Below are positions 1-64,000 of a DNA stretch of 64,000 bases, piece by piece (within the stretch, counting starts at the first letter, position 1; every line of letters starts with the position of its first letter). The stretch covers positions 1,632,001 to 1,696,000 of the forward strand of contig NZ_CP077770.1 in NCBI RefSeq assembly GCF_019134595.1, given 5' to 3'. This stretch comes from Pseudoalteromonas shioyasakiensis. GTDB lineage: Bacteria > Pseudomonadota > Gammaproteobacteria > Enterobacterales > Alteromonadaceae. The notes beneath the pieces were generated by a model. The model did no database searches and was not told where the DNA came from. It worked only from the letters and a program-made list of their open reading frames with translations. Position numbers and translations under genes: made by a program.

Positions 1-1
1 T

Positions 2-742
2 ATAGAGCAGGGCACTCCTTACGAAACTGAGTCTTGGTCTTGGTTACTCGATGAAAAGAATAAAGGTAAGGTTGCGCTTGTTAATGCGCCAACAATCGGT
101 ATTTTTGATGCTGCTCTGGCTGCCGAAGCGCAGGGGCTGATGAAGTTTAGAGATATGGGCAATATGAGTATTAGCGAAATTGACCAGCTATTTGCAATTT
201 TACTGCAAAAGAAAAGGCAAGGTCATTTTGCTGGCTTTTGGACTTCGGTACCGCAGTCGGTCGACTTTATGAAAATGAAACGCGTCACTATTCAAAGTAT
301 GTTTTCGCCCGGTGTTAGTGCCTGCAAAGGGCAAGGTATCCCGGTTGTTTATGCTTCACCCAAAGAAGGTTATCGTGCTTGGCACGGGGTTATGTGCTTA
401 TCAGCTAATACACAGGGACATGTTAAAGATGCAGCCTATGAATACATGAATTGGTGGCTTTCTGGCTATCCAGGCGCATTTATCGCAAGACAAGGTTATT
501 ACATTTCTAATCCTGAGCGGAGTCAGCCTCTTATGTCAAAAGCAGAATGGCAATATTGGTATGAAGGGCAAGAAGCACCCATAGATTTACGCGGAACAGA
601 CGGAAAAATATCTGTTCAAGCGGGTCAAGCTCGCGATGGAGGAAGCTATATCAAGCGATTTTCGAATATAGCTGTGTGGAATACGGTTATGCCGAATTAT
701 GATTATAGTTTAGATAAATGGTATGAGTTGTTGAACTCATAA
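2..742 (+). CDS. Extracellular solute-binding protein, C-terminal part (gene runs off the left edge)
   Basis: The reading frame is open from base 2 of the window, so the start of the gene lies outside. The visible 246 residues have the look of the C-terminal lobe of a family 1 periplasmic solute-binding protein of the spermidine/putrescine or sugar type: an aromatic-rich stretch (YEYMNWWLSGYPG) followed by a Tyr/Trp-rich tail (WNTVMPNYDYSLDKWYEL). Such proteins bind a small ligand in the periplasm and hand it to an ABC permease or a sensor. The stop codon lies nine bases before the TTG start of a hybrid histidine kinase, so the two are probably co-transcribed. No permease gene is visible on this side. 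The binding protein may therefore be a ligand-presenting partner of the kinase rather than a transporter subunit; that role is inference. The ligand is unknown. Confidence 0.7.
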   Translation: MEQGTPYETESWSWLLDEKNKGKVALVNAPTIGIFDAALAAEAQGLMKFRDMGNMSISEIDQLFAILLQKKRQGHFAGFWTSVPQSVDFMKMKRVTIQSMFSPGVSACKGQGIPVVYASPKEGYRAWHGVMCLSANTQGHVKDAAYEYMNWWLSGYPGAFIARQGYYISNPERSQPLMSKAEWQYWYEGQEAPIDLRGTDGKISVQAGQARDGGSYIKRFSNIAVWNTVMPNYDYSLDKWYELLNS

Positions 743-751
743 GGAGTTACA

Positions 752-3040
752 TTGCTAACCATTTTTTCTAGGTCTTTAGCAGCCAAGGTGTTATTGGCAT
801 TGACACTCGTTTTACTTGTAATGGGGGCGAGTTACTTTGTCTTGAACAAGCGATTGCAAAGAATTGAAACATCTTTTAACGATATAAGCCGCATTAGTAA
901 TTATGCCGTGGGTATACTTCGTATAAATAAAGATATTGTTGAAATGCAGCGTGATATTTCAGTTTATGGATTCTCAGGCAGTAAAACCGTATTTAGTAAA
1001 ATAATAGAGAACTTTGAAAGTATAAAAGCACGTTTAGAAAGTGTTGATTTGAAAAGTGATGAACTTGAAAGCCAAGTTTATTTAAATTCAATGACACAGC
1101 TGATTTCACGGTACGGTGAAAATCTAGATGTGCTTGCCAAGCGTTATGAAATAAAAACAGAGCTCACTGACGTTGAGTTACCGCAAATCTATTTAGCAGC
1201 TATTAATGAATTAACCAACCTCAAATTAACTGCGACTACCAATGAAGAGAAGTTGGCTATTACTGAACATCTTAATGTATGGCATGAATTACATCGTGAT
1301 GCCTCTTTGTTTCTTGCCAAAAAAGATTATTCTAAAAGAGCAGCGGTTAATAAGGCGCTGGCTATTTTATCAAATCAGTCACAAACCAACACTGATCTAA
1401 GTAATAACCGTGAACATGCGAAAACATATAAACAGGCTTTTTCGAGAGGTGTGCAGGCTAACCGAAACTATTTAAGCTTGGTTAATGTTGTTATGGCTGG
1501 CGATGCTATAGAGTTCGGTACCCTTGCAGATAAACTAAGAGAGCAATCCCTAGAAAAATTGCAAAAGATTAAAAGTGAAGCGCAAGAAACAGTAATAAAA
1601 ACAGATCAAACTCTGCGTTTTCTTGCTGTTGGTGTAGTTATCTACATTATCGTGCTTGCAATCTATTTCCACCTGCATATATCGCGTGCAATTACACGTT
1701 TAACCACAAGTTTTCAATACTTCTTAGCTGGTGATTTATCAGCTCCTATTTATGATTTAAAGCGTAACGATGAAATTGGTGTGCTTGCAACTGCGGCAGA
1801 TAGATTTCGGGTGTTAAGCCAAGACCTTACCCAAGCCAAGAAAACGGCAGAACACACCACCAAGGTGAAATCAGAGTTTTTGGCAAATATGAGCCATGAA
1901 ATTAGAACCCCTATGAATGGCATTTTAGGAATGGCGCGGCAGTTGAGTCGTACCAGTTTGTCTCATGAACAAATGAAGATGCTTAATATTATACAATCTT
2001 CAGGGGCAGGTTTATTGGTAATTATCAACGACATTTTAGATATAAGTAAGATTGAAGCCTCTAAAATTGAGCTAGAGTCTGTGCCTATACATTTAAATTT
2101 GCTACTAGATGAGCTACTGCATTTATTTAAAGAGCAAGCCCAAAGTAAGCATATCAAGTTGAATATTTCTGTTGCTGAAGAGTATCAACATTGTGTTTTC
2201 TTTGCTGATGAAGCCCGTCTAAAACAAGTGTTGATAAATCTGTTAGGGAACGCAATTAAATTCACCGAGAAAGGCAGTGTGACGCTTAACGTAAAAATTA
2301 ACGAGCATGGTAGCGATAATCTGAGTATCAAATTTAGTGTGATTGATACGGGAATTGGTATCGCAAAAGAAAATCTCGGTAAGCTATTTGAAGCGTTTTC
2401 TCAAGCTGATACCTCAATTACACGGCGCTTCGGAGGTACAGGACTTGGCCTTGCTATCTCAAGTAAGTTACTAAATTTGATGAATGCGCCTTTGCAGGTA
2501 GAAAGTGATCTAGGGCAGGGTTCTTGCTTTTATTTTGAGTTAAAAACAACACAGGTTATTGAGCACTCTGAGTTTGAAGCCGAAACTAACCAAGAAAGCG
2601 AAGAGGAACAAGTCGACTTTTCATCACTACATGTACTTGTAGTCGAAGACAATGACATTAATCAGGTTGTTATCGAAGCTATGTTAAATGAGTTTGGAAT
2701 CAGCTCAATAAAAATAGCAGGAGATGGCGAGCAGGCTGTTGCGCTATGTAAGGAACATAGTGGAGAAAAAAATCGGCAAAACAGCTTTGATATTATATTT
2801 ATGGATATGCAGATGCCTGTACTTGATGGCCCGCAAGCAACAATACGCATACGAGAAATGCCAGAGTATAAAGCGACTCCTATTATTGCCTTAACGGCCA
2901 ATGTGCTTGAAACAGATAAGCAACGATGTTTTGCCGCAGGAATGAATGATTTTGTTGCCAAGCCGATTGACTACCAATGTTTTAAAACGGCTTTACTAAA
3001 GTGGTCTAAAAGTGAAGTGAGCGCTACGAGTGACTGTTAA
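752..3040 (+). CDS. Hybrid sensor histidine kinase with C-terminal receiver domain
   Basis: A 762-residue membrane kinase. An N-terminal transmembrane helix (about residues 8-28) and a second one (about 290-310) bracket a helical periplasmic domain. A HAMP linker follows, then a HisKA domain with H-box NMSHEIRTPMNG (phospho-His382), an HATPase_c domain with N-box NLLGNAIKFT, G1 box DTGIGI and G2 box GGTGLGL, and a receiver domain near residues 628-750 with MDMQMP around phospho-Asp685. There is no C-terminal Hpt domain, so phosphate must pass to a separate Hpt protein or response regulator not seen here. The start is TTG at 752, preceded by AAGGAG at 741-746 that overlaps the stop of the upstream binding-protein gene. 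Architecture and context recall TorS- or LuxQ-type systems, in which a periplasmic binding protein presents the ligand. Signal and output are unknown. Confidence 0.88.
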   Translation: MLTIFSRSLAAKVLLALTLVLLVMGASYFVLNKRLQRIETSFNDISRISNYAVGILRINKDIVEMQRDISVYGFSGSKTVFSKIIENFESIKARLESVDLKSDELESQVYLNSMTQLISRYGENLDVLAKRYEIKTELTDVELPQIYLAAINELTNLKLTATTNEEKLAITEHLNVWHELHRDASLFLAKKDYSKRAAVNKALAILSNQSQTNTDLSNNREHAKTYKQAFSRGVQANRNYLSLVNVVMAGDAIEFGTLADKLREQSLEKLQKIKSEAQETVIKTDQTLRFLAVGVVIYIIVLAIYFHLHISRAITRLTTSFQYFLAGDLSAPIYDLKRNDEIGVLATAADRFRVLSQDLTQAKKTAEHTTKVKSEFLANMSHEIRTPMNGILGMARQLSRTSLSHEQMKMLNIIQSSGAGLLVIINDILDISKIEASKIELESVPIHLNLLLDELLHLFKEQAQSKHIKLNISVAEEYQHCVFFADEARLKQVLINLLGNAIKFTEKGSVTLNVKINEHGSDNLSIKFSVIDTGIGIAKENLGKLFEAFSQADTSITRRFGGTGLGLAISSKLLNLMNAPLQVESDLGQGSCFYFELKTTQVIEHSEFEAETNQESEEEQVDFSSLHVLVVEDNDINQVVIEAMLNEFGISSIKIAGDGEQAVALCKEHSGEKNRQNSFDIIFMDMQMPVLDGPQATIRIREMPEYKATPIIALTANVLETDKQRCFAAGMNDFVAKPIDYQCFKTALLKWSKSEVSATSDC

Positions 3041-3052
3041 AAATTGATTTTA

Positions 3053-3215
3053 ATACCAATTTTCTTAATTAAGTAGTCTAATTTTGAGGCAAGAAAACCT
3101 TGTTGATAACAAGGCAAAAATTTCGTTATTTAGTTGTTCTAAATGAGAAATTTTTAACGCAGGTAGCGACAGGTTTAATCCCTCAAAATGATTAAGTATT
3201 ATTGCTGATTGGTAT
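3053..3215. repeat. Dispersed nested-palindrome element, copy 1
   Basis: A 163-bp intergenic element bounded by inverted ends ATACCAAT and ATTGGTAT. Inside are further nested inverted pairs in mirror order: TTTTGAGG with CCTCAAAA, AAAACCT with AGGTTT, AAATTTC with GAGAAATTT, and an apical ATTTAG-TTGTT-CTAAAT. The whole unit could fold into one long interrupted stem. A near-identical copy lies at 53209-53370. By eye the two differ at about eight bases and one indel. It behaves like a REP- or MITE-type element without coding capacity; a 64-codon open frame across it is incidental. Confidence 0.85.
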
Positions 3216-3223
3216 AAGTCGCT

Positions 3224-3274
3224 AAAAAAAGAGTTACCTCTTTGGTGGTAAACACACACTGAGGTAACTCTTTT
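3224..3274 (-). terminator. Intrinsic terminator of icd
   Basis: A 14-bp stem (AAAAGAGTTACCTC at 3227-3240 with GAGGTAACTCTTTT at 3261-3274) closes a 20-base loop. Read on the minus strand it ends in a run of T residues, just beyond the stop of icd. Confidence 0.75.
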
Positions 3275-3301
3275 ATAGCTAATTAATTAGGTTTAAATGA
3301 A

Positions 3302-5956
<2,655 letters not shown>

Positions 5957-6172
5957 CTAAGAGATTTCATCGTTAGGCGCAATATTCGTTGCGTGTAACC
6001 CTTTTGGACCTTGTTGCAATTCGAATGTTACATCTTGACCAGCTTTAAGTGTTTTATAACCGTCCATTACAATCGTTGAGTAATGAGCGAATATATCAGT
6101 CTCGCTGCCGTCTTCTACGATGAAGCCAAAACCTTTGGCATTGTTGAACCATTTGACTTTTCCACAAGCCAT
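5957..6172 (-). CDS. cspD: Cold-shock-like protein CspD
   Basis: A 71-residue single cold-shock domain protein with the RNP1 motif KGFGFI and an RNP2-like DIFAHYST segment, which bind single-stranded nucleic acid. The N-terminus (MACGKVKWFNNAKGFGFI) and a short acidic C-terminal tail fit CspD rather than CspA. In E. coli CspD is a stationary-phase inhibitor of DNA replication; that role here is by homology. The gene is divergent from clpS, the same arrangement as in enterobacteria, which supports the CspD assignment over a generic Csp. Confidence 0.9.
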   Translation of the reverse strand: MACGKVKWFNNAKGFGFIVEDGSETDIFAHYSTIVMDGYKTLKAGQDVTFELQQGPKGLHATNIAPNDEIS

Positions 6173-6372
6173 ACTTCTACATCCTTCTATAAGTTGACTA
6201 ATTTAGTTATTCTAAACCGTGTAATTTGCTAGACTGACTAATGATTAATCAATCTATATTTGACTGTAGTTTATTTAGCCAGTCAGTCAAGTGTTTTAGA
6301 CTATTTTTTAACAATTTATTTATTTTTTTATTCAAGTTTGCTTGAGTTCTAAAGACAAGACTATATTTAATT
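6173..6372. promoter_or_regulatory. Divergent promoter region cspD / clpS
   Basis: A 200-base AT-rich stretch that must carry promoters for both cspD and clpS. It contains an inverted pair of octamers, GACTGACT at 6232-6239 and AGTCAGTC at 6281-6288, centred about 49 bases apart. These could be half-sites for a shared regulator or chance. I cannot place the -10 and -35 boxes reliably. Confidence 0.35.
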
Positions 6373-6690
6373 ATGAGTGGCATGAAAGATTCTGGTGTTA
6401 TTGAAACAGTTCGCGATAGTGAAAAGCAAAAATTGCAACCACCGCGAAAATATAAAGTCATTTTAAATAATGATGATTACACGCCTATGGACTTTGTGAT
6501 AGAAGTACTAATGACGTTTTTTAATATGGATAGCGATAGAGCAACAGATGTGATGCTTCAAGTTCATCATAACGGTAAAGCAATATGCGGTGTTTACAGC
6601 GCTGATGTAGCTCATACCAAAGCTGAACAAGTTAATCGTTACGCACGAGACAACGAGCATCCACTGCTATGTAGTTGTGAGCAGGAATAA
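6373..6690 (+). CDS. clpS: ClpS, ATP-dependent Clp protease adaptor (N-recognin)
   Basis: A 105-residue adaptor that recognises N-terminal Leu, Phe, Tyr and Trp residues and delivers such N-degron substrates to ClpA-ClpP. The core is highly conserved: [20 protein letters not shown] forms the substrate pocket, with the Asn-Asp pair that binds the alpha-amino group, followed by [11 protein letters not shown], the EQV helix and a NEHPLLC tail. A short flexible N-terminal extension (about 25 residues) is normal and is needed to enter ClpA. It is the first gene of a clpS-clpA operon. Confidence 0.95.
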
Positions 6691-6761
6691 ATACCAAGGT
6701 AGGGTGAACTAATTAGCCCGTCACAACGGTATATAAATATTATCTCAGTAAGGGGTTGCCA

Positions 6762-9026
6762 ATGCTAAACAAAGACTTAGAACTAACCTTGAATGCGGCG
6801 TTTCGCGAAGCGAGAACACGCCGTCATGAATTTATGACCGTCGAGCATCTTTTACTTGCACTGCTCGATAACCCTTCTGCTGGAGAAGCGCTAAACGCCT
6901 GCGGCGTAGACATGAGCGCATTAAAAGTCGAATTATCAGATTTTATTGACGAAACAACGCCGGTTATTCCTGATCTTGAAGAAGACAGAGAAACACAACC
7001 TACGTTAGGTTTTCAGCGTGTATTGCAGCGCGCTGTATTTCACGTGCAATCATCAGGCAAAAACGAAGTAACTGGCGTTAATGTGCTAGTGGCAATTTTT
7101 TCTGAGCAAGAAAGCCAAGCAGTATATTTACTCAAAAAATCAGATGTTAATCGTTTAGATATTGTTAACTTCATTTCGCATGGTATCTCTAAAACAGATG
7201 ATGATATCGGCGGTGAAGACCACGATGACATTCATGAAGAAGTGCAAGAAGTGCAAGGTGAAGAGCCGACTAAGCTTGAAAACTTTACGACTAACCTGAA
7301 TCAACAGGCAATTGATGGCAATATTGATCCATTAGTGGGTCGTGATAACGAAGTTGAACGCACTGTACAAGTGTTATGTCGTCGTAAGAAGAACAACCCG
7401 CTCTTGGTTGGTGAAGCTGGGGTGGGTAAAACAGCCATTGCTGAAGGCCTCGCTTATCGCATTGTAAACAAAGAAGTACCTGATGTGATTGCCGATGCAG
7501 TGGTCTACTCACTCGACATGGGCGCATTATTAGCCGGTACTAAATATCGTGGTGATTTTGAAAAACGTTTTAAATCGCTACTTAAAGAGCTACAAGCTAA
7601 ACCAGGTTCAATTTTATTTATTGATGAAATTCATACCATCATTGGCGCAGGAGCTGCATCGGGTGGGGTTATGGATGCATCGAACCTAATTAAACCGCTA
7701 CTATCAAGTGGTAAGCTACGCTGCATGGGCTCAACTACTTACAATGAGTTCAAGAATATCTTTGAAAAAGACCGTGCGTTAGTACGTCGTTTCCAAAAAA
7801 TTGATGTACTTGAGCCAAGTGTGGCTGATACCACAAAAATTCTTAACGGCTTAAAAGAGCGTTATGAAGAGCACCATGGTATTCGTTATACACAAAAAGC
7901 ATTGAAAGCAGCTGCAGAACTTAGTGCTAAATACATTAATGAACGTCACTTACCAGACAAGGCTATTGATGTTATTGATGAAGCAGGTGCTAATCAGCGT
8001 TTACAGCCAGTTTCTAAGCGTAAGAAAACCATTGGTGTGGCGGATATCGAGCTAATTGTATCTAAGATGGCGCGTATTCCTCAGCAAAGCGTTTCATCAA
8101 GCGATAAAGAGACACTTAAAAACCTTGACCGTAATTTGAAGATGCTGGTGTTTGGTCAAGACCAATCAATCGATGCGTTGACTTCAGCAATTCGTTTATC
8201 GCGCTCTGGCCTTGCTAACGAAGATAAACCTGTGGGTTCGTTCTTATTTGCAGGCCCAACAGGGGTTGGTAAAACAGAAGTTACTAAGCAGCTTGCTAAG
8301 TGTATGGGTGTTGAGTTTATTCGTTTTGATATGTCTGAATACGTTGAACGTCATGCGGTGAGTCGTCTAATTGGTGCGCCTCCTGGTTATGTCGGTTTTG
8401 AGCAAGGTGGTTTATTAACTGAAGCGGTAATTAAAAACCCGCATGCAGTTGTACTACTGGACGAAATTGAAAAAGCACATTCAGATATTTACAACATTCT
8501 ACTGCAAGTAATGGATCACGGTACGCTTACTGATAACAACGGTCGTAAAGCCGATTTCAGAAATGTGGTAGTGGTGATGACCACGAATGCGGGTGTACAA
8601 GAGACTGTACGTAAGTCAATTGGCTTTACCGAACAAGACCATTCTCATGATGCGATGAGTGAAATCAACAAAGTGTTTTCACCTGAGTTTAGAAACCGCT
8701 TAGATAATATCATTTGGTTTAATCACCTTGAGAAAGAGATTATCTTGCAAGTGGTTGATAAGTTTATTGTTGAGTTACAAGCGCAACTTGATAAGAAGTC
8801 GGTTAACCTTGAACTTACATCAAAAGCAAGAGAGTGGTTGGCAGATAAAGGCTACGATAAAGCGATGGGTGCACGCCCGATGTCGCGTGTTATCCAAGAT
8901 GAGCTTAAAAAGCCGCTTGCAAATGCAATCTTGTTTGGTGAGCTAGCCGATGGTGGTTCAGTTAAGGTATCGGTTAAAGACAAGAAAATCCATTTTGACT
9001 TTGAGACTAGCCTAGAAACAGCTTAA
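6762..9026 (+). CDS. clpA: ClpA, ATP-dependent Clp protease ATP-binding subunit
   Basis: A 754-residue AAA+ unfoldase that feeds substrates to ClpP. The N-terminal Clp_N repeat domain (about 1-140) is followed by two AAA modules. Walker A of D1 is GEAGVGKT at residues 217-224, and Walker A of D2 is GPTGVGKT at 498-505; Walker B motifs are [10 protein letters not shown] and VVLLDEIEK. The ATG at 6762 is preceded by GGGG at 6752-6755 and gives the family N-terminus [15 protein letters not shown] six bases earlier is not needed. It lies 71 bases after clpS and ends at a strong bidirectional terminator. ClpP is not in the window. Confidence 0.96.
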
Positions 9027-9043
9027 TTTATTAAGCTTAAAAC

Positions 9044-9071
9044 AAAAAGCCCAGCAATTGCTGGGCTTTTT
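9044..9071. terminator. Bidirectional intrinsic terminator clpA / infA
   Basis: A perfect 28-base palindrome (AAAAAGCCCAGCAA followed by its complement) with T runs on both strands lies between the convergent clpA and infA genes. Confidence 0.9.
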
Positions 9072-9198
9072 GTTTATTAAATGGAATTAAAACTAAGTTA
9101 GTTTTAACACCATTTAACAAACGCTTTTAGCTCTTTGTAATAAACACACCTGCTCATTCAAAGCAGCAAAAAGCTAAATCTCTCGTTAACGCACTAAC

Positions 9199-9435
<237 letters not shown>

Positions 9436-9507
9436 TTAATAGTTAAACGCTGCAGATTTTGCCGAAAATACGGCAATAAGTAAAGCTACAGGGCTCATTT
9501 TTGTCAA

Positions 9508-10212
9508 TTAAATCGCCAACCACTCGTCGCCAATGTGCTTTTGTGCAGGCAAAAATTGGGTTTTATATTTCATTTTAGTGCATTCGTCGATTTGGTAACC
9601 TAAATAGACGAATTGTTTTGCTTGTTGTTTTGCAAATTTAATTTGTTCCATGATCATGATGCTACCAATACTGTATTGCTCATAATCTGGGTCAAAAAAG
9701 GTATAAATTGCTGATAGGGCATTGGTCATGCAATCGGTTACCGCGACCGCAACTAATTTATCGCCATCTCTTAACTCTATAAACGTAACGGGTAGCCATT
9801 GGCAAAACAAAAAGCTTTCGTACTGACTTTGGTCAGGCGGAAACATTGAACCATCTTGATGCCTATGCGTGATGTATTTGCAATATAACGGGTAATATTC
9901 TGCGCGTTCGTATTCACTATAACTGACCGTGAAAACCTTATTTGCTTTATTTAATTTGCGCTTTTGTGATTTTGAAGGGGTAAATTGTTGGGCCAAAACG
10001 CGCACTGAATTACAAGCATTACAAATAGGGCAATGTGGACGATAGATTTGGTCGCCACTGCGTCTAAAACCCAATGCTAATAACTGTTCAAATTTATCAG
10101 GGCAATAACAACTTGGATCAAGTATAACAAGTAGTTGTTCCTGACGGTCGGGTAAATAACTGCAATCAAATTGCTGGCTTAAACCAAGCCTAGCGGGTAA
10201 GTGCTCAGTCAT
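9508..10212 (-). CDS. bpt: Bacterial arginyl/leucyl-tRNA--protein transferase (Bpt/Ate family)
   Basis: A 234-residue enzyme of the Ate/Bpt family. It transfers an amino acid (Leu in characterised bacterial Bpt) from tRNA to proteins beginning with Asp or Glu, making N-degrons for ClpS. The N-terminal Cys cluster is present (CYCPDKFEQL, then HCPICNACNSVR), as is the central YEFL-type core and a C-terminal GYQIDECTKMKYK region. Its start overlaps the end of aat by eight bases, so the two transferases are translationally coupled. The order aat-bpt-infA beside clpSA places the complete tagging and delivery machinery together. Confidence 0.93.
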   Translation of the reverse strand: MTEHLPARLGLSQQFDCSYLPDRQEQLLVILDPSCYCPDKFEQLLALGFRRSGDQIYRPHCPICNACNSVRVLAQQFTPSKSQKRKLNKANKVFTVSYSEYERAEYYPLYCKYITHRHQDGSMFPPDQSQYESFLFCQWLPVTFIELRDGDKLVAVAVTDCMTNALSAIYTFFDPDYEQYSIGSIMIMEQIKFAKQQAKQFVYLGYQIDECTKMKYKTQFLPAQKHIGDEWLAI

Positions 10213-10921
10213 AAATATTAATCAACTCTTGTGGTTGCCACATATCTTTTTTAGGCACATAACTGTGCGCTAATTTAAGTCTAGTTAAAAATTCTCTGCG
10301 TGGGATAACTTTTGCACCTAAAGTGATTAAATAAGGGTTTTCTAGTTGGCAATCAATAAAATGGGCTTGGTGCTTCTTAAGCCAATTAACTAATGCCCAC
10401 ATCGCCAGTTTTGAGCCATTACTGACTTGATGAAACATTGATTCTCCACAAAATATGCCGTTTTGCATAATGCCATAGAGACCAGCTACGAGTTCATCTT
10501 CGTGCCATATTTCAAGGCTGTGTGCTAGAGCCTGATGGTGCGCTTCAATGTAGGCATGCATCATTTGCTCAGTGATCCAGGTACCTTCTGCATCGATACG
10601 TTGCTCTCGACAGGCATTGATAACGTGAGCAAATGCGTGATTTATGGTTACACGCACAGGAAAACGCTTTAAATGCTTTTTTAAGCTGCGACTAATATGA
10701 AATTCATTAAGCTCAATAACACCGCGCATGCTCGGTGACCACCACATAATGGGCTCATAGTCACTAAACCAAGGGAAAATCCCTGTGTTGTAGGCATTTT
10801 TAATGCGCTCAACTGACAAATCCCCGCCAATTGCTAGCAGGCCGTCGGGCTCATCAAGGGCGAGTTCTGGATTTGGAAATTCAACAGTCTCTGGCGAGAG
10901 TTGGTACAGTTGCTTGATCAT
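10205..10921 (-). CDS. aat: Leucyl/phenylalanyl-tRNA--protein transferase
   Basis: A 238-residue GNAT-fold enzyme that adds Leu or Phe from aminoacyl-tRNA to proteins with N-terminal Lys or Arg, marking them for ClpSAP. Diagnostic motifs are present in order: FPNPELALDEPDGLLAIGGD, YNTGIFPWF, WWSPSMRGV, GVYGI-like GLYGIMQNGIFCGESMFH and the C-terminal PRREFLTRL. It is first in an overlapping pair with bpt. E. coli has Aat but not Bpt; marine gammaproteobacteria often have both. Confidence 0.96.
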   Translation of the reverse strand: MIKQLYQLSPETVEFPNPELALDEPDGLLAIGGDLSVERIKNAYNTGIFPWFSDYEPIMWWSPSMRGVIELNEFHISRSLKKHLKRFPVRVTINHAFAHVINACREQRIDAEGTWITEQMMHAYIEAHHQALAHSLEIWHEDELVAGLYGIMQNGIFCGESMFHQVSNGSKLAMWALVNWLKKHQAHFIDCQLENPYLITLGAKVIPRREFLTRLKLAHSYVPKKDMWQPQELINIYD

Positions 10922-10970
10922 ATCAGCGTATCGTTATTATTTGCTCTGATTTTAACAAAAAATTAGCTAT

Positions 10971-11000
10971 AAAAAAGGGGCTGTTTCACAACAGCCCCTA
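10971..11000 (-). terminator. Intrinsic terminator of trxB
   Basis: Ten-bp stem AGGGGCTGTT (10976-10985) with AACAGCCCCT (10990-10999) and a TCAC loop. On the minus strand it ends in a T run, 27 bases beyond the trxB stop. Confidence 0.88.
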
Positions 11001-11026
11001 GTATTTAGTACTTTAGATCAACTATT

Positions 11027-12022
<996 letters not shown>

Positions 12023-12265
12023 CTAAGAAAAACAAGGCGGATGTAAACAAAAGCCCTGATTATTTTTTTAGTCAAATCGCTAAGCTGTCAAATAATCCTT
12101 ACTTATTATAATTTAAATAACTCTTTTTGCTCATAAAACAGGCTAATTACAAATTGTTCTGTGATCAAAGTACGGTAATTCATGACCAAGCAATATTTTT
12201 TTGGTATGTTTTAGCTAATTTTGATATTAGCTCTTGGTATGAGCTAACTAAACGAACAGGCAATT

Positions 12266-13591
12266 ATGGTATTTTGGCAGGAAAAGCCCGCTTTTGGGCT
12301 GACTACAGAAGACGTACAGGTCTTAACCAATGCAAAAGAGTATCGCACTGAACTATTGCGTTTAATTGGTGCAGCGAAAAAAAGAATTTATATTACTGCT
12401 TTATATTTGCAAGACGATGAAGCTGGGCGAGAAATATTAACGGCGTTACATGAGGCATCACTTGCTAACCCTGAGTTAGAAGTAAAAGTACTCGTTGATT
12501 TTCACCGAGCTCAACGTGGTTTAATTGGTGCGGCTAAGTCTGATGGCAATGCCAGCATGTATTGTGATTTTCAAGAGCAGTATCAATCAAATGTAAAAGT
12601 TCATGGTGTTCCTGTAAAAGCCAAAGAGCTTTTCGGGGTACTGCATTTGAAAGGCTTTGTGATTGACGACAAATTGTTATATAGCGGAGCAAGCTTAAAT
12701 AATGTGTATCTGCAGCAAGACGAACGTTATCGTTTAGACCGCTACTTTTTAGTTCGCCAAGCTGGTTTATGTAATTCGGTCATCGAATTTATAGAAACAC
12801 ATCTTTTAAGCTCAGCTGCAGTACCGCGTATTGATATGCGTCCACTGGTAAAATTTAATGATATTAAAGTTGCGCAAAAACAATTGATGCGTGAACTTAA
12901 ATCCGCAAGTTACGAAAGCGCTGCAGAAGCCAGTGCAGGTGAGCTGGGTGTACGCTTATTTTTAGGTTTAGGGCGTAGAAGTAATAAACTGAATCGATTA
13001 ATTAAATCGTTATTCGATACCACAGAGCAAGAACTTGTTCTTTATACTCCTTACTTTAACTTTCCTGCACCTTTAATGCGCTCATTACGCCGCTTATTAA
13101 AGCAAGGCAAGCAGGTAACTATTGTGGTAGGGGATAAAACCGCAAACGATTTTTATCTGCCGCCAAGTGAGCCGTTCAGTAAAATTGGTGCATTACCTTA
13201 TTTATACGAAACCATTTTGTATAAGTTTTTAAAGTCACAAAAACGCCACATCAGTAATGGTAATTTGAATGTTTACCTTTGGAAGCACGAAAGTAACTCT
13301 TTTCACTTAAAAGGGATTTGCTCAGATAAGCGCTTACATTTATTAAGTGGACATAATTTAAATCCGCGCGCATGGGGCTTAGATATCGAAAACGGTATTT
13401 TAATTGACGACCCTAAGCAGCACATTCTTGAGCAAATAGAAAATGAAAAACAAGCTATTTTGCAGCACTGTCGTCGTTTGACAGGTCCACAGGATTTAGA
13501 GACGATGGATGACTATCCTGCACCGGTTAAAAAACTGTTGGGGCAGGCTAAACGTGTAAAAGTTGATTTTATTATCAAACGTTTTATTTAA
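12266..13591 (+). CDS. pssA: CDP-diacylglycerol--serine O-phosphatidyltransferase (PssA, phospholipase D type)
   Basis: Makes phosphatidylserine, the precursor of phosphatidylethanolamine. The 441-residue protein has two HKD catalytic motifs of the PLD superfamily: HLKGFVIDDKLLYSGASLNN in the first half, and HLKGICSDKRLHLLSGHNLN in the second. It is close to E. coli PssA along its whole length (for example DFHRAQRGLIGAA and GDKTANDFYLP), so this is type I synthase rather than cardiolipin synthase. The protein is peripheral to the membrane and ends in a basic tail. ATG at 12266 has an AGG Shine-Dalgarno at 12258-12260. Confidence 0.94.
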   Translation: MVFWQEKPAFGLTTEDVQVLTNAKEYRTELLRLIGAAKKRIYITALYLQDDEAGREILTALHEASLANPELEVKVLVDFHRAQRGLIGAAKSDGNASMYCDFQEQYQSNVKVHGVPVKAKELFGVLHLKGFVIDDKLLYSGASLNNVYLQQDERYRLDRYFLVRQAGLCNSVIEFIETHLLSSAAVPRIDMRPLVKFNDIKVAQKQLMRELKSASYESAAEASAGELGVRLFLGLGRRSNKLNRLIKSLFDTTEQELVLYTPYFNFPAPLMRSLRRLLKQGKQVTIVVGDKTANDFYLPPSEPFSKIGALPYLYETILYKFLKSQKRHISNGNLNVYLWKHESNSFHLKGICSDKRLHLLSGHNLNPRAWGLDIENGILIDDPKQHILEQIENEKQAILQHCRRLTGPQDLETMDDYPAPVKKLLGQAKRVKVDFIIKRFI

Positions 13592-13600
13592 TCGAAAATT

Positions 13601-13626
13601 AAAAAAGCAGCGAAAGCTGCTTTTTT
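13601..13626. terminator. Bidirectional terminator pssA / SDR gene
   Basis: Stem AAAAAAGCAGC with GCTGCTTTTTT around a GAAA tetraloop, between two convergent genes. T runs are present on both strands. Confidence 0.9.
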
Positions 13627-13649
13627 GTGTTAGATATTAGTTATCGGGC

Positions 13650-14393
13650 TTATTTTTGTTGAGCATCTAAAGACTGGCCGTTCACCTCTTTAGACTCGTC
13701 GCTCATCAAGTATAAATATGTTGGCATTAAATCTTCGGGTGTTGCTAACTTATCTCTATCTTCACCAGGGTACGCTGATGCACGCATCGATGTGCGGGTA
13801 GCACCTGGGTTAATACAGTTTACGCGAATATTGGTTTTACCCACTTCACAAGCCCAAGTTTGCATCATACCTTCAACAGCAAATTTTGAGATTGCATACG
13901 CACCCCAGTGTTCACGGCCTTGGCGACCAACACCTGATGAAGTAAAAATAACAGATGCACTATCAGATTTGCGAAGCAGAGGGAACATGAATTTAGTGAT
14001 CATAGCTTGTGCAGTTACATTCACTTTCATGATGTTTTCAAAGGTAGAAACACAGAAATGCTCAAGGGGACCTAATGAACCTAAAATACCTGCGTTATTG
14101 AGTAAACCATCTAACTTACCGAACTGCATTTCGATGGTTGCAGCTAAGTCACGGTAGTTTTGTTTTGTGGCACCTTTTAAATCCATTGGCACAATAGCCG
14201 GTTGTGGGTAGCCTGCATTTACAATTTCATCGTAAACACATTCAAGTTTATTGGTTGTTTTTCCTAGTAAAATAACAGTGGCACCATGCTTAGCATAAGT
14301 TAATGCGGCAACACGACCAATGCCGTCACCAGCACCTGTTATTAAAATTACTTTGTCTTTTAGCGCATTATCTGCGGCTTTATAAGTATGCAT
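13650..14393 (-). CDS. yciK: YciK-type short-chain dehydrogenase/reductase
   Basis: A 247-residue Rossmann-fold SDR. It has the NAD(P)-binding TGAGDGIG motif near the N-terminus, LNNAG, the catalytic Ser in VIFTSSGVGRQG and YAISK with the catalytic Tyr and Lys. Its start MHTYKAADNALKDK aligns with E. coli YciK, so I use the ATG at 14393. An upstream ATG at 14444 would add 17 residues with no better ribosome site. The segment GREHWGAYAISKFAVEGMMQ and the INPGATRT..MRASAYP region are characteristic of the YciK group. The substrate is not known. Confidence 0.88.
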   Translation of the reverse strand: MHTYKAADNALKDKVILITGAGDGIGRVAALTYAKHGATVILLGKTTNKLECVYDEIVNAGYPQPAIVPMDLKGATKQNYRDLAATIEMQFGKLDGLLNNAGILGSLGPLEHFCVSTFENIMKVNVTAQAMITKFMFPLLRKSDSASVIFTSSGVGRQGREHWGAYAISKFAVEGMMQTWACEVGKTNIRVNCINPGATRTSMRASAYPGEDRDKLATPEDLMPTYLYLMSDESKEVNGQSLDAQQK

Positions 14394-14621
14394 AAACGTA
14401 CCATCGATTAGATTTTTCATCATTTTACCATAGCAAAAAGCCAAGTTATCGAATTTATTGCAAATTAAGGTGGCGAAAATTGAAACTTTACGTTAACTTT
14501 AACTGGTCTAATGTCTCATTAATAACCTAATTACATTAAATTAACTTAGAATGAAGGTAGTAGAATAACTACTTTTAACCTTGAACACACAATAACAATA
14601 AGATTTGCGCGGAGCGAAATT

Positions 14622-17054
14622 ATGAAAAAACTGCTACTCTCACTAGCCATTGCGTCAGCCATTACTGGCTGTGGTGGAGGAGAAACATTAGAAGATGTAA
14701 AAAATGATAACCCTCCTGTTCTCCCAACCGCGACAGTAAAATTTGACCCAGCGAATAGTGTAATCTCAGTACCGAATGATTTACTGATGAGTGGTACCCT
14801 TGATGGTACTTTAAACATGCCGGGTGAATTAGACGACAACAATGTCAGTGTTGAACGTGCAGCTTATGCTGATCCTCAGCTTGCACTTGGTGCCCTTGAT
14901 GGCTGGTCAACACAAACTCCGTTTAAAATCGATTTAACTTTTCCTGCGGGTATCTCTCTTGATATGACATCTGCTGCTTCACCAGGAGCTGTGCGTATTT
15001 TTGAAGTTGTAATGGGTGCAAGCCAAACAGATGAAACTTGCTCGCAAGTGCCAGCAGGTATCGCTTGTAAATTAGTCTCTGAGTTAACCTTTGGCGTAGA
15101 CTTCATCACTCAAGGTTCTGGTGATGCGGTTGCTGTGATCCCACTTAAGCCATTTAAAGCTGGCAGCACTTACATTAATGTTTTGACAACGTCATTAATG
15201 GACTCAGAAGGGCGTTCAATTGAGCCATCTTCAACTTATGCGTTAGTGAGTGAAGAGACTACTCTTATTACTGATTCACAAAAGTCACTTCAAGCGGTTA
15301 TCAATAGCTACGAAAATGCAGTGACATCGGGCGGTGCCATCACAAAAGATGAAATTATCTACTCTGCTGCGATGACAATGCAATCAGCAGGTCAAGTGCT
15401 TGGTACAGTAAAACAGCTTTTAGCGGCTAGTCTTTCGCAACCAGCCTTGCCAACGCCGATGGTGCAGATTCCTGACCAACCAGTTATTACAGTTGAGCAA
15501 GTATTTGCATCACAGGGTGTTACTGGTTTATCACCTGTATTTGGTGGTGTGCAATATCAAAAAGGTAGCGTGATGTTACCTATGTATTTAGCTACGCCTA
15601 CAGGCACATCGGTTGATGATTTATCAGCGACTTACTGGCAAGGTTTATGTGATAGTGGTGTTGCTGTGTTAGGTTATGCGGCCGCTGCGGGTGACTCATT
15701 CCCAACAGATCCTATTAGCGAAACTGATGGCCTTTGTATGGCGTTAAGTGAAGGCAAGTTACGTGATTTAGGCTTAGACCAAACTAAACACTTAACTAAG
15801 TACAACACAATTCCAAAGACACAAAGCATTGCGAACGTGCCAGTACAAATTACTAAACCAATTTTACCTGTGATCAATGCAATACGTGGTCAGTTAGGTA
15901 TGGATGAGTTAGCAATGCCTGAAGGTGGTTGGCCTGTCGTTATCCTTCAGCACGGTATTACTTCTAAAAAAGAAGATATGCTTGCTATTACCGCACAGCT
16001 AACAATGCAAGGCTTTGCAACAGCTGCAATCGATCATCCTATGCATGGTGAGCGTGGTGTAGACGTAGACGGTGATGGCACTGATGATTTCAATGCCTCT
16101 ACAGGTTCTGTATTAAGCTATATGAACTTACAGTCATTATTAGTAGCGCGTGATAGCTTACGTCAATCAGTTGCTGATTTACTTGGCTTACGCTTAGGTC
16201 TTAACTTTACCGGTTCTGCTGATTTAAATGCGCAAGATGTATCATTCTTAGGTCATTCATTAGGCTCGGTAGTTGCTCCAGCATTTGTTGCTGTGACTAA
16301 TGCACCGCTAGCTGACCAAGTTGATCCAATGTTCAACGTTAAAAGCGTAGCACTTGCCAGTGGTGGTGGCGGTATCGCAAGTTTCTTAATTGAGTCAAAT
16401 ACATTTGGCCCATTTGTACAAGGCTCGGTATTACTTGCTGCTGGTATTGAAGAGTCAGCTGAGTTTGGTGCGTATGCTCAAAATGAAGCGTTATCAAACT
16501 GTGGTTCACTTGCCTCGAATCAAACTGCTTTCGTTACGTGTGCTTATAAAGAATATATTGGTTCACTAACGGTTGCTGGTGAAACTGCAAAACTAGCAAA
16601 TATTCAAAGTGTGATCACTCAATTTGCTTTTGCTGCGCAAACAGCACTTGATAGCGGCGACCCTTCTAACTATGCAGCATCTGTTGCAGCACTTGGCACG
16701 CCAGTGTACATGAGTGTAGTGGTTGGCGATGGTGCTAACAACAATGCTGATATGGTTATTCCACCTATGGTAGCGAGTAACCCAATTGCTGGTAGCTTAC
16801 CTCTTGCTAACCTAATGGGTTTATCAACCGTGGCTGAAACACAAGGCCCAACAGCTGATGCAATGAGTTATGTGGTTAAATTCACTAAAGGGCACCACAG
16901 CTCAGTGTTAACACCTGCTGCAACGGCAGATTCAGGTGCAACAGCTGAAGAAAGTGCAGCGGCAACTGCAGAAATGCAATTGCAAATCGCGACTTTCCTA
17001 GCAACCCGTGGTCAGTATCTTCAGGTGACTAATCCAGAAGTTGTTACTGAATAA
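14622..17054 (+). CDS. VolA/Pla-1-cef family lipase lipoprotein
   Basis: An 810-residue surface or periplasmic lipase. The signal peptide ends in a lipobox (AITG-C17) followed by GGGE, so it is a lipoprotein. After an N-terminal beta-rich domain that resembles the virulence-factor lipase N-terminal family, the alpha/beta-hydrolase half holds LQHGITSKKEDM, a DGDGTDD calcium-loop-like stretch and the nucleophile elbow GHSLGS with Ser546. A His near the C-terminus (KGHHSSVL) could complete the triad. Family members release fatty acids from lysophosphatidylcholine or other lipids. In Vibrio volA is next to a fadL transporter, but no fadL is seen here. A terminator follows. Confidence 0.82.
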   Translation: MKKLLLSLAIASAITGCGGGETLEDVKNDNPPVLPTATVKFDPANSVISVPNDLLMSGTLDGTLNMPGELDDNNVSVERAAYADPQLALGALDGWSTQTPFKIDLTFPAGISLDMTSAASPGAVRIFEVVMGASQTDETCSQVPAGIACKLVSELTFGVDFITQGSGDAVAVIPLKPFKAGSTYINVLTTSLMDSEGRSIEPSSTYALVSEETTLITDSQKSLQAVINSYENAVTSGGAITKDEIIYSAAMTMQSAGQVLGTVKQLLAASLSQPALPTPMVQIPDQPVITVEQVFASQGVTGLSPVFGGVQYQKGSVMLPMYLATPTGTSVDDLSATYWQGLCDSGVAVLGYAAAAGDSFPTDPISETDGLCMALSEGKLRDLGLDQTKHLTKYNTIPKTQSIANVPVQITKPILPVINAIRGQLGMDELAMPEGGWPVVILQHGITSKKEDMLAITAQLTMQGFATAAIDHPMHGERGVDVDGDGTDDFNASTGSVLSYMNLQSLLVARDSLRQSVADLLGLRLGLNFTGSADLNAQDVSFLGHSLGSVVAPAFVAVTNAPLADQVDPMFNVKSVALASGGGGIASFLIESNTFGPFVQGSVLLAAGIEESAEFGAYAQNEALSNCGSLASNQTAFVTCAYKEYIGSLTVAGETAKLANIQSVITQFAFAAQTALDSGDPSNYAASVAALGTPVYMSVVVGDGANNNADMVIPPMVASNPIAGSLPLANLMGLSTVAETQGPTADAMSYVVKFTKGHHSSVLTPAATADSGATAEESAAATAEMQLQIATFLATRGQYLQVTNPEVVTE

Positions 17055-17090
17055 TCGAAACCTTACTAATTAAGTAAACACCAATTAAGT

Positions 17091-17118
17091 AAAAAGCCAC
17101 ATCATGTGGCTTTTTTTT
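17091..17118 (+). terminator. Intrinsic terminator after the lipase gene
   Basis: Stem AAAAAGCCACA with TGTGGCTTTTT around a three-base loop, followed by a longer T run on the plus strand. Confidence 0.88.
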
Positions 17119-17169
17119 GCTTTAAAGCGTGGTAAATTGTGCCGATGCATTAATAAATGGAGAGTTTGA

Positions 17170-18186
17170 TTGGAATTTTTATATGAATATGGGTTATTTT
17201 TTGCAAAAACCCTGACATTTGTCATCGCAATTGCTGTGATTGTTGCCATTATCATGGGCGCTGCAGTGAAACCTAAAGCGAAGAAAGGTGAGATAACGAT
17301 TGATGATTTGAGTGAGCAACTTGATGATCTTAAACAAAGCTTTATCGAAAATACTCTTTCAAAAAAAGAGCTCAAGGCTCACCAAAAACAGCAAAAAGCT
17401 GAGACTAAAAAACAGCAAAACGACGAGCCTAAATCACGTTTATATGTAATTGACTTTAATGGCAGTGTTGATGCCCACGAAGTAGAAAGCCTACGAGAAG
17501 AAATTACCGCTATTTTAACCATTGCCGACAAAGAAAAAGATCGCGTGCTGGTACGCCTTGAAAGTGGTGGTGGTGTGGTGCACGGCTATGGGCTTGCCGC
17601 TTCTCAATTGCAACGCTTACGTAATGCTGGAATTCATTTAACGGTTGCGATTGATAAAGTAGCAGCAAGTGGTGGCTATATGATGGCTTGTGTGGCCAAT
17701 GAGATTGTTGCAGCACCCTTTGCAATTGTTGGCTCGATTGGCGTTATTGCACAAATTCCTAACTTTAATAAAATCTTGAAAAAGAATGATGTTGATTTTG
17801 AGCAAATCACCGCTGGTGAATACAAGCGTACATTAACTATTTTTGGTGAAAACACCGATAAAGGCCGTGAAAAGTTCAAAGAAGAGATTGAACAGACTCA
17901 TGGTTTATTCAAAACTTTTGTAAGTGAGCAGCGTCCATCACTAGATATTGATAATGTTGCAACCGGTGAGCATTGGTTTGCCACTCAAGCATATGATAAA
18001 GGCTTAGTTGATAAGATTGACACAAGTGATGATATCTTATTGAGCCAAGCTAAAGAGCGTCAAATTTATAAAGTGAAATACCGTATTAAAAAGAATTTAA
18101 GCGATAAGCTAGCCGTTGGTTTAAGTTCTGGAGTAAGTAAAGCGGGTGTTAGTTTAATGTCACGTTTTAAAGGCTTAAATCCATAA
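17170..18186 (+). CDS. sohB: Inner-membrane serine protease SohB (peptidase family S49)
   Basis: A 338-residue SppA-like protease. One N-terminal membrane segment (about residues 10-37) is followed by a charged, coiled-coil-prone region and the S49 domain. The catalytic dyad is visible: Ser167 in KVAASGGYMMA and Lys219 in AGEYKRTLTIFGE. The start is TTG at 17170 with GGAGAG just upstream. This choice is supported by the N-terminus MEFLYEYGLFFAK, which parallels E. coli SohB. It is a single-gene unit with its own terminator. The role in envelope protein turnover is by family. Confidence 0.93.
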   Translation: MEFLYEYGLFFAKTLTFVIAIAVIVAIIMGAAVKPKAKKGEITIDDLSEQLDDLKQSFIENTLSKKELKAHQKQQKAETKKQQNDEPKSRLYVIDFNGSVDAHEVESLREEITAILTIADKEKDRVLVRLESGGGVVHGYGLAASQLQRLRNAGIHLTVAIDKVAASGGYMMACVANEIVAAPFAIVGSIGVIAQIPNFNKILKKNDVDFEQITAGEYKRTLTIFGENTDKGREKFKEEIEQTHGLFKTFVSEQRPSLDIDNVATGEHWFATQAYDKGLVDKIDTSDDILLSQAKERQIYKVKYRIKKNLSDKLAVGLSSGVSKAGVSLMSRFKGLNP

Positions 18187-18201
18187 TCAAGCACTATCAA
18201 T

Positions 18202-18230
18202 AAAAAACCCGCTAACTTAGCGGGTTTTTT
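18202..18230. terminator. Bidirectional terminator sohB / symporter
   Basis: Stem AAAAAACCCGCTA with TAGCGGGTTTTTT, between two convergent genes and T-rich on both strands. Confidence 0.9.
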
Positions 18231-18249
18231 ATGGGCTGCGAATAAGTCT

Positions 18250-19581
18250 TTACTTAATTGACTTATGATAGTCTTCTAAATCTTTAGCGGCATTTGGGTC
18301 GTTAAATACGTCCTCATCAAATTCACCTTCAGATTTTGCAACCACACAGGTAACCATACAGTCACCGGTTACGTTGACAGCGGTACGTGTCATATCGAGT
18401 AAACGGTCAACACCAATGATGATAGCAATACCTTCTACAGGTAAGCCTACTTGGTTTAGTACCATGGCTAACATAATAAGACCAACACCAGGTACACCCG
18501 CAGTACCTACAGAAGCAAGTGTTGCAGTTAAAATTACCATTAAGTAATCAGAAATTGTTAAATCAACAGAAAATACCTGTGCGATGAACACGGTCGCAAC
18601 ACCCTGCATAATTGCTGTGCCGTCCATGTTAATGGTTGCGCCTAGAGGTACAGTAAATGAAGCAACTGAATTGTGAGCACCTAATTTCTTGCTCGCAGTT
18701 TCAAGGGTAATAGGCATAGTTGCACTTGAGCTAGATGTACTAAATGCAAATAGGCAGGCGTTTTTCATCTTCTTTAAAAACGTAATTGGGTTAAGGCCAG
18801 TAAATAACTTTAACAAGACACTGTAGTTAACTAAACCATGGAACAGAAGTGCAAATACAACCACACCGAAGTATAAAGCAAGGCTCTTAATTAGCTTTAA
18901 GTCGATGGTTGTAAAGAGTTTTGCCATTAAGAAGAACACACCATAAGGTGCAATGTTCATAAGTAAGGTAACTAGCTTTAAAATAACAGTGTTTAAGTCT
19001 TCAAAAACATTTGCAACACGTTGGCCTGCTTTACCGCTAAGGGCCATAGCAACACCGAATAATAATGCAAAAACAATAACCTGAAGCATGTTACCACTTG
19101 CCATGGCATCTATAGGGTTTGTTGGAAACATACCAATAATGACTTGCGCAAGGGTAGGTGCTTCTTTTGCACTGTAGTTAGCATCCGAAGGTAAGTTGAT
19201 TCCTTCACCTGGGTTTACTAATAAGGCCAAGGTAATAGCAACAGTAATCGCGATTGCGGTCGTTGCTAAATAAAGCAAGATAGACTTACCACCTAAACGG
19301 CCTAACTTTTTAGGATCGCTTAAGCTGCAAGTACCACAGACTAATGATACAAAAACCAGTGGCACCACAAGCATCTTTAAGCTTGCGATGAAAATTTGGC
19401 CACCAACATGGAAAATACCATCAACAAAAAATGCTTTAATTGGTAAAGAGAATAACCCTAGTGGAATAAGGAAATCGTCTTCACCCGCTAAAATGGCTTG
19501 GAAGATAAAACCAACGATTACACCCAGTACCATACCTAACATGATACGAGATGTAAGGCTTAAAGATCGTACTTTTGACAT
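18250..19581 (-). CDS. Dicarboxylate/amino acid:cation symporter (DAACS family)
   Basis: A 443-residue secondary transporter of the glutamate/aspartate-dicarboxylate family (GltP/GltT/DctA relatives). The fold signatures are present: the serine-rich reentrant loop STSSSSATMP (residues 281-290), NMDGT (318-322) in the cation-binding helix, and DMTRTAVNVTGD (396-407), where the Asp, Arg and Asn bind substrate. The Arg in this motif favours acidic amino acids or dicarboxylates. The AAGVPG-like GTAGVPGVG in HP2 is present. It is alone in its transcript. Precise substrate and Na+ or H+ coupling cannot be read from sequence. Confidence 0.9.
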   Translation of the reverse strand: MSKVRSLSLTSRIMLGMVLGVIVGFIFQAILAGEDDFLIPLGLFSLPIKAFFVDGIFHVGGQIFIASLKMLVVPLVFVSLVCGTCSLSDPKKLGRLGGKSILLYLATTAIAITVAITLALLVNPGEGINLPSDANYSAKEAPTLAQVIIGMFPTNPIDAMASGNMLQVIVFALLFGVAMALSGKAGQRVANVFEDLNTVILKLVTLLMNIAPYGVFFLMAKLFTTIDLKLIKSLALYFGVVVFALLFHGLVNYSVLLKLFTGLNPITFLKKMKNACLFAFSTSSSSATMPITLETASKKLGAHNSVASFTVPLGATINMDGTAIMQGVATVFIAQVFSVDLTISDYLMVILTATLASVGTAGVPGVGLIMLAMVLNQVGLPVEGIAIIIGVDRLLDMTRTAVNVTGDCMVTCVVAKSEGEFDEDVFNDPNAAKDLEDYHKSIK

Positions 19582-19773
19582 ACACCCAGTCTATTTTTTT
19601 ATAAATTTGGCCATAGACTACCAGCATGAAGATTTTTATACAGAAAAATTCGATAAATAGTTAAAGAATTTCGCTTCCATTAGAGGAAAAAAATTATGAT
19701 CTTCGTTTAATTTTTAGGTTAATATTAGGTAAACATACATATAAATAAGAAATAGCTAACTAGGGAGAGGGCG

Positions 19774-22700
19774 ATGCCTTTATTACGATGGCTAAGTATT
19801 TTGTTTTTCAGCTCATTGTTAGCCGCCTGTGGCGGTGGTGGATCATTAGACAGTGATTCATCTGATGGCGGTGACGGCACAACAGAAGAGCCAAACTATG
19901 TAGTATCTGTTCAAGGCTACAACCAATCTTCATCAGAAGAAGCGAATACTGTTACAGCTGATTCACCTCTAACTATTTCGGCAACGCTGACAAATAGCGG
20001 TGTAGCAGTTGTTGGCGAAGTAGTCAGTTTTAGCCTTAATGGCGATATTGGCTTGCTGGACCCTGTATCTGGTACGGTATTGACGAATGCGGACGGTGTG
20101 GCATCGATTACGTTGACTGCAGGCAATACTGCAGGGGCTGGCATAATTACTGCCACATACGCTAATGGCGAAGAGACTTTTACTGACACTTTTGGCTTTA
20201 CATCAGATGGTTCTGAAACAGATGACTCGAGTGTTAGTGGCAGTATTACTCTTGATGTGTCAATTTTAGACAGCGCTGGCTCCCCATTTACAGTTGATAA
20301 CCCTGTTAGCAAAGATAATAAAGGGACAGTTACTGCAACTTTATTAGAAGAAGATCAGCCTTTACAGGGGCAGCTAATTTCTTTTACAACAAATTATACA
20401 GGCAAAATCACTCCTGTATTAGGCACTGCATTAACTGATGCAAATGGTGAAGCTTCAGTAACGTTAAGCAGTGGGGATTCTAAAGGGGCTGGTCAAGTTG
20501 TTGCTACATACACGGATGAAAGCGGTAACACTATAACTAAAATTGCAGGCTTTATCTCAAATGGTGATGATGCTCCTGTTGAAAGTGCCGAAGCGGAACT
20601 TGATATCAAGCTGTTGCAAGGGTGCGCAACTAACTGGGAGGCTAATCGTAATACAACATCACTTGAAACAACTTACCTAGCTTCAGGGTGTCGTGTCGTA
20701 AATCAGTTTTCATCTGACGAACTCATCGACGTAATGGTAAAAGTAACTGATACAAGTTCGGGTGATGGTATCGACGGTATTATCGCTGAGCTTTCGACTG
20801 ATCTTGGCGCTTTATTACCAGAATCAGGAAAAGCGCTTACTGACAACTTCGGTTTTGCAATTTTAAAATTACAACCTGGCGCAAATAGTGGTGCAGGTGA
20901 AGTGTCTGTTACTGCAAAATCGGTGACAGCATCAAAAGCATTTGAAATTGCAACTGCAGAGTTAAGTGTAGAAATTTCCAATGGCTTATATAACAAAGTA
21001 GACGATACTGGCAATGTTATTGATGACGAATTTGTACCACTTGCAGCTGGCGCAACAACGGTTATTACAGTCAGTATTTATGATGCTGACGGCGCGCTGT
21101 TTGTAACGCCATTAGATGTTGAGTTTACATCTGGTTGCGTTGAGTCAGATCTTGCTGTTATGGATGAAACCGCGACAAGCATTAGCGGTATTGCAACTGC
21201 GACATACAGAAGTAACGGCTGCAACACAACACAAGGTGATACGGTTACAGCAACAGTCCTTACCGGTGGAACCCCAAAAGTTGTTTCAGTGAATGTCCCT
21301 GTATCAGCCGCTGCTGTAAGTTCGATTGAATTTGTTGAAGCAACCGAGAATGTAATTGCGCTAAAAGGTACCGGTGGCGTATCTCGAAAAGAAATTAGCC
21401 AACTTACATTTAAGTTAACAGACGAAATTGGTAATACGGCTAAACAAAAGCGCTTAGATTTTCGTTTAAGCTCAACGAATGGGGGTATTTCACTTTCTGA
21501 GGTAACAGATGCAACTGGTTATTCTCATGCTAGTGTATCTACAGATTCAGAAGGTTTGGCACGAATTCAAGTTAATTCTGGTTTTGTACCTCAAGCTGTT
21601 CGCGTGCAAGCATGCTACATACCGGATGAATTTATCCCTGAAGATCAAAATGATAATGTGACTTGTTGGAAAGAGCTTTATGACGAATGCCTCCTTGATG
21701 AAGCAGACCGAGATAGCAATGTATCATGTCCAACTGGTGAGCTTTCGTTAGTTTCTTTAGACCAGCAAGTCACAACTGTATCTGATCTTGTTTCAATCAG
21801 CTCAGGTTTACCTGATGGTAATAGTTTCACGGCTGCACCAACGAATTTTAATATCGAAGCATTAAATTATAATGGTGATCTTGAAGAAATTAACGTTTAT
21901 CTAGCCGACCACTTTAATAACCCTGTTCCTGATGGCACATCTGTATATTTAACAACAGAAGGCGGTGCTATAGGAACAATTGATGGCACAGAGTTTAACC
22001 CTCAGCTGGAATGTAATACAGTCGATGGGCAATGTGTTACCCAATGGCGCTCTCAAAATCCAAAACCATTTACAGAAGCTAAATGGGGTAACAGAATCAA
22101 CAGCGTTAATCCAAAAACTGATGCAATTAACTGTGATCTTTATTTTGGAGCCGCAGCGCCTTGTATGGCAGGTATTTTAAATGCGGCGTTTGATGAGGAT
22201 GGTGTGCCATTAGGTGGCCGTGCCACAGTTCTTGTAACGGCAAAAGGTCAAGAGTCATTTATCGACATTAATGGCAATGGCCGCTTTGACACCAACGAAT
22301 ATTATAGCGGCTATGACCTGACAGAAGCATTTATCGATCATAATGAAAATGGTTATTATGATGGTTTAGCAGCAATTTACGACCCAGTTACTGCATCAGT
22401 GACAAAGGCCGCTGAAAATTGTCAAGAAGGTGCTACTGATGATCCGTGTAGTCCAGAAAATACGAATGCGGGTCATTTTGAAGAAAATTGGGATATTGAT
22501 CTTAATGGAATGCATACACTCGCTGATGGAAAATATAATGGTTTAGTGTGCCGAGAAGAAGCAACAACGCCTTCAGATAGTGATACTTTTGAAAGCCTGT
22601 GCACTAAAGAGTTAGTTGATATTCGAGATTCGTTTGAAATCATTATGTCAGGTAGTACAGCTTATTCTCGGTTTGTAGTGACAAAAAATGAATTGCGTAG

Positions 22701-23202
22701 TCGATTTGCAGCTGCTCTTGCTGAAACAACTGAGGATGATCCTACAGTTTTCACCGATAATGCAATGCAACTTGCTAGGGATATTGAGGAATGTAATCCA
22801 ATCCGACGTTTTCCTGCAGCTGATGTAAAAGGTGCGTTTGTTCTCGATTTAGAGGAAACAGCTGATACTAATTATTGCGATGTGAGAAATATCAACATTA
22901 CAACTGCTGATTCTGGAACTGAATTAGCCGCGTTAACTTTCGCAGTCTATTACTCTGATATTTTTAATAATCCAATGCCTGCAGGAACGAGTGTATCTGT
23001 AACTACTGATAATGGTGAGTACAGTGGGACCGATGGTTTTGAACTTCGAAATTCATCAGCAACAGCAGCATTTGGGGAGACTTTATCAATCAGTCGTGAA
23101 ACAGAAGGGAATGATAAAACAGAAGGCTTTTTAACTGTTGAATTTACAACAGGGAAAGGCAACATTTCAACTGCTCGAATTGCAATTAGTGACGATGGCT
23201 AG
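19774..23202 (+). CDS. Large secreted lipoprotein with Ig-like (Big_1-type) repeats and EF-hand-like loops
   Basis: A 1142-residue lipoprotein. The signal peptide ends in LLAA-C19 followed by a GGGG linker and an acidic stretch. At least three Big_1/invasin-like domains fill roughly residues 45-400; each has the pattern of variable strand, then GTVLTNADGVASITLTAG-type turns. More divergent beta domains follow, with scattered cysteines. Two DxNxNGxxD loops occur at 831-839 and 855-863 in a calcium-binding style. The last domain is again Ig-like. I see no enzyme domain. It is likely exposed on the cell surface and could act in adhesion or as a structural scaffold; that is inference. It is monocistronic with a good terminator. 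Confidence 0.78.
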   Translation: MPLLRWLSILFFSSLLAACGGGGSLDSDSSDGGDGTTEEPNYVVSVQGYNQSSSEEANTVTADSPLTISATLTNSGVAVVGEVVSFSLNGDIGLLDPVSGTVLTNADGVASITLTAGNTAGAGIITATYANGEETFTDTFGFTSDGSETDDSSVSGSITLDVSILDSAGSPFTVDNPVSKDNKGTVTATLLEEDQPLQGQLISFTTNYTGKITPVLGTALTDANGEASVTLSSGDSKGAGQVVATYTDESGNTITKIAGFISNGDDAPVESAEAELDIKLLQGCATNWEANRNTTSLETTYLASGCRVVNQFSSDELIDVMVKVTDTSSGDGIDGIIAELSTDLGALLPESGKALTDNFGFAILKLQPGANSGAGEVSVTAKSVTASKAFEIATAELSVEISNGLYNKVDDTGNVIDDEFVPLAAGATTVITVSIYDADGALFVTPLDVEFTSGCVESDLAVMDETATSISGIATATYRSNGCNTTQGDTVTATVLTGGTPKVVSVNVPVSAAAVSSIEFVEATENVIALKGTGGVSRKEISQLTFKLTDEIGNTAKQKRLDFRLSSTNGGISLSEVTDATGYSHASVSTDSEGLARIQVNSGFVPQAVRVQACYIPDEFIPEDQNDNVTCWKELYDECLLDEADRDSNVSCPTGELSLVSLDQQVTTVSDLVSISSGLPDGNSFTAAPTNFNIEALNYNGDLEEINVYLADHFNNPVPDGTSVYLTTEGGAIGTIDGTEFNPQLECNTVDGQCVTQWRSQNPKPFTEAKWGNRINSVNPKTDAINCDLYFGAAAPCMAGILNAAFDEDGVPLGGRATVLVTAKGQESFIDINGNGRFDTNEYYSGYDLTEAFIDHNENGYYDGLAAIYDPVTASVTKAAENCQEGATDDPCSPENTNAGHFEENWDIDLNGMHTLADGKYNGLVCREEATTPSDSDTFESLCTKELVDIRDSFEIIMSGSTAYSRFVVTKNELRSRFAAALAETTEDDPTVFTDNAMQLARDIEECNPIRRFPAADVKGAFVLDLEETADTNYCDVRNINITTADSGTELAALTFAVYYSDIFNNPMPAGTSVSVTTDNGEYSGTDGFELRNSSATAAFGETLSISRETEGNDKTEGFLTVEFTTGKGNISTARIAISDDG

Positions 23203-23227
23203 CCAGTAGTTAATTGTTTAAATTTAA

Positions 23228-23257
23228 AAAAATGCCAACCAGAAGGTTGGCATTTTT
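23228..23257 (+). terminator. Intrinsic terminator after the Ig-like lipoprotein gene
   Basis: Stem AAAAATGCCAACC (23228-23240) with GGTTGGCATTTTT (23245-23257) around an AGAA loop. Confidence 0.9.
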
Positions 23258-23510
23258 GTTGCTGTTCTATATATTCCCCTTGAAATTACCGCAAAACACC
23301 ACATTGACTAAATTAGCAACAAAAATTGTTTAATTATTCACTCAATGAAGAAAAGTTTCTATTAAAAGCTTGTAACAATTGGTGTTTGTAGATATACCTA
23401 TAAATATTCGTGCTCCAATGTTAAAAATCATACTTATTTTTTTAATGTGATGGATATACATTTATAAGGGCAAAAAACTTTTAAAAATACTCGGTCAGAA
23501 ATAGGCAGCT
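23258..23510 (+). promoter_or_regulatory. Leader region of topA
   Basis: An AT-rich stretch of about 250 bases between a terminator and topA, with no credible gene. It must carry the topA promoter. Promoters of topA are supercoiling-sensitive in other bacteria. I cannot assign boxes with confidence and see no strong hairpin. Confidence 0.3.
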
Positions 23511-26171
23511 ATGGGCAAATCACTTGTAATTGTAGAGTCTCCAGCAAAGGCTAAAACAATTAATAAATACTTAGGTAACGATTTCATCGTAAAGTCCAGC
23601 GTTGGACATGTGCGTGATCTACCAACTTCAGGTTCAGGCAAAACGAAGACTGCAGCGACGAAAACCCCTGCTGAAGTGCGAAAAATGTCACCAGAAGAAA
23701 AAGCTGCCTATAAAAAGCAACGCGATTATAAAAATCTTGTTGCTCGCATGGGTATTGATCCTGAAAAAGGCTGGGAACCACATTACGAAGTCTTACCGGG
23801 CAAAGAGAAAGTTGTTCAAGAATTAAAAAAACTTGCTGAAAACGCCGATAAAATCTATCTCGCAACCGATTTGGATAGAGAAGGGGAAGCCATTGCATGG
23901 CACCTCGAACAGATTATCGGTGGAGAGCCTGAAAAGTATAAAAGAGTTGTTTTTAACGAAATCACTAAAAATGCTATTCAACAGGCATTCGAAACACCTG
24001 GTGAATTAAACACTGACATGGTTTACGCGCAACAAGCGCGTCGTTTCCTTGACCGTGTAGTGGGCTTTATGGTGTCGCCATTATTGTGGGCTAAAGTTGC
24101 ACGTGGCTTGTCAGCCGGTCGTGTGCAATCTGTCGCAGTGCGTTTACTTGTTGAGCGTGAACGCGAAATCAAAGCATTTATTCCTGAAGAGTTCTGGGAT
24201 ATCCACGCAGATGTTAAAAATACTGAAGCAGCTTTACGTCTAGAAGTAACCAAACACGCTGACAAGCCTTTTAAGCCAGTTAATGAAGAGCAGGCGATGT
24301 CAGCCGTTAGTCAACTTGAAAAAGCTGACTACAAGGTCATTAGCGTTGAAGAAAAGCCTAGTAAGAGTAAACCGAGTGCACCATTTATTACTTCAACCAT
24401 GCAACAGGCAGCAAGTACACGCCTAGGTTATGGTGTTAAGAAGACCATGATGCTGGCTCAACGCTTATATGAAGCAGGTCACATTACTTATATGCGTACC
24501 GATTCAACTAACTTATCGAAAGATGCGGTTGAAATGTGTCGTGATTACGTGACAGAGCAGTTTGGTGAGAAGTATTTACCGAAAGCACCGATTAGTTATA
24601 GCTCTAAAGGTAATGCACAAGAGGCGCACGAAGCGATTCGTCCTTCTAGTGTTACTGTGTTGTCTGGTCACTTAGACGGTGTTGAAGCGGATGCGAAAAA
24701 ACTGTATGAATTAATTTGGCGTCAATTTGTTGCCTGCCAGATGGTTCCTGCAGAATACGATTTAACAACCTTAACAGTTGGTGCTGGTGATTATCAGTTA
24801 AAAGCAAAAGGCCGCGTGCTTCGCTTTGATGGTTGGACTAAAGTTCAGCCGGCTGTTCGTAAAAAGAATGAAGAAGATCAATCACTACCTGCGGTTAAAG
24901 AAGGTGATGTACTCTCGCTTGTTGAGTTAGACCCTAAACAACATTTTACAAAGCCACCTGCACGTTTTAGTGAAGCAAGCTTAGTTAAAGAATTAGAAAA
25001 GCGCGGCATCGGCCGTCCTTCTACGTATGCATCTATTATCTCAACGATTCAAGACCGTGGTTACGTACGTGTTGAAAACCGCCGTTTCTTCGCCGAAAAA
25101 ATGGGTGAGATTGTTACAGACCGCTTAGTCGAGAACTTCGAAGACCTGATGAACTTTGATTTTACCGCTAAGATGGAAGGTCGTCTGGATGATATTGCTG
25201 AAGGCGAACGTGTTTGGACACAAGTTCTTGATAAATTCTACGCGGACTTTTCAACTCAGCTTGAAATTGCCTCAGGCGATGAAGAGCGGGGTGGTATGCG
25301 TCAAAACCAAATGGTCGAGACTGATATCGATTGTCCGACTTGTGGTCGTAAGATGGGTATTCGTACTGCATCAACCGGTGTATTCTTAGGTTGTACAGGT
25401 TACAACCTGCCACCAAAAGAGCGTTGTACTACAACTATGAACTTGGTGTCAGGCGATGAAGCTATTGCTGCAGATGTGGAAGACGTAGAAACTGAATCAT
25501 TGATGCAAATGAAGCGTTGCCCAATCTGTGAAACGGCAATGGATTCATACCTGATCGACGAAACACGTAAATTACATGTGTGTGGTAACAACCCAGCATG
25601 TAAAGGGCATATCGTTGAACAAGGTACCTTTAAAATTAAAGGTTACGACGGCCCTATTATCGAATGTGATAAATGCGGCTCAGACATGCAGTTAAAATCG
25701 GGTCGTTTTGGTAAGTACTTCGGTTGTAGTAATGAAGAGTGTAAAAATACACGTAAGTTGCTTAAAAACGGTGAAGCCGCGCCACCAAAAGAAGACCCAG
25801 TTCATTTACCTGAACTTGAGTGTGAAAAATCAGAAGCTTACTTTGTACTACGTGATGGTGCATCGGGTATCTTCTTAGCTGCAAATACTTTCCCTAAATC
25901 GCGTGAAACGCGTGCGCCGAAAGTTGAAGAGTTAAAACGTTTTAGAGATCGTATTTCTGAAAAGTTCTATTACCTTGCAGACGCACCTGCAAAAGACCCT
26001 GATGGTAATCCTTCTGTCGTTCGATACAGCCGTAAAAATAAAGAGCAGTATGTAATGAGTGAAGTAGATGGTAAAGCCACAGGCTGGACTGCTCACTACC
26101 AAAATGGCAAGTGGGTAGAAGAGAGTAAAAAGAAAGCGCCAGCTAAGAAAAAAGCGGCGGCTAAAAAGTAA
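23511..26171 (+). CDS. topA: DNA topoisomerase I (type IA, omega protein)
   Basis: Relaxes negatively supercoiled DNA. The 886-residue protein begins [21 protein letters not shown] (Toprim start), has [12 protein letters not shown] (acidic Mg-binding triad), [12 protein letters not shown], and the active-site tyrosine Tyr327 in [12 protein letters not shown]. Three C-terminal Cys4 zinc ribbons begin at Cys608, Cys670 and Cys719. The protein ends in a Lys/Ala-rich tail, which is common for DNA-binding ends. The length is close to E. coli TopA. It is a single gene followed by a terminator. Confidence 0.97.
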
Positions 26172-26192
26172 GTTTACATCTATCTAGATTAT

Positions 26193-26223
26193 AAAAAGGG
26201 GTTGCAGTTGCAACCCTTTTTTT
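26193..26223 (+). terminator. Intrinsic terminator of topA
   Basis: Stem GGGTTGCA with TGCAACCC around a two-base turn, flanked by A and T runs. Confidence 0.88.
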
Positions 26224-26316
26224 ATGCTTGTATGGCATTGCAAATGTCGATTTTTACCAATCTTTGCTTTTAGGCTGTTGTTATTCTGTCAACAACATCA
26301 AGACAGGAGATTTAAA

Positions 26317-26772
26317 ATGCAAACACGTTTATCACAACAGCAAGTTTATTCACTCAACCCAGGGCTTGTTAAACATTTAACTGGGCTTAGCGCACTGCCA
26401 GAAGATACAAACATAACCACTAAGCTCGCTGATTTAGTAAGACTAAGAGTATCGCAAATTAATGGCTGTGGGTTTTGTCAGCATATGCATTCCGCAGAGC
26501 TGAGAAGCCATGGTGAGCGTCAACAGCGACTCGATGTACTGGCCGCTTGGCGTGAAGTCCCTGTGTTTTCAGAACAAGAAACGGCAGCACTCGCTTGGGC
26601 TGAAGCCTTAACAAATGTCATTGATAAACATGTTGAAGACGATGTTTACAACCAAGTGTTTGCTATCTTTAACGAAAAAGATATCGTGACCATAACGGCG
26701 GTAGTACTGGAGATAAACAGCTGGAACCGCATAGTTAAAGCATTTCACTTTATCCCTGAATTAACAGAATAA
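26317..26772 (+). CDS. Carboxymuconolactone decarboxylase/AhpD-family protein
   Basis: A 151-residue all-alpha protein of the CMD/AhpD superfamily. The peroxidase-type active site is visible: Cys51-G-F-Cys54-x3-His58 in NGCGFCQHMHS, preceded by LRVSQIN. Such proteins often act as thiol peroxidase or alkylhydroperoxidase-like reductases; the substrate is unknown. ATG at 26317 follows an AGGAGA site at 26305-26310. The longer open frame starting at 26224 begins inside the topA terminator and is not used. It appears to form an operon with a small membrane protein nine bases downstream. Confidence 0.85.
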   Translation: MQTRLSQQQVYSLNPGLVKHLTGLSALPEDTNITTKLADLVRLRVSQINGCGFCQHMHSAELRSHGERQQRLDVLAAWREVPVFSEQETAALAWAEALTNVIDKHVEDDVYNQVFAIFNEKDIVTITAVVLEINSWNRIVKAFHFIPELTE

Positions 26773-26781
26773 GGAATGGTT

Positions 26782-26967
26782 ATGAAATTTACACTCGCAC
26801 CTAAAGTTAATGCGCTAGTGAATATCTTATCAGCATGTGCTTTTTTCTTTGGTAGTACTTTATTTTTACCTTCATTTATAGAATATGCCACAGTGGGGGT
26901 GGTGTTATTCATGGTAGGTTCGTTATTGTTTTTATTAAGTGCATTAGCAGATTTTTACAGCCATTAA
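26782..26967 (+). CDS. Small YrhK-like membrane protein
   Basis: A 61-residue protein with two hydrophobic segments (about 10-30 and 34-55) separated by a short turn, ending in LLFLLSALADFYSH. The pattern resembles the YrhK domain family of small inner-membrane proteins of unknown function. GGA at 26773-26775 is correctly spaced for the ATG at 26782, not for the ATG six bases earlier. It follows the CMD-family gene closely and is followed by a terminator, so the two form a small operon. Confidence 0.65.
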   Translation: MKFTLAPKVNALVNILSACAFFFGSTLFLPSFIEYATVGVVLFMVGSLLFLLSALADFYSH

Positions 26968-26971
26968 AAAC

Positions 26972-27012
26972 AAAAAACCGGAGCGCACATCATTGTGTCA
27001 TTCCGGTTTTTC
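26972..27012. terminator. Bidirectional terminator
   Basis: Outer stem AAAAACCGGA with TCCGGTTTTT enclosing an 18-20-base loop that contains a small CACA/TGTG stem. It lies between convergent genes and is T-rich on both sides. Confidence 0.8.
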
Positions 27013-27034
27013 TATATTCTAAGTAGGCGTAAAA

Positions 27035-27277
27035 TTAGATTTGTACGTCTTTTACTTTTTTATAGCCTTCAGCTTCAAGCTCATCGTTTACACATTTTAA
27101 TACGTATGGCTTTAATTCTTCGTTGCTGATGTCATCATCTTTTGCCCAGTTTAAACACATTTCAGTGTATTCTTTGATCATTTCAGCTGATGCTTCAGGT
27201 GCTTCGTTAGCGATTGCATTCGTTGCTGACACGCTTAAAACAGGTGCCAAAATTAGTGCTAGCAATGCTTTTTTCAT
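27035..27277 (-). CDS. Small secreted protein of unknown function
   Basis: An 80-residue precursor with a signal peptide (MKKALLALILAPVLSVSATNAIA, cleavage likely after ANA-IA or IANE) and a mature, acidic helical part of about 55 residues. Two cysteines (in EMCLNW and VLKCVND) could form a disulfide. Spacing of the helices gives it the look of a small periplasmic helix hairpin. I do not recognise the family. It is monocistronic, with its terminator shared with the convergent operon. Confidence 0.7.
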   Translation of the reverse strand: MKKALLALILAPVLSVSATNAIANEAPEASAEMIKEYTEMCLNWAKDDDISNEELKPYVLKCVNDELEAEGYKKVKDVQI

Positions 27278-27516
27278 TTAATTATTCCTAATCAACAAAA
27301 GTAATTATTACCGGCTCAATTGCACAGTAATGGTGCGCAATGTGTATCTCACTTTGCTTGAGTGAATTTATAAACTAAATTTCAAAAAAAGATAACGAAA
27401 AATTTTTATCGTAAAGATAAGCAAAAAATAACCATTCTTTTTGCTTCTAATGCTGGTAATCGTCAGGTCAAAACACGTATTATCGCGCTAATTTTAAAAG
27501 AAAAGTGAACTAACTT

Positions 27517-28065
27517 ATGTCTGAACAAGTGACTCATTCAAAAATAAAGAAAGTACCAACCAAACTAGAGCAAGTTGTGGAGACTTTTATCTTTCGCTCG
27601 CGTTGGTTATTAGCACCATTCTTTATTGGCTTATTAGTCGCTGTGGTATTACTGCTGCTAAAGTTCTTTAAATATTTATACAGTATGGCCTTAAATACGT
27701 TCACTGCTTCAAACCAAGAGCTTCTGGTAGGCATTTTGACTTTAGTTGACACTGCACTACTAGCAGGGCTTTTGCTTATCATCATTTTCAGTGGCTACGA
27801 AAACTTTGTGTCAAAGTTGAATATAGACAACCATGAAGACAGGCCCGTGTGGATGGGTAAAGTTGGTTTCTCGGGTCTGAAGATGAAACTGATAAGCGCT
27901 ATTGTCGCTATATCGGCTGTGGAGCTTTTGAAGGTATTTATTAGCTCGAACAACCATTCAACAGATGAGCTACTCTGGAAGGTGTTAATTCATGTCACGT
28001 TTGTGGTGTCGGGGGTGTTGTTTGCGCTCACAGATTACATTAATAGTAAAACCATGAACCACTAA
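27517..28065 (+). CDS. UPF0114 (YqhA) family membrane protein
   Basis: A 182-residue integral membrane protein with three to four hydrophobic segments (about 33-53, 70-90, 118-138 and 150-170). The conserved patterns of the family are present: FRSRWLLAPFFIGL near the N-terminus, VDTALLAGLLLIIIFSGYENFVSKL in the middle, and KMKLISAIVAISAVELLK. Function of the family is unknown. The gene is alone. Confidence 0.88.
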   Translation: MSEQVTHSKIKKVPTKLEQVVETFIFRSRWLLAPFFIGLLVAVVLLLLKFFKYLYSMALNTFTASNQELLVGILTLVDTALLAGLLLIIIFSGYENFVSKLNIDNHEDRPVWMGKVGFSGLKMKLISAIVAISAVELLKVFISSNNHSTDELLWKVLIHVTFVVSGVLFALTDYINSKTMNH

Positions 28066-28082
28066 TCCCACGATTAGGAATA

Positions 28083-28115
28083 AAAAAGCCCTGCAATTGC
28101 AGGGCTTGGTTTTTA
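28083..28115. terminator. Bidirectional terminator
   Basis: Perfect stem AGCCCTGCAA with TTGCAGGGCT at 28087-28106, with an A run before it and T run after it, between convergent genes. Confidence 0.85.
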
Positions 28116-28126
28116 ACAACTGATTA

Positions 28127-29752
28127 TTAATTCAGGGTTGCGTAAAAGCAACCGAACCCGGGCAGAGTGACTGTATTATTGTTTAATTCAGCTGTGTGAT
28201 GAGAGATCTCAGTATGCTGTGAGGTCACAGAATCAGAAATTGTCAGTTCACTACTTTGTGCACCTAAGTTGAATGCACAAAGCATTTTAGTGCCGTTAAG
28301 CGTTCTATAAAAAGCAAGCACTGGCTCTTGCGTATCGATAAATTCAATGTCGCCTTCTAACAGTACATCCTTATCTTTACGCCATGCCATAAATTCACGG
28401 TAGGCATTCAAAATAGAATCTTTATCTTGATCTTGCGTATTTACCGCAACTGGTTTGTGCGCATCGCCCACAGGTAGCCAAGGTTTTACTGTTGAGAAGC
28501 CAGCTTGTTCAGCATCTGCGGCATCCCATGGCATTGGTGTACGACAACCGTCACGGCCTTTAAAGTTTGGCCAGAATGTAATGCCATATGGGTCTTGTAA
28601 GTCTTCAAATGCGACTTCTGCTTCACCTAAACCAAGTTCTTCACCTTGGTACATACATACGCTACCACGTAACGAAGCAAGTAGGGCTGTTAGCATCTTA
28701 CATTGCTGAGGCTCAATTTCTTCACCTTGACTCCAGCGGCTAGCAACACGCTCTACGTCGTGGTTACTAAATGCCCAGCACGGCCAGCCTTCAGTCATGC
28801 GCTGCTCTAAAGTGCTCACTGTGGTACGAATATATTCTGCGCTATAGTCGTTAGTAAGTAGCTCAAAGCTATAACCCATATGAAGTTTGTCACCACCTGA
28901 TGTGTACTCAGCCATGGTTGCCAGTGAATCTTCAGATGAGATTTCACCTAATGCAACTGTACCAGGGTACTTGTTTAGTAGGGCACGAATGTCCTGCATA
29001 AAACTAAGGTTTTCAGGTTGCGTATTATTGTAGTAGTGATACTGGAACGCATAAGGGTTGTCTTCGCTAAAGCCTCGGCCTTGACGCTTCTCTGGTGGCT
29101 TAGCTGGATTATCACGTAATTGAGCATCGTGATAGCAAAAGTTGATTGCATCTAAACGGAAGCCATCAACGCCTTTCTTCAGCCAAAACTCAACATTATC
29201 TAATACGGCTTTACGAACTTCAGGGTTATGAAAGTTTAAATCTGGCTGTTCAGCAAAGAAGTTATGTAAGTAATATTGACCACGACGCGGTTCCCATTGC
29301 CATGCAGGGCCACCAAAAATTGATAACCAGTTATTTGGTTGTGTGCCATCAGGCTTTGCATCAGCCCAAACGTACCAATCTGATTTGTCGTTGGTTTTAT
29401 CTTCACGGCTATCAAGGAACCATTGATGTTGATCTGAGGTATGGCTCAATACCTGATCAATAATGATCTTAATATCACGTTGATGAGCTTGTGCGATGAG
29501 TTCATCAAAATCGTCAAGGTTACCAAACAATGGGTCGATATCACGATAGTCACTGATGTCATAACCAAAGTCTTTCATTGGCGATTTAAAGAATGGTGAA
29601 ACCCAAATAGCATCAACACCTAGGCTTTTAATATAATCAATGCGATCAATGATACCTTTGATATCACCAATGCCATCGCCATTGGTGTCTTGGAAACTGC
29701 GCGGGTAAACTTGATAAATAACCGCACCTTTATACCACTGCTTTTGAGCCAT
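28127..29752 (-). CDS. Cytoplasmic alpha-glucosidase (GH13, oligo-1,6-glucosidase/alpha-glucosidase group)
   Basis: A 541-residue GH13 enzyme that hydrolyses short malto-oligosaccharides to glucose. Catalytic residues are visible: nucleophile Asp201 in GVDGFRLDAINF, acid/base Glu270 in VALGEISSED and transition-state Asp332 in FSNHDVERV. The N-terminus AQKQWYKGAVIYQVYPRSFQD is standard. No signal peptide is present, so it is cytosolic. I use the ATG at 29752, which follows GGAG at suitable spacing; the longer frame to 29797 has no support. It is divergent from the TonB receptor and has a TGCATACGTATGCA operator at 29864-29877, about 110 bases before its start. It would complete maltodextrin breakdown after uptake. 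Confidence 0.92.
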   Translation of the reverse strand: MAQKQWYKGAVIYQVYPRSFQDTNGDGIGDIKGIIDRIDYIKSLGVDAIWVSPFFKSPMKDFGYDISDYRDIDPLFGNLDDFDELIAQAHQRDIKIIIDQVLSHTSDQHQWFLDSREDKTNDKSDWYVWADAKPDGTQPNNWLSIFGGPAWQWEPRRGQYYLHNFFAEQPDLNFHNPEVRKAVLDNVEFWLKKGVDGFRLDAINFCYHDAQLRDNPAKPPEKRQGRGFSEDNPYAFQYHYYNNTQPENLSFMQDIRALLNKYPGTVALGEISSEDSLATMAEYTSGGDKLHMGYSFELLTNDYSAEYIRTTVSTLEQRMTEGWPCWAFSNHDVERVASRWSQGEEIEPQQCKMLTALLASLRGSVCMYQGEELGLGEAEVAFEDLQDPYGITFWPNFKGRDGCRTPMPWDAADAEQAGFSTVKPWLPVGDAHKPVAVNTQDQDKDSILNAYREFMAWRKDKDVLLEGDIEFIDTQEPVLAFYRTLNGTKMLCAFNLGAQSSELTISDSVTSQHTEISHHTAELNNNTVTLPGFGCFYATLN

Positions 29753-29863
29753 GTTTTTCTCCATCGTGACACTCAGTGTATGTAAACTGTTAGGCAACCG
29801 TTAATGCAATATGTTGCCGGAATGTCAAAAGCATACGTGAAGGGTGAGATACTGTAAAAACTC

Positions 29864-29877
29864 TGCATACGTATGCA
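29864..29877. promoter_or_regulatory. LacI-type operator, starch regulon, site 1
   Basis: TGCATACGTATGCA is a perfect 14-bp palindrome. The same core occurs before the TonB receptor, the second amylase and the LacI-type regulator gene. The central CG step is typical of LacI-family operators. Confidence 0.78.
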
Positions 29878-30050
29878 CGCCAAATTCATCATTGATCTTA
29901 GTAAAATTTATTAACTTGATTTAAAAGTAAACAACTCGAATATCTACTAATGAAATTTACCAATTAGGACTGCTGCGCTTTAATTATGATCGCGAATACC
30001 AGCTTGGTGCATAATATATCTGGCTTACACCACGATGGTGCAATAACAGT

Positions 30051-30065
30051 ATTGGTAAGACCAAT
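30051..30065. promoter_or_regulatory. PdhR/LldR-like palindrome ATTGGT-AAG-ACCAAT
   Basis: A perfect inverted repeat that equals the GntR-family PdhR-type box as I recall it (ATTGGTNNNACCAAT). It lies about 300 bases before the alpha-glucosidase start and 370 before the receptor start. No pdhR gene is in the window. Confidence 0.5.
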
Positions 30066-30289
30066 TATCATTGGTATGGACTGGTACCCATTATAATTGC
30101 GTTAAGTCACCATCTAACCGAGATAAATGGCTTAGTACCTATTTTTGTAACCAAATTGGGGGCGAAAATATAGCGAAAATGTTTCATTACTATTAATTTA
30201 CACAGTAAAATTGATAAATCATTTATATTCAATTGCTTAGGTGGGTGCATTGTAAAGATGTTGTTAAAATTTGTGATGTTCGACTACGC

Positions 30290-30303
30290 TGAATACGTAT
30301 GCA
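30290..30303. promoter_or_regulatory. LacI-type operator, starch regulon, site 2
   Basis: TGAATACGTATGCA, one base from the perfect palindrome of site 1, lies about 130 bases before the TonB-dependent receptor start. Confidence 0.78.
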
Positions 30304-30435
30304 TAAATTTGTTAAGAAAATAATCAGAGCGTTAATATTCAATTCGACAACAAAATCAGTCAGCGAATAACAGCTATTATGTTCATCAATAACTGCAACA
30401 CGTTGGCATTACAATTTGGGTAATGGGAAAACATC

Positions 30436-33225
30436 ATGTCTATGTTCAAACCAAGTATATTAACTCTGGCTTTAACAGCCGCAGGTTTAAATAGCTTTGT
30501 AGCGTATGCTGCAGAAGAAGACCAAAAAGCAAAAAACGATAACGTTGAAGTTATCGAAGTAAAAGGTTTTCGTGGCAGTGTTGTAGAATCTATTAATACT
30601 AAACGCTTCTCTCCTGAAGTAGTTGAGTCAATCTCAGCAGAAGATATCGGTAAATTACCTGATTCATCAATTGCAGAATCAATCGCACGCCTTCCTGGTT
30701 TAACAGCACAACGTCTAGACGGTCGAGCTAGCCGTGTAAGTGTTCGTGGTTTCAGTGAAAACGAAAGCGCAACAACATTCAACGGTCGTGAGCAAGTTTC
30801 AATTGGTGACAACCGTGGCGTAGAATTTGACCTTTACCCATCAGAAATTATGAGTGGCGTAACGGTATATAAAACACCAAGCGCTGGTATTGAAGCAGAA
30901 GGTATTGCTGGCGTAATCGACATGCAAACTGTTAAACCTTTAAGCAAAGGTGAGCAAGTTATCATGTTCAACGGCCAATACGAGCAAACTGGTTTTGATA
31001 AATTAAACCCAGACGGTGACGATAAAGGTTTCCGTGGTACGGTTTCTTACATTGACCAATTTGCAGATGACACAATCGGTGTTGCATTCGCTTACAACAC
31101 GATGAGCTCTCCAAACCAAGAAAAACGTTGGAACTCTTGGGGTTACCCTGAATATACAGGTGAAGATGGTAATACGTACTCAATTTTAGGTGGTGCTAAG
31201 CCATTCGTACGTTCATCGACTCTTGAACGTGACACAGCCATGCTTGTTATTGAAGCTGCGCCGACTGATCGCCTAAACATGACATTCGATGCCTTATACG
31301 TTGATTTTTCTGATGAAAAAATCTTACGTGGTATTGAAGTGCCATTTGCTTGGGGCCAAGGTTCAATCGACCCAAGCTCAGCTGTAATTGATGCTGACTC
31401 TGGTTTCATCACAAGTGCAGTAACTGAGGGTCAACGTGTTGTTGTTCGTAACGACTACGAAGAGCGTAACGCTGAGCTAACTCAGTTTGGTTTTAATGCA
31501 AAATACGACATCAGTGATGACTGGTCAGTAGAATTTGACGTAAGCCGCTCTGAAGTTGAGCGTCAAATCTGGAGTATCGAAAGTTACTCAGGTACAGGCC
31601 GTGGTGATGCAAATGGTGTAGCTGATACGATTGGTTATGAGTTTGACGGTGGTAACACTGGCGCGCAATTCAGCCATAACCTTGATTACAGCGATTATGA
31701 TTTAATTCAACTTGGCGGCCCATTATCATGGGGTGCAAGTGCTGCACTTAACGATAAGTACGGCCTTACTGATACTGCTTATCAAAATACTGCGCAAGAT
31801 GGTTTCATCAACGCACCAGAAATCAATGATGAATTAAGTACATTAAAGCTTGCTGCAAGCAAAGTACTTGATAATGAATATATTAGCCGTGTGTCATTTG
31901 GTATGTCATACCGTGACCGTGAAAAGAGCAAGTTGTCTGAAGGTTACTTCATGACACTAAAAGACTTCTCTTTATCAAACCCTGGTATGTTATCTATCCC
32001 AGAACAATACCGCTTAGGGTCAGCTAGCCTTGATTTCATTGGTATGGGCAACATGGTTGCTTACGATACCAACGGTCTAGTGAATGATGGTTACTATAGC
32101 CTGCTTCAAGAAAGCTTAACTGATTCAAAACACAAGACACAGTCTTGGACAGTTCAAGAAGAAGTAACTGCGTTTTTCGCGCAAGCTGACATTAATGCTG
32201 AAATTGGTTCAATTCCTGTAACAGGTAACGTTGGTGTGCGTTATGTGAAAACTGAACAGTCTTCACAAGGCTTCGCTGCTAACACTGTGGATGGTTTAGT
32301 TGTTGTATCACCAACAGATGTAAGCCATGACTACAGCCACTTCTTGCCAAGCATCAACTTATCTTTTGCAATTGATGAAGAGCAAACTGTACGTTTTGGT
32401 GCTGCGAAAACGATTTCTCGTGCTCGCTTAGACGAAATGAACTCATCAGTTAACGCTTCTTACAATCAACAACCTGATGAAAACGGTAACTACTGGAGTG
32501 TATCAGGTGGTAACCCAGAGCTTGAGCCAAAAGAAGCAACTGGTTTTGATTTAAGCTACGAAAACTACTTCCATGAAGAAGGTTACTTCGCGGCAGCTGT
32601 GTTCTATAAAGATATCACTCAGTGGATTTTCGATGGTACTTATGAAATCGACATGAGCGGTGTAGCTGACCCGTCTACTGGTGAAATCCCTGAAACTTCA
32701 ACAGGTACAGGTTCAGGTAAAGTGAACGGTGGTTCTGGTGACTTATGGGGTTACGAGCTTTCATTAACACTACCATTCACTATGTTTAGCGAATCACTTG
32801 ATGGTTTTGGTTTAATCGCAAGCCATACAGGTGTTGAGCAAGACTTAACTGACCAAAATGGTAATGATTATGAGCTACCTGGTCTATCTGACCAAATTGA
32901 TAGCTTAACAGTTTACTTTGAGCGTAACGGTTTCCAAGCGCGTACTAGCATGCGTAAGCGTAGCGACTTTAAAGGTGACGTTTACGGTTTAGGTTTTGCG
33001 ACTACACAAGTTGACATTAAAGGCGAAACAATTTGGGATGCTCAAGTTGGTTATGACTTTAGCGAAGGCGGTGTAGAGAGCCTTGACGGTTTATCTGTAA
33101 CATTCCAAGTACAGAACATCACAGAAGAGCCGTTCACATCACTACAAGGTGATAATTCACTTCAAGTACGTGACTACCAAGACTACGGTCGTACATTCCT
33201 GTTAGGCTTCAGCTACAAGCTGTAA
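30436..33225 (+). CDS. TonB-dependent receptor, probable maltodextrin transporter of the outer membrane
   Basis: A 929-residue outer-membrane receptor. A signal peptide of about 25 residues is followed by a conserved VEVIEVKGFRGSV TonB-box-like segment, a plug domain (IGKLPDSSIAESIARLPGLTAQR, then RVSVRGF and YPSEIMSGVTVYKTPSAG) and a long beta-barrel ending in the C-terminal aromatic strand FLLGFSYKL. It belongs to the proteobacterial TonB receptor group related to Caulobacter MalA. Context (GH13, GH15, MFS permease and operators) points to malto-oligosaccharides as the substrate; this is inference. A hairpin and T run right after the gene would let it be made in larger amounts than the downstream genes. 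Confidence 0.9.
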   Translation: MSMFKPSILTLALTAAGLNSFVAYAAEEDQKAKNDNVEVIEVKGFRGSVVESINTKRFSPEVVESISAEDIGKLPDSSIAESIARLPGLTAQRLDGRASRVSVRGFSENESATTFNGREQVSIGDNRGVEFDLYPSEIMSGVTVYKTPSAGIEAEGIAGVIDMQTVKPLSKGEQVIMFNGQYEQTGFDKLNPDGDDKGFRGTVSYIDQFADDTIGVAFAYNTMSSPNQEKRWNSWGYPEYTGEDGNTYSILGGAKPFVRSSTLERDTAMLVIEAAPTDRLNMTFDALYVDFSDEKILRGIEVPFAWGQGSIDPSSAVIDADSGFITSAVTEGQRVVVRNDYEERNAELTQFGFNAKYDISDDWSVEFDVSRSEVERQIWSIESYSGTGRGDANGVADTIGYEFDGGNTGAQFSHNLDYSDYDLIQLGGPLSWGASAALNDKYGLTDTAYQNTAQDGFINAPEINDELSTLKLAASKVLDNEYISRVSFGMSYRDREKSKLSEGYFMTLKDFSLSNPGMLSIPEQYRLGSASLDFIGMGNMVAYDTNGLVNDGYYSLLQESLTDSKHKTQSWTVQEEVTAFFAQADINAEIGSIPVTGNVGVRYVKTEQSSQGFAANTVDGLVVVSPTDVSHDYSHFLPSINLSFAIDEEQTVRFGAAKTISRARLDEMNSSVNASYNQQPDENGNYWSVSGGNPELEPKEATGFDLSYENYFHEEGYFAAAVFYKDITQWIFDGTYEIDMSGVADPSTGEIPETSTGTGSGKVNGGSGDLWGYELSLTLPFTMFSESLDGFGLIASHTGVEQDLTDQNGNDYELPGLSDQIDSLTVYFERNGFQARTSMRKRSDFKGDVYGLGFATTQVDIKGETIWDAQVGYDFSEGGVESLDGLSVTFQVQNITEEPFTSLQGDNSLQVRDYQDYGRTFLLGFSYKL

Positions 33226-33250
33226 TGAGCTAAAACAGCGATAGAAAATT

Positions 33251-33282
33251 GCCCTTGTGATTTGTTTTACAAGGGCTTTTTT
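33251..33282 (+). terminator. Terminator after the TonB-dependent receptor (possible partial read-through)
   Basis: Stem GCCCTTGT (33251-33258) with ACAAGGGC (33269-33276) and six T residues. The halogenase-like gene starts 49 bases later with no obvious operator, so some read-through is likely. Confidence 0.8.
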
Positions 33283-33330
33283 ATATCAGTGAGCTACACT
33301 CAATGAATTGAAATTGGCGTTAGGTGTACT

Positions 33331-34827
33331 ATGGAAACAAAAAAAATAACCAAGGTCGTGATTGCCGGTGGTGGCACAGCAGGGTGGATAACGGCTGCTT
33401 TACTTAATAAAGTGTTAGGCAAAGTGCTCGATATCACCTTGGTAGAGTCAGCAGAGATCGGCACTGTTGGTGTAGGCGAAGCGAGTATTCCACCTATTTT
33501 GCATCTAAATGGTGCGTTAGGCATTTCTGAAAAAGAATTTATTAAGGCTACTGGAGCCACGATTAAGCTTGGTATTGAGTTTGAAAATTGGCGCAGCCAA
33601 GGCCACAGCTATATGCATGCCTTTGGTGAGATAGGTAAGGATTTTCCGTTTTGTGAGTTTTATCATTTTTGGTTAAAAGCAAATCAAGCTAATAATGCGC
33701 CTGATTTTTGGGATTTTTCACTTAATTATCAAGCTGCCAAAGCGGATAAATTTGCTCACCTTAAGCACATTCCTAACACTCAGTTGGCGGGCTTACATTA
33801 TGCCTACCATTTTGATGCCACTCGATATGGCGAATTCTTAAAGGAATTAGCGCAATCACGGGGCGTAAAACGCATTGAAGGCAAAATTGAATCGGTAAAT
33901 CAATGCCATGAAAGCGGGTATATTCGCTCTTTGCTACTTAAAAGTGGCGAGCAAATAGACGGCGACTTATTTATTGATTGCACCGGTTTACGTGCTTTAT
34001 TGATAGAACAAACTCTTAATACTGGCTTTGAAGATTGGTCACATTGGTTACCATGTGATAGTGCAATTGCGGTGCAAAGTGAATCAGCTTCAGATGCAAT
34101 TCCTTATACACGTTCAATTGCAAGAGGCTCAGGCTGGCAGTGGCAAATACCATTACAGCATCGTGTAGGAAACGGCATTGTATATTCTTCTCGTTTCTTA
34201 TCAGACGAAGCGGCAAAGCAACAGCTTTTGGATAACTTACCGGCTAAACCACTGACAGAGCCACGCGTTATTAAATTTAAAACAGGCCGCCGTTTAAAGC
34301 AGTGGCATAAAAATGTGGTATCGGTTGGCTTATCAAGCGGATTTTTAGAGCCATTAGAATCGACCAGTATTCATTTAATTCAAAGTGCAGCCATTCGTTT
34401 AATTAAGTTTTTTCCTCATCAAGGTATTAAGCAATGCCTTGTGGATGAATTTAATCAACAAAGTAAAACAGAATTTGAGCGAATTCGTGACTTTATTATT
34501 CTTCATTACAAGCTTACTGAGCGTGAAGACAGTGCGTTTTGGCGTTTTTGTAAAGGCATGGATATTCCAAGCAGTCTTAAAAAGAAAATTGAGCTATTTA
34601 AAACCAGCGGCAAAATTGTCCGAGAAGACGATGAACTATTTGCCGAAGTTGCGTGGCAGCAAGTGATGATAGGGCAAGGGCTAATTGCAGAGGATCACCA
34701 TCCATTAACTGATGCGTTATCAGACGAGCAATTAAATGAGTTATTTAGCAATCTAAAAACCTTGATTAATAGCACTGTCGAGCAGCTGCCGACCCACAGT
34801 CAATTCTTAGAAAAAGTACAAAATTAA
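33331..34827 (+). CDS. Flavin-dependent tryptophan-halogenase-family protein in the starch locus
   Basis: A 498-residue FAD-binding protein with N-terminal GGGTAGW (dinucleotide fold, residues 13-19), GVGEASIPP, the catalytic lysine Lys79 in [13 protein letters not shown] at the same position as in PrnA, and the halogenase motif WxWxIP at W269-Q-W271-Q-I273-P274. The key halogenase elements are therefore intact. It has no signal peptide. Next to a TonB receptor and amylases, it belongs to the group of halogenase-like genes found in carbohydrate loci of Alteromonadales, Caulobacterales and Xanthomonadales, whose true substrate is unknown. The periplasmic amylase gene starts two bases after its stop, so the two are one unit. 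Family is certain; activity is not. Confidence 0.88.
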
Positions 34828-34829
34828 CT

Positions 34830-36680
34830 ATGAAAAAAACACAATCATTTTTAGCGCTAACGACCGCATTTACGCTTTTCAACTCGACAGCCAGTTTTGC
34901 TATTACCGCGTCACCAGAAAACTGGTGGGTGGGCATGCAAAATGACTCGTTACAAGTCATGCTTTACGATAACAATATTGCTAACAAAGCGTGGCAAATG
35001 ATGCCTTACAAAGGCGTTGAGTTTAAAGGGGTGACAACAACGAATAACCCTAATTACGCGTTTTTAGATTTAACCATCAGCGATAATGCAAAGGCGGGAA
35101 CACTAACCTTTAAAGCTAAAGATGGCACAGAATTTACTTACCCATTAAATACCCGTGATAAGCAAAGTGCCAATCGTCATGGCTTTACAAATAAAGACAC
35201 CCTTTATTTAATCAATCCTGATCGCTTTGTAAATGGTGACCCAAGCAATGACACCGTTGCAGGTATGCAGGAGGCTGCAAACCCAAGCTTTAAAGGTGGT
35301 CGACATGGTGGTGATATTCAAGGTGTTATTAATAGCTTAGATTATCTTGAGGACCTCGGCGTGACTCAACTTTGGTTAACACCTGTGCTTGAAAATAACA
35401 TGCCAAGTTATTCTTATCATGGTTATGCCATTACTGACTTTTACAAAGTTGATCCGCGTATGGGCAGTAATGCGCTTTATAAAACCTTATCTGTAGAGGC
35501 GAAAGAGCATGGTATCGGTTTAGTGATGGACATGGTACTTAACCACTTTGGTTCATCGCATCAGTGGATGAGTGACATGCCAACAGCTGATTGGGTTAAC
35601 TTTGATGGCAAGTTTGAAAACGGTAAAAATGCCACTAGTCACGCCAGACAAACAATCCAAGACCCTCATGCGAGCCAATACGACAAACGTCAATTTAATG
35701 ATGGTTGGTTTGTTGAGTCGATGCCTGATTTAAATCAGCGCCAGCCGTTACTATCAACGTACTTGATTCAAAATGCCATTTGGTGGATTGAATACGCCAA
35801 CTTAAGCGGCATTCGTGTTGATACCTATTCATACTCAGATAAAGCATTTTTAGCTGATTGGACTAAAGCGATTATGACCGAGTATCCAAACTTTAATATT
35901 GTCGGTGAGGAGTGGACAACTAACCCAGCGATTGCTTCTTATTGGCAGCGCGGCAAAGTAAATCAAGATGGTTATACCTCTGATTTACCAAGTGTGATGG
36001 ACTTTTCATTACAAGAAGCGCTGATCCAAGCACTTAACGAAGATGAAAGCTGGAATACTGGGTGGGTAAAAGTGTATCAATCGCTCGCGAATGACTTTTT
36101 ATATGCTGATACTGATAACATTTTAGTGTTTGCAGATAACCATGATATGAGCCGTGTTTACACTGAGCTGGGTCAAGACCTAGCAAAAACTAAATTAGCC
36201 ATGACACTGCTGTTAACAACTCGCGGTATTCCACAAATCTATTACGGTACAGAGCTGCTGCTCGATAACACGCCTAGTAATGATCACGGTGATATTCGTA
36301 TTGACTTCCCAGGTGGTTTTAAAGGCCAAAAAGCGAATGCCTTCACAGGTAAGGGGCTTTCAGCTGATCAGCAAGAGATGTTAGCTAGCATGAAAAAACT
36401 GCTTAAGCTGCGCCAAGAAAAACCAGCACTGAGCGAAGGCCGTTTAATGCATTTTTCACCAAAACAAGGCGTTTACAGCTATGTGAGAGAGCACAATGGC
36501 CAAACTGTATTGGTTATTCTTAACAAAAACCAACAAGCCATTGATTGGGATTTAAGCTACATGCAAGAAGTGCTGAAAGGCAATAATAAAGGACGTGATT
36601 TAATCAGCGAAAAACGCGTTGATCTTGCGGCGCCAATCCGCTTAAAAGCTATGCAAGCACGCTTAATCGAGCTTGAATAA
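34830..36680 (+). CDS. Periplasmic alpha-amylase/neopullulanase-type enzyme (GH13)
   Basis: A 616-residue secreted GH13 enzyme. The signal peptide (about 24 residues, ending ASFA) is followed by an N-terminal beta-sandwich domain of the cyclomaltodextrinase/neopullulanase type (ENWWVGMQND start), then the TIM barrel. Catalytic residues are Asp331 (GIRVDTYSYSD), Glu360 (IVGEEW) and Asp439 (DNHDMSR). A C-terminal beta domain follows. It should cut imported maltodextrins in the periplasm, as SusA does in Bacteroides. The start codon is two bases after the halogenase stop. Confidence 0.9.
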   Translation: MKKTQSFLALTTAFTLFNSTASFAITASPENWWVGMQNDSLQVMLYDNNIANKAWQMMPYKGVEFKGVTTTNNPNYAFLDLTISDNAKAGTLTFKAKDGTEFTYPLNTRDKQSANRHGFTNKDTLYLINPDRFVNGDPSNDTVAGMQEAANPSFKGGRHGGDIQGVINSLDYLEDLGVTQLWLTPVLENNMPSYSYHGYAITDFYKVDPRMGSNALYKTLSVEAKEHGIGLVMDMVLNHFGSSHQWMSDMPTADWVNFDGKFENGKNATSHARQTIQDPHASQYDKRQFNDGWFVESMPDLNQRQPLLSTYLIQNAIWWIEYANLSGIRVDTYSYSDKAFLADWTKAIMTEYPNFNIVGEEWTTNPAIASYWQRGKVNQDGYTSDLPSVMDFSLQEALIQALNEDESWNTGWVKVYQSLANDFLYADTDNILVFADNHDMSRVYTELGQDLAKTKLAMTLLLTTRGIPQIYYGTELLLDNTPSNDHGDIRIDFPGGFKGQKANAFTGKGLSADQQEMLASMKKLLKLRQEKPALSEGRLMHFSPKQGVYSYVREHNGQTVLVILNKNQQAIDWDLSYMQEVLKGNNKGRDLISEKRVDLAAPIRLKAMQARLIELE

Positions 36681-36695
36681 TTGCAACTAATAGGC

Positions 36696-36709
36696 TGAAT
36701 ACGTATGCA
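36696..36709. promoter_or_regulatory. LacI-type operator, starch regulon, site 3
   Basis: TGAATACGTATGCA, identical to site 2, with a half-site CCGTATGCA at 36718-36726. It lies 16 bases after the first amylase stop and 63 before the second amylase start. A possible promoter is TTGCAA at 36681 and TATGCA at 36704, spaced by 17 bases and overlapping the operator. Confidence 0.75.
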
Positions 36710-36771
36710 TTTACTGTCCGTATGCAGCCCTTAACATTAGTATGAACTGATATTTACAGAAAAATGAAGTA

Positions 36772-38649
36772 ATGATGACAACATACAAACTAACTGCGTT
36801 AGTAGTGGCTTCGGTTTTAGGTTTAACTGCCTGTGGTAACGATGCGCCAGTACAGCAGAACACGCAACAGCAGCAATCAGAATCTAGCCAAGCAGCTATC
36901 TCTAAGCCTGTGGTATACCAAGTATTCACTCGATTATTTGGTAACACTAACACCACCAATAAACCGTGGGGCACATTAGAAGAAAATGGAGTAGGTAAAT
37001 TTGCTGATTTTAATGATGCTGCATTACAAGGTATTAAAGAGCTAGGTACAACACATGTTTGGTACACTGGTGTACCACGTCATGCTTTAGTAACTGATTA
37101 TACCGAATACGGTTTGTCACAAGATGACCCTGATGTTGTAAAAGGCCGTGCAGGCTCACCTTATGCAGTGAAAGACTATTACGATGTTAATCCTGATTTA
37201 GCAATTAACCCTGAGCGCCGCTTAGAAGAGTTTGTTGAGCTAATCAATCGTACTCATGAGCACGGTATGAAAGTTGTTATTGATATTGTGCCAAACCACG
37301 TAGCGCGGAATTACGAGTCAGTCGCCAAGCCTGAAGGCGTAAAAGATTTTGGTGCTGAAGATGACACGACGAAAACCTATGCTCGCGATAATAATTTTTA
37401 TTATGTAACAGGGCAGTCATTTCAAGTGCCAACAAGCGATAACTACCAAGTGTTAGGTGGTAACCTGCATCCTCTTGCTGATAATCAGTTTGCTGAAACC
37501 CCAGCAAAGTGGACGGGTAATGGGGCACGTGCCGCTAAACCTGACATTAATGATTGGTACGAAACAGTTAAAATCAATTACGGTGTGAAACCAGATGGTA
37601 GCTACGACTTCCCAACACTACCAGCTGATTACGCAGATAAAGATTACCGTGCGCACTATGCCTTTTGGCAAGATAAAGATCTACCAAATAGCTGGTATAA
37701 ATTCCGCGATATCGCGCTTTATTGGTTAGATAAAGGTGTTGATGGTTTCCGTTATGATATGGCCGAGATGGTGCCTGTTGAGTTTTGGAGCTTTTTAAAT
37801 TCATCAATCAAGATGCAAAAAAGCGATGCCTTTATTTTGGCTGAGGTATATAACCCAACGCTTTATCGCCCTTATATCCAGCAAGGTAAAATGGATTACC
37901 TTTACGACAAAGTCGGTTTTTACGACACGGTTAAAGCTGTGATGCAAGGCAAGCAATCAGCGGATACTATTTTCGATATTCAAAGCCAAGTGGCGGATAT
38001 CGAAGAGCATATGCTGCACTTTTTAGAAAATCATGATGAACAACGCATTGCTAGCCCAGATTTCGCGGGTAGCAGTGAAAAAGGTAAGCCAGCGATGGTG
38101 GTATCTACCCTGATGACACGCTCACCAACCTTACTTTATTTTGGTCAGGCTGTCGGTGAAGATGGCTCTGAGGACGGTGGTTTTGGCGACCCAACACGTA
38201 CCAGTATTTTCGATTATATGGGTGTGCCTGCGCATCAAGCGTGGATGAATAATGGTAAATTCGATGGCGGTGCGCTTTCAAAGCAGCAAGCTGATCTTCG
38301 CGCTTACTACACGAAGTTAATGTCGTTAAACACACTTCCTGCCATTGTTGGTGGTGACATGCAAGCGGTTGAACTGACAGGCTCAGAGCAAGTCATTGCG
38401 TTCACACGTAAGCTAGGTCAACAACTAGTGCTTGTAGTAAGTAACTTTTCAGAGAACCCGCAAAATGTTGAGCTAACACTTAACCAAACGTTGTTACCTA
38501 AGCTTAACCACAGCGGTTTAACGTTAACTGATAACCTAGAAAATCATGCCGACATTGTGATTCCTGACGCATCTACGAAGGCGCCAATTCAATTACAACT
38601 GAACGGCTTAAGCAGTGCAGTATTTACCTTAAAGGCTGACTATGAATAA
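36772..38649 (+). CDS. GH13 alpha-amylase lipoprotein
   Basis: A 625-residue GH13 enzyme with a lipoprotein signal (lipobox LGLTA-C21 followed by GND). The residue after Cys is Gly, so by the usual Lol rule it should go to the outer membrane. After a Gln/Ser-rich linker comes the barrel with VVYQVFTRLFG, the calcium-site VIDIVPNHVAR, and Asp329 (DGFRYDMAEM), Glu358 (LAEVYN) and Asp422 (LENHDEQR). Two adjacent ATG codons start the frame; the second at 36775 is equally possible. It overlaps the MFS permease gene by eight bases. Likely job: trimming starch or long maltodextrins at the cell envelope. Confidence 0.9.
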   Translation: MMTTYKLTALVVASVLGLTACGNDAPVQQNTQQQQSESSQAAISKPVVYQVFTRLFGNTNTTNKPWGTLEENGVGKFADFNDAALQGIKELGTTHVWYTGVPRHALVTDYTEYGLSQDDPDVVKGRAGSPYAVKDYYDVNPDLAINPERRLEEFVELINRTHEHGMKVVIDIVPNHVARNYESVAKPEGVKDFGAEDDTTKTYARDNNFYYVTGQSFQVPTSDNYQVLGGNLHPLADNQFAETPAKWTGNGARAAKPDINDWYETVKINYGVKPDGSYDFPTLPADYADKDYRAHYAFWQDKDLPNSWYKFRDIALYWLDKGVDGFRYDMAEMVPVEFWSFLNSSIKMQKSDAFILAEVYNPTLYRPYIQQGKMDYLYDKVGFYDTVKAVMQGKQSADTIFDIQSQVADIEEHMLHFLENHDEQRIASPDFAGSSEKGKPAMVVSTLMTRSPTLLYFGQAVGEDGSEDGGFGDPTRTSIFDYMGVPAHQAWMNNGKFDGGALSKQQADLRAYYTKLMSLNTLPAIVGGDMQAVELTGSEQVIAFTRKLGQQLVLVVSNFSENPQNVELTLNQTLLPKLNHSGLTLTDNLENHADIVIPDASTKAPIQLQLNGLSSAVFTLKADYE

Positions 38650-40126
38650 TAACAAACCAACGCTAAGCTTTTGGCAAATATGGAATATGTGTTTTGGATT
38701 CCTTGGAATCCAATTTGGCTTTGCATTACAAAACGGTAATGTAAGCCGTATTTTTCAAACATTAGGTGCCAATGTTGATGATATTCCTATTCTTTGGGTT
38801 GCAGCGCCACTCACAGGTCTTATCGTACAACCTATTATTGGTTATTGGAGTGATAAAACATGGAATAAGTTAGGTCGTCGTCGTCCGTTCTTTTTCTATG
38901 GGGCTATTTTAACGACGTTATCGTTATTCATTATGCCTAACTCACCAAGCCTGTGGATTGCGGCGGGTATGTTATGGATCATGGATGCGTCAATTAACGT
39001 GACTATGGAGCCATTCCGTGCCCTTGTCAGTGATAACCTGCCTAAAAAACAACGTGCAACTGGTTATGCAATGCAGAGCTTCTTCATTGGTATCGGTGCG
39101 GTTGTCGCGTCTGCATTACCTTGGATGATGACTAACTGGTTTGATATTGCCAATACAGCACCTGCAGGGCAAATTCCAGATTCTGTAAAATTCTCGTTTT
39201 ACTTTGGCGCAGTAGTTTTAATTATTGCTGTGTTTTGGACCGTATTTACTACTAAAGAATATTCACCAGAAGAACTTGAAAGCTTTCACGAACAAGAGCA
39301 AAGCGATGACTCGGGCGAGGTTCAAAGTGATGTAAACTTTAACAAAGGCGCTGCAATCTTTACGGTTCTTGGTCTTGTGGTACTTGGTGTTGTTACGGGG
39401 TTATCGCTTGAAAAAGAGCTTTATTTACTTGCTGGTGGTTTGATTAGCTTTGGTGTTATTCAATTTATTGCTGGTGCTTTAAAGGCTAAAAACGCAACCA
39501 GTGGTGGCTTTTATCAGGTTGTGAATGATGTATTCACTATGCCAGAAACGATGAAACAATTGGCTTGGGTACAATTTTTTAGCTGGTTCTCATTATTTGC
39601 AATGTGGATTTACACCACATCGGCAGTAACTAGCTTCCACTACGGCAGCAGTGATACAAGCTCTCTTGCCTACAATAACGGTGCGGATTGGGTTGGTGTA
39701 TTGTTTGCCGCTTACAATGGTTTTGCTGCCATTGCAGCACTGTGTATTCCGGTTATCGTTAAAAAAGTAGGGCTAAAAATGGCTCACGCTATCAACCTAG
39801 TGCTAGGTGCATTGGGTCTGGTCAGCTTCATTATTATCAAAGATCCAAGTTTACTGATCTGGCCAATGATTGGAGTAGGGTTTGCTTGGGCGTCAATTCT
39901 ATCTTTACCATACGCAATGTTAAGTACCTCAGTACCAAGTAAAAAAATGGGTGTGTACATGGGTATCTTTAACTTCTTTATTGTTATTCCGCAGCTTTTA
40001 GCGGCAAGCGTATTAGGCCTAATTTTACGTCACTTTTTTGATAATCAACCGATTTATGCGTTAGTGCTAGGTGCAGTGTCATTCGTACTAGCAGCGGTCG
40101 CTGTACTGCGCGTTAAGCAACAATAA
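38642..40126 (+). CDS. MFS sugar permease of the GPH/SLC45-like type (probable maltose/maltodextrin importer)
   Basis: A 494-residue inner-membrane transporter with about 12 hydrophobic helices. The N-terminus FWQIWNMCFGFLGIQFGFALQNGNVSRIFQTLGA and the loop motif LGRRRPFFF between helices 2 and 3 resemble sucrose/maltose proton symporters. A central charged loop (about residues 205-240) divides the two halves. Start overlaps the preceding amylase gene by eight bases, so translation is coupled. It would carry malto-oligosaccharides or maltose released in the periplasm into the cytoplasm, where the divergent alpha-glucosidase acts. Glucose made by the adjacent glucoamylase may need another importer. 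Substrate is inferred from context. Confidence 0.88.
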   Translation: MNNNKPTLSFWQIWNMCFGFLGIQFGFALQNGNVSRIFQTLGANVDDIPILWVAAPLTGLIVQPIIGYWSDKTWNKLGRRRPFFFYGAILTTLSLFIMPNSPSLWIAAGMLWIMDASINVTMEPFRALVSDNLPKKQRATGYAMQSFFIGIGAVVASALPWMMTNWFDIANTAPAGQIPDSVKFSFYFGAVVLIIAVFWTVFTTKEYSPEELESFHEQEQSDDSGEVQSDVNFNKGAAIFTVLGLVVLGVVTGLSLEKELYLLAGGLISFGVIQFIAGALKAKNATSGGFYQVVNDVFTMPETMKQLAWVQFFSWFSLFAMWIYTTSAVTSFHYGSSDTSSLAYNNGADWVGVLFAAYNGFAAIAALCIPVIVKKVGLKMAHAINLVLGALGLVSFIIIKDPSLLIWPMIGVGFAWASILSLPYAMLSTSVPSKKMGVYMGIFNFFIVIPQLLAASVLGLILRHFFDNQPIYALVLGAVSFVLAAVAVLRVKQQ

Positions 40127-40138
40127 TAAGGACACACC

Positions 40139-42538
40139 ATGAAAAAATTTAATCTCATTACAGCAAGCTTGTTAGCGTTAGGTTTAACAGCTTGTAGTTC
40201 AGAGCAATCAGTTAATACAGCAGTTGAGCAGGTGTCTGCGCCAGGAGCACCGGGTGTTGAGCCTTTTTGGGCATACTCTGGTAAAACAGGTATTGGTACA
40301 TCTTACGAGCAATACCAAGACGGCCACTATAGCGACGCAGCTGCTACTGGCAAAGTATCAAAAGTTTGGTTTTCAATCGCGAAAGGCATGATCACCGAAA
40401 CCATGTTTGGTTTAATTCACCAAGCACAAATCAAAGATATGCAGTTTGTTGTAGTTGGTAAAGACTTTACCGTTACAGAGAACGATGATCTCGATGTAAG
40501 CATTGATTATTTATACAAAGACGACGCAGGGCGCCCATTATCGCTTGCTTACAAAGTAGTAAGTAAAGATAAGCAAGGTCGTTTCACCTTAGAAAAACAT
40601 ATTTTTACAGATCCAAACGGCCAAACATTGTTTGTTCGTAGCGTGTTTAATACTGACCTTGAAGGTGTAAAAGCCTACGTTAATGTGAATCCTTACATTG
40701 ATAATAACGGTTTAGATGACTTTGCAAAAGTGACTGATGAGGGTCTAGTTGCTTGGCAAGATGATAGCTTTTTATCTTTACAAGCCGCTCAACCATTTAA
40801 AAAGGCAAGCGTTGGCTTTACCGGTGTAAGTGATGGCTTAAAAGAGTTAAAAGCATCGCAATCATTATCAACGACTTACCAAAGTACTGGTGATAAGTCG
40901 GGTAATGTGAGCTTACTTGCAGAGCTTGGTGAAGTATCAAAAAACACCACTTTTGATTTAGCTTTAAGCTTTGGTAACTCTGAAGCTGCAAGCTTAAAAG
41001 AAGGTCAAGCAAGTTTAAACCAAGGCTACCAAAAAGTACTTGCTGCATATAACGGTGAGGGTGCTGCAATTGGTTGGCAAGACTACTTAACGAGCCTTGA
41101 ACCTTTGAGCACATTAACTAACAGCACCGCAGATAATGGTAAGTTGCTTTATACCAGCGCCATGGTGTTAAAAGCGCAAGAAGATAAAACTCATGCTGGT
41201 GCTTTAATTGCGTCACTGTCTAACCCTTGGGGTGAAACAGTATCAGCCAAAACAGGTTCTACCGGTTATAAAGCGGTTTGGGTACGTGATTTCTATCAAG
41301 TAGCAATGGCATTTATGGCCATGGGTGATACACGCACTGCTAAAACGGCGTTTGAATATTTAGAAAAAGTACAAGTAACAGATAACACACCAGGCAATGG
41401 TGGTGACACGGGTTGGTTCTTACAAAAGACTCACGTTGATGGTGAGCTTGAGTGGGTAGGTGTTCAGCTTGACCAAACAGCAATGCCAATTATGTTAGCG
41501 TGGAAACTACATCAAGCTGACGTACTTAGCGATCAAGAGCTGACAGATTGGTATGGCAAAATGTTAAAACCAGCTGCTGATTTCTTAGTTGATGGTGGCC
41601 TTGCGAAAATTCTTTGGAACGACACACAAATTACACCGCCAGCAACGCAACAAGAGCGTTGGGAAGAACAAAATGGTTTCTCTCCATCAACAACTGCAGC
41701 GGTTGTTGCAGGCCTTGTGACAGCTGCTGATATTGCTAAAAAAGCAGGTGACACTAAAAATGCAGAGCGTTACATATCAACGGCTAAAACCTACAACAGT
41801 GAAATTGAAAGCACCATGTTTACGACTAAAGGTAACCTTAAGTCTGAAAACAGCGATGGTGAATATTTCATTCGTATCGGTCAAGACAAAGATCCAAACT
41901 CATCAACCACACTTAATGCTAATAACGGGCGTGAAGGCTTTGATAAAAAGCAAATCCTTGATGGTGGTTTCTTAGAGCTTGTACGTTATGGTGTTCGTGA
42001 TGCACTTGCTGCAAGCATTGTAAAAACATTACCAGAATACGATGACGAAACCTTAGTCGATAATCTGCAAGTGCGTTACACCTTTAATTTTGCTGATGGC
42101 TCGGGTTCATTCCCAGGCTACCGCCGCTATGGTAACGATGGTTACGGTGAAGATGAAGTGACAGGTAACAACTATGCCGAAGGTGGCAATAACACCCCTG
42201 GTCAACGTGGTCGTGTATGGCCGTTTTTCACAGGTGAACGCGGTCACTATGAAATCGCTGCAGCAAACGCAACTAATAGCCTTGATGCGATGAAGCAACA
42301 AGCGATTAAAGACACCTATGTAAAAGGTATGGAAGCATTTGCCAATGAAGGCATGATGTTACCTGAACAAGTTTGGGATGGCGTAGGCAATAATAAAGCA
42401 GGCTATCAGTTAGGTGAGGGTACAAACTCAGCCACACCACTGGCTTGGACTCACGCTGAATACATTAAGTTACTCCGCTCAGTGAGTGATAAACATGTAT
42501 GGGATCATTACCCAGTGGTTGAAAAAGCCCTCAAGTAA
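40139..42538 (+). CDS. Glucoamylase lipoprotein (GH15)
   Basis: A 799-residue exo-acting glucan 1,4-alpha-glucosidase that releases glucose from chain ends. Lipobox LGLTA-C19 then SSEQ marks an envelope lipoprotein. An N-terminal beta-sandwich domain of the glucodextranase type (SGKTGIGTSYEQY start) precedes the alpha6/alpha6 barrel with VWVRDFYQVAMAF, DGELEWVGVQLDQTAMP (general acid region), FPGYRRYGNDGYGEDE and the conserved end TPLAWTHAEYIKLLRSV. The length and domain order fit bacterial GH15 enzymes. It is the last gene of the operon starting at 36772 and is followed by a terminator. Confidence 0.92.
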   Translation: MKKFNLITASLLALGLTACSSEQSVNTAVEQVSAPGAPGVEPFWAYSGKTGIGTSYEQYQDGHYSDAAATGKVSKVWFSIAKGMITETMFGLIHQAQIKDMQFVVVGKDFTVTENDDLDVSIDYLYKDDAGRPLSLAYKVVSKDKQGRFTLEKHIFTDPNGQTLFVRSVFNTDLEGVKAYVNVNPYIDNNGLDDFAKVTDEGLVAWQDDSFLSLQAAQPFKKASVGFTGVSDGLKELKASQSLSTTYQSTGDKSGNVSLLAELGEVSKNTTFDLALSFGNSEAASLKEGQASLNQGYQKVLAAYNGEGAAIGWQDYLTSLEPLSTLTNSTADNGKLLYTSAMVLKAQEDKTHAGALIASLSNPWGETVSAKTGSTGYKAVWVRDFYQVAMAFMAMGDTRTAKTAFEYLEKVQVTDNTPGNGGDTGWFLQKTHVDGELEWVGVQLDQTAMPIMLAWKLHQADVLSDQELTDWYGKMLKPAADFLVDGGLAKILWNDTQITPPATQQERWEEQNGFSPSTTAAVVAGLVTAADIAKKAGDTKNAERYISTAKTYNSEIESTMFTTKGNLKSENSDGEYFIRIGQDKDPNSSTTLNANNGREGFDKKQILDGGFLELVRYGVRDALAASIVKTLPEYDDETLVDNLQVRYTFNFADGSGSFPGYRRYGNDGYGEDEVTGNNYAEGGNNTPGQRGRVWPFFTGERGHYEIAAANATNSLDAMKQQAIKDTYVKGMEAFANEGMMLPEQVWDGVGNNKAGYQLGEGTNSATPLAWTHAEYIKLLRSVSDKHVWDHYPVVEKALK

Positions 42539-42550
42539 TACCTTATTAAT

Positions 42551-42576
42551 AAGCCGCAATTCATTTGCGGCTTTTT
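42551..42576 (+). terminator. Terminator of the amylase-permease-glucoamylase operon
   Basis: Stem AAGCCGCAA (42551-42559) with TTGCGGCTT (42565-42573) followed by T residues. Confidence 0.82.
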
Positions 42577-42598
42577 AGTTTAAATTTGAGTAGACATT

Positions 42599-43537
42599 AT
42601 GTTTAAGAAATTAATTTGTTTAACCTTGATGCTATTTTCAGGTGTCACTTTTGCAAATGTGATAATCCCTGAGGTGTCAGAAGGGCATCTTGATGTTAAG
42701 AAAAACTTTAGTTCAAAGTATGTTGAGAGCCGTTTTTTAAATATCTGGTTACCACCAGGTTATAGCAACACACGTAAGTATGATGTTTTATATATGCATG
42801 ATGGTCGAATGTTGTTTGATGCCAAAACAACATGGAATAAACAAGAGTGGCAAGTTGATGAAGTTGCCGCTAAGTTAATTCAAAGCGGTAAAGTTAAGCC
42901 ATTTATAGTTGTTGGCATTCCAAATGCGCTAGAAAATCGTCATAGTGAGTATTTTCCACAAAAAGTATTTGAAAGTTTAGCAAAGCAAAAACAAGCAAAT
43001 TTATATGAGTTAGAGAGGTATCCAGGGCAAAAGCTGTTTTACTCTAAGGTATATTCAGATAACTATGCTCGCTTTGTCGTTGAAGAAGTCATTCCTTTTA
43101 TTGAGAAAAACTATTCAGTAAATAAAGGTTTTGAGCACCGGTATATTGCAGGATCAAGCATGGGAGGGCTTATTTCTTGGTATACACTACTTCAATATCC
43201 TAATGAGTTTGCTGGTGCAATTTGTATGTCTACGCATTGGCCAGGAATTTTTACCTATGACGAACAAGTATTTACTGCTTTCAAGCAGTATATTTCTGAC
43301 AATATTGGCAAATTAACAACACAAAAAGTTTACTTCGATTATGGAGACGGCACATTAGACTCAATGTATCCTGATCTTCAAAAACAAATTGATAATGTAT
43401 TTATGCAACACGGTTATCCAGCTTCGTTATGGCAGAGTCAATATTTCCCAGGTGCGACGCATGCAGAAGTTGATTGGGCTAAGCGATTGCAAATCCCACT
43501 TGAGTTTATGTTCAGAGCAAACGCGCAAGCACTGTAA
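42599..43537 (+). CDS. Secreted esterase-D-like alpha/beta hydrolase
   Basis: A 312-residue protein with a signal peptide (about 19 residues, ending TFA-N). It belongs to the putative esterase family that includes enterochelin esterase Fes/IroE and bacterial feruloyl esterases. The fold is shown by NIWLPPGYSN, VLYMHDGRMLFD, the nucleophile elbow GSSMGG with Ser187 and a C-terminal His288 in GATHAEVDWAKR; the acid residue is probably an Asp near YFDYGDG. It starts 22 bases after the terminator of the starch operon and has no starch operator of its own. It may remove ester groups from polysaccharides; the true substrate is unknown. Confidence 0.75.
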   Translation: MFKKLICLTLMLFSGVTFANVIIPEVSEGHLDVKKNFSSKYVESRFLNIWLPPGYSNTRKYDVLYMHDGRMLFDAKTTWNKQEWQVDEVAAKLIQSGKVKPFIVVGIPNALENRHSEYFPQKVFESLAKQKQANLYELERYPGQKLFYSKVYSDNYARFVVEEVIPFIEKNYSVNKGFEHRYIAGSSMGGLISWYTLLQYPNEFAGAICMSTHWPGIFTYDEQVFTAFKQYISDNIGKLTTQKVYFDYGDGTLDSMYPDLQKQIDNVFMQHGYPASLWQSQYFPGATHAEVDWAKRLQIPLEFMFRANAQAL

Positions 43538-43686
43538 TAATTGATTGATTAAAAGAATCGAACTGCTTCTGATAGGGTAAATGCCTGTATTAGAGGTATT
43601 CATAGCACGAAGCTATAACTATGAAGTAAAAACTTAATTGCATACCAAATATTTATTGGGCATGGCTTTTGGTAAAAGGAAAAATA

Positions 43687-44580
43687 ATGTTAAAAAAACT
43701 AGCCTTATGTGGTTTGTTAGCGATAAGCACGCAAAGTAAAGCGGATGACTATTTACTTTACTTTATGGGGGGCCAATCAAATATGGAAGGTTTTGGCTTT
43801 AATAAAGACTTACCTGCGCAGTATAAAAAGCCAGTTGAAAATACCTTATTCTTTTTTGGTAACCCTGTTGCTGATGATGCATTAAATGGTGGCAAAGGTG
43901 TTTGGACCAATTTAATGCCTGGTTTTGGAACAGGCGCAAGATCGACAGATCATTCAATTATTTTATCTGACAGGTTTGGTCCTGAATTGAGTTTTGGTAA
44001 ACGTTTATCTGAGCTCACTGATAAGAAAATAGCCATTATCAAATATGCACGTGGAGGCTCATCTATTGCGCTTGGGGCTTCAGGCTTTGGTACATGGGGG
44101 CAGAACTATGCTGACAACACCAAGATTAACCAATGGGATAACTTTCAAACTACAGTAAGAGCTGCACTAGCTAACAATGATATAGATGGTGATGGTGTAG
44201 CAGATACTTTAGTCCCGGCAGGGATCATTTGGATGCAGGGTGAGGCAGATGCCTATCATGAGCAAGCATCTAAGGTTTATTTAGCTAATTTAACAAGCCT
44301 AATGAATGATATGAAAATGACATTTGGCGATAAGGCGTTACCAATTATCCTCGGCAGAATCGAAGACTCTGGTAAAACACCTCAAACACGCATGATGCCA
44401 TATATAGAGAGTGTATGGGATGCTCAAAAAAAGTTTGTTAAATCAAATGCTAATGCTCATTTAGTCGCCTTTGATGAGCCTGTCGAATTCATTGAAGATA
44501 AATGGCACTATAAAAGTAATTACTATATAAAACTAGGTAACCTTTTTGCAGAAAAAGCAGCCGAAACATTAGCTAAGTAA
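43687..44580 (+). CDS. Secreted SGNH-type carbohydrate acetylesterase (sialate O-acetylesterase domain)
   Basis: A 297-residue secreted protein with a signal peptide ending near SKA-DD. It belongs to the SASA/CE6-type SGNH hydrolases: GGQSNMEG (block I with the catalytic Ser), KYARGGSSI, the IIWMQGEADA block, and a C-terminal region with a possible catalytic Asp-x-x-His pair (EDKWHYKSNYY). A DIDGDGVADT loop could bind calcium. The ATG at 43687 is preceded by AAAAGGA; an in-frame TTG at 43669 is rejected. Together with the upstream esterase gene it suggests deacetylation of polysaccharides, though neither is tied to the starch operators. A terminator follows. Confidence 0.82.
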   Translation: MLKKLALCGLLAISTQSKADDYLLYFMGGQSNMEGFGFNKDLPAQYKKPVENTLFFFGNPVADDALNGGKGVWTNLMPGFGTGARSTDHSIILSDRFGPELSFGKRLSELTDKKIAIIKYARGGSSIALGASGFGTWGQNYADNTKINQWDNFQTTVRAALANNDIDGDGVADTLVPAGIIWMQGEADAYHEQASKVYLANLTSLMNDMKMTFGDKALPIILGRIEDSGKTPQTRMMPYIESVWDAQKKFVKSNANAHLVAFDEPVEFIEDKWHYKSNYYIKLGNLFAEKAAETLAK

Positions 44581-44610
44581 GCTTCTTTTAAATAACTACT
44601 TAAATAATTA

Positions 44611-44639
44611 AACCGTCGAATTAATTTCGGCGGTTTTTT
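44611..44639 (+). terminator. Intrinsic terminator after the SGNH esterase gene
   Basis: Stem AACCGTCGAA (44611-44620) with TTCGGCGGTT (44626-44635, one G-T pair), followed by T residues. Confidence 0.85.
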
Positions 44640-44663
44640 GTTTATAATAGGGCCAAATTTAAA

Positions 44664-45113
44664 ATGGAATTTACCGTGAATAAGCGAAATTTTATTCTTT
44701 TTATATTTATTCTCATTGCTTTACCTGTGTGCTTAATTAAAGCTGAGGCAGCTGAACTTAGGCCATTTACAACGGATGGTTGTAGTTCATTTCCTGATGG
44801 AACGTTGGCTCACAAACAACTGTGGTTGGCGTGCTGTACAGCCCATGACCTTGCATATTGGCAAGGCGGTACCTTTAAGCAACGTGAGCAAGCTGATATA
44901 GATTTAAAAGAGTGTGTTGCTAAAGTGGGTGAGCAAGAGATTGCAGTATTGATGCTTGCTGGTGTCAGAGTGGGGGGTACACCTTTTTTACCAACCAGCT
45001 TTCGCTGGGGTTATGGCTGGCCATACCCTAAGCTTTATGGTGAACTAACAGAGCAAGAGCGCTTACAAGTTGAAAGTCGTCTAGCTGAGCTTAAAACTGA
45101 TCAAATTAAATAA
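44664..45113 (+). CDS. Small secreted protein with a phospholipase-A2-like CCxxHD motif
   Basis: A 149-residue precursor (or 145 if the GTG at 44676 is the start). A hydrophobic signal (NFILFIFILIALPVCLIKAEA) is followed by a mature part beginning near AELRPFTTDGCSSFPDGT. The segment WLACCTAHDLAYWQGG contains the Cys-Cys-x-x-His-Asp-x-x-Tyr pattern of the secreted phospholipase A2 active-site helix, with the preceding GCSSFPDG possibly serving as the calcium loop. There are few other cysteines, as in bacterial PLA2-like proteins. A hydrophobic stretch VLMLAGVRVGG and a conserved FRWGYGWPYP patch follow. It converges on the binding-protein gene with only seven bases between stops. Motif is seen; enzyme activity is inference. 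Confidence 0.6.
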   Translation: MEFTVNKRNFILFIFILIALPVCLIKAEAAELRPFTTDGCSSFPDGTLAHKQLWLACCTAHDLAYWQGGTFKQREQADIDLKECVAKVGEQEIAVLMLAGVRVGGTPFLPTSFRWGYGWPYPKLYGELTEQERLQVESRLAELKTDQIK

Positions 45114-45120
45114 CCTATCG

Positions 45121-45840
45121 CTACCTAAATTCTTTACAGGTTTTAGATGCATCCTTGATCACAGTTGCGACAGCGCTTTTGGCAAAACGTGATGACATGT
45201 AAAGACCTAATTGGTAGTCCGGCATTTTAATGCGTGTGACGCCATTAAAGTGGTGAGGCTCAATATCTTTTGCAATCACAGCAGGAAGGGCTGTTATACC
45301 AGCTCTGTTCTTAGCCACAAAATCAACGGCTTGTTGCCATGTACTGACTTGATGTTCATGGCTTATCGATTCATTTTTATCAATGCCTAAGTATTTAAGC
45401 ATTAAGGTACGTGCCCCAGTTCCGCGTTTATAGACGATACCATTCAAGTTTGCCTGTCTGCGTAAATTCTCGATACTCAAATCTGGGTTAGTACTGTGGC
45501 TGATCAGCTCATATCCAACTTGATAAATTGTTGCTGAGCGAGTCGCAAATAGATCTCTCTGTGGTAACAATAAAAGTGGCATGGCAATATCAACTTCATT
45601 ATTTTGCAGCATTTTAATAAGCCGTGCTTGCGGAACAGTGATTACGTCGTAGTTGCTATCAAGTTGATTGATAACGCAGCTATAGGCTGATTTTAATTCA
45701 CCGTGAAATTGTTTGCGTGAGTACTTTAATGACTCGCCATTTTCACTTGATACACCAATCATTACTTTAGCGGAAATTGATTGGCTAAGTGAGAAACTCA
45801 TTAGAACAAATAAGGCGATTAAAAAACGTAATAAGTCCAT
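45121..45840 (-). CDS. Periplasmic amino-acid-type solute-binding protein (SBP_bac_3-like), orphan
   Basis: A 239-residue protein with a signal peptide (about 24 residues, ending SISA-K) and the two-lobed pattern of family 3 binding proteins: VMIGVSSENG at the start, a mid-protein VDIAMPLLLLPQRDLFAT stretch and a second lobe with IVYKRGTGARTLMLKYLG. There is no adjacent permease or ATPase, so it may be a sensory or moonlighting protein. Alone in its direction, it runs convergent to the PLA2-like gene. Many Alteromonadales have numerous such orphans. Confidence 0.68.
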   Translation of the reverse strand: MDLLRFLIALFVLMSFSLSQSISAKVMIGVSSENGESLKYSRKQFHGELKSAYSCVINQLDSNYDVITVPQARLIKMLQNNEVDIAMPLLLLPQRDLFATRSATIYQVGYELISHSTNPDLSIENLRRQANLNGIVYKRGTGARTLMLKYLGIDKNESISHEHQVSTWQQAVDFVAKNRAGITALPAVIAKDIEPHHFNGVTRIKMPDYQLGLYMSSRFAKSAVATVIKDASKTCKEFR

Positions 45841-46267
45841 TTATAAAAACATCATGTGGTAAGAGGTGAGTAATTTAGCAATGGCTACTCATAAATACAA
45901 TATGGTTGCTGGAGCCAAAGCAGTGTGATTAATTTTCCATATCAGCTTGCTGACTATTTCTTACTTTAAAACAATGAAATAAAGAGATTTTGCTCAGTTA
46001 AGCTGAAACTACCGCTGCTAAAATCATGTAGCATTTTGTAGCTTACAGATGAACTATCGAAAGATAAATTAAGACCTCTGATTGTTCATAACATAGGCTG
46101 GGGCCCTAAAATGGAAGATATGTTATTCACTTACAAAATTACAGGGCATTACCGATATAAACCCTAACATTCACACTAAGCTTCAATTAGTTACCACTTT
46201 AGTATACATTTAAGGTATTGCTGTACCTGTATTGGGTTTGGTCTGATTTTAACTTAAAGGGATTTAT
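45841..46267. other. Intergenic stretch with no identified feature
   Basis: About 430 bases between two divergent genes (the orphan binding protein and an unknown secreted protein). I see no open frame of note, no operator matching the two LacI motifs and no strong hairpin. It should contain two promoters. Confidence 0.4.
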
Positions 46268-47188
46268 ATGAAAAATGTTAGTAAATGCATTGCCAGTATT
46301 TTGTTGCTACTTCCGACGACTATTTTTGCTTCTCAAGAAGTTGTGATTGAAAAGTCAGATAAATTTACCGAGCTGTCAAAAGGCTTAAAGATAAGTGTTA
46401 GGACTGGCCCTACAAAAAATGCCAAAATTTATGACTTTTCGACAAAGAAACTAACCATCAATGATGAGCATGGTGCGCCTTTTCAACGTTACTATTTGCA
46501 AATTGCCACAGCAGATAAAGAATGGGCCAAGGAAATCATTACGTTTGATGGTAAAACGAATGTAATTGACTTAAATGCACTACTCTTTGGTCAATTTATA
46601 GACACTTCTGAACTAAAGAAATTAGACTCAGCGCATGCTTTTTCTTTATATAATAGTCTTGAAAGTATCCTTTTTGAAGAATACGGCACATTTGAACAGG
46701 TTTATAATAATGGCCTTGCTGACTATTTAAATTATATGTCGATAGACGCCGGTTTTGAGAATTACATAGCAAGAACCGGGGGAGCGGGCGATAAACTCAC
46801 AGAATCACTAAAAGAAATAAATATACCGCCTCTTATTGAACACCAACAATTAATGAGTGACTTTATTAAAGCTGTAAATCAAAAAGACAAAACATGGTTG
46901 CTGGCACAGCAAAGACCTAATTCCTCACAGCGAGACTCGGGAATTTATGCGCGCGGTTTAAACGTGCTGTTTGAGTACTTTGATAAAATTGGTAACCCTA
47001 CAAAGTTTAATATTACCCGAGAAACACAAGGTCGCTCTTATGACCTTAATTCAAATAAATACTTTATTGTTGAATTGCTTGAGCACAAAGGCCGACGAGA
47101 AAAAATAGAGATGGAGTTTATGTTTGTAGATACTTATGGTGGCCGCTTTATTGCTGAATACGACATTACAGGTGTTCGTTTTCGTTAA
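46268..47188 (+). CDS. Unknown secreted protein
   Basis: A 306-residue precursor with a clear signal peptide (MKNVSKCIASILLLLPTTIFA-S). The mature part starts with a beta-rich region (SVRTGPTKNAKIYDFS, then LTINDEHGAPF), passes through a helical stretch with acidic and aromatic residues, and ends in what looks like a small alpha/beta NTF2-like domain (WLLAQQRPNSSQRD, then FNITRETQGRSYDLNSNKYFIVELLEH). I do not recognise the family. A stem with a weak T run follows. Neighbours give no clear clue. Confidence 0.65.
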   Translation: MKNVSKCIASILLLLPTTIFASQEVVIEKSDKFTELSKGLKISVRTGPTKNAKIYDFSTKKLTINDEHGAPFQRYYLQIATADKEWAKEIITFDGKTNVIDLNALLFGQFIDTSELKKLDSAHAFSLYNSLESILFEEYGTFEQVYNNGLADYLNYMSIDAGFENYIARTGGAGDKLTESLKEINIPPLIEHQQLMSDFIKAVNQKDKTWLLAQQRPNSSQRDSGIYARGLNVLFEYFDKIGNPTKFNITRETQGRSYDLNSNKYFIVELLEHKGRREKIEMEFMFVDTYGGRFIAEYDITGVRFR

Positions 47189-47210
47189 GTAACGGGTTAA
47201 GTAAAGTTGA

Positions 47211-47241
47211 AAAGCCGCAGGTTACGAAAACGTGCGGCTTT
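47211..47241. terminator. Probable bidirectional terminator
   Basis: Stem AAAGCCGCA (47211-47219) with TGCGGCTTT (47233-47241) around a 13-base loop, between convergent genes. The T runs are short, so efficiency is uncertain. Confidence 0.6.
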
Positions 47242-47253
47242 GATATCTCTTCG

Positions 47254-49440
47254 TTATAGCCCTGCTTTTTTAGCGCGAGCAGTGTGTAGCTTTTTGTAAC
47301 TTTCGATTAAACGAAGGTGTCTGTCTAAGCCCTCAAGCTTCATGCTGGTTTCTGTTAAACCATAGAACATTACATCGCCGTTGATTGAGCCAACGACGGC
47401 ATCCATCGTTTCTTGACCAAACATACGGGTGAAGCTATGAATGTAATCTTCAATCTCAAGGTCATCGCTCAGTGCAACTTCTAACGTTGCGTGCATTGCC
47501 TGGTAGAATAAGCCGCGTTCAACAATGGTGTTGTCGTTATACTGTAAGAATGCTTCAACAAGCTCCATTGCTGCTTCTAAATCACCAAGTGCTAGGTATA
47601 TAAGTAGTTTTAGCTCAAGAATAGTTAACTGACCCCACACTGTGTTTTCATCAAACTCAATGCCAATTAACGTGATGATATCTATGTAGTTATCTAGTTC
47701 ACTTTCTTCTAGGCGCTCAACTAAATCAGCAAGTTGATCTTCTGATAAACGATGTAGATTTAAGATATCTTCGCGGAAGTTAAGTGCTTTATTGGTATTA
47801 TCCCAAATCAAGTCTTCCACAGGATACACTTCTGAGTAATCAGGCACTAAAATACGGCATGCTGTACCAAGATCTGAGAACTCAGCAATGTAAGCTTCTT
47901 TTCCTAAGCTTTCTAATATACCGAATAAGCTCGCTGTTTCTTCCTCATTGCTACCAGAGAAATCCCATTCAACAAACTCATAATCGTGTTTAGAACTGAA
48001 GAAGCGCCATGAGATCACGCCCGTTGAGTCAATGAAGTGTTCTACAAAGTTTTCAGGCTCAGAAACTGCCATACTATTGAACGTTGGCTTAGGTACATCG
48101 TTTAAGCCTTCGAAGCTTCTGCCTTGTAATAACTCAGTTAAGCTGCGCTCTAACGCCACTTCAAAGCTTGGGTGCGCACCAAAAGAAGCAAATACACCGC
48201 CTGTTTTAGGGTTCATGAGTGTTACGCACATCACTGGGAACTGACCACCTAGCGAGGCATCTTTTACTACAACAGGGAAACCTTGTTCTTCAAGACCATT
48301 AATACCCGCAACAATACCTGGGTACTTGTTTAAAACGTCCTCTGGTACGTCTGGTAAAACAATTTCTTGCTCAATGATTTGGCGCTTAACTGCACGCTCA
48401 AAAATTTCAGATAAACACTGTACTTTTGCTTCGGCAAAGTTGTTACCAGCACTCATACCATTACTTAAGAATAAGTTTTCAATTAGGTTTGAAGGGAAAT
48501 AAACCGTTTCACCGTCTGACTGGCGAACATAAGGAATAGAGCAAATACCACGTTCTTTATTACCAGAGTTAGTATCGATTAAGTGTGAGCCACATAGCTC
48601 CCCCTCTGGATTATAAATTTCACGGGTATAATCATCTAATATGCCCTCTGGTAGAGAGTCATCATCAGTCAGAGCAAACCACTTTTCATTTGGGTAATGA
48701 ACAAACTCGCTATTGGCAATGTCTTCGCCTAAGAACTGATCGTTATAGAAGAAGTTACAGTTTAAGCGCTCAATAAACTCGCCCAAAGCTGAGCATAGCG
48801 CGCTTTCTTTAGTTGCACCTTTACCGTTGGTAAAACACATAGGCGAAGCTGCATCACGAATATGAAGTGACCATACATTTGGCACAATATTACGCCAAGA
48901 AGAAATTTCGATTTTCATCCCTAACTCTGCAAGGATGGCCGTCATATTTGCGATGGTTTCTTCAAGGGGTAAGTCTTTACCTAAAATAAAGGTATTACTG
49001 TCACCACCTGGTTTTGCCATCAACATTGCTTGCGCGTCTGCTTCGATGCTTTCAACAGTATCGATTTTAAATTCTGGGCCAGTTTGAATAACACGTTTTA
49101 CTGTACAACGCTCAACAGAACGTAAAATACCCGTGCGGTCTTTCTCAGAAAGGCTTTCTGGTAACTCAACCTGAATTTGAAAAATTTGGTTATAGCGGTC
49201 TTCTGGATCAACGATATTGTTTTGTGCAACACGAATACCATCTGTCGGGATATCGCGTGAATTACAATACACTTTAATAAAGTAAGCCGCACACAATGCA
49301 GAAGATGCTAAGAAGTAATCGAATGGACTTGGTGCAGTGCCATCACCTTTATAGCGAATAGGTTGGTCTGCAATGACAGAGAAATCATCAAACTTGGCTT
49401 CAAGTCTGAGGTTGTCGAGAAAATTAACTTTAATTTCCAT
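47254..49440 (-). CDS. OsmC-YcaO fusion protein
   Basis: A 728-residue cytoplasmic protein made of two parts. Residues 1 to about 135 are an OsmC-like domain (GDGTAPSPFDYFLASSALCAAYFIK with a Cys that matches the peroxidatic Cys of the OsmC family, and ERCTVKRVIQTGP near the second Cys). Residues from about 150 to 590 are a YcaO domain with the ATP-binding signatures NGKGATKESALCSALGEFIERL and SNGMSAGNNFAEAKVQCLSEIFERAVKR, and a C-terminal TPR-like helical part follows. E. coli YcaO, without OsmC, is linked to RimO-dependent methylthiolation of ribosomal protein S12. The fused form is a known family of marine gammaproteobacteria. No substrate peptide gene is visible nearby. Confidence 0.9.
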   Translation of the reverse strand: MEIKVNFLDNLRLEAKFDDFSVIADQPIRYKGDGTAPSPFDYFLASSALCAAYFIKVYCNSRDIPTDGIRVAQNNIVDPEDRYNQIFQIQVELPESLSEKDRTGILRSVERCTVKRVIQTGPEFKIDTVESIEADAQAMLMAKPGGDSNTFILGKDLPLEETIANMTAILAELGMKIEISSWRNIVPNVWSLHIRDAASPMCFTNGKGATKESALCSALGEFIERLNCNFFYNDQFLGEDIANSEFVHYPNEKWFALTDDDSLPEGILDDYTREIYNPEGELCGSHLIDTNSGNKERGICSIPYVRQSDGETVYFPSNLIENLFLSNGMSAGNNFAEAKVQCLSEIFERAVKRQIIEQEIVLPDVPEDVLNKYPGIVAGINGLEEQGFPVVVKDASLGGQFPVMCVTLMNPKTGGVFASFGAHPSFEVALERSLTELLQGRSFEGLNDVPKPTFNSMAVSEPENFVEHFIDSTGVISWRFFSSKHDYEFVEWDFSGSNEEETASLFGILESLGKEAYIAEFSDLGTACRILVPDYSEVYPVEDLIWDNTNKALNFREDILNLHRLSEDQLADLVERLEESELDNYIDIITLIGIEFDENTVWGQLTILELKLLIYLALGDLEAAMELVEAFLQYNDNTIVERGLFYQAMHATLEVALSDDLEIEDYIHSFTRMFGQETMDAVVGSINGDVMFYGLTETSMKLEGLDRHLRLIESYKKLHTARAKKAGL

Positions 49441-49605
49441 TAAAAAATTCCACCTTTGTGCGCGTTGTTATCTAAAGCTTTGTTTGCCAGATAAGCGTTT
49501 TCAACATAATAGGCGTAATTATCTGCTTTTTCGAAGTAATAGTCTTGGGTAAATCAAAAAAAAACTAATTTTAATGCAATAAGTTTTTGGTTGGGTAGGG
49601 AGTAG

Positions 49606-49627
49606 GCGATAACAAAGCTGTTATCGC
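49606..49627. repeat. Hairpin at the end of the LacI-type regulator gene
   Basis: Perfect nine-base stem GCGATAACA with TGTTATCGC around an AAGC loop, immediately after the regulator stop (minus strand). There is no T run, so it may serve as a weak terminator or RNA-stabilising stem. Confidence 0.45.
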
Positions 49628-49633
49628 TAAAAA

Positions 49634-50653
49634 TTAAACACTCGAACCGCGAATAATTAACCGCGGTGGTAAAAGGGTATTCTCTACATCTTCACCACGA
49701 ATGAGTTTGAGCAGGTTATCGACCAACATTTGACCGGCGAGGGTGGTGTCTTGTTGTACGGTGGTAAGTGGTGGGTTTACAAAGCTGGCAACCGCAATGT
49801 TATCAAAACCAACAACATGTACATCATCAGGAACCTTGATTTTTGCTTCTTTCAGTGCGCGAATAGCACCAATAGCAATAAGATCACTGGCGGCAAACAA
49901 TGAGTTAAAACGAATGTTATTTGCTATGAGGGAACGAGTCGCGTGATAGCCTGATTCTTCTGTAGAAATAGCATTTGCCATCTTACGTTCGTTTAAAGCC
50001 ACGCCTTTGGCTAAGAACGCATCTTTAAAGCCTTGGTAGCGAGCAAAAAACTCAGGGCTATGATCAGAAGCATCACCAATAAATGCACAATCAGTTCTAC
50101 CGGTTGCAAGTAAATGCTCAGCTGCTAATTTACCACCGCCGTAGTTATCGCAGCTGACCGTTAAATCTGGACGGTTATCTACGCTTGCACCCCAACAGAC
50201 AAACTTAGTGTGTTGGTCAATTAAGGTTTTAAATTTAGGTTGATAATCGAGGTAATCACCATAACCGAGCAAGATTAGGCCATCTGCACGGTGGCTGTCT
50301 TCATAATCGGCTTGCCAATCAGAGCTGCTCGACTGAAACGATACCAGTAAGTCGTAGCCTTCTTTTGCACAGGCTCTCGTAATACTGCCCAGCATCGCCA
50401 AAAAGAAAGGGTTTATTTGTGATTCATCCGAAGTGGGATCTTCAAATAATAACAGAGCGAGGGTGCTACTTTGTTGAGTTCTTAAGTTACTGGCATTTTT
50501 ATCAACTTTATAGTTGAGCTGTTTTGCTACCTCATGAACACGTCGACGCGTTTCTTCGTTGACCAAAGGGCTATTTCGCAGCGCGCGAGACACGGTTGAC
50601 TGCGACACACCCGCATAATGTGCAATGTCAAAAGATGTCGCCTTACCTTTCAT
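49634..50653 (-). CDS. LacI-family regulator, probable repressor of the starch/maltodextrin genes
   Basis: A 339-residue LacI-type protein: N-terminal helix-turn-helix (ATSFDIAHYAGVSQSTVSRAL) and hinge, then a periplasmic-binding-like ligand domain (LALLLFEDP, CDNYGGGKLAAEHLL, FAASDLIAIGAIRAL, HVVGFDNIAVAS). The longer open frame from 50755 would add 34 residues before the HTH, which is unusual, so I take the ATG at 50653. A starch-type operator (50819-50832) lies about 166 bases upstream, consistent with autoregulation and control of the locus at 28-42 kb. Divergent to glk. The ligand is probably maltose or a maltodextrin, by inference. Confidence 0.85.
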   Translation of the reverse strand: MKGKATSFDIAHYAGVSQSTVSRALRNSPLVNEETRRRVHEVAKQLNYKVDKNASNLRTQQSSTLALLLFEDPTSDESQINPFFLAMLGSITRACAKEGYDLLVSFQSSSSDWQADYEDSHRADGLILLGYGDYLDYQPKFKTLIDQHTKFVCWGASVDNRPDLTVSCDNYGGGKLAAEHLLATGRTDCAFIGDASDHSPEFFARYQGFKDAFLAKGVALNERKMANAISTEESGYHATRSLIANNIRFNSLFAASDLIAIGAIRALKEAKIKVPDDVHVVGFDNIAVASFVNPPLTTVQQDTTLAGQMLVDNLLKLIRGEDVENTLLPPRLIIRGSSV

Positions 50654-50818
50654 ATGGTTACCAAATAACAGAAGTAGTAATTGCCATTTTCGGCTATTTA
50701 ATATTTTTTTCAAGCTATTTGTGACAAGCGGCATGTGTGTGGCTGTTCTGTACACAGCTAGGTATTTTTTATGCGTATATAAATGCTTTTTCGATACTTA
50801 ATACGCAGGTTTTATCAA

Positions 50819-50832
50819 TAAATACGTATGCA
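50819..50832. promoter_or_regulatory. LacI-type operator, starch regulon, site 4
   Basis: TAAATACGTATGCA shares the ATACGTATGCA core with the three sites in the starch locus. It lies between the LacI-type regulator gene and glk, 49 bases (centre to centre) from the glucose-type operator. Confidence 0.72.
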
Positions 50833-50855
50833 TGCACAAATAATGAAAATTTTTA

Positions 50856-50885
50856 TTGATCCTAATCTGACACCGGTGTCATAAT
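50856..50885 (+). promoter_or_regulatory. Candidate glk promoter overlapped by an operator
   Basis: TTGATC (50856-50861) and CATAAT (50880-50885) are spaced by 18 bases, with the operator at 50868-50881 filling the spacer. This arrangement would let the bound repressor block RNA polymerase. Box assignment is by eye. Confidence 0.45.
50868..50881. promoter_or_regulatory. LacI-type operator, glucose/ED regulon, site 1
   Basis: TGACACCGGTGTCA is a perfect 14-base palindrome with the central CG of LacI operators. It is repeated twice before edd and is therefore assigned to the LacI gene next to glk. Confidence 0.8.
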
Positions 50886-51068
50886 GTCACTGTTTTATCA
50901 TTTTGTTGTCAAAACGTATTTGGCTGCCCATTCATTTGGGCAGCATTTTTTTAATACAAAAGATAGCTTCTTTGAGGCAATGACCCAAAGTTTAGCAGAC
51001 ACAGTGGCTTTGCCATTGAAAACTAGAACAATAAGCGGCAACTAGCTTAGACAAATAGAGAAAACATC

Positions 51069-52067
51069 ATGAACACACAGACAACTACAGAATTCGCTCC
51101 TATTCTTGTTGCCGATATCGGCGGCACTAACGCTCGTTTCGCTTTAATCACTGACTTTAATGCACAAACTAACCAGTTTGTTATCGAGCACAATTTAACA
51201 TTCCCTAGTGCAGATTTTGGCTCTTTAGAAAGTGCGATAAACCAGTACTTTAGCCAAATTTCGTTTCCTAAGCCAAGCCGTGCATGTTTAGCGGTAGCAG
51301 GCCCGATTAAAGCAGGCCAAGTTCACTTAACAAACCTTGGCTGGCACTTTAACGTTGCGGATTTAAAAGCAGAGTTTTCATTTGAGCAACTTGAAGTAAT
51401 CAATGATTTTGCAGCATTTGCTTATGCAGCGCCTTATTTAGATGATTCGCAAAATATGGCTGTTAAAGCAGGTCAGGCTGATGAAAATGCGAATATCGCA
51501 GTTATGGGGCCAGGTACAGGTTTTGGTGCTGCGTGTTTAGTTCGCACATCACAGGGCAGCGCTGTACTTAGCTGCGAAGCAGGGCACATTACCCTTGCGG
51601 CAGTGACAGAGTTAGACCGCCAGTTAATCAGTGAACTTAAAAAGCAGTTAAATCATGTATCTGTAGAGACCGTTTTTTCAGGCCCAGGTATTGCTCATTT
51701 ATACCGCGCTATGGCCGCGGTAAAAGGTGTTGAAGCGAAAAATTTAGATGCTGCACAAATCAGCGAGCTTGCAACCACTGGTCAGTGTGAAGTCTGTGAT
51801 GCAACACTCAATCAATTTTGTGATTGGATTGGCAGCGTAGCAGGGGACTTAGCCCTGACATTTGGCGCATTAGGTGGCGTATTTATTGGCGGTGGTATTT
51901 TACCTCGCATGCAACAACGTCTATTATCTAGTCGATTTGTTGAGCGTTTTGCAGACAAAGGCATTATGTCGCAATATACTTCACAGATCCCCGTTACGCT
52001 TGTAACACAAGACAACATTCCATTCATTGGTGCTGCTGCGTGTATACATGTTAAAAGTAACGCGTAA
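51069..52067 (+). CDS. glk: Glucokinase (Glk family)
   Basis: Phosphorylates glucose with ATP to glucose-6-phosphate. The 332-residue protein is of the E. coli Glk type, not ROK: ATP-binding ADIGGTNARFAL near the N-terminus, INDFAAFAYA with catalytic Asp113, GPGTGFGAACL and CEAGHITLAA, and a C-terminal GGVFIGGGI. The TonB-starch locus and ED genes make it the entry point for glucose released from starch. It is followed after a short gap by a second LacI gene and probably forms an operon with it. Confidence 0.93.
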   Translation: MNTQTTTEFAPILVADIGGTNARFALITDFNAQTNQFVIEHNLTFPSADFGSLESAINQYFSQISFPKPSRACLAVAGPIKAGQVHLTNLGWHFNVADLKAEFSFEQLEVINDFAAFAYAAPYLDDSQNMAVKAGQADENANIAVMGPGTGFGAACLVRTSQGSAVLSCEAGHITLAAVTELDRQLISELKKQLNHVSVETVFSGPGIAHLYRAMAAVKGVEAKNLDAAQISELATTGQCEVCDATLNQFCDWIGSVAGDLALTFGALGGVFIGGGILPRMQQRLLSSRFVERFADKGIMSQYTSQIPVTLVTQDNIPFIGAAACIHVKSNA

Positions 52068-52089
52068 TTAGCAGTTGGATGTAGAGCGG

Positions 52090-53103
52090 ATGAAGAAAGT
52101 AACCATCAACAGTGTCGCCAGCTATGCCGGTGTATCAAAAAAAACAGTATCTCGCGTGCTCAACAATGAGCCAAACGTGAGTGATGCAACGCGCGAAAAA
52201 GTACTTAAAGTATTTAAAGAGCTTGATTACACACCAAACCCAATCGCTCGTGGTTTGGCACAAAACCGTAGTTTTATTATTGGTTGCTTGTACGACAATC
52301 CGAGTAAAAGCTATATTACCCGTGTGCAAACAGGTGCTTTAGCGGCGTGTCATGAGCTTAACTACAATTTATTGATTCACCCATGTGAATTACGCGGCGA
52401 AGAATTAATTAGTAATATTGAGCAATTAATTCAAACCTCTCGTCTAGACGGCATTGTACTGACCCCACCATTTTCTGATTTTCCTGAACTTGTAAGCTTT
52501 TTAAAGTCGAAAAAGATCCCGTATGCTCGCGTCGCATCTGCGGTACTTGAAGACGACTCTATTTCGGTAAGAAGTAACGACGAGCAGGGGGCTTTTGAAA
52601 TAACAGAGCATCTTATTAAGCTGGGTCATAAAGAAATTGCCTTCATTAAAGGTCACCCTGATCACAGTGCGACAGAGCAGCGTTTTAAAGGTTATCGAAG
52701 AGCGCTTGCGTCAAATGGTATTGAGTTTGATGAACGTTTAGTTGAAGAAGGTAACTTCAGTTATCACTCTGGTGTTGATAGTGCCCGTACAATTTTAGAT
52801 TTAAACCCTCGCCCAACAGCGGTATTTGCTTCAAATGATTACATGGCAGCGGCGGTATTAAAGCTTGCTACGCAAATGCAGTTAAGAGTGCCAGATGATA
52901 TTTCTATTGCTGGGTTTGATAACGCACCAATTGCACGCCATATTTGGCCAGGGTTAACGACCATTGCACAACCGGTTGAAGAGATGACGCAGCAAGCAGT
53001 CAAACAATTGATCACTCATATTGGCGATCCACAAGAGTCGCCTTATCAAGTAACCCTTGAAGCAAAACTCATTACTCGTGAGTCGACAGCAGCAATAAAA
53101 TAA
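52090..53103 (+). CDS. LacI-family regulator, probable repressor of glk and edd-eda-gap
   Basis: A 337-residue LacI-type protein with N-terminal HTH (TINSVASYAGVSKKTVSRVL) and hinge (YTPNPIARGLAQNRS) and a ligand-binding domain with FASNDYMAAAVLKLA and ISIAGFDNAPIAR. The ATG at 52090 gives the standard N-terminus MKKVTIN; an in-frame TTG 15 bases earlier is rejected. The gene begins 22 bases after the glk stop, which supports co-transcription. The operator TGACACCGGTGTCA occurs before glk and before edd and is the most likely target. The effector may be glucose or 6-phosphogluconate or KDPG; unknown. A strong terminator follows. Confidence 0.87.
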   Translation: MKKVTINSVASYAGVSKKTVSRVLNNEPNVSDATREKVLKVFKELDYTPNPIARGLAQNRSFIIGCLYDNPSKSYITRVQTGALAACHELNYNLLIHPCELRGEELISNIEQLIQTSRLDGIVLTPPFSDFPELVSFLKSKKIPYARVASAVLEDDSISVRSNDEQGAFEITEHLIKLGHKEIAFIKGHPDHSATEQRFKGYRRALASNGIEFDERLVEEGNFSYHSGVDSARTILDLNPRPTAVFASNDYMAAAVLKLATQMQLRVPDDISIAGFDNAPIARHIWPGLTTIAQPVEEMTQQAVKQLITHIGDPQESPYQVTLEAKLITRESTAAIK

Positions 53104-53126
53104 ATTTCATCTTGTTTTTTCACAGT

Positions 53127-53162
53127 AGCCCGAGAATGAGTGACGCGTTCTCGGGCTTTTTT
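53127..53162 (+). terminator. Terminator of glk-lacI
   Basis: Ten-base stem AGCCCGAGAA (53127-53136) with TTCTCGGGCT (53148-53157), followed by T residues. Confidence 0.9.
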
Positions 53163-53208
53163 ATTTCAGGCTTAAAATTTCATAAAAACGCTATAAGTAG
53201 CTGTTTTT

Positions 53209-53370
53209 ATACCAATCCGCTTAATTAAGTAGTCTATTTTGAGGCAATAAAACCTCGTTGATAACAAGGCAAAAATTTCGTTATTTAGTTGTTCTAAATG
53301 AGAAATTTTTAACGCAGTTAGCGACAGGTTTAATCCCTCAAAATGATTAAGTATTATTGCGGGTTGGTAT
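53209..53370. repeat. Dispersed nested-palindrome element, copy 2
   Basis: A 162-base element near-identical to 3053-3215. Its ends ATACCAATCCGC and GCGGGTTGGTAT pair over 12 bases with one G-T pair. In copy 1 the pairing stops after eight bases, so sequence changes on the two sides match. Internal stems are the same as in copy 1. It sits just after the terminator of glk-lacI and before the edd promoter. Confidence 0.85.
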
Positions 53371-53514
53371 TAATTAAAACAAACCCCAAAGCTTGTCTTG
53401 TCTATAGCCCTTTGGTAGTGGTACTTCACATGAATTCTACTCATATTCAGCTAAAATTTAATTGTTCATTATTTGGTCATTTAAAAAAATTAAACTAAAT
53501 TTAACAGATAAGGT

Positions 53515-53528
53515 TGACACCGGTGTCA
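53515..53528. promoter_or_regulatory. LacI-type operator, glucose/ED regulon, site 2
   Basis: TGACACCGGTGTCA, identical to the site before glk. It overlaps a TTGACA hexamer. Its centre is 33 bases from site 3, close to three helical turns. Confidence 0.8.
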
Positions 53529-53547
53529 CAGTCATGAGTTAATACAG

Positions 53548-53561
53548 TGACACCGGTGTCA
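53548..53561. promoter_or_regulatory. LacI-type operator, glucose/ED regulon, site 3
   Basis: TGACACCGGTGTCA again, 19 bases after site 2, where a transcription start would be expected. Two in-phase sites would allow cooperative binding. Confidence 0.8.
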
Positions 53562-53696
53562 GGTTGGTTGTGAGAGACAGCCTGTCATCGTACCTTTGAA
53601 CGGGTAAATCAAAGTTGCTCAGTACAATTATTTTCGTGGAGTCTTTAATTGTTACTGAGCCTTTATCCTCTAACTATAGAGATGAGTCGAATTTAT

Positions 53697-55547
53697 ATGT
53701 TGCATCCTCGTATCCAAGAAGTCACCGAACGCGTTATCGAACGCAGTAAAGAGACCCGCCAAGCTTATTTAGAGCGAATCGCGCACGCAAAAAAACAAAC
53801 AAGAGTTCGTGCAGGTTTAGGCTGTGGTAATATTGCACACGTTATGGCTGCTTGTAGCAGCGATGACAAAGCTCGTTTAAAAGCAGACGAGCAACCAAAT
53901 CTAGCGATTATCAATTCATATAACGACATGCTTTCTGCGCATGTTCCTTATAAAGACTATCCAGAAATCATCAAAAGCCTTGCCACTAAGTTTGATGCTA
54001 CAGCACAGGTTGCTGGTGGCGTACCTGCTATGTGTGACGGTGTTACACAAGGCCGAGATGGTATGGAGCTGTCATTGTTCTCGCGTGATGTGATTGCAAT
54101 GTCTACTGCGGTTTCTTTATCGCATGACGTGTTCGACGGTGTTTTCTGTTTAGGTGTATGTGACAAGATTGTCCCTGGACTTCTAATTGGTGCCTTATCA
54201 TTTGGTCATTTACCAACGTATTTCTTACCAGCTGGTCCAATGCAATCGGGTATCCCGAATAAAGAAAAAGCCCGTGTTCGTCAAAAATTTGCACAAGGCT
54301 TAGTGAGTCGCGAAGAGCTATTAGAAGCAGAAAGCGCATCGTATCATAGTGCCGGTACCTGTACTTTTTACGGTACTGCAAACTCGAATCAAATGTTAAT
54401 GGAAATCATGGGTCTACATTTACCAGGTAGCTCTTTCATTAATCCTTACACAGAACTACGCGATGGTTTAACAGGTCATGCTGTCGAAACCATGTTAAAG
54501 CAGTTAATCGAAACAAAAGATGCTAACTGCCTTGCAGACGTAGTGAGTGAAAAAACAATTATTAATGGTTTAGTTGGCTTGTTATCAACAGGCGGCTCAA
54601 CGAACCACGCAATCCACCTAGTAGCAATCGCAAAAGCTGCGGGTGTAATCCTTACTTGGAAAGACATGGCTGACTTATCAGAAGTTGTGCCACTTCTTAC
54701 TCGTATTTACCCGAACGGCTCAGCAGATGTGAACCACTTTCAAGCAGCCGGCGGTATGGGCTTCTTAATGAAGCAACTACTTAGCAAAGGTTACTTACAT
54801 AACGACGTGAAAACAATTGTAGGTGATGGCCTTGAAGCATATACAACAGAGCCAATGCTCGATAAAGATTCATCAGTGATCATGACAAACAGCACAGGCC
54901 CAAGCAAAGTTAAATGGGTAGAGTGTCCTGAAAAATCACATGATGAAGAAGTGTTACGTCCGATTGATAACCCGTTTAGCAAGCAGGGTGGTTTACAGCT
55001 TCTTACAGGTAACCTTGGCAAAGCTGTTATTAAAGTATCTGCAGTGGCTGAATCACACCAAGTTGTTTCTGCACCAGCTAAAGTATTTAGCTCACAAGGT
55101 GAGTTACAAGAAGCGTATAGCCGTGGTGAATTAAACACAGACTTTATTGCTGTAATTAAAGAGCAAGGTCCAAAAGCGAAAGGCATGCCTGAGCTTCACA
55201 AATTAACGCCAGTAATGGCAACACTGCAAGATCAAGGCTACAAAGTGGCGATTGTGACAGACGGCCGTATGTCGGGTGCATCAGGTAAAGTTCCTGCTGC
55301 TATCCACTTAGCACCAGAAGCGGTTGAAGGTGGTGTAATCGCAAAAATTCACGAAGGTGATTTAGTGACGCTTGATGCACCAGCAGGTGTATTGAAAGTA
55401 CACGTAAGCGATGAAGAATTAGCAAAACGTGAATTACAACTTAGCCAACCAAGCCAAACATATGGTACAGGTCGAGAGTTATTCGCAGGTTTCAGAAATA
55501 TAGTAAGTAGTGCAGACCTTGGCGCAAGTGCCTTTGGTTTAGAATAA
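53697..55547 (+). CDS. edd: 6-phosphogluconate dehydratase (Entner-Doudoroff)
   Basis: Converts 6-phosphogluconate to KDPG. The 616-residue enzyme of the IlvD/Edd family carries the iron-sulfur ligands in [19 protein letters not shown] and the [11 protein letters not shown] region, plus ATGGSTNH-type [12 protein letters not shown] and [35 protein letters not shown] matches the N-terminus of E. coli Edd, so I use the ATG at 53697. An ATG at 53682 (five more residues) is an alternative, but its only ribosome-like site abuts it. It is the first gene of edd-eda-gap. Confidence 0.95.
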
Positions 55548-55581
55548 TAATACGCCGTTACTGGGCTATGAGGAACAAACA

Positions 55582-56202
55582 ATGAGCATTGAGAAAATTT
55601 TATCATCGGCACCTGTGGTACCGGTTGTTGTTATCGAAAAACTTGAAGATGCAGCACCCCTTGCACGTGCGCTTTATAACGGTGGCTTAAAAGCACTAGA
55701 AATTACTTTACGTACGCCAATTGCGGCTGAAGCTGTAAAGCTAATGAAAGAAGCCGTTCCAGAAGCATACGTTGGCACAGGTACCGTGGTTGATAAAGCG
55801 ACATTTAATGCATCTGTTGAAGCCGGTGCTGACTTTATGGTGAGCCCAGGTGTAAACGACGAATTATTAGCACTAGCTAAAGACTCTGATATTCCATTTT
55901 TACCAGGTGCAGCAACACCAAGTGAAGTAATGAAATTAGCAAGCCATGGCTTTAAGTTCTTAAAGTTCTTTCCTGCAGAAGCGGCAGGTGGCACTGCAAT
56001 GCTGAAATCAATTGGTGGCCCTTTACCACAAGTAACTTTTTGTCCTACAGGCGGTATTAGCCTTGAAACAGCACCTAATTACCTGGCACTTAAAAACGTA
56101 ATCTGTGTAGGTGGTACTTGGATGCTAGATAAACAACTTATTGAAAACAAAGACTGGCAAGCCATTGAAGCGCTTGCTCGCCAAGCAAGTGAAGTAAAAT
56201 AA
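55582..56202 (+). CDS. eda: KDPG aldolase
   Basis: Splits 2-keto-3-deoxy-6-phosphogluconate into pyruvate and glyceraldehyde-3-phosphate. The 206-residue TIM-barrel protein has the Schiff-base Lys128 in FKFLKFFPAE, catalytic Glu40 in LKALEITLRTP, the phosphate-binding GAATPSEV and the PTGGIS turn. It starts 34 bases after edd and ends 18 before gap, so the three form one operon that completes the lower ED pathway. Confidence 0.96.
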   Translation: MSIEKILSSAPVVPVVVIEKLEDAAPLARALYNGGLKALEITLRTPIAAEAVKLMKEAVPEAYVGTGTVVDKATFNASVEAGADFMVSPGVNDELLALAKDSDIPFLPGAATPSEVMKLASHGFKFLKFFPAEAAGGTAMLKSIGGPLPQVTFCPTGGISLETAPNYLALKNVICVGGTWMLDKQLIENKDWQAIEALARQASEVK

Positions 56203-56220
56203 TTAACGGGAGATATTAGA

Positions 56221-57225
56221 ATGATTAATGTTGCAATTAATGGCTATGGACGTATCGGTCGTAACGTATTACGTGCCCTTTATGAGTCAGCTCAAAACAA
56301 CGAAATCAAAATCGTTGCAATCAACGATTTAGCACCAGCAAATGTTAACGCGCATTTAACTCAATTTGACTCAGTACACGGTCAATTTTCTCAAAAAGTA
56401 ACACTTGCTGAAAACACCATGCTAATTGGTAATGATGAAATTACCCTTACACAAGAGCGTGATCCAGCAAACCTTCCTTGGAAAGCTCTAAACGTAGATA
56501 TCGTTTTAGAATGTACGGGTTTATTCACGTCACGTGACGCAGCGGCTAAACACATTGAAGCGGGTGCTAAAAAAGTTATTGTTTCTGCGCCTGGTACTGA
56601 CATGGATGCAACAGTTGTTCACGGTGTTAACAGCGAAGTATTAAACGCTGACAGCAACATCATTTCAAACGCATCATGTACAACAAACTGTTTAGCGCCA
56701 ATTGCAAAAGCAATCAACGACACAGTAGGTATCGAGCAAGGTAGCATGACGACAATTCATGCTTACACAAACGATCAAAACTTATCTGACGTTTATCACC
56801 CAGACTTATACCGTGCACGTAGCGCAACTCAGTCTATGATCCCAACGAAGACAGGTGCAGCAAAAGCGGTTGGTTTAGTACTACCTGAACTTGCGGGTAA
56901 ACTTGACGGCATGGCAGTACGTGTACCAACAATCAACGTTTCTTTAGTAGACTTAACGTTCGTTGCTAAGCGTGAAACGACTGCAGCAGAAATCAACGAA
57001 GTAGTTAAAGCTGCATCAGAAGGTGCAATGCAAGGTATTCTTGAATACAACGAACTACCGCTTGTTTCTATCGACTTTAATCACAACCCAGCGTCTTCAA
57101 TCTTCGATTCTACACAAACTAAAGTAGATGGTAAGCTTGTTAAAGTAATGGCTTGGTACGATAACGAGTGGGGTTTCTCAAACCGCATGTTAGACCAAGT
57201 TAAAGCGCTAGGTCAGTTCTTATAA
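56221..57225 (+). CDS. gap: Glyceraldehyde-3-phosphate dehydrogenase
   Basis: Oxidises glyceraldehyde-3-phosphate with NAD and phosphate. The 334-residue protein has the NAD-binding [14 protein letters not shown], Asp after the second beta strand (VAINDLA), the active-site Cys153 in SNASCTTNC, and the catalytic His in [10 protein letters not shown]. Position at the end of edd-eda indicates a dedicated isoenzyme serving the triose made by Eda. The gene is co-regulated by the two operators upstream of edd. Terminator follows. Confidence 0.96.
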
Positions 57226-57256
57226 TAGAACAGTAAAAGTTTAAGCTTTATCCAAC

Positions 57257-57282
57257 AAAGCCACGTTTATCGTGGCTTTTTT
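57257..57282 (+). terminator. Terminator of edd-eda-gap
   Basis: Stem AAAGCCACG with CGTGGCTTT around TTTAT, followed by further T residues. Confidence 0.88.
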
Positions 57283-57350
57283 GGTTTTTGCTGGAAATTA
57301 ATTTGGATTCACATTACTTTATTGTGCGTAATTGTTTTCAAGGAAAGATA

Positions 57351-57794
57351 ATGAAAAAAATATTATTAACTACCTCACTCTTTATAATGTCGCTACTGCC
57401 TAGTTATGTTTCAGCATCAGAAGAAGCACAGCAACTTGCAGTATGTTTAACTGATTCACTAAATGGCAAAGAACGAAAGAACCTCGCTAAGTGGATTTAT
57501 CTAGGAATGTCGACGCACAGTATAATTAAACCTTTCGCGAACGTTACAGAGCAAGATATGGATGAAACTAATCGCTATGTTGGTGCATTAGTTACGCGTT
57601 TATTAACAGAAGACTGTCCAAAGCAAGCAAAGGCGGCGATTGAAGTCGGCGGTCAGGGGGCAATGGAAAATGCATTCGGTATTGTCGGTGAAGTTGCAAT
57701 GCAAGAATTAATGGCTGAGCCAAGTGTTGGTAATGCTTTAGGTGCATTCGATAAATACCTTGATCAAGATAAGTTTGATAAAGCATTTCAGTAA
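57351..57794 (+). CDS. Small secreted protein of unknown function
   Basis: A 147-residue precursor with a signal peptide (KKILLTTSLFIMSLLPSYVSA-S). The mature helical domain has two Cys (AVCLTD and EDCPKQ) and a conserved-looking region LAKWIYLGMSTH. I do not recognise the family; it may be a periplasmic helical-bundle protein. The ATG at 57351 follows AAGGAAAG; upstream in-frame ATG at 57288 overlaps a terminator-like region. A weak stem at 57802-57823 follows the stop codon. Confidence 0.7.
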   Translation: MKKILLTTSLFIMSLLPSYVSASEEAQQLAVCLTDSLNGKERKNLAKWIYLGMSTHSIIKPFANVTEQDMDETNRYVGALVTRLLTEDCPKQAKAAIEVGGQGAMENAFGIVGEVAMQELMAEPSVGNALGAFDKYLDQDKFDKAFQ

Positions 57795-57977
57795 TAGTTA
57801 AAGGCTTATTCTTTTATAAGCCTAAATCGCTTCATAGGGATATGGATGTTCAATATTATTAGGCAGTTATTCTCTAATAATTTGCTATGTACACATAATA
57901 GTGATGGTTTAGCGTATATTTGTTCCTAAATTCTTCTGTGCTATGCTGCAAAAAATTGATAAATGGATTTTTATATC

Positions 57978-59099
57978 ATGACACGTCTTTATCATCGGCT
58001 ATTTAGAGCTGAGCAGTTTCAAGTGGGTGAAGGCAATATTAGCGGTTATATTGCTTGTTTCTTAGCGGTGTTATCCTGTTTAGGGGTATTAGCTTTTCAT
58101 TTTCCAGAGTACTTAACGACCCCAGAGCTCAGGCAAAACTACAGTGTTGAGTTTTTACGTCAGCTAATGTTTGTGGCATTAATTATTTCGGGCAGTTTAG
58201 GGCTTTTGAATTTTGTTCGTAATACTAATAAACGGCTGGGTGCAACGGCTTGGGTATTTATAGTTGTGGCAATTGCATTTGGCGGTCCGAATGTTGAAGT
58301 GGGCGACTTTAAAGATAATACGCCGTACTTGGGGCTGGATTGGTTCATTCTTGACTTACTTGGCTCCACACTGATTTTTATTCTAATTGAGAAGCTACTG
58401 CCGCACCGTAAAGAGCAAAAAGTCCTCCGCTCTGAGTGGCAGGGTGATTTAAATCATTTCTTTGTTAATCACTTAATTATTGGTTTTGTGTTGCTGGCAA
58501 CCAATCAGTTTGTGCATCATGCATTTGGCTGGGCTGTGTCTGATACATTGCAAAGCTTTATTATTCAACTGCCATTTTTACTGCAGCTATTTTTAATCAT
58601 TTTAGTGGCCGATTTAATGCAGTACTTTGTGCATAGGGCTTATCACGAAGTGCCACTGCTTTGGCGTTTTCATGCCGTGCATCACAGTGCAAAAGAGATG
58701 GATTGGCTTGCAGGCTCTCGTCAGCATATTTTAGAAATACTCGTGACGCGCAGCTTAGTGCTCACGCCTATTTTTGTGCTCGGCTTTCCATCGGATGTTA
58801 TTAGCCTTTATGTCATTATTGTTGGCTTTCAGGCAGTATTTAACCACGCTAATGTTCGGGTGAAGTTTGGTTGGCTGAAGTATTTGCTGGTTACGCCTCA
58901 GTTTCATCATTGGCATCATTCATCTGATAAAGCGGCCATTGACCGTAACTATGCTGCGCATTTTTCTTTTTTAGATTATCTATTTGGCACAGCTGTCAAA
59001 GGCCAAGCAGAGTGGCCTGATAAATATGGTGTGGTTGGCGATTACATGCCAGAAGGTATGTTAAAGCAGCAGGTGTTTCCGTTTAAAAAGCAAAAATAA
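57978..59099 (+). CDS. Fatty acid hydroxylase superfamily membrane protein (di-iron, sterol desaturase type)
   Basis: A 373-residue inner-membrane protein with about six hydrophobic segments. The di-iron histidine boxes are in order: HRAYH, HAVHHS and, near the C-terminus, HHWHHS. These define the fatty-acid hydroxylase/sterol desaturase superfamily. An N-terminal half of about 140 residues with three membrane helices precedes the catalytic domain. The substrate (fatty acid, carotenoid or other lipid) is unknown. ATG at 57978 and ATG at 57963 are both possible; the former has a GGA about ten bases before. Confidence 0.85.
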   Translation: MTRLYHRLFRAEQFQVGEGNISGYIACFLAVLSCLGVLAFHFPEYLTTPELRQNYSVEFLRQLMFVALIISGSLGLLNFVRNTNKRLGATAWVFIVVAIAFGGPNVEVGDFKDNTPYLGLDWFILDLLGSTLIFILIEKLLPHRKEQKVLRSEWQGDLNHFFVNHLIIGFVLLATNQFVHHAFGWAVSDTLQSFIIQLPFLLQLFLIILVADLMQYFVHRAYHEVPLLWRFHAVHHSAKEMDWLAGSRQHILEILVTRSLVLTPIFVLGFPSDVISLYVIIVGFQAVFNHANVRVKFGWLKYLLVTPQFHHWHHSSDKAAIDRNYAAHFSFLDYLFGTAVKGQAEWPDKYGVVGDYMPEGMLKQQVFPFKKQK

Positions 59100-59119
59100 A
59101 GCCTCACTGAGGCTTTATT
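59095..59119. terminator. Bidirectional terminator
   Basis: Stem AATAAAGCCTCA with TGAGGCTTTATT around a single C, between convergent genes. Confidence 0.78.
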
Positions 59120-59134
59120 AATAATGACCCTAAA

Positions 59135-60409
59135 TCATAATCGCGAAACTAGCTCAGAAAGGCGAGGGCGTTTGTCAGAGTTGAGTACTAAGCACTCTTG
59201 AGCTATGTCAGCAAGCATCTTGGTAATGTCGTTTTGTTCAGTGACTACAGTCAGTAAATCATCGATAAAATAACCAAGGGCACGTACTTCAATGCCTTCT
59301 AATAGCCGCTGTTGATTAGGCGGCAGCATTGATAAGTCAGTTGCAGCACCAAAGTCACCAAATAATAACTCGCCCTGTGAATTGATCATGCTGTTATGGG
59401 CATAAATGTCACCATGGCTTACTTGTTTTTGATGCAAATGGGCGAGGGTACTTGCCATTTGCTTGACGATTTTTAGCACCATTTCTGGCGCGTACTGGCA
59501 GTTGTCTTCGAATGTGTCTCGGGTACAAGTTGCAAGGGAGGGCGGCAAACCAAGATTTGTGAACTCTTTACTGATAAGCTCCATCACTAAACCAAGTTGT
59601 GATTTTTCTTCGACATAGCCTAATGCTTTTATGAGATTTGGATGCTCACTTGCTTTTAAACAACAATTTAGCTCATCAAGTGGATAGCCATCACTGGTGA
59701 TCTCGCCTTTAAATAACTTAAGGGCAACAGGACGTTGATGCCAATTGGCCAAATGAATAACCCCAGACGCACCTTGGCCAATCTGCTTTTTAATATCGAT
59801 TTCATTCAGTGCGATTTTGCTAAACTGCTCACAATGTAAGCTAGTTGAGCGATTTAAATCGTTACCAGAGAAGGCAAGCCAAGCAAGTTTCGGTAAAGCT
59901 AAAAGCCAATCTTCAACTTTTGTAAGTTTATTGGCACTTAAACGTATTAGCTCAAGCTCTTTACAATTAGCCATTGAAGCTGGCAAATGTGTTAACTGAT
60001 TACCTGCCAGTGCGATCTTTTTAAGTTTGCTGTACTCACCAAATGTATCAGGTAAAGCTGGAATTTGATTATCAGTTAAGATCAGCCATTCAATCTTCGT
60101 TGATAAGCAGTGCGCTTTAAATTCAGTAATTTGATTACCTTTAAATGCCACCATGATTAAGTTTGGGCATTGTCTTAGCACGTCTGGAATATGTTTAAAC
60201 TGATTAAATGATAAAAACAGCCGTTTGAGCTTTTTTAATTTGTAAAAATCGTCAGGTAATTCACTTAGCTGATTATTAGATAAATCGAGGATTTCTAACG
60301 TATCGGCTAGGGTATAAATCTCTTTTGGGAATTCGGTTAGTTCTGCAACAAGCTGAAGCCGTGTACAACCTTGTAGAGAACCGGCTTTTAACTCTTCGAG
60401 GGTATTCAA
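59135..60409 (-). CDS. Leucine-rich repeat protein with C-terminal protein kinase domain
   Basis: A 424-residue cytoplasmic protein (no signal peptide or membrane segment). Residues about 15-185 hold seven or so leucine-rich repeats with the LxxLxLxxNxLxxLP pattern (LEILDLSNNQLSELP, LKKIALAGNQLTHLP). A Hanks-type kinase domain follows: glycine loop IGQGASGV (210-217), Lys231 in VALKLF, HGD (332-334) in place of HRD, Asn339, and DFG (352-354). The catalytic residues are present, so it should be active, although the HRD arginine is Gly. Chosen ATG at 60409. The upstream gene is yeeN-like, and a terminator separates the two. Targets are unknown. Confidence 0.9.
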   Translation of the reverse strand: MNTLEELKAGSLQGCTRLQLVAELTEFPKEIYTLADTLEILDLSNNQLSELPDDFYKLKKLKRLFLSFNQFKHIPDVLRQCPNLIMVAFKGNQITEFKAHCLSTKIEWLILTDNQIPALPDTFGEYSKLKKIALAGNQLTHLPASMANCKELELIRLSANKLTKVEDWLLALPKLAWLAFSGNDLNRSTSLHCEQFSKIALNEIDIKKQIGQGASGVIHLANWHQRPVALKLFKGEITSDGYPLDELNCCLKASEHPNLIKALGYVEEKSQLGLVMELISKEFTNLGLPPSLATCTRDTFEDNCQYAPEMVLKIVKQMASTLAHLHQKQVSHGDIYAHNSMINSQGELLFGDFGAATDLSMLPPNQQRLLEGIEVRALGYFIDDLLTVVTEQNDITKMLADIAQECLVLNSDKRPRLSELVSRL

Positions 60410-60434
60410 TGTTGATTCCTTTGGGCTAAAAGGT

Positions 60435-60460
60435 AAAAGGCCAACTTGGTTGGCCTTTTT
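60435..60460. terminator. Terminator downstream of the YebC-family gene
   Basis: Stem AAAAGGCCAAC with GTTGGCCTTTTT around a three-base turn; it lies between two minus-strand genes and thus separates their transcripts. Confidence 0.8.
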
Positions 60461-60462
60461 AA

Positions 60463-61176
60463 TTAAAACTGTGCGTTGTGGTAAACGTTTTGTACGTCAT
60501 CACAGTCTTCTAGCATGGCTAAAAAGCGTTCCATGACTTCAACGTCTTCACCTTCAATCGGTGCTTCTACTTGCGGCACAAAGGCAATGAGATCTTCGTG
60601 GAAATCATTAATTCCCATTTCTTCAAGTGCTGTACGCGTGTTGTTGTATTCAGTGTGTGGAGCGAATACAGTCACTTTACCGTCTTCAACTTCTACATCG
60701 GTTACATCAACATCAGCCATCATTAGTGCTTCTAAAACAGCCTCGTCATCATCACCATCAAATACAAAAATAGCGAGGTGATCAAATAAGTGTGATACTG
60801 AGTTCTGCGCACCAATTTTTGCATTTGCCTTAGTAAAACAAACACGTACGTCAGCGAATGTACGTTTGTTGTTGTCGGTTAAACAGTCAACAATGATCAT
60901 ACAGTTACCCGGGCCATAACCTTCGTAGCGAGTTGCTACGTAATCTTCGCCGCCACCGCCTTTGGCTTTATCGATTGCACGCTCGATTACATGCGTAGGT
61001 ACTTGGTCTTTTTTAGCACGATCGATTAAGCGACGCAGCGCTAAGTTGCCATCGGGATCAACACCACCATTCTTAGCGCAGATATAAATTTCTTTTCCGT
61101 ACTTTGAATAAACTTTGGTTTTTGCACCCGCAGTTTTTGCCATTGAGTCTTTTTTGTTTTGATAAGCTCTGCCCAT
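60463..61176 (-). CDS. YebC/PmpR family protein, YeeN type
   Basis: A 237-residue protein of the YebC/TACO1 family. The N-terminus [20 protein letters not shown] matches YeeN rather than Yeb[28 protein letters not shown] and the C-terminal end [10 protein letters not shown] are conserved. Family members are DNA-binding regulators or, as shown for several, ribosome-associated factors that relieve stalling. A second (YebC) copy would be expected elsewhere. The ATG at 61176 gives MGR at the start, as in all family members; ATG at internal residue 12 is rejected. Confidence 0.92.
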
Positions 61177-61250
61177 CTGCGTGTTGCCTTTTTGTTATAG
61201 ATAAAAATAAAGCGGTTATTCTAATCATTTAACCTACTAGTTAACAGTGT

Positions 61251-63041
61251 TTATTCATCGCTTTGCTGTAACTGCCACATTCGGGCGTATTCACCATTCG
61301 CTAAAAGCAGTTGATGGTGCTGACCTTGTTCAACAACCTGTCCTTGTTTCATCACAATAATTTTGTCTGCGTCAGTAATTGTTGATAAACGATGAGCAAT
61401 AACTAAGCTGGTATGTCTTTGTGCGACTTCACGCATCGCGCTGAGAATGGCTTGCTCTGAATGCGAATCTAGCGCCGACGTTGCCTCATCAAATAATAAA
61501 ATCGGTGAACCTTTTAAAATGGCTCTGGCAATTGCAATGCGTTGTTTTTCACCACCCGACACCTTTAAACCGCGCTCACCAACAAGGGTTTTATCGCCTT
61601 TATCTAGGCTGGCAATAAATCCATCTAAATGGGCAAGGCTTATGGCTTTATCAATTTCATCTTCGCTTGCCGTTGGATTTCCGTAAGCGATGTTTTCGCG
61701 AATGCTGGTATTAAATAGCACGGTATCCTGCGGTACGATGGCAATTGCTTGGCGCAAACTTTCAAGTGTCACTGTGTTGATTGCTTGCTCATCGATATAA
61801 ATTTTACCTGCATCAACATCATAAAAACGGTAGAGCAGGCGGCTTAGAGTACTTTTACCTGCGCCACTGGCACCCACAATCGCCACTTTGCTGCCAGAAG
61901 TAACCTCAAAGCTTAAGTTATTTAAAATTGGCCTTTGTTTGTCGTAACTAAACGACACATTTTCAAATCGAATAGCTGCTTTGGTTGCTTTTAATGGTTT
62001 TGCATCTATGTCATCGCTAATGGCGGCTTTTCGATTTAGCAGCCCCAGCATATTTTCAAGGTCAGTCAGCGCACGGCGTATCTCACGATAAACAAAACCT
62101 AAAAAGTTAAGTGGTAAAAATAACTGGATCATATAAGCATTGATCATCACAAGCTCACCTATTGTCAGCTCTTTATTGACCACTGAGCTGGCACCTAGCC
62201 ACATTAGCGCTGTAATAGCCGCGGCGATAATAAGTGCTTGCCCTGAATTAAGCGCCAGTAACGATAAACGATTTTTTAGCCTTGCTTGCTCCCATTTAGC
62301 TAAAAAGCTGTCGTAGGTGCTCGCTTCATAGTGTTCATTGTTGAAATACTTAACGGTTTCGTAATTTAGTAAACTGTCGATAGCACGGGTGTTTGAGTTG
62401 TTATCGGCAGCATTTGCTTCACGAATAAATCGGTTACGCCACTGAGTTACTATCACAGTAAAAGTAATGTAAGTAGCGACTGCAATTAATGTGACTAATG
62501 CAAACCAAGGTGAAAACAAGGTTGCAAAAATAATCGCTACTGTGATTATTTCAAATAGCGTTGGTACGATATTAAACATCAAAAAGCGCATTAAAAAGCT
62601 AAGGCCACTTGTGCCACGCTCTATATCGCGACTTATACCACCTGTTTGCCTATCAAGGTGAAAGGCAAGCTCTAAACTATGCAAGTGTTTAAATACTTTT
62701 AAGCCAATATGGCGCATTGCGTGCTCTGTTACACGGCCAAATAATGCATCGCGTACTTCACCAAAAAACACACTGGCAAAGCGCAGCAAACCATAGGCGA
62801 TCAGCAAGGCAATAGGGACACTTAATAGCGGGTTGATACTCGCATCAACCGCGTCAATTATTTCTTTTAGTGCCCAAGGCATCAGCAATGTGGCGCCTTT
62901 TGCAGCAATAAGCGCTAAGACAGCTAAAATAACCCGACCTTTAAAGCTCATTAAATAGGGCCAGAGTGTTTTGATGCTTTGTGATAGGTTCATTGCATCA
63001 GGCGATCTCGTCACCTGTTCTTTGCGGCTCATTCCACGCAT
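61251..63041 (-). CDS. ABC exporter, Atm1/HMT1-type (permease-ATPase fusion)
   Basis: A 596-residue half-transporter. The N-terminal membrane domain (about 25-330) has six helices and contains TGGISRDIERG and NYETVKYFNNE, typical of the Atm1/ABCB7/HMT1 group that exports glutathione-linked compounds or heavy-metal conjugates. The ATPase domain (about 355-590) has Walker A GASGAGKST (390-398), signature VSGGEKQR, Walker B ILLFDEATS and the switch His in VIAHRLST. It should act as a homodimer in the inner membrane. The gene is alone on this strand. The ATG at 63041 is used; ATG codons at residues 4 and 17 are also possible. Confidence 0.9.
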   Translation of the reverse strand: MRGMSRKEQVTRSPDAMNLSQSIKTLWPYLMSFKGRVILAVLALIAAKGATLLMPWALKEIIDAVDASINPLLSVPIALLIAYGLLRFASVFFGEVRDALFGRVTEHAMRHIGLKVFKHLHSLELAFHLDRQTGGISRDIERGTSGLSFLMRFLMFNIVPTLFEIITVAIIFATLFSPWFALVTLIAVATYITFTVIVTQWRNRFIREANAADNNSNTRAIDSLLNYETVKYFNNEHYEASTYDSFLAKWEQARLKNRLSLLALNSGQALIIAAAITALMWLGASSVVNKELTIGELVMINAYMIQLFLPLNFLGFVYREIRRALTDLENMLGLLNRKAAISDDIDAKPLKATKAAIRFENVSFSYDKQRPILNNLSFEVTSGSKVAIVGASGAGKSTLSRLLYRFYDVDAGKIYIDEQAINTVTLESLRQAIAIVPQDTVLFNTSIRENIAYGNPTASEDEIDKAISLAHLDGFIASLDKGDKTLVGERGLKVSGGEKQRIAIARAILKGSPILLFDEATSALDSHSEQAILSAMREVAQRHTSLVIAHRLSTITDADKIIVMKQGQVVEQGQHHQLLLANGEYARMWQLQQSDE

Positions 63042-63203
63042 GAGGGTCTCTTAAAATCAATTTGATAAAAATAGGCAAAAGCTTTCGTGTTTTAGGCAAG
63101 TGTAATTTGTAAATTTACCTCTATACTGAATGCATTATACACCAGCGCATTAGCAAATTTGTTAAATGCATGAGTAAAACACGAAGAAAACTAAGGAGTA
63201 AGC

Positions 63204-64000
63204 ATGAAAACCGTCGGTTATGCAGCACATGATTCTGAAAAACCATTAGAGCCGTATCATTTTGAACGCCGTGCACTTCGTGATGAAGATGTATCAATTG
63301 AAATTCTTTATTGTGGCGTGTGTCATTCTGACTTACACACAGCAGAAAACGACTGGGGCTGGACTCAGTACCCTGTTGTACCTGGTCATGAAATTGTTGG
63401 TCGTGTTCTTGAAGTAGGCAGCGGAGTTACTAAATATAAAGTGGGCGATAATGTTGCTGTAGGGTGTATGGTTGATAGTTGTTTAAGCTGTGACCAGTGT
63501 CATAACGGTGAAGAACAATTTTGTCGCGAAGGTATGGTAGGGACCTACTCAGGACAAGACCGTATCAGTGGTGAACTCACTCAAGGTGGTTATTCAAAAC
63601 ACATTGTGGTGCGTGAAGAGTTTGTACTTAATGTGCCAGAAGGCTTAGACCTTGCTAAGTGTGCACCAATTTTATGTGCGGGTATCACAACGTATTCGCC
63701 ATTACGTACATGGAATGTCGGCCCAGGTAGCCGTGTTGGTGTGATTGGGCTAGGTGGTTTAGGTCATATGGCAATTAAAATCGCAGCTGCAATGGGTGCA
63801 CATGTTACGGCAATTAGCCGTAGTGATAAGAAAAAACAGCAGGTTTTATCTTATGGCGCAAAAGATCTATTGGTATCGAGTGATGAAGCTGCCATGCAAG
63901 CGCATGCAAATCAATTTGATGTGATCATTAACACTATTCCGGTAAAACACGACTTTACGCCGTATATTCCGCTTTTAGATATTGATGGTACGCAAGTATT
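63204..64000 (+). CDS. Zinc-dependent NAD(P)-alcohol dehydrogenase, N-terminal part (runs off the right edge)
   Basis: The first 265 residues of a medium-chain zinc dehydrogenase of the YahK/cinnamyl alcohol dehydrogenase group. Catalytic zinc ligands are in CGVCHSDLH and PGHEIVGRV; the structural zinc cluster is CLSCDQCHNGEEQFC; the cofactor fold is GLGGLGHMAIK followed by AISRS, which suggests NADP. ATG at 63204 follows AAGGAG at 63193-63198. The gene is divergent from the ABC exporter. Broad aldehyde reductase activity is usual for the group. Confidence 0.93.
   Translation, partial: MKTVGYAAHDSEKPLEPYHFERRALRDEDVSIEILYCGVCHSDLHTAENDWGWTQYPVVPGHEIVGRVLEVGSGVTKYKVGDNVAVGCMVDSCLSCDQCHNGEEQFCREGMVGTYSGQDRISGELTQGGYSKHIVVREEFVLNVPEGLDLAKCAPILCAGITTYSPLRTWNVGPGSRVGVIGLGGLGHMAIKIAAAMGAHVTAISRSDKKKQQVLSYGAKDLLVSSDEAAMQAHANQFDVIINTIPVKHDFTPYIPLLDIDGTQV

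Follow-up and report, generated by a model that had tools for sequence, protein, structure and literature searches.

Gene neighborhoods compared across proteobacteria indicate that the link between a class of flavin-dependent halogenases and TonB-dependent receptors is real. The member studied here lies at 33331..34827 of the window (the whole 64,000-nucleotide stretch of Pseudoalteromonas shioyasakiensis DNA that was analyzed). We consider it rather probable that this enzyme works as a receptor-coupled halogenase, akin to BrvH and Xcc4156 and dedicated to the TonB receptor encoded before it, whatever its substrate. BrvH, Xcc4156 and their numerous relatives have no known job, and their class is now tied to TonB receptors that stand beside diverse glycan enzymes. 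The enzyme belongs to a known class, and its genetic behavior makes the substrate question testable: it becomes a direct test on one protein, the receptor, in a marine bacterium that is harmless.

An Intact Halogenase in a Starch Utilization Locus

The locus around the halogenase gene contains the following features (coordinates, strand, description and basis).

28127..29797, minus strand: divergent GH13 alpha-glucosidase-type gene, upstream (profile match)
29864..29877, no strand assigned: second operator, a perfect palindrome in the intergenic region between the divergent GH13 gene and the receptor (sequence)
30290..30303, plus strand: LacI-type operator TGAATACGTATGCA, 146 bp before the receptor start (sequence)
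30436..33225, plus strand: TonB-dependent receptor (TIGR01782), the conserved partner (profile match, homologue search)
33251..33276, plus strand: terminator-like hairpin with T tract in the receptor-halogenase gap, a probable attenuator (sequence)
33331..34827, plus strand: flavin-dependent halogenase, PF04820, BrvH/Xcc4156-like, 498 aa (ORF, profile match, alignment)
34830..36680, plus strand: GH13 gene, cyclomaltodextrinase-type (PF00128, PF09087, PF10438), not conserved in this neighbor position (Pfam)
36696..36709, plus strand: operator before the second GH13 gene (sequence)
36772..38649, plus strand: second GH13 gene, alpha-amylase family (GH13b) (Pfam)
38642..40126, plus strand: MFS sugar transporter, GPH-like (profile match)
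40139..42538, plus strand: GH15 glucan 1,4-alpha-glucosidase, i.e., glucoamylase (profile match)
49634..50755, minus strand: LacI-family regulator, the probable owner of the operator (profile match)
50819..50832, no strand assigned: operator with one mismatch, between the LacI regulator and glucokinase (sequence)

The original prediction described an intact tryptophan-halogenase-like enzyme, and this description is confirmed. The reading frame opens with ATG, has no internal stops and encodes 498 aa that match PF04820 at full length (E = 8.1e-191, profile positions 1–457 of 458, Pfam). Alignment places GGGTAG at residues 13–18, the predicted lysine exactly at K79, WQWQIP at 269–274 and EPLEST, which includes E343, at 340–345. 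K79, E343 and both tryptophans of the WxWxIP motif are identical to those of the window gene in 82/82 rows from the best 80 of 562 named loci, two of which hold a second copy, and the catalytic Lys and Glu are both retained in 139 of 144 other halogenase rows (short frames and loci L175–L232 were omitted from this alignment). One halogenase frame in each of the arrays L130, L282, L286 and L308 has neither residue, and one frame in L129 has the Lys without the Glu; these are possibly pseudo-enzymes, partners or misread frames. The gene looks to be under purifying selection (dN/dS of 0.035 and 0.078 in the two computable of six comparisons). Because the FAD motif starts at residue 13 and leaves no space for a signal peptide, the halogenase is predicted to be cytoplasmic.

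The genome encodes a second receptor-linked halogenase (C1:2473636-2475126, L115; 38% identity), whose neighbors are DUF6445, SapC, asparaginase-, 6-phosphogluconolactonase- and zwf-type genes. Two more PF04820 matches on contig C2 (41 and 32 bits) were set aside, as a single 413-aa FAD-oxidoreductase-like frame holds both.

The placement given by the original prediction, behind a TonB receptor and just before an amylase gene in a starch operon, also holds. The receptor ends at 33225, 105 nt ahead of the halogenase start, and the halogenase stop is separated by 2 nt from the first of two GH13 genes, which are followed by the MFS and GH15 genes. The receptor belongs to the TonB-Xanth-Caul family (TIGR01782; 547.5 bits, cut-off 310) and has, by eye, a signal-peptide-like N-terminus. 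Some 7 kb past the glucoamylase come the LacI regulator and glucokinase. Judged by gene content (a receptor with plug and barrel, glycan enzymes, an inner-membrane transporter and, by operator sequence, putative LacI-type control), this is a TonB-dependent carbohydrate utilization (CUT) locus. It resembles the MalA/CUT loci of Caulobacter and Xanthomonas, in which a TonB receptor drives maltodextrin uptake, in combining a TonB-Xanth-Caul receptor with a LacI regulator, GH13 enzymes and an MFS transporter; the word “halogenase” has 0 occurrences in the main text of the Xanthomonas CUT paper (PMC1790865).

The surroundings were expected to be free of natural product genes, and among 20 window proteins scanned against Pfam (19 of the 40 listed ORFs plus one protein of 149 aa) we found no NRPS, PKS or other obvious gene of this kind. 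The nearest to one is an OsmC-YcaO-YcaO_C fusion at 47254–49440. The glucoamylase is followed by genes for a putative esterase (PF00756) and a sialate-type acetylesterase (PF03629) at 42599–44580, which are present in only some relatives, with a terminator-like hairpin (42551–42573) in between.

Relationship to Characterized Halogenases

The closest solved chain is PDB entry 9luq, “Tryptophan halogenase” (717.7 bits, residues 4–496 aligned), for which we found no naming paper among the open-access literature matches listed. The closest characterized enzymes by sequence are Xcc4156 of Xanthomonas (6y1w, 543.6 bits) and BrvH from a marine metagenome/Brevundimonas (6frl, 476.6 bits), followed by PyrH (291.4 bits). 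The alignment to BrvH runs without gaps over the short substrate loop, and kinship and loop together assign the window enzyme to the BrvH/Xcc4156 type. PrnA, RebH and PyrH share its family, FAD motif and catalytic Lys and Glu, but they reach at most 291.4 bits and possess a tryptophan-holding loop that the window enzyme lacks. In RebH, the loop residues Y454, Y455, E461 and F465 hold the amino and carboxyl groups of Trp (PMC5945002). The window enzyme aligns gaplessly to loop-less BrvH and has no counterpart of the PyrH YY pair, so that the long loop of free-tryptophan halogenases (PrnA/RebH/PyrH) is missing, as is their natural-product cluster setting: starch genes surround it, and the 20 window proteins scanned include no natural-product gene.

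BrvH is reported to turn over indole slowly, and Xcc4156 to accept indole and its derivatives but not free tryptophan (PMC5945002, PMC7336383). Relatives of this type are described as favoring bromide as halide and, as substrates, indoles other than free Trp; for BrvH and the Xanthomonas enzymes, the native substrates are given as unknown, the active site as very open and a peptide substrate as a hypothesis (PMC7336383). The activity of Xcc4156 and BrvH is known solely on indole-type test substrates, whereas for the window gene we describe a receptor link, an exchange and a regulation. The main texts of PMC5945002 and PMC7336383 do not use the word “TonB” at all (0 occurrences), and we found no literature linking these halogenases to TonB receptors among the open-access matches listed, although it may be in print elsewhere.

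In a FastTree phylogeny of 106 halogenases, part of the available sequences, a branch with a support of 96 sets six comparison enzymes without a receptor (two belonging to pyrrolnitrin clusters, two from Streptomyces, and those of Pseudonocardia and Acinetobacter) apart from the 100 others, which include the window gene and some enzymes that have no receptor nearby.

The Receptor Is the Constant Neighbor of Halogenase Orthologues

We compared the window with the best 80 of 562 named genome loci, whose halogenases are 59–98% identical to that of the window; those at 91–98% are all from Pseudoalteromonas. A TonB receptor lies upstream of the halogenase in 80/80 of these loci and directly so in 77. 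In 79 of the 80, the best receptor frame is at least 44% identical to the window receptor (28% in L114). The three indirect cases have a second halogenase (L082), two genes (L114) or a short antisense frame that we take to be spurious (L108) in between. The gene 3′ of the halogenase varies across the same best 80 of 562 loci: it may be the first GH13 gene, the second GH13 gene, an aldo/keto reductase, another receptor or a gene on the opposite strand. Since the downstream gene differs in many loci, and the receptor stands upstream in all 80 and is exchanged together with the halogenase (see below), the closeness to the amylase gene that the original prediction stressed is incidental, and we rejected the amylase as the functional partner. 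One gene cluster, whose representative from L061 is an aldo/keto reductase, directly follows the halogenase in 10 loci (L056, L057, L058, L061, L063, L067, L071, L077, L095 and L105).

Within 60 relatives and the window's own genome, a receptor homologue (E≤1e-150) adjoins a halogenase in 31 of 32 cases when positions are compared by hand; the exception, G048, has a distant receptor homologue with no halogenase beside it. The 36 same-genus genomes, own included, contain either both orthologues (28) or neither (8), and none is mixed. A close pair is present in 27 of the 28 and a divergent pair in G018. In three of the 28 (G003, G009 and G016), the pair is present but the operon's transporter has no match. 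The halogenase is inherited with the preceding receptor rather than with the starch enzymes, which points to the receptor when one starts looking for what the enzyme acts on. The receptor match of G016 (C1:2177901-2180681) has an internal TAA next to an intact halogenase, which reflects either decay or a sequencing error.

Receptor and Halogenase Are Exchanged Together

Six of the eight genomes that have neither orthologue keep the starch operon (L139–L144). In these loci, the divergent GH13, GH13b, MFS and GH15 proteins are 64–76% identical to those of the window, while the receptor is 30% and the halogenase 33–35% identical. This is a clear case, read from gene content and identity, of receptor and halogenase having been replaced jointly in a starch operon that otherwise stayed similar; a single event may lie behind all six. 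A second, milder exchange is seen in L127 of G018 (receptor 51%, two halogenases 52% and 35%, MFS 88%).

Protein distances across the 41 starch loci that possess all six genes correlate more closely between halogenase and receptor (r = 0.97) than between halogenase and the four other genes (0.57–0.67). This signal comes from the exchanged loci. After removal of these seven, r for the 34 remaining loci is 0.88 for halogenase and receptor versus 0.95 for halogenase and GH13b. With the four other genes held constant, the partial correlation for the receptor is 0.22, a value reached in 2 of 2000 permutations; that for GH13b, with the remaining three held constant, is 0.62. Thus, the 34 unexchanged loci display no special correlation between halogenase and receptor.

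Generality of the Association

Around other halogenases, 100 regions were chosen from hit lists, 60 at the genus and order levels (L115–L174) and 40 at the phylum level (L273–L312). For 71 of 81 halogenase genes in the former group and 55 of 63 in the latter, a TIGR01782-like receptor is no more than 6 kb away, and it is upstream on the same strand in 67/81 and 36/63. Of the 18 genes without one, five are directly preceded by a TonB receptor of a different kind, which brings the genes with a TonB-dependent receptor within 6 kb or directly upstream to 131/144; none was found within 6 kb for 13/144. SapC, cupin-like or DUF6445 genes (family names based on one representative each) occur within 3 kb of 37/81 and 37/63 halogenase genes. 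A stereotyped run of receptor, in some cases a halogenase, SapC, cupin-like gene and halogenase, sometimes with DUF6445 added, recurs in alpha- and gammaproteobacteria (L124, L126, L277, L284, L297, L298, L334 and others) and places several such proteins next to a single receptor.

Receptors of this family work without a halogenase as well, since 82 of 115 TIGR01782 rows have none beside them; the other 33, spread over 13 of 17 genomes, do (assigned by hand, with at most 30 candidates scored per genome). The window's own genome has a second TonB receptor, 33% identical to that of the window and without a halogenase (C1:289213-291993, L314). Mapped onto a tree of 148 receptors, the linked state requires 13 changes, of which well-supported branches account for at least 11. 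This tree and the residue scan described below included 17 of the 78 orthologous receptors (every fifth plus that of the window) and 89 other linked ones; receptors count as “linked” here when a halogenase, SapC or cupin gene is no more than 2.6 kb away, and frames below about 730 aa were omitted.

From 91 matching plasmid records we chose 17, of which 11 are of the TonB-dependent receptor type and 6 serve as comparison. The receptor is adjacent to the halogenase or in the same gene run in 11/11 chosen records of the former type, twice on the other strand, and the neighbors of the pair are annotated as GH95, GH3, GH43, GH16, GH97 plus amylase, GH68, alpha-L-fucosidase or beta-glucosidase. A receptor is listed in 0/6 comparison records (32.3–38.2% identity); three of these are from Actinomycetes, which have no outer membrane, so only the other three (Burkholderia, Azotobacter and Acinetobacter) are informative. 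Two of the 11 linked records are similarly low in identity (38.9% and 34.9%). In the alphaproteobacterium Qipengyuania citrea, genes for LacI, receptor, halogenase, two amylases, GH97 and a further halogenase follow one another in an arrangement that resembles the window. The association had been described as recurring in marine bacteria; it does recur, but not in marine bacteria alone, as shown by Asticcacaulis from pond water and Sphingomonas from plants.

Regulation

The four operators listed above are matches to the palindrome TGMATACGTATKCA with at most one mismatch, against 0.04 expected in the window. Genome-wide, this palindrome has 8 perfect places and 12 with at most one mismatch, compared to 4 for the pattern read backwards. 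Sites outside the window lie beside a GH97-like gene (by eye), before a TonB receptor that has no halogenase and before a GH13-like gene; the remaining ones have no evident starch tie. The receptor in question is that of L314, where a perfect operator within about 200 bp upstream provides a natural control in the same regulon. The LacI protein encoded at 49634–50755 presumably binds the operator.

Across the best 80 of 562 orthologue loci, an operator (at most two mismatches, fixed core) is found within 600 bp before the receptor in 68/80, versus 41/400 other upstream stretches taken from these loci, further starch genes possibly among them, and in 0/80 receptor-halogenase gaps. A strong hairpin with a T tract is present in 50/78 orthologous gaps versus 9/390 shuffled gaps. 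In the exchanged loci, operators occupy similar positions, and the gap shows, by eye, hairpins whose sequence differs. The operator before the receptor, its absence from the gap and the hairpin in the gap together imply that the halogenase is most likely transcribed from the receptor's promoter through an attenuator, and that receptor and halogenase are probably co-regulated. A lack of co-regulation with the starch genes, which the original prediction had named as a point against itself, is therefore not what the operators and hairpins suggest.

Candidate Substrates and Alternative Explanations

The proposed mechanism can be outlined as follows. Release of a LacI-type repressor, presumably by maltodextrin, would allow transcription to start before the receptor, and the hairpin 3′ of the receptor would pass only part of it into the halogenase, giving little enzyme per much receptor. 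The cytoplasmic halogenase would draw FADH2 from a flavin reductase encoded elsewhere and pass HOBr or HOCl via K79 to an aromatic residue. A site without the free-tryptophan loop would suit a peptide or protein substrate, the likeliest of which would be the receptor precursor en route to export.

Flavin-dependent halogenases attack electron-rich aromatics, which makes a glucan an unlikely substrate; halogenation of a glycan, one of the options raised in the original prediction, is hence chemically unlikely. The receptor is constant while the neighboring glycan enzymes vary between loci, and similar starch enzymes remain where the pair has been exchanged; both observations disfavor the imported cargo and favor the receptor, or something linked to it. 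The constancy of the receptor, with no conserved peptide gene seen beside the halogenase among frames of at least 90 aa, makes its precursor the first candidate; the original prediction did not name it as a substrate, and we regard it as a better lead than glycan or cargo. That the precursor actually is the substrate is a guess, possible but doubtful, and the brief stay of an outer-membrane protein in the cytoplasm counts against it, as do the majority of receptors that do without a halogenase and the lack of a residue that sets linked receptors apart. A peptide-substrate gene hidden in the receptor-halogenase gap is unlikely, as L079, L090 and L095 have a gap of only 33 nt (frames of at least 90 aa were covered). 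More broadly, and still more tentatively, a large class of proteobacterial “tryptophan halogenases” may consist of receptor-maturation enzymes that halogenate aromatic residues of their own TonB receptors before export, each matched to its receptor and sometimes aided by SapC, cupin-like or DUF6445 proteins. If the receptor is the substrate, this would amount to a novel form of protein modification in the outer membrane, and for the class as a whole halogenation would become a post-translational modification of outer-membrane transporters.

Several other explanations were weighed against a dedicated partnership with the receptor. The enzyme could produce a small halogenated aromatic such as bromoindole, a signal or deterrent made when the receptor's sugar is present, with the tie to the receptor reduced to shared regulation. 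The reported activity of BrvH and Xcc4156 on indole (PMC5945002, PMC7336383) and the position of the gene inside a probably sugar-regulated transcription unit agree with this, as do halogenase transcripts, partly assigned to Colwellia, that were read as competition in an oil/dispersant experiment (PMC11337851). We nevertheless think it unlikely, given that the recurring neighbors seen are receptor and carbohydrate genes, that many genomes have several halogenase copies and that different halogenases accompany different receptors in the same operon, which a common signal would not need. It is quite improbable that the halogenase modifies cargo imported by the receptor, which the original prediction had also considered; such cargo could be, for example, an aromatic group on algal or plant glycans. 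Although the receptor adjoins the halogenase in nearly all examined loci and glycan enzymes are often nearby, glucans have no electron-rich aromatic ring, the same pairing stands beside very different glycan enzymes (GH95, GH3, GH43, GH16 and others), and the operon in which the pair was replaced kept its enzymes and hence presumably its cargo.

A repurposed flavoenzyme that has lost halogenation and acts as an oxidase or as a sensor of flavin or halide state would be in keeping with the flavin reductase data: one is listed in 0/11 plasmid regions of the TonB-dependent receptor type versus 4/6 comparison regions, in a gene table that is incomplete, and the genome's single match to PF01613, the one flavin reductase family searched, is on the other contig. 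The complete conservation of K79, E343 and both WxWxIP tryptophans in the 82 rows described above and the reported halogenation by the relatives BrvH and Xcc4156 (PMC5945002, PMC7336383) render this very improbable. There is, finally, only a slim chance that the two genes are neighbors by history and have moved together merely because they touch. Adjacent genes are indeed exchanged together, and at loci without an exchange the halogenase does not track the receptor more closely than it tracks GH13b; but the pairing occurs in gamma- and alphaproteobacteria, including with receptors of other subfamilies, and the linked state has repeatedly changed on the receptor tree (13 times, at least 11 well supported).

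Returning to the receptor as a possible substrate, we compared 106 linked with 42 unlinked receptors and found no residue universal to the linked ones; the largest frequency difference is 0.44 in either direction. Should the target residue vary between halogenases, a universal one would not be expected, which leaves the scan as weak evidence either way. Three tyrosines, Y134, Y384 and Y708, are invariant in the 78 orthologous receptors, are Tyr in all six exchanged ones and are rare in unlinked receptors; they may simply bind alpha-glucan.
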